Shown here piece after piece: positions 1-25,915 of a stretch of 25,915 nt of DNA (positions within the stretch are counted from its first letter, which is position 1; each line of letters opens with the position of its first letter). The stretch spans positions 1-25,915 of IMG/VR virus record IMGVR_UViG_3300044641_003672, one strand, 5' to 3'. Both the position numbers and the translations under genes were made by a program. Source of the stretch: a virus. The notes beneath the pieces were generated by a model. The model saw only the letters and a program-made list of their open reading frames with translations. It did not search any database and was not told where the DNA came from.

Positions 1-78
1 GTTGTAAAAAACGAATTACTTACTCAGATATTGGATAAGTTAGATAAACACAAAGGAGACAGAGATGTTACAAAATAA
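1..78 (+). CDS. C-terminal fragment of an unknown protein
   Basis: The frame is open from the first base of the window and stops at TAA 76-78, giving about 25 residues rich in Lys, Asp and Leu. The true start lies upstream of the window. The last 14 bases overlap the start of the next gene, a typical phage junction. The next gene's ribosome-binding site (AAGGAG near 52-57) lies inside this reading frame. The fragment is too short to identify. Confidence 0.5.
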   Translation, partial: VVKNELLTQILDKLDKHKGDRDVTK

Positions 79-418
79 GCAAAACATTTTATTGGTTTTA
101 GTAATTGTATTAATAGGTTATAATATATTTACTACAAACAATATTAGAACAGACGTTAAAGGATATGAAGCTAGAATAGAATCAGTCCAAACTAAAATTG
201 ATTCAGCCCAAGTAATCAATAAACAAATCGACGTTAAAATCGATTCAGTAAAAGAGAATGTAATTTCTATCACAAAAGAGATTCATCATATAGATAATAC
301 CATAACAATTGTAAAAAAACAAACAGATGAAAAAATTAATACTGTTGATAAGTTTTCTAATGCTGAGCTTGAATTCTTTTTCACAAACAGATACAACGAA
401 AGTAACACTACCAACTAA
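65..418 (+). CDS. Membrane-anchored coiled-coil protein, possible i-spanin-like
   Basis: This 117-residue protein has one hydrophobic segment at about residues 8-24, preceded by a short Lys-containing N-terminus. A long polar, heptad-like Ile/Val/Lys/Asp-rich region follows to about residue 95, so it looks like an N-in/C-out anchored coiled coil. Its start is supported by an AAGGAG Shine-Dalgarno sequence about 8 bases upstream, one of the few clear ones in the window. Its last 92 bases overlap the next gene in another frame. Inner-membrane spanins (Rz type) have this topology and are often overlapped out of frame by their partner, so a lysis role is a reasonable inference. No sequence motif proves it; tail or other membrane-associated functions remain possible. 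Confidence 0.6.
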   Translation: MLQNKQNILLVLVIVLIGYNIFTTNNIRTDVKGYEARIESVQTKIDSAQVINKQIDVKIDSVKENVISITKEIHHIDNTITIVKKQTDEKINTVDKFSNAELEFFFTNRYNESNTTN

Positions 419-728
419 GGTAGTAAGACTAGCAGCAAAAGATTTAGTTCGTTATGATGGATGTAAGGTAGAATTAAAACTTACTCAAGACAAAGTAATT
501 AAATTACAGGAAAGAGAAGTACAAAAAGATACTATCATAAACTTCTTAACTGTTAAAGATAAAAACAATCAATTCATTATTGGTCAGAAAGATGTTCAAA
601 TTGGAGAATATAAAGGTATGACTGATGACTTGAAGAAAGAATTAAAAGGACAAAGGAATAAAACATTCTTATATAAGGTAGGAACCTTTATAGGGATAGC
701 AACTTCACTCTACTTATTTGTAAAATAA
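327..728 (+). CDS. Exported protein with C-terminal membrane segment, possible spanin/lysis partner
   Basis: This 133-residue protein begins with a clear Sec signal peptide: MKK, then a hydrophobic core to about residue 16, then NSFSQ. Cleavage before Gln20 is a common flavobacterial pattern. There is no lipobox cysteine; the only Cys is residue 46. The middle (about 30-110) is charged and likely helical, and a second hydrophobic segment lies at about 114-132 at the extreme C-terminus. The mature protein would hang in the periplasm from a C-terminal inner-membrane anchor. The start lies inside the preceding coiled-coil membrane gene, in another frame. The overlap and topology recall spanin pairs or single-chain u-spanins, but the missing lipoprotein signal weakens that. 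The gene is followed by a terminator. Confidence 0.65.
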   Translation: MKKLILLISFLMLSLNSFSQTDTTKVTLPTKVVRLAAKDLVRYDGCKVELKLTQDKVIKLQEREVQKDTIINFLTVKDKNNQFIIGQKDVQIGEYKGMTDDLKKELKGQRNKTFLYKVGTFIGIATSLYLFVK

Positions 729-736
729 ACTAAATA

Positions 737-761
737 AGGCTTGCATTCGCAGGTCTTTTTT
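737..761 (+). terminator. Rho-independent terminator
   Basis: An 8-bp stem (AGGCTTGC with GCAGGTCT, including two G-T wobbles) closes a four-base ATTC loop and runs into a T tract at 756-761. It lies just after the stop codon of the exported protein gene (726-728). It overlaps the -33 element of the next promoter. Confidence 0.7.
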
Positions 762-771
762 GTTATATTAT
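741..771 (+). promoter_or_regulatory. Bacteroidota-type promoter before the DUF3310 gene
   Basis: TTGC at 741-744 is followed, 23 bases from its first T, by TATATTAT at 764-771. The spacing is identical to the five other promoters listed here. The start codon of the DUF3310 gene is 20 bases beyond the -7 box. The -33 element sits inside the 5' arm of the terminator stem. Confidence 0.6.
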
Positions 772-791
772 AGTTATATAAAAATGTTATT

Positions 792-1061
792 ATGAACCAA
801 AGAGAAGCCATCTTTACTATTGACGAACCAAGTCAAAAGAAAGAACTAGTCAATCATCCTCAACATTACGGAGGAAAAGATAATCCATACGAAGCCATTA
901 AAGTTATTGAAGCCTGGAAGTTAGGTTTCTGTTTAGGAAATACTGTTAAGTATATTTCAAGAGCTGGAAAGAAAGACAACACAGTCCAGGAGCTTGAAAA
1001 AGCTTTATGGTATTTAAAAAGAGAAATCAAAAACTTAAAAGATGGCAAAGAAAATTCTTAA
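792..1061 (+). CDS. DUF3310 phage protein
   Basis: This 89-residue protein matches the DUF3310 (SaV-like) family, which is found almost only in phages, often near nucleotide-metabolism or replication genes. Visible signatures are NHPQHYGG at residues 21-28, the stretch around EAWKLGFCLGNTVKYISRAG at about 40-59, and the Leu/Lys-rich helix ending ALWYLKREI. The family's length is normally about 60-100 residues, so the gene is complete. Its biochemical function is not established. It begins 20 bases after a promoter -7 box and its end overlaps the nuclease gene by 20 bases, suggesting co-transcription. Confidence 0.85.
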   Translation: MNQREAIFTIDEPSQKKELVNHPQHYGGKDNPYEAIKVIEAWKLGFCLGNTVKYISRAGKKDNTVQELEKALWYLKREIKNLKDGKENS

Positions 1062-1983
1062 ACAGGTAAAGCTGATAAGAGACTTCTGTAATCCAGTTAT
1101 TGATTATAATATCAGCAAATCCATATCGTATAGTCAAACCCTAGCATACAATACCTGTCCACATCAATGGGCATTGAAGTATGTTAAAGGACTACAGGAA
1201 TACAAGCCTTCCATTCATACAGTCTTTGGTACAGCAGTACATGAGGTGATGCAGGAATGGTTAACAGAACTGTACGAAGGAACTGTAAAGAAGTCAAGCG
1301 AAATGGACTTCAAACAAATGCTTCACGAAAAACTATTTACCATTTATGCTCAAGAGAAAGAAAAGTATGGAAATCATTTTTCTACTTCTGAGGAACTTTC
1401 TGAGTTTCATAATGATGGTGTTGAGATTCTAGAGTACGTTCGTAAGAAACGCTCTGTTTACTTTGGAACCAAGTATTATAAGTTGGTTGGAGTAGAGATT
1501 CCACTTATACATAAAATAGCTGACAATGTTTTCTTTAAAGGATATATTGATATTGTTCTATACGATGACCAGGATGATAAGTATATCATTTTAGATATCA
1601 AAACATCTACATCAGGATGGAATGATTGGGCAAAGAAGGATGATAAAAAGCTAGCACAGCTTCTTTTATATAAAGAATTTCTAGCAAGACAATTCAATAT
1701 TGATGTAGAGAAAGTAGATGTAAAGTATTTCATTGTTAAAAGAAAGGTTCCAGCCAATCCTGAGTTTCCAGCAATGGGAAGAAGAGTTCAAGAGTTTGTT
1801 CCTCCTTCAGGAAAGATTAAAAGAGGCCAAGCAACAACCGCACTTACAAAATTTATCAATGATGCTTTTGATAGCAACGGACAATATATTGATAAGGAGT
1901 ATGACAAGACTCCTTCAAGATCAAACTGTATGTTTTGTGAGTTTAAAGGTACCGAGCATTGTCATGCAGGGGTTTTGGGATAG
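1042..1983 (+). CDS. PD-(D/E)XK exonuclease, Cas4/RecB-like, with probable Fe-S cluster
   Basis: This 313-residue protein has the RecB/Cas4/AddB-type nuclease layout. A GTAVHE motif (His67) is followed by the metal-binding core GYID (Asp170) and LDIKTS (Asp185, Lys187), then a QLLLY helix (Gln206). Four cysteines fit the AddB/Cas4 iron-sulphur arrangement: one N-terminal (Cys39, in NTCPHQW) and three C-terminal (Cys296, Cys299, Cys307; C-x2-C-x7-C). Such enzymes degrade or process DNA ends in a metal-dependent way. In phages they are linked to recombination, replication or host DNA breakdown. No helicase domain is fused. The gene overlaps the DUF3310 gene by 20 bases. The exact role (recombination exonuclease versus Cas4-like end processing) cannot be told from sequence. 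Confidence 0.85.
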   Translation: MAKKILKQVKLIRDFCNPVIDYNISKSISYSQTLAYNTCPHQWALKYVKGLQEYKPSIHTVFGTAVHEVMQEWLTELYEGTVKKSSEMDFKQMLHEKLFTIYAQEKEKYGNHFSTSEELSEFHNDGVEILEYVRKKRSVYFGTKYYKLVGVEIPLIHKIADNVFFKGYIDIVLYDDQDDKYIILDIKTSTSGWNDWAKKDDKKLAQLLLYKEFLARQFNIDVEKVDVKYFIVKRKVPANPEFPAMGRRVQEFVPPSGKIKRGQATTALTKFINDAFDSNGQYIDKEYDKTPSRSNCMFCEFKGTEHCHAGVLG

Positions 1984-2018
1984 TAGTATATTTATATATA
2001 AATATAAGTATATAAACT

Positions 2019-2201
2019 ATGAACACTAAAAAACTAACATCAGTTAAAGTAGAAGAGGATCTTTTACAAGAATTTAAAGAGCAATGCGTAAGAGATAAAT
2101 TTTCTCTACAAAAGCTTGTAGACAGAGCAATTTTTTTGTATATTACAGAAGACGGCTTTAAACAAAGGTTACGTACACAAACAGATATTAAATTAAAATA
2201 G
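2019..2201 (+). CDS. Small ribbon-helix-helix DNA-binding protein
   Basis: This 60-residue protein shows the CopG/Arc-type pattern. A short beta strand (LTSVKVEEDL, about residues 6-15) is followed by helix one (LLQEFKEQCVRDK), a turn with FSLQKLVD, and helix two running into AIFLYITED. Proteins of this fold dimerise to form a two-stranded sheet that reads the major groove, and often act as repressors or antitoxins. No toxin partner lies beside it: the nuclease is upstream and a glycosyltransferase follows 4 bases after its stop. An AT-rich 35-base gap precedes it. It may regulate the downstream glycan operon, but that is inference from position only. Confidence 0.65.
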   Translation: MNTKKLTSVKVEEDLLQEFKEQCVRDKFSLQKLVDRAIFLYITEDGFKQRLRTQTDIKLK

Positions 2202-2205
2202 TTAC

Positions 2206-3648
2206 ATGAAAGAAAAATTTCGTTATGTTAAGAAAGAGGATCGTAAAAAGATTCTTTTGTTATGCGATGATATTAGGATGCATTCCGGTATCGCAACTAT
2301 GGCCAGAGAGATTGTTGTAGGAACATCTCACCACTTTAACTGGATCAACCTTGGAGCAGCCATCAACCATCCTGAAGCAGGAAAAGGTTTTGACATCTCA
2401 GCTGAGGTAAATAGATTAAATGGAATAGATGATGCAGATGTAAGAGTACTTCCCAACAACGGTTATGGGGATGCAATGCAAATTAGAGCTCTGATAACTC
2501 AAGAGAAGCCAGATGCTATTTTCATCTTTACTGATCCAAGATATTGGACTTGGTTGTTTGAACTAGAAAGAGAGATTAGAAACGAAATTCCTTTGATGTA
2601 CTTAAACATTTGGGATGACTATCCAGCACCTCTTTACAACAAACCTTATTATGAGTCGTGTGATTTATTAATGGCAATCTCAAAACAAACTAAGAATATT
2701 AATGAAATAGTTTTAGGTGAGACAGCTAAGGATAAAATTATTAAATACGTTCCTCACGGAATCAATCACGAGCATTTCTTTCCAATGACCTCGGTAGATC
2801 AATTAAAAGTACTAGGTGAGTTTAAAAAGAATCTATTCCAAGGAAAAGATATTGAATTCGTAGCATTCTTCAACTCTAGAAACATCAGAAGAAAATCTCC
2901 AGGAGATGTAATTCTTTCTTACAGAATGTTCTGCGATATGATTGGAGAAGAAAAAGCTAAAAAATGTGCTCTAGTAATGCATACACAAGCTGTAGATGAA
3001 AATGGTACAGACCTTTACGCAGTAAGAGAAGCTATTTGTGATGATAGTTATGTCAATGTATTTTTCTCTCAAGAGAGATTAGATACTCCTCAAATGAATT
3101 TACTTTACAATATAGCAGACGTTGGAATACTTATCACTTCAAACGAAGGATGGGGATTATCTTTAACAGAGACTATGATGGCAGGTAAGATGATTATTGC
3201 CAACGTAACTGGAGGTATGCAAGATCAAATGAGATTTACAGATGAGAACGGTAAGTGGATTGATTTTACTCCAGACTTCCCTTCTAACCATAGAGGTACC
3301 TACAAACAGCATGGAGAGTGGGCAGTACCAGTTTATCCTTCAAACATATCTTTAGTAGGATCAGTTCCAACTCCTTACATCTTCGATGACAGATGTGCAC
3401 CAGAAGATGTAGCAAAGGCATTGGAAGAGGTTTACAACATGGGTAAAGAGGAAAGAGATAGAAGAGGATTAGCAGCTAGAGAATGGGTAACATCAGATGA
3501 ATCAGGAATGTCAGCACGTCAGATGTGTGAGAATGTAATTGATTCAATGGATGAATCATTTCAAAAGTTTACTCCTAGATCTAGATTTGATCTAATAAAA
3601 GTAACCGACCGACCAAAAAAATATATCACACATAAATTAATATACTAG
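2206..3648 (+). CDS. GT4-family glycosyltransferase
   Basis: This 480-residue GT-B fold enzyme opens the glycan cassette. The N-terminal Rossmann domain begins with KKILLLCDD and the HSGIAT loop (about residues 14-31). The C-terminal nucleotide-sugar domain carries the retaining-GT E-x7-E motif in EGWGLSLTE (Glu314 and Glu322), followed by a Gly-rich TGGMQDQ loop. GT4 enzymes transfer a sugar from an NDP-sugar (hexose, GlcNAc, fucose and others) with retention. The donor and acceptor cannot be assigned. No membrane segment or signal peptide is present, so it should act in the cytoplasm. The next gene, also a GT4 enzyme, starts 2 bases after the stop. Confidence 0.85.
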   Translation: MKEKFRYVKKEDRKKILLLCDDIRMHSGIATMAREIVVGTSHHFNWINLGAAINHPEAGKGFDISAEVNRLNGIDDADVRVLPNNGYGDAMQIRALITQEKPDAIFIFTDPRYWTWLFELEREIRNEIPLMYLNIWDDYPAPLYNKPYYESCDLLMAISKQTKNINEIVLGETAKDKIIKYVPHGINHEHFFPMTSVDQLKVLGEFKKNLFQGKDIEFVAFFNSRNIRRKSPGDVILSYRMFCDMIGEEKAKKCALVMHTQAVDENGTDLYAVREAICDDSYVNVFFSQERLDTPQMNLLYNIADVGILITSNEGWGLSLTETMMAGKMIIANVTGGMQDQMRFTDENGKWIDFTPDFPSNHRGTYKQHGEWAVPVYPSNISLVGSVPTPYIFDDRCAPEDVAKALEEVYNMGKEERDRRGLAAREWVTSDESGMSARQMCENVIDSMDESFQKFTPRSRFDLIKVTDRPKKYITHKLIY

Positions 3649-3650
3649 TT

Positions 3651-4937
3651 ATGAGCAAACCTACATTAGTAGTAAGTTGTCCAATCGACACCTACTCAGG
3701 ATATGGAGCAAGAGCAAGAGATTTTGTACAATCAATTATAGATTTAGACAAGTACGATGTAAAGATCCTAGGACAGAGATGGGGAGGAACAAGATTTGGA
3801 TATTTAAAAGATCATGGAAACACTTCTTTGAGTTCTAGAATTATTCCACAACTAACACAACAGCCAGACATCTGGATTCAGATTACAGTACCGAATGAAT
3901 TTCAAAAGGTAGGTAAATATAACATTGGAGTAACAGCAGGAATTGAAACTACACTTTGTGATCCTTCTTGGATACAAGGATGTAACAATATGGATTTAGT
4001 TTTAGTATCAGCACAGCATGCTAAGAAAGTATTTGAAGAAAGTAAATTTAACATGCAAGATAGTCAGACCGGTCAGATCACAGGTACAGTTGAGTTAAAA
4101 ACTAAAGTTGAAGTAGTATTTGAAGGAGCTGATATAGAAAAGTATACGCCATTAGCACTTCCAGTAAAACTAGACTTAAACGATATACCAGAGATGTTCT
4201 GCTTCTTAACAATAGGACACTGGCTTCCAGGAGCATTAGGAGAGGATAGAAAGAATATTGGATATACTATTAAAGCGTTCCTTGAAACATTTAAAAATAA
4301 AAAAGCAGCACCAGCACTTATTTTAAAAGTACAAGTGGGTTCAGGAACATCTATTATGGATAGAGATGAAGTGTTAAAAAGAATTGATGCAATAAGAAAA
4401 ACAGTAAAAGGAAAGTTGCCAAACGTTTACTTGTTACATGGAGATTTGTCTGATGCAGAAATAAATGAGCTGTATAACCATGGTAAGGTAAAAGCAATGA
4501 TCTCTTTAACAAAAGGAGAAGGATTTGGAAGACCATTACTTGAATTTAGTTTAGTAAACAAACCAATTATAGCTTCAGGATGGTCAGGTCATACTGATTT
4601 CTTAGACAATCAATTCACAAAACAAATTGGAGGAAATTTACAAAACGTACACCCATCAGCTGTAGTAGATAAAATGATCTTAGCAGAGAGTCAATGGTTT
4701 AAGCCAGATGATGCTCTTACAGGAAAGGCTTTGAAGGATGTGTTTGAGGATTATAAAGTTTATAAGGAATTGGCAAAGAGACAAGGACATAGGTCAAGAA
4801 CACAATTCTCATATGAAAAGATGAGAGAAACGCTAGATACCATTCTAACACAGTACATCCCTGAGTTTCCTAAGCAGGTACAGCTAAAGCTACCTACGCT
4901 TAAGAAAATAGAATTACCTAAATTGAAAAAAGTATAA
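3651..4937 (+). CDS. GT4-family glycosyltransferase
   Basis: This 428-residue GT-B enzyme is distinct from its upstream neighbour. The N-terminal domain starts at PTLVVSCPIDTYSGYGARAR (about residues 4-23), a glycine-rich acceptor-side loop common in GT4 proteins. The C-terminal domain has the E-x7-E motif as EGFGRPLLE (Glu290 and Glu298), then SGWSGHTDFL. The tail from about residue 405 is Lys/Leu/Pro-rich and may be disordered. It is soluble and cytoplasmic by sequence. The stop codon overlaps the start of the zinc-ribbon gene in a TAATG junction, so the two are probably translationally coupled. The sugar specificity is unknown. Confidence 0.85.
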   Translation: MSKPTLVVSCPIDTYSGYGARARDFVQSIIDLDKYDVKILGQRWGGTRFGYLKDHGNTSLSSRIIPQLTQQPDIWIQITVPNEFQKVGKYNIGVTAGIETTLCDPSWIQGCNNMDLVLVSAQHAKKVFEESKFNMQDSQTGQITGTVELKTKVEVVFEGADIEKYTPLALPVKLDLNDIPEMFCFLTIGHWLPGALGEDRKNIGYTIKAFLETFKNKKAAPALILKVQVGSGTSIMDRDEVLKRIDAIRKTVKGKLPNVYLLHGDLSDAEINELYNHGKVKAMISLTKGEGFGRPLLEFSLVNKPIIASGWSGHTDFLDNQFTKQIGGNLQNVHPSAVVDKMILAESQWFKPDDALTGKALKDVFEDYKVYKELAKRQGHRSRTQFSYEKMRETLDTILTQYIPEFPKQVQLKLPTLKKIELPKLKKV

Positions 4938-5395
4938 TGGAAGAAAAAATGTCAATTTGCCCACACTGTGGAGGAAATGCTTGCTATGAGCAAGTAATAA
5001 ACGAAGAAGTAACAACAAGCTTTTGCTTTGGTTGTGGATATTCAACTTCAACTCTAATGGTTGAAGGAGGAGAATTGGTAAACAAAACTCTAGAAACATC
5101 ACCAGAACTATACAAAGATCTTATGTTCATAAGTGAGGATAAGAAAGTTTGGTTCCCTTCCACAGTTACTCTTCCTAATAAAGGAATGGTGTTCCTAGAT
5201 GGAAATTCAAAAGACAATTGGAGATGGGCTGCGGTAAACTCTATTGAGATCTTAGAAGAAGAAAAAGCAAAGTTTCCAAAAGATCAGACAACTAAAATGG
5301 ATATGAAGAATATCAAACATTTTGAAAAAGAAGACTTCATGGAAGCATTGGATGCTATTAACTTCTTTGATGTAGAAGTTGCAGAATCAAAATAG
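4937..5395 (+). CDS. Zinc-ribbon protein of unknown function
   Basis: This 152-residue protein has an N-terminal Cys4 zinc ribbon: CPHCGG (Cys8, Cys11) and CFGCGY (Cys30, Cys33). A second half of about 110 residues follows with no recognised domain; it contains a WFPSTVTLPNKG segment and a Trp-rich DNWRWAAVN segment and ends in an acidic helix. It sits inside the glycan cassette but resembles no sugar enzyme. The start overlaps the stop of the preceding GT4 gene by one base. The last part of the coding region contains the -33 element of the promoter for the next gene. It could be a regulator, or a scaffold binding nucleic acid or protein. Confidence 0.6.
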   Translation: MEEKMSICPHCGGNACYEQVINEEVTTSFCFGCGYSTSTLMVEGGELVNKTLETSPELYKDLMFISEDKKVWFPSTVTLPNKGMVFLDGNSKDNWRWAAVNSIEILEEEKAKFPKDQTTKMDMKNIKHFEKEDFMEALDAINFFDVEVAESK

Positions 5396-5409
5396 ATTTT
5401 ATATCTTAA
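5379..5409 (+). promoter_or_regulatory. Promoter with near-leaderless start before the GT2 gene
   Basis: TTGC at 5379-5382 is 23 bases from TATCTTAA at 5402-5409, the same spacing as the other promoters here. The -33 element lies inside the end of the zinc-ribbon gene. The next ATG (5414) begins only 4 bases after the -7 box. A transcript from this site would have almost no leader. Confidence 0.5.
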
Positions 5410-5413
5410 TAGT

Positions 5414-6037
5414 ATGAAAATAAGTTATGCAATAACAGTTTGTAATGAGTTTCTTGAAATACAGAAGCTCGTTACATTTCTTTTACAAACTAAAAGGCGA
5501 GAAGATGAGATAGTAATTCTCTATGACCAAGGTAATGGAGACAAAGGAATTGAAGAATACCTTAGAAGTAAATCAGTAAATGGAGCTTTTAATTGGCACT
5601 CAGGAACATTTGAAGGGCATTTTGCTAATTGGAAAAACAAATTAACATCTTTATGTAATGGAGATTATATCTTTAATATAGATGCAGACGAACTCCCAAC
5701 TGAAGACCTTATTGTAAACCTTCCTCACATTCTAGAAATAAATCAAGAAGTAGACGTATTTCGTGTACCAAGAGTTAATACCGTACAAGGATTAACACCT
5801 CAGCATATTCAGAAATGGGGATGGAGTGTAAACGAAAAAGGATGGGTGAACTGGCCTGACTATCAATGGAGAATTTACAAAAACATTCCTGAGATAAAAT
5901 GGAAAAATAAAGTCCACGAAGTCCTAGAAGGATACAAAACTCTATCACTATTACCGTTACATGAAGATTATTCTATATACCATCCAAAGACAATAACTAA
6001 ACAAGAAAAACAAAATAATTATTATGAAACACTCTAA
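5414..6037 (+). CDS. GT2-family glycosyltransferase
   Basis: This 207-residue GT-A enzyme has the usual opening beta strand (ISYAITVCNE, residues 3-12) and a metal-binding DADE motif at Asp90-Glu93. A QWRIYKN and KVHEVL segment (about 151-170) is typical of the WaaE/SunS-like branch of family 2. It is slightly short for a GT2 but ends naturally. It would transfer a sugar from an NDP-sugar with inversion; donor and acceptor are unknown. No transmembrane helix is present. The end overlaps the GDP-fucose synthase gene by 14 bases, so it heads a coupled run of sugar genes. Confidence 0.8.
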   Translation: MKISYAITVCNEFLEIQKLVTFLLQTKRREDEIVILYDQGNGDKGIEEYLRSKSVNGAFNWHSGTFEGHFANWKNKLTSLCNGDYIFNIDADELPTEDLIVNLPHILEINQEVDVFRVPRVNTVQGLTPQHIQKWGWSVNEKGWVNWPDYQWRIYKNIPEIKWKNKVHEVLEGYKTLSLLPLHEDYSIYHPKTITKQEKQNNYYETL

Positions 6038-6932
6038 ACTACTAGTAACAGGAGGAAAAGGATTAGTCGGTTCAGCAATTGATGCTGATATAAAATTAGG
6101 AAGGGAGTTTGACCTAACCAGCCCAGGAGAAACTCTAAAGGCTTTTAGGGGACATAAACCAACTCACGTTATTCATTGTGCAGGAAAGGTAGGAGGTCTT
6201 GGAGGAAATATGAAGTACAAAGGAGAGTACTTATATGATAACGTAATGATCAATACAAATGTAATTGAATCAGCTAGACTGGCTGGGGTTACAAATCTAG
6301 TATCATTCCTGTCTACCTGTGTATTTCCTGACAAGGTAAACTATCCTTTAACAGAAGATCAAATCCATAATGGCTTTCCTCATAACTCAAACTATCCATA
6401 TGCTTACGCAAAACGTCTAGCAGATATACAGATTAGAGCTTATAGGGAGCAGTATGGATTAAAGTATACTTCTGTAATTCCAACTAACATCTACGGTCCA
6501 AATGATAATTTCTCTTTAGAACATGGACATGTAGTGCCAATGCTTCTACATAAAATGTACTTGGCAATACAAAATAAAACAGACTTTAAAGTATGGGGTA
6601 CAGGTAAGCCTTTGAGAGAATTTATTTACTCTAAAGATGTAGCCGAATTATCTAAATGGGCTGTTGAGAATTATGATGAAGAAGAACCAATAATCTTCAC
6701 AACCTCAGAGGAAATAAGCATAAAGAACTTAGTAGGATTAATAGCTGAGGAATTTAACTATAAAGGAAATATTATTTTTGAATCAGATAAACCAGACGGA
6801 CAGTTTAGAAAGCCTTCCTCAAATGAGAAGCTAAAAAGATATCTTCCGAACTTTAAATACACTCCAATTGAGCAAGGAATAAAGGAAACAGTTAAATGGT
6901 TTATAGAAAATTACGACAATGCAAGAAAGTAA
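6024..6932 (+). CDS. fcl: GDP-L-fucose synthase (GDP-4-keto-6-deoxymannose 3,5-epimerase/4-reductase)
   Basis: This 302-residue SDR enzyme completes GDP-L-fucose synthesis from GDP-4-keto-6-deoxymannose using NADPH. A Rossmann TGGKGLVG loop lies at residues 9-16. The active-site set expected from the E. coli enzyme is present: Ser97 and Cys99 in STCVF, the Tyr126-x3-Lys130 pair in YPYAYAKR, and His169 in GHVVP. Other family blocks are NIYGPNDNF, WGTGKPLREF and DKPDGQFRK. Length is close to the usual 310-320. It overlaps the upstream GT2 gene by 14 bases and the downstream Gmd gene by 14 bases, so the two pathway enzymes are tightly coupled. A ColC-type epimerase for colitose is an alternative, but the sequence reads as a normal fucose synthase. 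Confidence 0.9.
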   Translation: MKHSKLLVTGGKGLVGSAIDADIKLGREFDLTSPGETLKAFRGHKPTHVIHCAGKVGGLGGNMKYKGEYLYDNVMINTNVIESARLAGVTNLVSFLSTCVFPDKVNYPLTEDQIHNGFPHNSNYPYAYAKRLADIQIRAYREQYGLKYTSVIPTNIYGPNDNFSLEHGHVVPMLLHKMYLAIQNKTDFKVWGTGKPLREFIYSKDVAELSKWAVENYDEEEPIIFTTSEEISIKNLVGLIAEEFNYKGNIIFESDKPDGQFRKPSSNEKLKRYLPNFKYTPIEQGIKETVKWFIENYDNARK

Positions 6933-7899
6933 AGTAGCACTTATAACAGGAATAAATGGACAAGACGGATCGTACCTAGCTGAGTTACTGTTAGAGAAAG
7001 GCTATGAAGTTTGGGGAACAGTAAAGAGAAATTCTGTTGCTGAGAACCAAACAGCAAGATTGGATAGTGTGTATGATAAAATTAAATTAGAGTACGCCGA
7101 TTTAACAGATCTAGCATCCCTACTAAGGGTAGTTGCAAAGGTACAGCCGGATGAACTATACAACCTAGCAGCACAGTCACATGTTAGGATATCTTTCGAT
7201 CAACCACTATATACAGCCAACGCAACAGGAATAGGTACACTAAATGTACTCGAAGCAGTAAGACTAATATCACCTAGTACAAGAGTATACCAGGCATCAT
7301 CTTCGGAAATGTTTGGAAACAGTATTGATGAGGATAGATTTCAAAGAGAAACTACACCACTCAATCCAGTATCACCTTACGGATGTGCTAAGGTATTTGC
7401 ATATAATATTAGTAGAAATTACCGTAACTCCTATAAGATGTACGTATCAAACGGTATATTATTCAATCATGAATCACCTCGTAGAGGTACAAACTTTGTT
7501 ACAAATAAAGTATGTAAGGAAGCTGTTAAGATTAAGTTAGGTTTATCAAATGAACTAAAGCTAGGAAACTTAGATGCTACAAGAGACTGGGGACATGCTA
7601 AGGATTATGTTTATGCAATGTGGTTAATACTTCAACAAGATAAACCAGATGACTTTGTTTGCTCAACAGGAATATCACACTCAGTGCAAGAGTTATGTGA
7701 GTATGTATTTGGTAAGCTAGAGCTAGATTGGAAGCAATATGTTAAGCAGGACGAGAAGTTCTTACGGCCAGAAGAGTTACATGACTTAAAGGGAGATTGT
7801 TCTAAGCTAATTAAAGCAACAGGCTGGAAGCATGAGTACACTTTTCAAAGTATGCTAGATGAGATGATTGAGTATTGGGAAAATTATTATAAAAAATAG
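6919..7899 (+). CDS. gmd: GDP-mannose 4,6-dehydratase
   Basis: This 326-residue SDR converts GDP-D-mannose to GDP-4-keto-6-deoxymannose, the substrate of the overlapping fcl product. The NADP-binding loop is TGINGQDGSYLAE (residues 10-22). Family blocks include YNLAAQSHV, the catalytic SSSEMFG (Glu130), Tyr154-x3-Lys158 in YGCAK, NHESPRRG and DWGHAKDYV. The catalytic Thr of the usual STSE motif is Ser128 here, a conservative change that should still work. Compared with bacterial Gmd (about 345-370 residues) it is slightly compact. The final Lys-Lys-stop codons run directly into the next promoter: TAG is followed by TTGC. Confidence 0.93.
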   Translation: MQESKVALITGINGQDGSYLAELLLEKGYEVWGTVKRNSVAENQTARLDSVYDKIKLEYADLTDLASLLRVVAKVQPDELYNLAAQSHVRISFDQPLYTANATGIGTLNVLEAVRLISPSTRVYQASSSEMFGNSIDEDRFQRETTPLNPVSPYGCAKVFAYNISRNYRNSYKMYVSNGILFNHESPRRGTNFVTNKVCKEAVKIKLGLSNELKLGNLDATRDWGHAKDYVYAMWLILQQDKPDDFVCSTGISHSVQELCEYVFGKLELDWKQYVKQDEKFLRPEELHDLKGDCSKLIKATGWKHEYTFQSMLDEMIEYWENYYKK

Positions 7900-7930
7900 T
7901 TGCATTCTATAGAAACATTCCCTATATTAG
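7900..7930 (+). promoter_or_regulatory. Promoter before the E1-like aminotransferase-fold gene
   Basis: TTGC at 7900-7903 is followed, 23 bases from its first T, by TATATTAG at 7923-7930. It begins at the base after the gmd stop codon, behind a run of six A. The next ATG (7963) leaves a leader of roughly 25-30 bases. It would start a second transcription unit inside the glycan cassette. Confidence 0.6.
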
Positions 7931-7962
7931 TAGAATAAATAAGTATAACATAAACTATAAAA

Positions 7963-9249
7963 ATGATTAAATTAGAAGACATTCAAACCTTAGTAGGTAA
8001 TCACGTATCACCTTACATTTACAATGCTAAAGCATTTAAACCAGGAGAGACACCCATATACTACTCAGGACCTTATTGGGACAATAAAGAAACAGAAGCT
8101 GCTATTAATGCATTTCTAAATGGAAGATGGATTACTACTGGAGAGAATGTTTTTAAGTTTGAAAGACTTTTCGGTAAGAGATTCAACTCCAAGTTCAACC
8201 TAATGGTCAACTCAGGATCATCAGCTAATCTAGTACTTATAGCAGCACTAAAGAGAAGATTCAACTGGGCGGATGATGACGAGGTAATTGTATCTCCTGT
8301 AGGATTTGCAACAACTGTATCGGTACTATATCAAAATAGATTGAAGCCAGTCTTTATTGATATTGAATGGGATACTCTAAACTTTGATTTAGATGAACTT
8401 GAAAGAAAGATCACTCCTCGTACTAAAGCAATATTCGTATCACCTGTACTAGGAAATCCACCAGACTTTGATAGATTGTTAGCAATTTGTGAAAAGTATG
8501 ATATAAAACTAGTAGGAGATAATTGTGATAGTTTAGGATCTAAATGGGATGGAAAGTACCTAAATGAGTATTACGTAGCATTTTCTAATTCATTCTACCC
8601 AGCACATCACATCTCAACAGGAGAAGGTGGAATGGTTTGCACCAATGATGAAGAGTTAAAAAAACTAATGATGAGTATTGCTTGGTGGGGTAGAGATTGC
8701 TACTGTGTAGGAGCAGCCAATCTAGCTTCATGTGGTACTTGTGGTAAGCGATTTGATAAATGGTTAGAGTCGTATGATGGAATTATTGACCATAAGTATG
8801 TTTTCTCTGAAATGGGATACAACTTGAAGCCATTAGACTTACAAGGTGCAATAGGAATAGAGCAAATAAAAAAGCTAGACGAGATTGAAGCTAATCGTAA
8901 AACTTCAAAAGAAACTTTAGAGAAGATATTCACAGATAATATTAAAGGCATTAGGGTACCTAAAACTTTAGATAAAGCAGATCCTTGTTGGTTTGGAACT
9001 CCATTCATATGTGAAGAGCCAGGCCTAAAGCATAGACTAGTTCAGTACTTAGAAGATAATAATATCCAGACAAGAAACTATTTTGCAGGAAACATTTTAC
9101 TACATCCAGGATACAGCTTCCTAGATAACGCAAAAGATTATCCAGAAGCAAATAAAGTATTAGATACTGTGTTCTTTATCGGAGCAGCACCTCACTATAC
9201 TCAACCAGTTTTTGATTACATAGAAGAAGTTATTAAAAAGTTTAAATGA
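7963..9249 (+). CDS. PLP-dependent sugar 3-dehydratase of the E1/RfbH type (DegT/DnrJ/EryC1/StrS fold)
   Basis: This 428-residue protein has the DegT fold, but the PLP-binding lysine is replaced by His215 in FYPAHHISTGEGG (residues 211-223). That is the hallmark of the 3-dehydratases RfbH/E1 and ColD. Asp186 (GDNCDSLGS) would bind the PLP ring nitrogen. Cys188 is separated by 57 residues from Cys246, with Cys248 (WGRDCYC) and Cys257/Cys260 (SCGTCGKRF) further on. This resembles the [2Fe-2S] ligand set of E1 (C-x57-C-x1-C-x7-C), with a few extra residues before the last cysteine. E1 removes the C3 hydroxyl of a 4-keto-6-deoxy sugar and needs an electron-donating reductase, which is not seen here. 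The Gmd product is a possible substrate. True aminotransferase activity is unlikely. Confidence 0.85.
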   Translation: MIKLEDIQTLVGNHVSPYIYNAKAFKPGETPIYYSGPYWDNKETEAAINAFLNGRWITTGENVFKFERLFGKRFNSKFNLMVNSGSSANLVLIAALKRRFNWADDDEVIVSPVGFATTVSVLYQNRLKPVFIDIEWDTLNFDLDELERKITPRTKAIFVSPVLGNPPDFDRLLAICEKYDIKLVGDNCDSLGSKWDGKYLNEYYVAFSNSFYPAHHISTGEGGMVCTNDEELKKLMMSIAWWGRDCYCVGAANLASCGTCGKRFDKWLESYDGIIDHKYVFSEMGYNLKPLDLQGAIGIEQIKKLDEIEANRKTSKETLEKIFTDNIKGIRVPKTLDKADPCWFGTPFICEEPGLKHRLVQYLEDNNIQTRNYFAGNILLHPGYSFLDNAKDYPEANKVLDTVFFIGAAPHYTQPVFDYIEEVIKKFK

Positions 9250-9968
9250 GAATAGTAGTATTAGGGGATGGACTATTAGGTTCTGAGCTAGTAAAACAAA
9301 CAGGCTGGGAGTATCTTTCAAGAAAGAAAGATGGTTTTGATATAACACAAGATGAAAAGTTTAATGATTATTTTATTGAGAATCATCACGGTGTTGTATT
9401 TACTACCAAGTATGATGTAGTGCTTAATTGCATAGCTTGCACAGATACGTATTCAGACAATAGGGATATACATTGGGATGTAAACTACAGAAGTGTGGTA
9501 AACCTTTCTAATTTTTGTACAAACAATAAAATAAAACTAGTTCATATCTCAACCGATTACGTATACACTAATTCAGAAAGTATGGCTAGTGAAGATGCTG
9601 TACCAGTTCATGGAGCTAATTGGTATAGTTATACAAAATTATTAGGAGATAGCTATGTACAACTGAACCCAGACCACCTAGTTCTTAGAGAGACTCATAA
9701 AGAAACTCCATTTAAGTATCCAGGAGCATGGATTAATCAAGTAGGTAATTTCGATTACATAGATACTATTGTAAAAATAGTAATAGACCTAACCAAGCAT
9801 AATGCAAAAGGACTTTACAACGTAGGTACTGAGTTAAAGAATATGTTAGAGTTGGCAAGCAGGACAAAGCCTGATGTATTACCAATACTTTCACAAGACA
9901 AAAGAGTACCGACAGACGTAAGTATGAATGTTACAAAGTTAAAAAATTTCTATGATAACATACAGTAA
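9246..9968 (+). CDS. Short RmlD-like NAD(P)-dependent sugar reductase (SDR)
   Basis: This 240-residue SDR resembles dTDP-4-dehydrorhamnose reductase. The glycine loop is LGDGLLGSEL (residues 6-15). STDYVY (Ser102, Thr103) and the Tyr127-x3-Lys131 catalytic pair in YSYTK are present. Known RmlD proteins are nearer 290-300 residues, so the substrate-binding C-terminal part is reduced. It overlaps the E1-like gene by 4 bases, so it may reduce the 4-keto group of that enzyme's product. No RmlA, RmlB or RmlC is present, which argues against dTDP-rhamnose itself. Confidence 0.75.
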   Translation: MRIVVLGDGLLGSELVKQTGWEYLSRKKDGFDITQDEKFNDYFIENHHGVVFTTKYDVVLNCIACTDTYSDNRDIHWDVNYRSVVNLSNFCTNNKIKLVHISTDYVYTNSESMASEDAVPVHGANWYSYTKLLGDSYVQLNPDHLVLRETHKETPFKYPGAWINQVGNFDYIDTIVKIVIDLTKHNAKGLYNVGTELKNMLELASRTKPDVLPILSQDKRVPTDVSMNVTKLKNFYDNIQ

Positions 9969-10782
9969 GATAGGGCACTTTGGAAGACTTGGTAATCAAC
10001 TCTTTCAATTTGCATCTACATATGGAATAGCTAAGAAGCAAGGATATGGAGTAGCTTTTCCTTTAGAAAATATAGAACAGCCATCTATAGAAGATTTTAA
10101 AGATGGAATTACTAGAAAAATTACCTTTGATATTCCTAAAGCATTTATACTAGAAGAAGGATTAGTACTTCCAGGAAAGGATATACAAGCCGCATACACA
10201 GTTCAAGAACCTTCCTTTCACTTCTCAGAAGAATTATTTACAATTCCTGATGATTGTGATATGAACGGATACTATCAAAGTGAAAAATACTTTAAGCATG
10301 TAGAGGAGGAACTAAGAAAGGTTCTAACTTTTAAAGAAGAAATCTACAAAAAAGCTTCTGAGATTTATTCTCAAATAAAATACAGTACAGTAAGTATTCA
10401 CATAAGACGAGGAGATTACTTAGGACTAGAGCAATTTCATCCAGTATGTTCACCAGAGTATTATCAAGAAGCATTATCAAATTTTACAGATGACAGTTAT
10501 CAATTCTTAATATTCTCTGACGATATGCCATATTGTCAAGATTTATTTGGAGATCAAGAAAATATTTCGTATATTAGTACTAATGATGCATTTGTTGACT
10601 TATGCTTAATGTCCCTATGTGATCACAATATAATAGCAAATAGCTCATTTAGCTGGTGGGGTGCTTGGTTAAATACCAATCAAGACAAGAGAGTAATAGC
10701 TCCAAAGAAATGGTTCGGAACAGCTTACAACAATGTACATAACACAAAAGACTTATACTGCGATAAATGGATACAACTATAA
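9952..10782 (+). CDS. GT11-family fucosyltransferase (alpha-1,2-type)
   Basis: This 276-residue protein carries the family 11 motifs: GRLGNQLFQFA at residues 11-21, the GDP-fucose-binding HIRRGDY at 150-156 and SSFSWWGAWL at 231-240. GT11 enzymes transfer L-fucose from GDP-fucose, usually in alpha-1,2 linkage to galactose. Length is normal for bacterial members (about 270-300). Its presence 2 kb downstream of fcl and gmd means that donor synthesis and use are encoded together. It overlaps the RmlD-like gene by 17 bases and the following GT2 fusion by 16 bases. No signal or membrane segment is visible, so it should act in the cytoplasm. Confidence 0.9.
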   Translation: MITYSKIGHFGRLGNQLFQFASTYGIAKKQGYGVAFPLENIEQPSIEDFKDGITRKITFDIPKAFILEEGLVLPGKDIQAAYTVQEPSFHFSEELFTIPDDCDMNGYYQSEKYFKHVEEELRKVLTFKEEIYKKASEIYSQIKYSTVSIHIRRGDYLGLEQFHPVCSPEYYQEALSNFTDDSYQFLIFSDDMPYCQDLFGDQENISYISTNDAFVDLCLMSLCDHNIIANSSFSWWGAWLNTNQDKRVIAPKKWFGTAYNNVHNTKDLYCDKWIQL

Positions 10783-12809
10783 AACCTTTCTTTAGTATTG
10801 CAATACCTTGCTGGGGGATAAAAGGTAAAGGAGTAGAGTATTTAGAATACTCTTTCAACATACTAGCTCAACAAACATTTACAGACTTTAACATAATTAT
10901 CTCAGATCATAGTATAGATAATGATATAAAGAATCTATGTGAAGATTGGTCAACCTTGCTAAATATTAAGTATATTAAGAACGATATAGGTAGAGGTAAT
11001 ATAGCACCTAACCTAAATGTTGCAATTAATCACTCAGACGGAAAGTATATTAAAATACTTTTTCAAGATGACTTTCTATATGACGTAGACTCTCTTGAAA
11101 ACATCCACACAGCTATACAGAAAGACTTAGAAAAAAGTTGGCTTATTACAGCATGTACACATACTAGGGATTGTATAAATTTATATGATACAATGATACC
11201 TTTCTATCACGATAGAATACATGAAGGTATTAATACAATAAGTTGTCCAACAGTTTTAACTATTAAGAATAACAATCCACTACTGTTTGATGAATCACTT
11301 AATTGGCTAGTAGACGTAGAATATTATAAACGACTATTCAATACATACGGAGATCCAATAGTAGTGAGTGAAGTTTGTGCAGTAAACAGAGATGCAGAGA
11401 TTAGAACCACAAACCTTATATCGGAAGCTCAGAAGCAAGAAGAGACTGTAAGGGTAACCAAAATGTACAGTCAAGTGCTAGATCTGTCTAGAGTGACACT
11501 TATAGCCGTTACATCTGTTAGGTTAGAGGATCATGTAAAGGCATTGGAGTATAGTGCAAGAAATATTGAATTTGGTGCTATTAAGATTGTGTCTGATGTT
11601 GAGCCTGAGAACTTACCGTCCTATATTACGTATGAGCACATAGATAAGATCTCCAACATAGATGAGTGGAACTATGCAATGATCTACAAACTAGGGCAGT
11701 ACATTGACACAGAGTTTGCAATGATAGTTCACGATGATGGATTTATAATAAACCCTCAATCATGGAGACCAGAATTCTTCAACTACGACTACATAGGAGC
11801 ACCATGGCCTCTACCTTATGACAATTATTCATACAGAGATACTAACGGAGAGTTAATAAGAGTTGGAAATAGTGTATCCCTAAGAAGTAAGAAGCTGATA
11901 GATCTTCCAAATGTATTGAACATGGAATGGAAGTCATTCCACGGACTGTATAGTGAAGATGGGTTTATATGTGTAAACAATAGGCACATCTACAAAGAGC
12001 ATGGATGTAAGTTTGCAGATATTGATGTAGCTAAATATTTTTCTCACGAAACACCTCTACCAGAGACTGCAGGTATCACACCATTTGCCTTTCATGGTAG
12101 GAATAGTTTACCTTACAAAAAGATAATGGTAGATAAGTCTCCTACAAAAGAGTTAGTAATAGCAGCATACGACAAGGACCTTTCTTGGACAGGAGGAGTG
12201 AACAGCGACGTAAGAAGAACAGTGTACAGAAAAGGCTCACAAGCTATAGACTCTTCTGAAATAGTAATAGAGCAAAATGTAGGTAGATGTGTACATTCCT
12301 TCTTCAATCACATCTACACCAGGTACGATAGTTTATCAGATTATACTTTCTTTGCACAAGACTATCCTTTTGATCATTGGGGTAACCTACTTGAAATATT
12401 AAATGGACCTGTAGAGGATTATAGAAATAAAGCATCCTTGGTAATTGATGGGTACTATGGGTACCATAACAATACATTAGGCACAGCCTGGCAATTGCAA
12501 CAAACAGCACAATTTACATACGGGGGAACCCTATGGTGTTTGAGCAACGGACATCCTCATGATACAAATCCGGACATAAACGTAGATAAGTATTGGGAGT
12601 TGTTGTTCGAAGAACCCACACCTTCTGTATATGAATTTATGCCAGGTGGACATTTTATAATAACAAAACAACAAATACTTGCACGACCAAGAGAATTCTA
12701 CAAAAAGATAGTAGATTTGCTTTTGCAAGAAGAAGTAGCTCCATGGTTGGTGGAACGACTAGAATGTTATATCTTTGATAATAAGTATAAAATAAAACAA
12801 ATAAACTAA
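10767..12809 (+). CDS. Three-domain protein: GT2 + DUF5672 + DUF3431-like
   Basis: This 680-residue protein is a fusion. Residues 1 to about 230 form a GT2 domain, with opening FFSIAIPCWG and a QDD metal motif at 100-102. Residues about 240-450 match DUF5672, a family linked to glycan synthesis, with HDDGF at 322-326, GAPWP at 344-348 and VGNSVSLRSKKL at 367-378. Residues about 460-675 resemble DUF3431: DLSWTGG, then NVGRCVHSFFNHI at 504-516, a FFAQDYPFDHWGN segment, and ARPREFY near 639-645. All three families are associated with sugar transfer, so this may add several sugars processively. It is soluble by sequence. Its acceptor is unknown. The DUF3431 call is the least certain of the three. 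Confidence 0.75.
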   Translation: MDTTIKPFFSIAIPCWGIKGKGVEYLEYSFNILAQQTFTDFNIIISDHSIDNDIKNLCEDWSTLLNIKYIKNDIGRGNIAPNLNVAINHSDGKYIKILFQDDFLYDVDSLENIHTAIQKDLEKSWLITACTHTRDCINLYDTMIPFYHDRIHEGINTISCPTVLTIKNNNPLLFDESLNWLVDVEYYKRLFNTYGDPIVVSEVCAVNRDAEIRTTNLISEAQKQEETVRVTKMYSQVLDLSRVTLIAVTSVRLEDHVKALEYSARNIEFGAIKIVSDVEPENLPSYITYEHIDKISNIDEWNYAMIYKLGQYIDTEFAMIVHDDGFIINPQSWRPEFFNYDYIGAPWPLPYDNYSYRDTNGELIRVGNSVSLRSKKLIDLPNVLNMEWKSFHGLYSEDGFICVNNRHIYKEHGCKFADIDVAKYFSHETPLPETAGITPFAFHGRNSLPYKKIMVDKSPTKELVIAAYDKDLSWTGGVNSDVRRTVYRKGSQAIDSSEIVIEQNVGRCVHSFFNHIYTRYDSLSDYTFFAQDYPFDHWGNLLEILNGPVEDYRNKASLVIDGYYGYHNNTLGTAWQLQQTAQFTYGGTLWCLSNGHPHDTNPDINVDKYWELLFEEPTPSVYEFMPGGHFIITKQQILARPREFYKKIVDLLLQEEVAPWLVERLECYIFDNKYKIKQIN

Positions 12810-12810
12810 T

Positions 12811-13623
12811 ATGAATAATAAAAAAAAGATAGCATTAGTAACAATGGCTAAGGATGAGGATCTATATTTACAGGAGTGGATAGATTACCATTTGAAATTA
12901 GGATTCGATGATATATTTATCTACCAAAATAACTGGACATTCAACAACCAGAAACCAGACGACCGTGTGCACTTTTTAGAATGGAACATAGACACGCCAA
13001 ACCCATTCTCTGAGACCCCTTGGCTCTCAAACAGAATCGCCATGTGCTACAATCAGTTTGGGCAAACCCACTACGATGAGTTTGAGTGGGCAGCTTTCTT
13101 CGATGTAGATGGATTTCTAGTACTGAAACAAACGAATGACGTTAAGGAGTTTATTGCCGATTTTGACGATGTTCCTCAAAAGCAGGTTATAATAAATCTA
13201 GCACACTTTGGAGACAACGGTCATACAGAATTTGATCCAAACAATGCAAGTCTACTAGAAAGATTTACCAAAAGGTGGGGAGAGCCCTACACCCACACAT
13301 ACTACCAAGTTGCACCAATCTGCAAACTACACAAAGATTTCGATGGACACAGTGTTCACATGCTACATGGTCCAGATTGGATTGACGTAGATGGAGTAGT
13401 GGGTAACGGACCAGGAACTATCCATAATTGTACAAGAAATGTATCCTACGATAAAGCACAAATTAACCACTACTATACAAAAACTTGGCCTGAGTGGCAG
13501 ACGAAGTGTAGTAAATCTCGACCTGAGGCAGATAGTTTAAGAACTTCCGTTGATTTATTTGACTCTCACAACCATAATGATGTAGAGGATCTACACGCTT
13601 TAAATTTCTTTAAAAGTAATTAA
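12811..13623 (+). CDS. Glycosyltransferase, GT92/Glyco_tranf_2_4-like
   Basis: This 270-residue protein begins with the signature KIALVTMAKDEDLYLQEWID (about residues 6-25) and a HLKLGFDDIFIYQNN stretch. This is the nucleotide-binding start of the Glyco_tranf_2_4/GT92 group. The metal motif is DVDGF at residues 98-102, inside FFDVDGFLVL. A HSVHMLHGPDW segment and a NHYYTKTWPEW segment in the second half are typical of the group. In GT92 proteins the sugar is often galactose, with fucose a known acceptor in animals; that specificity should not be assumed here. It starts 1 base after the stop of the fusion gene. Confidence 0.8.
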   Translation: MNNKKKIALVTMAKDEDLYLQEWIDYHLKLGFDDIFIYQNNWTFNNQKPDDRVHFLEWNIDTPNPFSETPWLSNRIAMCYNQFGQTHYDEFEWAAFFDVDGFLVLKQTNDVKEFIADFDDVPQKQVIINLAHFGDNGHTEFDPNNASLLERFTKRWGEPYTHTYYQVAPICKLHKDFDGHSVHMLHGPDWIDVDGVVGNGPGTIHNCTRNVSYDKAQINHYYTKTWPEWQTKCSKSRPEADSLRTSVDLFDSHNHNDVEDLHALNFFKSN

Positions 13624-13635
13624 AATTTTAGAATT

Positions 13636-14373
13636 ATGAATATTGTAAATACAGATTTAGACATACAAAAAATTAATAATCCATATGATGTATGGGTTAT
13701 TGATAATTTTCTAAAGGAAGATATACTTGAGAATATTATACAAACATGGCCATCCTACGAAAATGAAAACTGGTACACAGGACATGCTATGGTAGGTGGT
13801 AAAAAAAATATACTGGAACAAGGAATGAAAGGCATCAGTAAGGTTGAAAACATGCCTCAGTATATAAAAGAAGTAGTCCAGTATTTACACTCAGAGGACT
13901 TCACCGATAAGATAGGAAAACTCCTAGAAGTACCAGGATTAGTTCCAGATAAGGCAATGAGGTGGTCAGGTATGAGAAGTATGCCGTCTGGCTCTTATCA
14001 ACTAATTCATAGTGATGCAAGGAAGTCTCCTGAAACAGGTTTAAGAAAAGAAATAACTTGTTTACTGTATTTGAATAAGGGTTACGACAAACGAACTAAC
14101 GAAGGTTGTTTAGAAATTTGGAATGATGATATGACTATTCGCACTCACGAAATAGAGCCTACTTGTAATAGGTTGGTGGCATTCCTAAATAGTGATACTT
14201 CCTACCACGGAGTTCCGCTTGTAAAAGCTGATAGAAAGTTTATTACATTCTCTATTCTAAAACAAGGTAGTACTGCTGAGCGATCTAAAGCATTGTTTGT
14301 TGCAAGACCTACAGATTCTTCGGAAGTTAGAGTAGAGGGTATTAAGAGATCTCAAGTAGGAGATATTGGTTAA
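13636..14373 (+). CDS. 2-oxoglutarate/Fe(II)-dependent dioxygenase, prolyl-hydroxylase-like
   Basis: This 245-residue protein has the facial triad of the family: His125 and Asp127 in LIHSDARKS, and the distal His191 in SYHGV. Arg200 in DRKFITFS would hold 2-oxoglutarate. CLLYLNKGY and GCLEIWND (about 142-164) fit the double-stranded beta-helix of 2OG-FeII_Oxy_3 (prolyl 4-hydroxylase superfamily). Such enzymes hydroxylate proline, asparagine, sugars or bases using O2. It stands between glycosyltransferase and amino-sugar genes, which suggests it modifies the glycan or creates the hydroxyl used for attachment. It does not carry TET/JBP-type hallmarks that I can see, so base oxidation is less favoured. 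The C-terminal 35 residues look like a flexible tail. Confidence 0.85.
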   Translation: MNIVNTDLDIQKINNPYDVWVIDNFLKEDILENIIQTWPSYENENWYTGHAMVGGKKNILEQGMKGISKVENMPQYIKEVVQYLHSEDFTDKIGKLLEVPGLVPDKAMRWSGMRSMPSGSYQLIHSDARKSPETGLRKEITCLLYLNKGYDKRTNEGCLEIWNDDMTIRTHEIEPTCNRLVAFLNSDTSYHGVPLVKADRKFITFSILKQGSTAERSKALFVARPTDSSEVRVEGIKRSQVGDIG

Positions 14374-14396
14374 CTAATTAAAGAGATATAAAAAAT

Positions 14397-15542
14397 ATGG
14401 AAACAAAAAATTATCCAATATTTAAAGTACATGTTGACGTAGACAAGGCTTTAGAAAATTTAAAAACTGTGTTATCAAGTGGTTTTTTGAATGAAGGTGA
14501 ATACGTAACTCAGTTTACAGACTTTTTAAATAGTTACCTAAACCACACGAACGTAGTTTTACTAAACAGCTGCACTTCTGCACTCACACTAGCTCTAAAA
14601 CTATCAGGTGTCTCTCCAGGAGATGAGGTTATAGCAACATCCATGACTTGTGTTGCTAGTAATACTCCAATATCTAATTTAGGAGCTAAAGTAGTTTGGT
14701 GTGACATTGATCGTGAAACTGGAAATATAGATCCACTAAAAGTGGAATCTTTGATTACCAAAAAGACTAAAGCCATCCTATGTGTTAATTGGGCAGGACT
14801 CCCATGTGAATTAGAGGCATTGCAGTCAATATGCAAAACCCACAACATTAAACTTATACAAGATGCAGCACACTCTTTCGGTGCAAAGTTTAATGGAGAG
14901 CAAGTATGTCACCATGCTGACTACACCTGCTACAGCTTCCAAGCTATCAAGCATATAACTACTGGCGATGGCGGTGCTTTGGTTTGTAAATCTAATGATG
15001 ATTTTGAAAGAGCTAAAAAATTAAAATGGTTTGGTATTGATAGAGAAGCTACTAAGGATGAGAAAGGTGAGTGGAAAGGTCAAAGATGGGAAGTAAATAT
15101 ACCTGAAGCAGGATACAAATTCCACATGAATAACATATCAGCTGCCATTGGATTATCACAAATCCCACATATCGACACAGTGCTGCAGTCCCATATCGAT
15201 AATGCAGAATTGTATAGCACTTTGCTAAAAGACAACTTACATGTGAAACCTTTAAAATTTTTAAAAAATACACAACCAACCTATTGGGTGTATACAGTCT
15301 TGCTGGATAAGAGTCTCGATCGTAATGAAATCCTAGAAAAGCTAAATAAGCAGAATATTGCTGCTGGACTAGTGCATATACCTTGCCATGGGTACGAATG
15401 CTTTACAGAAAGCCAATCAGAGCTACCAGACACGGACTACTTCTACAACCATCAGATATCACTTCCTTGTGGATGGTGGCTTAGCAAAGAAGATATAACC
15501 TTCATAAGTGATACACTAGTTAAAGTTATAGACAATGAATAG
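14397..15542 (+). CDS. PLP-dependent sugar aminotransferase (DegT/DnrJ/EryC1/StrS)
   Basis: This 381-residue protein is a lysine-type member of the family. Lys185 in SFQAIKHITTGDGG would form the PLP aldimine, Asp156 in QDAAHSFGA would contact the pyridine nitrogen, and LNSCTSALTLAL (residues 56-67) is the phosphate-binding region. It therefore transfers an amino group from glutamate to a 4-keto or 3-keto NDP-sugar, unlike the His-type relative upstream. It overlaps the hexapeptide acyltransferase gene by 8 bases, and a CapD-like dehydratase lies beyond that. The trio matches the dehydratase-aminotransferase-acetyltransferase logic of bacillosamine-type or Fuc4NAc/Qui4NAc sugars. The exact stereochemistry cannot be read from sequence. 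Confidence 0.88.
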   Translation: METKNYPIFKVHVDVDKALENLKTVLSSGFLNEGEYVTQFTDFLNSYLNHTNVVLLNSCTSALTLALKLSGVSPGDEVIATSMTCVASNTPISNLGAKVVWCDIDRETGNIDPLKVESLITKKTKAILCVNWAGLPCELEALQSICKTHNIKLIQDAAHSFGAKFNGEQVCHHADYTCYSFQAIKHITTGDGGALVCKSNDDFERAKKLKWFGIDREATKDEKGEWKGQRWEVNIPEAGYKFHMNNISAAIGLSQIPHIDTVLQSHIDNAELYSTLLKDNLHVKPLKFLKNTQPTYWVYTVLLDKSLDRNEILEKLNKQNIAAGLVHIPCHGYECFTESQSELPDTDYFYNHQISLPCGWWLSKEDITFISDTLVKVIDNE

Positions 15543-16404
15543 CATTGACAGTACCTCTTTTATAGATCCGTTCATTAAATTAGGGAACTATAACCAGATA
15601 GGTAAAAATGTACAAATTAAATACCTTGACGAAAAAAATAAACCAACTGTTACAATCGGAGACAATAATATTATAAATGACAATACTAGAATCCTAATAG
15701 GTGCAGATCCACTACACATAGGAGACTGGAATGTTTTCCATAATGATATGCTAATTATGGTTGGTAAGGGAATTGGTATAGGAGACAATTGTTGGTTTGG
15801 ACAAAATACTATTTTAGATGGTGCTGGAGAACTTTCAATAGGTAATGGTGTTAGAGTTGGAATGTACTCTCAAATATGGACACATGTTGCTAGTGGTGAA
15901 CTGATAGAGGGATGTATGCTGTTTGGAGACAGTAAAGTAGTTATTGAGGATGACGTTTGGCTAGTTGGCAGCTGTGTAGTCTCTTCAGGAGTTCACCTAA
16001 GAAGAAAATCAGTCTTCCTAATAAACTCAGTAATAACAAAAGACTCTGAGCCTGAAACAATATACTCAGGTACACCAGCAATTGTTAACAGTAAAATACA
16101 AGTTTGGAAAGAAGTATCTGTTGTTGAAAAATTAAAAATGTTACTTGAATGGGGAGAACTTTTTTGCCACAACAAGCAATATGAAATTGATAGTGAAATA
16201 GACTTAGGATACTTCACTATGAAGTCTACCAAAGATAGAGAAGCACTGGTATTTTTTATTGAAGAAGGGTTCAAAGTACCTGACCAGTTTGTTACTAGCT
16301 TATTCAATGTAGTAGATAAGACATTTACGAAAAAGAATAGTCTTTTAGAGAGAACTTTTTACAAATTTATATACAATCATAAGGCTAGATTTCGTATATT
16401 GTAA
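15535..16404 (+). CDS. Left-handed beta-helix (hexapeptide repeat) acyltransferase
   Basis: This 289-residue protein has many imperfect hexapeptide turns ([LIV]-G-x-x-x-x) between about residues 20 and 185, for example VTIGDN, LHIGDW, IGIGDN, LSIGNG and VWLVGS. IWTHVASGEL at 114-123 supplies the likely catalytic His117. Such trimers transfer acetyl or other acyl groups from CoA to an amino or hydroxyl group. The direct overlap with the aminotransferase gene suggests it N-acylates the amino sugar made there. The C-terminal 100 residues lie beyond the helix and are unassigned. It is longer than typical sugar O-acetyltransferases (about 185-220) and lacks PglD's N-terminal sugar-binding domain as far as can be seen. 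Confidence 0.82.
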   Translation: MNSIDSTSFIDPFIKLGNYNQIGKNVQIKYLDEKNKPTVTIGDNNIINDNTRILIGADPLHIGDWNVFHNDMLIMVGKGIGIGDNCWFGQNTILDGAGELSIGNGVRVGMYSQIWTHVASGELIEGCMLFGDSKVVIEDDVWLVGSCVVSSGVHLRRKSVFLINSVITKDSEPETIYSGTPAIVNSKIQVWKEVSVVEKLKMLLEWGELFCHNKQYEIDSEIDLGYFTMKSTKDREALVFFIEEGFKVPDQFVTSLFNVVDKTFTKKNSLLERTFYKFIYNHKARFRIL

Positions 16405-16420
16405 TAATAATACAAAGACC

Positions 16421-17380
16421 ATGGAAAATAAAAAAATCCTTATAATAGGAGGAACAGGAGCTCTAGGCAAAACCTTAATTAAACTTTATCAAGATGCAAA
16501 TCAAATTAAAGTATTGAGCAGAGATGAACACAAACAAGTTAATCTAGTTTACTCAGACTGGGTGAATAACGAAAAGGTTAGTTTTATGATTGGTGACGTG
16601 AAAGATAAGAACTGTATTATAAACGCCATAGAAGATTTTAGACCGGATATTGTAATCAATGCAGCTGCACTAAAGCATGTTCCTGTGTGTGAAATAAATC
16701 CTTACGAATCAGTTAACGTAAATATAATAGGACACCAGAATCTATTAGAAGCTGTAAGACGAAGCAATCATAGAATAGAAACTTTAATTTACATATCATC
16801 CGACAAAGCATGTAAACCAGTAAATATATATGGAATGTGTAAGGCAATATCTGAAAGATTGTATATAGAGTTTGCAAAAAAGCAAACAGATGTAAAAGTC
16901 TGCTTAGTTCGATACGGTAATGTGTTAGAGTCTACAGGATCAGTTATTCCGTACTTTAAACAACTACTGAAAGGAGGATGTAAGGAACTTCCAATCACAG
17001 ATGTACGCATGACACGGTTTCTACTAACACTAGAGTCAGCAGCTAAGTTAATAGAGTGGGCATACTATAGTCCCATATCACACGGTAAGATAGTTGTACC
17101 TAAAATACAGTCTTTTAAAATAGCAGACATTGCAAAAACTTTAATATCAGAATATAATCCGAACTCGGATATTAAATTAAAAGTTGTAGGAATACGAAAA
17201 GGAGAGAAGTTACATGAAGAAATGATTTCTTCTGAGGAATGGATGCGTACTGAAGATCATGAAAATTACTTAATCACAGACGAGATACTAACAAACGAAA
17301 GCATTTCATACAACTCAGCCAACTGCGTAATGCCTGAAGAGGATGTTAATGGCTTTTTGAAGCTTTGTAATGTAATTTAA
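16421..17380 (+). CDS. NDP-sugar 4,6-dehydratase, CapD/PseB-like (probable UDP-GlcNAc 4,6-dehydratase)
   Basis: This 319-residue SDR has the NADP loop GGTGALG at residues 10-16, NAAALKHVPVCE (80-91), SSDKA (126-130, with Asp128 and Lys129) and the Tyr137-x3-Lys141 pair in YGMCK. ALKHVP and SSDKA, together with GEKLHEEMIS near the C-terminus, are signatures of the polysaccharide biosynthesis family that includes FlaA1/PseB and the soluble domain of CapD/PglF. These enzymes dehydrate UDP-GlcNAc to a 4-keto-6-deoxy sugar. The usual YGATK is YGMCK here. No membrane-spanning N-terminus is present, unlike PglF/CapD. The product would feed the aminotransferase encoded 0.9 kb upstream. Confidence 0.85.
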   Translation: MENKKILIIGGTGALGKTLIKLYQDANQIKVLSRDEHKQVNLVYSDWVNNEKVSFMIGDVKDKNCIINAIEDFRPDIVINAAALKHVPVCEINPYESVNVNIIGHQNLLEAVRRSNHRIETLIYISSDKACKPVNIYGMCKAISERLYIEFAKKQTDVKVCLVRYGNVLESTGSVIPYFKQLLKGGCKELPITDVRMTRFLLTLESAAKLIEWAYYSPISHGKIVVPKIQSFKIADIAKTLISEYNPNSDIKLKVVGIRKGEKLHEEMISSEEWMRTEDHENYLITDEILTNESISYNSANCVMPEEDVNGFLKLCNVI

Positions 17381-17394
17381 GATAGAAATATAAA

Positions 17395-18294
17395 ATGATA
17401 ACAACAGAATTTTATCATGGACAAGGGTTAGGTAACCAGCTAGCAGTCTACGTAACTACTAGAGCTATTGCTCTACGAAACGGATATGAATTTGGATATA
17501 CTGGCCTAGAAAATTTTGGGGATAGAAGGTATAATGACAAAGGAGTATACTTTATGGACTTGGATTTAGGTAAGGAAGTATGTAATTCAACCATTACAAA
17601 TCACTACAAAGAGAAAGAAACTAGAATTAAACTCCAGCACAGTCATCATGATGCAACAATTGGATGTGATGTAAGGCTTATAGATCAAGACTTGTTAAAT
17701 GTTGCAGACAATACTAAGATAGATGGTATAATGCAGGGAGAAGATTACTTCTACCAATACAAGGAAGAGATTAAGAGTTGGTTAAAATTAAAATCAGAGT
17801 ATGATGAACGTAGATTTACCTCAGACAATATCTGCGTACTAAACATAAGAGACTACGAAGGGGATACTACTCTGTTCTTAGGAAGAGAATACTGGGTAAA
17901 AGCAATCAACCACATGCTTAGTATTAATCCAAAGATGGAGTTTATAATCATCACAGAAGCTCCAGACATGGCTAAAAGACTTCTTCCGGAACTAGCACAC
18001 AATGTACACCACTTTGATGTAGGAAGAGATTATGCAGCTGTTAAAAATGCTAGATGGTTAATCCTTTCTAATTCAAGCTTTGCATACTTTCCTGCACTCA
18101 CCAACGAAGAAGCTAAACTAATTATAGCACCAAAGTATTGGGCAAGACATAATGTTTCGGATGGGTACTGGGCATGTGGTTATAACTTGTCTAGAGATTT
18201 TATGTATATGAATAAAGAAGGTAACTTGCAGACCTATGATGAATGTTTAAGAGAATTTGAAATTTATAAAATAGAATCAAACATATATGGCTAA
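17395..18294 (+). CDS. Divergent GT11-like (fucosyltransferase-fold) protein
   Basis: This 299-residue protein keeps the first GT11 signature (GQGLGNQLAVYV, residues 9-20) and a version of the last (LSNSSFAYFPA, 224-234, followed by KLIIAPKYW). The central GDP-fucose motif HxRRGDY is altered to NIRDYEG (150-156), keeping only Arg152. It may use a different donor, or use GDP-fucose differently. Residues 60-110 contain several His/Asp residues of unknown role. It is soluble by sequence. It lies between the amino-sugar dehydratase and GT17 genes, overlapping the latter by 8 bases. Confidence 0.65.
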   Translation: MITTEFYHGQGLGNQLAVYVTTRAIALRNGYEFGYTGLENFGDRRYNDKGVYFMDLDLGKEVCNSTITNHYKEKETRIKLQHSHHDATIGCDVRLIDQDLLNVADNTKIDGIMQGEDYFYQYKEEIKSWLKLKSEYDERRFTSDNICVLNIRDYEGDTTLFLGREYWVKAINHMLSINPKMEFIIITEAPDMAKRLLPELAHNVHHFDVGRDYAAVKNARWLILSNSSFAYFPALTNEEAKLIIAPKYWARHNVSDGYWACGYNLSRDFMYMNKEGNLQTYDECLREFEIYKIESNIYG

Positions 18295-19144
18295 AATTTA
18301 TGATGTATTTACTTTCTTTAATGAGATAGACTTACTAAAATTGAGATTAGAAATGCTAGGTCCTTATGTGGATAAGTTTGTAATAGTGGAATGTGTTGAG
18401 ACATTTAGCGGAAAGCCTAAGCCTCTATACTTTGAAGAGAATAAACATTTATTCAAAGACTATGAGGATAAAATTATTCATCATGTTACTTACGATCCTC
18501 CAACATCGTTTGAGGATTTAAGAAATAGAATACTAGATCCAAATGTAGATGAATTAACAAAGCAGATATGTATACAGGCTCTTACCTCTACAAATGTACC
18601 TCCCGGTGAAGTACATTGGCTTAAAGAATTCTATCAGAAAGAAAATATCCGTAGAGCATTGGTTGGACTAGAGGATGACGATATATGTTTTGTTGGAGAC
18701 TTAGATGAGTATTGGGATACAGATTTAGACTACTCAGTTATTGATCACGAAAGTATTTACAAGCTCAGACAGATAGTATATGTAGGATATTTTAATAACA
18801 GATCCTCAGAAGAATGGGCAGGTACAATGCTGACTAGGTATAAGAATATTAAAAACTCTTGCTTAAATCACCTAAGAACAAAGTCAAAGACTGAATATGT
18901 CTATGTATCAGATGCTGGATGGCATTTATCTTTTATGGGAGGTGTTGATCAGATCAAGTATAAGATTGACTCGTATGGACATCAGGAGTATAACAACGAT
19001 AGCGTAACACAGCAGATAGAAAGTAATCTAGAGGGAGGAAGAGATGTCTTAGGTAGAAGCGATTTTACCTTCTGGACTGATGAAGAAGGACTTCCTGCAT
19101 ACATAAAAGAGAATAGAGATAAGTATTTACAATTTTTTAAATAA
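18287..19144 (+). CDS. GT17-family glycosyltransferase
   Basis: This 285-residue protein opens with the family 17 signature: IYDVFTFFNEIDLLKLRLEM at residues 4-23, then VDKFVIVECVETFSGKPKPL. The metal-binding DLDE is at 138-141 in FVGDLDEYWD. The family's founding members are eukaryotic beta-1,4-N-acetylglucosaminyltransferases (MGAT3); bacterial and viral homologues are known but their linkages mostly are not. A WHLSFMGG segment lies near residues 207-214. It overlaps the preceding gene by 8 bases and shares one base with the start of the next, so it is translationally coupled. Confidence 0.85.
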   Translation: MAKIYDVFTFFNEIDLLKLRLEMLGPYVDKFVIVECVETFSGKPKPLYFEENKHLFKDYEDKIIHHVTYDPPTSFEDLRNRILDPNVDELTKQICIQALTSTNVPPGEVHWLKEFYQKENIRRALVGLEDDDICFVGDLDEYWDTDLDYSVIDHESIYKLRQIVYVGYFNNRSSEEWAGTMLTRYKNIKNSCLNHLRTKSKTEYVYVSDAGWHLSFMGGVDQIKYKIDSYGHQEYNNDSVTQQIESNLEGGRDVLGRSDFTFWTDEEGLPAYIKENRDKYLQFFK

Positions 19145-19821
19145 TGGTAATAGGTCAAGGGCTACTTGCAAAAGCTTTTAGTAGTTACAAAGATATCGAA
19201 GGAGTACTGATATTTGCCTCAGGAGTATCTAACTCCAAAGAGAACGATCTTACTATGTTTGAAAGAGAACATACAATGCTTACCTCTTATGCTAATACAG
19301 ACTTAAAATTAATATACTTCAGTACAATAAGTGTAGTAGATGAATCGTTAAAAGATTCTCTATATGTTCAACATAAAATATCTATGGAAAAGTACATTGT
19401 AGAGAACTTTAAAAACTACATAGTATTCAGACTTCCTAATGTTATAGGACATACTGCAAATAAGCATACATTTTTCAATAGCATAAAAGAGAGTATACTT
19501 ACCAAACAACGAGTAAAAGTACTAAGTAATGCTACTAGGTACCTTATAGATGTAGACGACCTAGCAGAATATCTTCCTCAGTTAATTGAAAAGGAAAATA
19601 AGAAGGTAATAAATGTATGTTTTAGTAATAAAACATCTGTAAAAGAGTTAGTTAGCATAATAGGAACAGCCTTACAAACTACATACATAGAGGAAGTAGT
19701 ACAGGGAGGAAGTGGTTACGAAATAGATAACAGTACATTCCTTTCATACATTACTCCAAATGCTGTTGGATTACAGCAAAATTATAACTATATTATAGTA
19801 AACAAATACATAAACGCATAG
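19144..19821 (+). CDS. Short NAD(P)-dependent epimerase/dehydratase-like SDR
   Basis: This 225-residue protein is a reduced SDR. The glycine loop is MVIGQGLLAKA (G-x-G-x-x-A, residues 4-9). YFSTISV (Ser60, Thr61) marks the catalytic strand, and YVQHK (Tyr74, Lys78) supplies the Tyr-x3-Lys pair. FRLPNVIG and a DVDDLAEYL segment are typical of epimerases. At 225 residues it is well below the normal 290-330, with a much-shortened region between the cofactor loop and the catalytic Ser. It probably acts on an NDP-sugar, but the substrate cannot be named. Confidence 0.7.
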   Translation: MVIGQGLLAKAFSSYKDIEGVLIFASGVSNSKENDLTMFEREHTMLTSYANTDLKLIYFSTISVVDESLKDSLYVQHKISMEKYIVENFKNYIVFRLPNVIGHTANKHTFFNSIKESILTKQRVKVLSNATRYLIDVDDLAEYLPQLIEKENKKVINVCFSNKTSVKELVSIIGTALQTTYIEEVVQGGSGYEIDNSTFLSYITPNAVGLQQNYNYIIVNKYINA

Positions 19822-19823
19822 CT

Positions 19824-20984
19824 ATGATTACATTTTGTATACCAAGTAAAAACAATCTAAGATACTTGAAAGCCTGCATACCTTCTATTCAACAAAACTC
19901 TTACTATAAAACAAATAAAATACTTATATATGTAGATGAAGATACAGATGGAACCGAAGATTGGTTAAAAGAAAATAACATTTCATATATTAAAAATACA
20001 GATGGAGTATGTAAAGGAATAGGAAATGCGTATGATATACTAATCAAAGAGTCTACCACAGATATGGTACTAGTATTCCATACAGATATGTTATTAGGAC
20101 ATCATGCAGACTACTACCTACTTGAAGCCTATAAACCTAAATCGGTTGTATGTGCAACTAGAATTGAACCACCACTACACCCTCCAGGTCCAGAGAAAAT
20201 TGTGAAAGACTTTGGAATATGGCCTGAGGATATAAAATGGGAAGAGTTTAATTCATTTGTAAAAGATCAAATACCTTTAAATGAAGGTAAGTATTCAAAA
20301 GCTCTCTTTGCTCCTTGGCTTATTAATCGTAATGATCATTTAGGTCATGATGATATTTTTAAATCTATTTATGAAGATGCAGATATCTTTAGAAGATTTG
20401 TATTAGCCGAGTATGAGATCATACAAGTGTGGAGTAGCTTAGTATATCACCTTACTTGTAGAAGTAGTAAGTTCGAAGATGTAGGAAATAATACAGACTT
20501 TACAACTCAAGGCACAGAAGAATGGCAAAGAAAGAATTATGCAATGGCATTGGAGTATATTAGGAAGTGGGGAGGTATGTTTAGAGAATATGGTCCTTGT
20601 GAACCAAGACCTAATGTTAAATACGATGTAGGATTGGAAATAAAGAATTGCGATATCTCCTTATTAGGGTACGAGCCATATACTACTAGTATGCAAGTTG
20701 ATTGTACTACGTTAACATATATCGAACAAGCACAGAAACAATCTAGCTTTAATATAGGTAGTAAGTTTGTTCAAGCATTAAAGAATGATATTAGAATAAC
20801 TTTCGATAAGAGTAGTGGAGCAATAGATGATTTGCATTATGTGTTAACAAACATCGAAGACATTTTAGAGCAAACTGACTCAGATAGTACTTATGAATTC
20901 GGTACAGTAACAATCACTACTAACAAAAAAGAAGTACATAATCCTAAAGTAAATATCAATGAAGGTATCTCTAATAATTCCTAG
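19824..20984 (+). CDS. GT2-family glycosyltransferase, first of a tandem paralogous pair
   Basis: This 386-residue GT-A enzyme has an ITFCIPSKNNLRYLK opening (residues 2-16) and an HTDM metal motif at 86-89. It shares long blocks with the next gene: CATRIEPPLHP at 110-120, FAPWL near 162-166, EDADIFRRF at 184-192 and YHLTCR at 208-213. After about residue 250 a C-terminal domain of about 130 residues begins with VGLEIKNCD; it has no recognised identity but is also kept in the paralogue. Its last 26 bases overlap the next start. The pair probably arose by duplication and now adds different or successive sugars. Confidence 0.82.
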   Translation: MITFCIPSKNNLRYLKACIPSIQQNSYYKTNKILIYVDEDTDGTEDWLKENNISYIKNTDGVCKGIGNAYDILIKESTTDMVLVFHTDMLLGHHADYYLLEAYKPKSVVCATRIEPPLHPPGPEKIVKDFGIWPEDIKWEEFNSFVKDQIPLNEGKYSKALFAPWLINRNDHLGHDDIFKSIYEDADIFRRFVLAEYEIIQVWSSLVYHLTCRSSKFEDVGNNTDFTTQGTEEWQRKNYAMALEYIRKWGGMFREYGPCEPRPNVKYDVGLEIKNCDISLLGYEPYTTSMQVDCTTLTYIEQAQKQSSFNIGSKFVQALKNDIRITFDKSSGAIDDLHYVLTNIEDILEQTDSDSTYEFGTVTITTNKKEVHNPKVNINEGISNNS

Positions 20985-22116
20985 TTACAACAACCTACAG
21001 CATTTAAAGAATGTATATACATCAGTACAGAAGCATGAACCTCAAGCAGAAGTAATTCTTTTAGACGATGGATCAACAGACGGCACTTGGGAATGGATAC
21101 AACAACAAGACTGTATCAAGTTTAGAAGTGAAGAGAGAATAGGACACACAATTCTCTATGATAAAGGAATTGAATTAGCTACAAATGATATTGTAGGAAT
21201 ACTTCATGCAGATATGATACTAGGTCCAAACTATATCAAAAATTTAACTAAGCATCTTAAACCTCAGACAGTTGTGTGTGCAACTAGAATTGAACCACCT
21301 CTTCATCCAGAAGGAAAAGAGAAGATCATTAGAGATTTTGGAATGGACTTTGATACTTTAGATGTAGATTCATTCGAAGAGTTTGTTAGGGACTTACAAG
21401 CAGTTGAAGGAGAGACTACAAAAGGAATGTTTGCACCTTGGATACTTTATAAAGAAGACTTTCAAGCAATAGGAGGACATGATCCTTTATTTGCTCCATT
21501 TCCATACGAAGACTCAGATATCTTTCAGAGATGGATAATGGCTGGCTATGAATTGGTACAGTCAAGAGATGCTTTTGTATACCACTTAACCTGTAGAGGT
21601 CATAGATGGAATGAACAAATAGGACAAGACGATAATTATTACAAGATTGTATCTGCAAGAGCAGCTAGAAATTATTTACGTAAGTGGGGAAGTTGGATTA
21701 AAAATGATGAATTTCAGTATCCAATAATCAATCCAAAGTATAATATTGCTTTTGTGGTTAAAAATTGTAACTCTGAGATGTTAGAAGTATTAGAACCTTG
21801 GTGCGACAGGATATATATTGATGATGAAATGCAAGTACTAACATCACATTACATAGACAAAGAGCAGCCGAATACTAAATTTGATCTGTCAAAAAGAATT
21901 TATACAATAGGACATAATGATCCAATACTAGAGAATGATATAATATTAGAGTTTGATGCAATACAATTCACACAACAATCATTCAACGTTATACAACAAC
22001 TACCAGAGATTGTAAAAGAGAGTGGAGAGGTAGGTCAATTCGAATTAGATATATTTAAAATAACAATCAATTCAATAGAGGAATATCAGAACGATCTAAT
22101 AGTATGTAAAAATTAA
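20959..22116 (+). CDS. GT2-family glycosyltransferase, second of a tandem paralogous pair
   Basis: This 385-residue enzyme parallels its upstream neighbour. It has a canonical GT2 start (VSLIIPSYNN, residues 3-12), the LLDDGSTDGT nucleotide-binding strand (34-43) and HADM as the DxD-like motif (83-86). The blocks CATRIEPPLHP (107-117), EDSDIFQRW (184-192) and YHLTCR (208-213) match the neighbour. The N-terminal motifs are better preserved here, so this copy may be closer to the ancestral activity. The C-terminal domain begins near AFVVKNCN. It is the last recognisable gene of the glycan cassette; a 19-base gap then leads to unrelated phage genes. Confidence 0.85.
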   Translation: MKVSLIIPSYNNLQHLKNVYTSVQKHEPQAEVILLDDGSTDGTWEWIQQQDCIKFRSEERIGHTILYDKGIELATNDIVGILHADMILGPNYIKNLTKHLKPQTVVCATRIEPPLHPEGKEKIIRDFGMDFDTLDVDSFEEFVRDLQAVEGETTKGMFAPWILYKEDFQAIGGHDPLFAPFPYEDSDIFQRWIMAGYELVQSRDAFVYHLTCRGHRWNEQIGQDDNYYKIVSARAARNYLRKWGSWIKNDEFQYPIINPKYNIAFVVKNCNSEMLEVLEPWCDRIYIDDEMQVLTSHYIDKEQPNTKFDLSKRIYTIGHNDPILENDIILEFDAIQFTQQSFNVIQQLPEIVKESGEVGQFELDIFKITINSIEEYQNDLIVCKN

Positions 22117-22135
22117 CTATTTATAATAAAAACAT

Positions 22136-22492
22136 ATGAGCTTAGTAAACGAAATAAAGGAAATGCTATCTGAAGTAACAAAGGTGAACTTCAAAGGAAA
22201 TAAGTTTGTACTTAAAATAGATGTAAACGAAGATCCAAATAAGAAAGGAATCAAAGTACAATTCCTTCCTACAACATTTGCAGGAATGTCTAAACAACAA
22301 CAAGACGACATTGCTATGGACTTAGGAGCTAAATTAAATCAAGGACTATCACAACTAGGATTAACAGTTGAAAGAGATAGAGAATTAAAAGATAAAACAA
22401 TTGTAGGATTCTTTATTTATATTGAGTATCTTGATAAAATTATTATAAATGCTTTGAACCAAGCATCAAAGGAACCAGACACTAACAATTAA
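22136..22492 (+). CDS. Unknown phage protein
   Basis: This 118-residue protein has no recognised domain. It reads as an alternating pattern: an N-terminal helix (SLVNEIKEMLSEV), two strands (KFVLKIDV and IKVQFLP), a Gln/Asp-rich helix (SKQQQDDIAMDLGAKLNQGL) and a final strand with IVGFFIYIEYL before a polar tail. It is acidic to neutral, with no membrane segment or cysteine cluster. It starts 19 bases after the last GT2 gene and precedes two other small unknowns with short gaps, so it may be transcribed with them. The reading frame has phage-like packing and a natural end, so it is probably real. Confidence 0.6.
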   Translation: MSLVNEIKEMLSEVTKVNFKGNKFVLKIDVNEDPNKKGIKVQFLPTTFAGMSKQQQDDIAMDLGAKLNQGLSQLGLTVERDRELKDKTIVGFFIYIEYLDKIIINALNQASKEPDTNN

Positions 22493-22502
22493 ATAAACTA
22501 AT

Positions 22503-22715
22503 ATGCCACAGTTTTGTTTTTATTCAAAAAATAATCCTACACAAGAACCAGTAGGAGTATTGCAAGCAGCAAATAGAGAAGAAGCAATAAAATTCTTCTC
22601 ACTATCAAAACAGTTACCAGTAAATGATTTTCTAACAATTTTTGAAGTAAAGAACTACACGTATGGTACACAAGAAGGACTTAAGGAAAACACTAAACAG
22701 CTACTTAAAGGCTAG
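22503..22715 (+). CDS. Small unknown phage protein
   Basis: This 70-residue protein starts MPQFCFYSKNN, with a short strand, then a turn and an AANREEAIKFFSLSKQL helix that resembles many small phage proteins. A second strand (FLTIFEVKNY) leads to a Lys-rich tail. The fold looks like a small alpha/beta unit; I cannot name it. It follows the previous gene by 10 bases. Confidence 0.55.
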   Translation: MPQFCFYSKNNPTQEPVGVLQAANREEAIKFFSLSKQLPVNDFLTIFEVKNYTYGTQEGLKENTKQLLKG

Positions 22716-22737
22716 TATTAGTATAAGGGAAAAGGAT

Positions 22738-23067
22738 ATGGCTAGAGAAGTAATTGAAAAGAAACTCTTCATAGAAAATATTATCCTTTTAAAAGAAATA
22801 GAGGATAGGAGAGACTTCATGGAAGAAGAGATAGGAGTCGATATGTCTATCTACGAAGAAAAGTTCCTACAAGTAATAGAGAACTTATTCAAAATACATT
22901 TTAACAAAGAACAGTTTGCATTGATTCAGTACTACCTATACCAAGTACCTACCATAGACAACTGGGATGGAAAGATTGATCTCTCAGATGGAAAAGAGAT
23001 GATCACAGTAGACTTTGAAACTCCAGAACAAGTATGGAATGTTATCACCAGCTTAAAAATAAAGTAA
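22738..23067 (+). CDS. Unknown phage protein, acidic and helical
   Basis: I chose the ATG at 22738 (109 residues, MAREVIEKK) because an AAAAGGA purine tract lies just upstream and the gap from the previous gene is 22 bases. An in-frame ATG at 22663 would give 134 residues but would overlap the previous gene by 53 bases. The protein has a helical first half rich in Glu, Ile and Lys, then a FALIQYYLYQVPTIDNWDG segment, and an acidic end with VDFETPEQVWNVITSLK. No domain is recognised. A TAA stop is followed by an A-rich tract and the next promoter, so it ends its transcription unit. Confidence 0.6.
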   Translation: MAREVIEKKLFIENIILLKEIEDRRDFMEEEIGVDMSIYEEKFLQVIENLFKIHFNKEQFALIQYYLYQVPTIDNWDGKIDLSDGKEMITVDFETPEQVWNVITSLKIK

Positions 23068-23074
23068 AAAAAAG

Positions 23075-23105
23075 TTGCATACTAATACCTTTAGGTGTAT
23101 CTTTA
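23075..23105 (+). promoter_or_regulatory. Promoter before the zinc-finger/acidic-tail gene
   Basis: TTGC at 23075-23078 follows a run of eight A and one G, and lies 23 bases upstream of TATCTTTA at 23098-23105. The spacer carries CTTTAGGTG just before the -7 box, a feature shared in part with the promoters at 24317 and 25251. The leader to ATG 23131 is about 20 bases. Confidence 0.7.
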
Positions 23106-23130
23106 TACTATAATTAAAAATAAAACGGTT

Positions 23131-23541
23131 ATGAGCTTAGAGCAAATTAGATGTACTAGATGTAAAAACGACATGCCTAAATTAAGATTAGACACTTATG
23201 GATATGATTTCTGTGTAAGTTGTTCTGATGTAAAACCTAAGGTAGGACGCATTAGAGTAGTAGGTGAAGGAGACTATACTGTTACTGAATTAGATGTACT
23301 GGATCAGGATGTAGCTAGAAGACTTCAAGAGATGGAAAATGTCTCAAGAGGAGTTAGAAACGTTCCATTGGAGATCTTAAACTTTGATGAGGATGAATTA
23401 GGAGACGATGCGAAAGTATTGGAAGCTGTAGTTGAAAAGAGTTTAGATGATGAACTAGAAATCGAGGAAGATATCCTGGAAGACCTAGAAGATGTTGAGG
23501 ATGCTGAAGGACTTGAACTAGAGGACGAAGACGACGAATAG
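23131..23541 (+). CDS. DksA/TraR-like zinc-finger protein with acidic tail
   Basis: This 136-residue protein has a Cys4 zinc finger (Cys8, Cys11, Cys28, Cys31). The spacing and the MPKLRLDTYG segment match the DksA/TraR C-terminal finger, where C-x2-C-x4-P-x3-RL is typical. The DksA coiled coil with its acidic tip is absent. Residues about 84-136 form a strongly acidic tail (runs such as ELEIEEDILEDLEDVEDA), giving a net negative charge like DNA-mimic or RNA-polymerase-binding proteins. I start at ATG 23131 rather than the in-frame ATG at 23095, because that earlier codon lies inside the promoter. It may modulate host transcription; this is inference. The next gene starts 1 base after its stop. 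Confidence 0.65.
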   Translation: MSLEQIRCTRCKNDMPKLRLDTYGYDFCVSCSDVKPKVGRIRVVGEGDYTVTELDVLDQDVARRLQEMENVSRGVRNVPLEILNFDEDELGDDAKVLEAVVEKSLDDELEIEEDILEDLEDVEDAEGLELEDEDDE

Positions 23542-24204
23542 ATGCCACCAAGCAAATTTTTATCTAAAGAAGATATACTAAGAGCCATGCAGAACACTAA
23601 GAGTAATCGAGGTGCTGCAAGGTTCCTTAAATGCTCTTTGAACCACTACAAGAAGTTCGCTACAGTATATGTAGATGAGGCAACAGGCCTTACTCTAAAC
23701 GAACTACACAAGAATCCCTCAGGCAAAGGTATCCCAAAGTTTCTTCACAATAGAGGAAAGCAAGCTCCACTAAAAGATTTGATAGCAGGTACTCTTCCAA
23801 TAGAAAGTTTTGAACCAGCTAAGATCAAACAGAGATTGGTATTTGAAGGATACTTAAAAGAGGAATGCAGCCGTTGTGGCTTTCATGAGGAAAGAGTAAC
23901 AGATCAAAAGATTCCATTAATATTACAATTCAAGGATCGAAACAAAAAGAACTACGAACTTGACAATATAGAACTTATGTGCTACAATTGCTCATACCTA
24001 TATGCAATCTCTCCAATCTCTGAGAAGCAAGTAATCAAAATGGAAGATTATATTGAGAAGCAAGGAGGAGAAGTTTCTTGGGATGTGGACGATGCTATGA
24101 AAGAACATCTACAATCATTAGGACTATGGCAAGAGGAATTAGATCCTACAGATGGATCACAATACATTTCAGAAAACTACAAACGAAATGAAGAACAAGA
24201 CTAA
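23542..24204 (+). CDS. HNH-fold zinc protein lacking the catalytic histidines
   Basis: This 220-residue protein has an N-terminal helical segment of HTH type (SKEDILRAMQNTKSNRGAAR, about 8-27). An HNH-like unit follows at about 105-155: Cys109-x2-Cys112 and Cys147-x2-Cys150 would hold zinc. The asparagine Asn142 of the family sits five residues before Cys147. At the position of the catalytic histidine, 12 residues before that Asn, there is Phe130 (LQFKD), and the usual NCH is NCS (Ser151). The fold is likely kept but cleavage lost. It may be a DNA-binding regulator derived from a homing endonuclease. It follows the zinc-finger/acidic gene directly, and its end overlaps a small Lys-rich ORF by 17 bases. 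Confidence 0.65.
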   Translation: MPPSKFLSKEDILRAMQNTKSNRGAARFLKCSLNHYKKFATVYVDEATGLTLNELHKNPSGKGIPKFLHNRGKQAPLKDLIAGTLPIESFEPAKIKQRLVFEGYLKEECSRCGFHEERVTDQKIPLILQFKDRNKKNYELDNIELMCYNCSYLYAISPISEKQVIKMEDYIEKQGGEVSWDVDDAMKEHLQSLGLWQEELDPTDGSQYISENYKRNEEQD

Positions 24205-24316
24205 ACCCACAACAGAAAGGAGAGTAGCCAACCAACTAGTCAAACAATCTGAGCAGAATGAAAAACTCAGAGAGAAAACAATCTCCAATACTTTTTGGAA
24301 ATTTTTTAAAAAATAG
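24188..24316 (+). CDS. Small basic protein, unknown (42 residues)
   Basis: An ATG at 24188 opens 42 codons ending at TAG 24314-24316. The peptide is Lys/Arg-rich and looks helical (NQLVKQSEQNEKLREK), with an aromatic end, FWKFFKK. It fills the otherwise empty space between the HNH-fold gene and the next promoter. It overlaps the former by 17 bases and abuts the promoter's TTGC, as the gmd gene does at 7899. No Shine-Dalgarno sequence is seen. It may be real but could be chance. Confidence 0.4.
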   Translation: MKNKTKPTTERRVANQLVKQSEQNEKLREKTISNTFWKFFKK

Positions 24317-24347
24317 TTGCTAGACTGGATCTTTCTTTGTATCTTTA
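24317..24347 (+). promoter_or_regulatory. Promoter before the 24365 gene
   Basis: TTGC at 24317-24320 directly follows a TAG codon and a run of six A, and stands 23 bases from TATCTTTA at 24340-24347. The spacer has CTTTCTTTG before the -7 box. The leader to ATG 24365 is about 15 bases and ends in GGTTATG, like the one at 23131. Confidence 0.7.
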
Positions 24348-24364
24348 GGTATACAAAAAAGGTT

Positions 24365-24694
24365 ATGGCAGAGAAGACAGGTAATACAGCAAAGCTCGTT
24401 TACGATTTCAATACAGCAGCAGTGTGCGAAGTGTGCATCAAAGGCAATTGGTATCGTACAACACCTAGAGAGTTTAGATCATTTGATGGACAAAGGAGAC
24501 TAACACAACCAATTAAGCAACCAGGAATATCAGACAAGTTTGAGGACATAGAGTTCCGCACAGACCCATACAACGGTCCAGTGTATGTTGTACAAACAAA
24601 CTTAGAAGTAATTAGAATGGATACAAATACAATTGTTACCAATCCATACATTGAAGTAAAGCAAAAATCAGTAACAAATAGCAATCGTACATGA
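24365..24694 (+). CDS. Unknown phage protein
   Basis: This 109-residue protein starts MAEKTGN. An in-frame upstream ATG at 24317 lies inside the promoter -33 element and is not used. The sequence is mostly beta-type: LVYDFNTAAVCEVCIKGNWY, then a polar loop with FRSFDGQRR, then PVYVVQTNLEVIRMD and NPYIEVKQK. It has Cys21 and Cys24 in the pattern C-x2-C but no second pair, so a zinc finger is not supported. It overlaps the next gene by 4 bases (ATGA), the first of three coupled unknown genes. No function can be assigned. Confidence 0.6.
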   Translation: MAEKTGNTAKLVYDFNTAAVCEVCIKGNWYRTTPREFRSFDGQRRLTQPIKQPGISDKFEDIEFRTDPYNGPVYVVQTNLEVIRMDTNTIVTNPYIEVKQKSVTNSNRT

Positions 24695-24984
24695 GAAAAT
24701 TACAAATAGAATCCCTAGAAGAGTTAGAAAATATTTTTAGAGAAAGGTCAGTTGACATGACTAACAATATTCGAGAAGGTATTGAAGAGGCTATGAATAG
24801 TAGTAAAAAGACAGCTATTTTATTTAATATAGAAATGGAAGGTATGGATACTTCTTTTGAAATCTCTCTTACTTCTAAGGAATGGTTAACAGCTTTAGAG
24901 AATTGCTTGAAGCATTACAGCGAGTGGGAAATGTCAGACGAAGCAATTGACACTTACCTATTAATTAAAAAACTAAAGTCATGA
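24691..24984 (+). CDS. Unknown phage protein, acidic and helical
   Basis: This 97-residue protein has a helical N-terminal half (SLEELENIFRERSVDMTNNI), a central beta pair (TAILFNIEMEGMDTSFEISL) and a helical end with WLTALENCLKHYSEWE. It has a net negative charge. No domain is recognised. The start is the ATG of an ATGA overlap with the upstream gene, and its stop overlaps the next start the same way, so the three are likely co-translated. Confidence 0.6.
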   Translation: MRKLQIESLEELENIFRERSVDMTNNIREGIEEAMNSSKKTAILFNIEMEGMDTSFEISLTSKEWLTALENCLKHYSEWEMSDEAIDTYLLIKKLKS

Positions 24985-25232
24985 TGAAACCTTATGTAAA
25001 AGTATTTGTATGTGATATCACAGGAATTAAAACTACGTACACCTATAACAGTGATAGTATTGTTAGTGGAATAGTAAAAGCAGAATTCGACTACCCACCA
25101 GGATACTTAGAAGCATTCAATAAAAAGCAGAAGCATCAGGACAGTCTTCCTAAGACAAAGAGATTGTATTTGAATCCTGCAACAGGAAAAGATGTAAGTT
25201 ATGCTAGAGCAAAAGCTTTAAAAATAATTTAA
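24981..25232 (+). CDS. Small basic unknown phage protein
   Basis: This 83-residue protein starts MMKPYVKVFVCDITG, with a short hydrophobic strand, a loop of Thr/Tyr residues, then FDYPPGYLEAFNKKQKHQ and a Lys-rich tail (LPKTKRLYLNPATGKDV). The C-terminal basic segment could bind nucleic acid. The function is unknown. It is the last gene before the A-rich promoter region at 25251. Confidence 0.55.
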   Translation: MMKPYVKVFVCDITGIKTTYTYNSDSIVSGIVKAEFDYPPGYLEAFNKKQKHQDSLPKTKRLYLNPATGKDVSYARAKALKII

Positions 25233-25250
25233 AAATAATTGTAAAAAAAG

Positions 25251-25281
25251 TTGCAACAATGGAACTTTAGGAGTATCTTTA
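25251..25281 (+). promoter_or_regulatory. Promoter before the DUF932 gene
   Basis: TTGC at 25251-25254, after an A-rich tract, is 23 bases from TATCTTTA at 25274-25281. The spacer has CTTTAGGAG, almost the same as at 23075, and TATCTTTAGGTATA follows, as at 24317. The leader to ATG 25311 is about 25 bases. Confidence 0.72.
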
Positions 25282-25310
25282 GGTATATTAATCAATTAAA
25301 ACAATAAGTT

Positions 25311-25915
25311 ATGTTATCAAAATTCAACACAGGTTTAGACTCTTACCTTTCAAAAGATCAGATTAGAGAAATTGCACCAGTAGTATTTGCTACGGAACCT
25401 ACTAACAAGAATGTTAGTGACAAGTATCTTCATGTTAATACTGAGACAGTTATCGATGACTTAGCAAAGTTAGGATGGCTTCCAGTGAGTGCAGCTCAAA
25501 GAAGAACTAAACCAAGAAAGGATGGATCACCTACTATCAGATCTAAACACATAGTATCATTTCAGAATCCTGATCTTATGATTAAAGGTAAGAATGGTGA
25601 TGATGCTTTCCCAAGAATTATTGTAACAAACTCTCACGATGGATTAAGTTCATTCCAGTTTAGAGTTGGAATCTACAGATTAGTTTGCTCTAATGGATTA
25701 GTAGTTGCTGACGAAGAATTCTCAGCATTCAGTATCAAACACAAAGGATATACCTTTAAGGAATTACAAACAGTAGTGGCATCTGCAGTTGCGGATCTTC
25801 CAAATAAAGTTGAGGTTCTAAACAAAATGCAAGTTAGAATGCTTACTCCAGAGGAACAAAGACAATTAGCAATTGATGCTATGGCTTTGAGAAGTTCAAA
25901 TCCTGATGCTGAGTA
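25311..25915 (+). CDS. DUF932 (phage/plasmid-like) protein, truncated by window end
   Basis: The frame is open from ATG 25311 to the window end (201 codons plus 2 bases). The DUF932 signature is visible: IIVTNSHDGLSSFQFRVGIY followed by RLVCSNGLVVAD (about residues 103-134). DUF932 proteins (phage/plasmid-like TIGR03299) are common in phages and plasmids; their function is not known. The N-terminal part contains DSYLSKDQIREIAP and a Lys-rich KPRKDGS loop. Full-length proteins are usually about 250-400 residues, so 50-200 residues are missing downstream. It has its own promoter and leader. Confidence 0.8.
   Translation, partial: MLSKFNTGLDSYLSKDQIREIAPVVFATEPTNKNVSDKYLHVNTETVIDDLAKLGWLPVSAAQRRTKPRKDGSPTIRSKHIVSFQNPDLMIKGKNGDDAFPRIIVTNSHDGLSSFQFRVGIYRLVCSNGLVVADEEFSAFSIKHKGYTFKELQTVVASAVADLPNKVEVLNKMQVRMLTPEEQRQLAIDAMALRSSNPDAE

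Follow-up and report, generated by a model that had tools for sequence, protein, structure and literature searches.

Which substrate would a phage supply to a 2OG-Fe(II) oxygenase that is encoded among glycosyltransferases? The window, that is, the whole 25,915-base viral fragment analysed here, is related to Flavobacterium phage vB_FspM_immuto (hereafter immuto) and raises this question, since its oxygenase gene stands, as the preliminary description had it, among several genes of GT2/GT4 type, one GT11, one GT17 and one GT92-like gene (Table 1). The product matches PF13640 (2OG-FeII_Oxy_3) over residues 118-204, scoring 47 bits where the cut-off is 27 (E 5.4e-12, Pfam). The complete set of His125, Asp127, His191 and Arg200 was found at the positions noted previously, and it is invariant in all of 56 non-redundant homologues, as are D105, G112, G157, F183 and G192. 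Furthermore, dN/dS values of about 0.07 (L094/L095; L numbers denote the other records compared) and 0.24 (L105/L107) show that purifying selection acts on the gene in relatives. The HxD...H iron triad, the basic 2OG residue and the double-stranded beta-helix by which members of the 2OG-Fe(II) oxygenase superfamily are recognised are all present. The reading frame is an intact 2OG-Fe(II) oxygenase gene under selection, with predicted catalytic activity.

Table 1. Features of the window discussed in the text, with coordinates
Feature	Coordinates	Strand	Remarks
NDP-deoxysugar genes: Fcl-like (6024), GMD-like (6919), RfbH-like PLP enzyme (7963), RmlD-like (9246)	6024-9968	+	
GT11 family glycosyltransferase	9952-10782	+	Pfam GT11 match; the "fucosyltransferase" of the preliminary description
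Fusion of GT2 domain, DUF5672 and DUF3431	10767-12809	+	680 aa
Glycosyltransferase (PF13704, weak GT92)	12811-13623	+	Immediately upstream of the oxygenase; upstream also in L098-L100
2OG-Fe(II) oxygenase	13636-14373	+	245 aa, ATG start; PF13640; H125, D127, H191, R200
DegT/DnrJ aminotransferase	14397-15542	+	23 bp past the oxygenase; PLP lysine present (SFQAIKH); best NCBIfam model PseC, below cut-off
Hexapeptide (left-handed beta-helix) acyltransferase	15535-16404	+	Hexapeptide type also in L098-L100; formyltransferase instead in L094, L095, L101-L103, L105, L107
NDP-sugar 4,6-dehydratase (PF02719)	16421-17380	+	Best NCBIfam model PseB, below cut-off
Rest of variable island: 17395, GT17-like (18287), RmlD-like (19144), GT2 (19824)	17395-20984	+	ORF at 17395 without significant Pfam match
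Variable glycan island	6032-21158		DNA homology to immuto ends at 6031 and restarts at 21159

The oxygenase lies in a part of the genome that is replaced as a block. Most of the flanking genes are 66-91% identical to those of immuto, a phage of 160 kb that was isolated on Flavobacterium sp. LMO8, with lower values (56-59%) for the genes at the island edges. At the same site immuto has, in place of the island of about 15 kb, an unrelated block of about 6 kb that carries sugar genes of its own, and no PF13640 gene was found anywhere in its genome. Likewise, the 159.6-kb record L002 has the flanks in common with the window and again a different island, in which the oxygenase (68% identity) is the only clear counterpart, beside a dehydratase of 35% identity and a few weaker matches. 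As differing blocks lie between shared flanks in the window, immuto and L002, they represent a glycan island whose content is exchangeable but whose site is fixed. Viewed along the window, the immuto-like backbone covers 1042-6037 and 20959-25913, and the block of about 15 kb between them was exchanged. Since immuto is an isolate and a close relative without the oxygenase gene, the chemistry of both kinds of island could be compared.

The first genes of the island concern deoxysugars. The RfbH-like enzyme (7963-9249) has His at the position of the PLP lysine (SFYPAHH, as against SFQAIKH in the DegT aminotransferase) and a Cys cluster (CYC...CGTCG). The change of the PLP lysine to His in RfbH and ColD accompanies 3-deoxygenation. 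Judged from these residues, the enzyme is probably not an aminotransferase but a 3-dehydrase, and therefore a 3,6-dideoxyhexose may be the product. Thus, with an RfbH-like enzyme beside the GMD- and Fcl-like genes, the deoxysugar genes of the window do not simply point to fucose. As a separate observation, the GT2 part of the 680-aa fusion is matched by a 235-aa protein that in L003 is a separate gene immediately upstream of the oxygenase.

The genes downstream of the oxygenase form a dehydratase-aminotransferase-acyltransferase module, for which PseB and PseC were the best NCBIfam models. However, neither equivalog cut-off was reached in the window (269.6 versus 407.75 bits for PseB and 273.5 versus 423.5 bits for PseC), and membership in the pseudaminic-acid pathway was thus not established by these models. 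Because of these scores, we name the sugar no further than a 4-amino-4,6-dideoxyhexose derivative.

The link of the oxygenase with this module was followed through IMG/VR scans, which gave a close subfamily of 14 loci, mostly on metagenomic fragments, in 11 lineages, a rough grouping in which oxygenases more than 90% identical were counted once. The DegT aminotransferase abuts the oxygenase in eight of the 11 lineages, with gaps of -11 to +23 bp, and the window DegT is 61-81% identical to the oxygenase-adjoining DegT of relatives. Nine lineages have the PF02719 dehydratase in the locus (the L102 record ends before the expected dehydratase), and eight have an N-acyltransferase. The gene order varies: oxygenase-DegT-acyltransferase-dehydratase in the window, L098, L101, L103, L105 and L107; dehydratase-formyltransferase-DegT-oxygenase in L094/L095; and dehydratase-oxygenase in L002/L106. 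The link between oxygenase and module persists through this rearrangement. Pairwise identities of oxygenase and DegT also covary (rho 0.90 over 36 pairs, which are not independent of one another). L104, with an oxygenase of 49% identity, has no module in its locus. In the reverse direction, seven further lineages with the same DegT subfamily have the module without a close oxygenase, and thus the oxygenase appears to be an optional addition to the sugar module; in one of these cases (L149 and its copies) an oxygenase of the wider family lies four genes upstream. The repeated genetic link with sugar-nucleotide enzymes that is expected of an enzyme tailoring a sugar or nucleotide sugar was therefore found, and it is optional when viewed from the module.

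Some further genes of these loci may be mentioned. A PseF-like cytidylyltransferase is present in L107 and related loci. Inside the amino-sugar module of L105 (10578-12083) and L107 (from 10548) there is a 501-aa protein with metallo-beta-lactamase-like, SCP2-like and C-terminal Rieske parts, possibly a second oxygenase of the module. In L101 (4837-6474), a cytidylyltransferase fused to an HMGL-like (aldolase/synthase) domain is encoded upstream of the oxygenase.

Based on this linkage, we consider it probable that the oxygenase is an Fe(II)/2OG enzyme that tailors the 4-amino-4,6-dideoxy sugar of the neighbouring genes, as an optional addition to their pathway. The PF02719 dehydratase would produce a 4-keto-6-deoxy sugar, which the DegT enzyme would aminate to an NDP-4-amino-4,6-dideoxyhexose, and the acyltransferase would cap the amine. 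Finally, or at an intermediate stage, the oxygenase, with Fe(II), 2OG and O2, would hydroxylate or oxidise a carbon of the sugar, either as the nucleotide-sugar or after its placement in a glycan. The glycosyltransferases of the island may then build a surface glycan with the modified sugar on the virion or on the host surface. We infer the first three steps from the enzyme families and the oxidation from linkage and fold; the sugar as substrate, the carbon attacked and the final place of the glycan are likewise part of the proposal. Because the product of the formyltransferase would be without an acyl methyl, a shared target would more likely be a ring carbon or C6 than the acyl group.

A different logic had been put forward previously, in which, as in the Skp1 system, a prolyl hydroxylase makes the site on which a fucose-containing glycan is built. 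Its parts list of hydroxylase, glycosyltransferases and fucosyltransferase held for the hydroxylase-type oxygenase and the glycosyltransferases, but the "fucosyltransferase" is a Pfam GT11 family match only. Outside the window, GT11, the fucosyltransferase family that was searched, was found in one of 11 other tested records, which were carriers of the close subfamily, with immuto, a backbone without the oxygenase, searched alongside; in a wider set it was found in one of 21 records. Linkage of the hydroxylase to a fucosyltransferase thus did not appear across the records tested by the GT11 search. As GT11 is seldom present, the Skp1/fucose logic was rejected as the main reading; the constant partners are sugar-nucleotide enzymes, and the pocket Trp discussed below is absent.

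More generally, the oxygenase could be a peptidyl hydroxylase, so that proline or another residue of a virion or host protein is hydroxylated and the hydroxyl is then glycosylated by the glycosyltransferases of the island, as for Skp1 or mimivirus L230. The earlier idea of hydroxylation and glycosylation does have a viral precedent, since the mimivirus hydroxylase-glucosyltransferase L230 exists, although it acts on lysine, in a collagen-like protein (PMC4691112). Furthermore, the oxygenase was kept in the window and L002 despite the turnover of other island genes, which would fit a constant protein acceptor. However, the constant partners of the oxygenase include no particular glycosyltransferase, GT11 being missing from 10 of the 11 other tested records. 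Collagen-like repeats were found neither in G001, the record (159.6 kb) of the closest relative, nor in immuto, which argues against a collagen-type substrate there; as such repeats occur in some other records, this search was uninformative overall.

The closest solved relatives of the oxygenase include OGFOD1, Tpa1 and PHD2, which favours the peptidyl hydroxylase, and the fold therefore needs to be considered. The AlphaFold model is confident (pLDDT 89, pTM 0.89) and shows the fold expected of the family; its PDB matches reach Z of about 20. A Foldseek search with this model placed PolD first (E 1.7e-10), followed by Tpa1, PHD2 and OGFOD1. The VIA-align Z scores were 21.5 for OGFOD1, 20.6 for Tpa1, 19.6 for PolD, 19.5 for PasI and about 18 for PHD2, and the best PDB match of the profile was OGFOD1 (E 1e-16). 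Thus, similarity to the peptidyl prolyl hydroxylases (PHD/OGFOD1/P4H) is present (Z 17-21.5), but it is not specific, because PolD and PasI score about as high; as far as the model can tell, peptide and nucleoside-sugar enzymes are about equally near in fold. The comparison with P4H and with sugar or base hydroxylases, which had been suggested in the preliminary description, therefore upheld a prolyl-hydroxylase-like fold (OGFOD1, Tpa1, PHD2), with PolD and PasI about equally close. A structural match to a nucleotide hydroxylase, there regarded as fatal to the peptide reading, was obtained with PolD first and PasI close, yet the prolyl hydroxylases score as well. As the fold search did not separate peptide from nucleoside-sugar enzymes, structure was set aside as an arbiter of the substrate.

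One position of the pocket does differ. In OGFOD1, Trp236, six residues past the 2OG-site Arg230, lines the active-site groove (PMC4396695). The residue at this Arg+6 position is Trp in PHD2 as well as OGFOD1, Glu in PolD and, for the majority of the wider family, Tyr, whereas it is Ser or Ala in all loci (14 of 14) that make up the close subfamily; the pocket Trp, with PHD2 and OGFOD1 as the reference, is thus absent from all 14. With few sequences compared, this loss is a hint, not proof, that points away from the prolyl hydroxylases. Taken with the gene neighbourhood, it leads us to consider a peptidyl hydroxylase unlikely, though worth keeping in view.

For tailoring of the amino sugar speak its repeated co-occurrence and adjacency with the module across viruses, the first rank of PolD in Foldseek and the Ser or Ala in place of the pocket Trp; against it speak the top VIA-align scores, which belong to peptidyl prolyl hydroxylases, the occurrence of the module without the oxygenase, and L104, where the oxygenase is without the module.

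The wider family gives a less specific picture. Of 109 ORFs at positions +-1 of the 56 homologues, Pfam assigned 18 to GT2, about nine to sugar SDRs and about seven to methyltransferases, whereas at +-9 the 56 ORFs included one GT2 and two SDRs. Because the homologues were collected through their similarity to the window gene or to sugar-island genes, the counts at +-1 are in part a product of ascertainment and are supportive only. A Streptomyces phage has a run of oxygenase, glycosyltransferase, methyltransferase and glycosyltransferase. Matches to the wider family (E <= 1e-15) were found in 23 of 793 bacterial genomes drawn from two phyla, where the neighbours are mixed (methyltransferases, glycosyltransferases, acyltransferases and hydrolases) and not decisive. 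In the marine virus AG-345-E08 (L004, 296-8708), several oxygenase-like genes stand in a row with glycosyltransferase-like genes and a gene for an RCC1-repeat protein.

These data bear on the possibility that the oxygenase tailors another small molecule attached to the glycan, such as an amino acid, a lipid or an acyl donor, and not the amino sugar itself. PF13640-type enzymes act on varied substrates, and some wider relatives adjoin methyltransferases; in one bacterial homologue, from Acidimicrobiaceae (L083, 9902-11566), the C-terminal extension looks by eye like a TylF-like methyltransferase. In addition, a report on cyanophage clusters reads their 2OGFeDO genes as serving capsular polysaccharide decoration or secondary metabolism (PMC7824862). 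However, no acyl-carrier, amino-acid-activating or lipid gene is conspicuous among the genes that members of the close subfamily have in common, and we regard such a substrate as quite unlikely.

Hydroxylation of a base or sugar of nucleic acid, as in an AlkB- or TET-like DNA modification, might be suggested by PHROG 274, which carries the label "DNA endonuclease V" and matches the window oxygenase and 45 of 62 members of its family. The label is at odds with the fold and the catalytic residues: the protein has the 2OG oxygenase fold and catalytic set and not an endonuclease fold, so that identity with DNA endonuclease V was rejected and the label looks wrong. PF13640 was the sole Pfam match, with no AlkB or TET family, and most close relatives have sugar-gene neighbours. 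The DNA-modifying reading was therefore rejected on Pfam family and fold, and we hold it to be very improbable.

Returning to the amino sugar, we propose, tentatively and with more doubt than for the tailoring role as such, that a prolyl-hydroxylase-like subfamily of phage enzymes might hydroxylate an NDP-4-amino-4,6-dideoxyhexose, or the glycan made from it, so that an oxidised amino sugar would arise by a route that bacteria are not known to have, and that the subfamily is an optional addition carried on exchangeable islands. If true, phages would have a new means of diversifying amino sugars, and enzymes that are usually named "prolyl hydroxylase" would need to be annotated by their context.

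Among known systems, the PseB-PseC-PseH type of pathway is similar in that a dehydratase, an aminotransferase and an N-acyltransferase stand in one block; it differs in that the window scores below the equivalog cut-offs. To our knowledge, the classical form of this pathway has no 2OG oxygenase. In the open literature on phage 2OG oxygenases with prolyl hydroxylation or a nucleotide-sugar module, only general reports were found. 2OG oxygenases with an EGLN-like fold are common in marine phages (PMC12774648). The marine-phage and cyanophage enzymes resemble that of the window in being phage-borne, of EGLN-like fold and among glycosyltransferases, whereas the accessible parts of both reports do not describe the window subfamily or its link with a dehydratase, an aminotransferase and an acyltransferase (PMC12774648, PMC7824862). 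Thus, phage polysaccharide clusters with oxygenases have been published before, and the specific combination of oxygenase and amino-sugar module is undescribed in the open literature as far as we searched. The ribosomal prolyl 3-hydroxylases OGFOD1 and Tpa1 and also PHD2 (EGLN1) have the same fold and HxD...H...R set, and Tyr145 of the window enzyme aligns with a Tyr of the PHD2 YYLN motif; however, identity is 15-21%, Trp236 of OGFOD1 is replaced by Ser or Ala, and the setting in the window is sugar-nucleotide synthesis. PolD (polyoxin) and PasI (Photorhabdus) also share the fold, PolD having Glu and not Trp at Arg+6. They differ in their identity to the window enzyme (14-19%), in their role in antibiotic synthesis, and in an octosyl-acid chemistry without known counterpart in the window island. 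In polyoxin synthesis, PolD and PolK provide the nucleoside moiety (PMC12614342), and in the proposed polyoxin pathway a PLP aminotransferase, PolI, follows PolD and PolK (PMC5365060).
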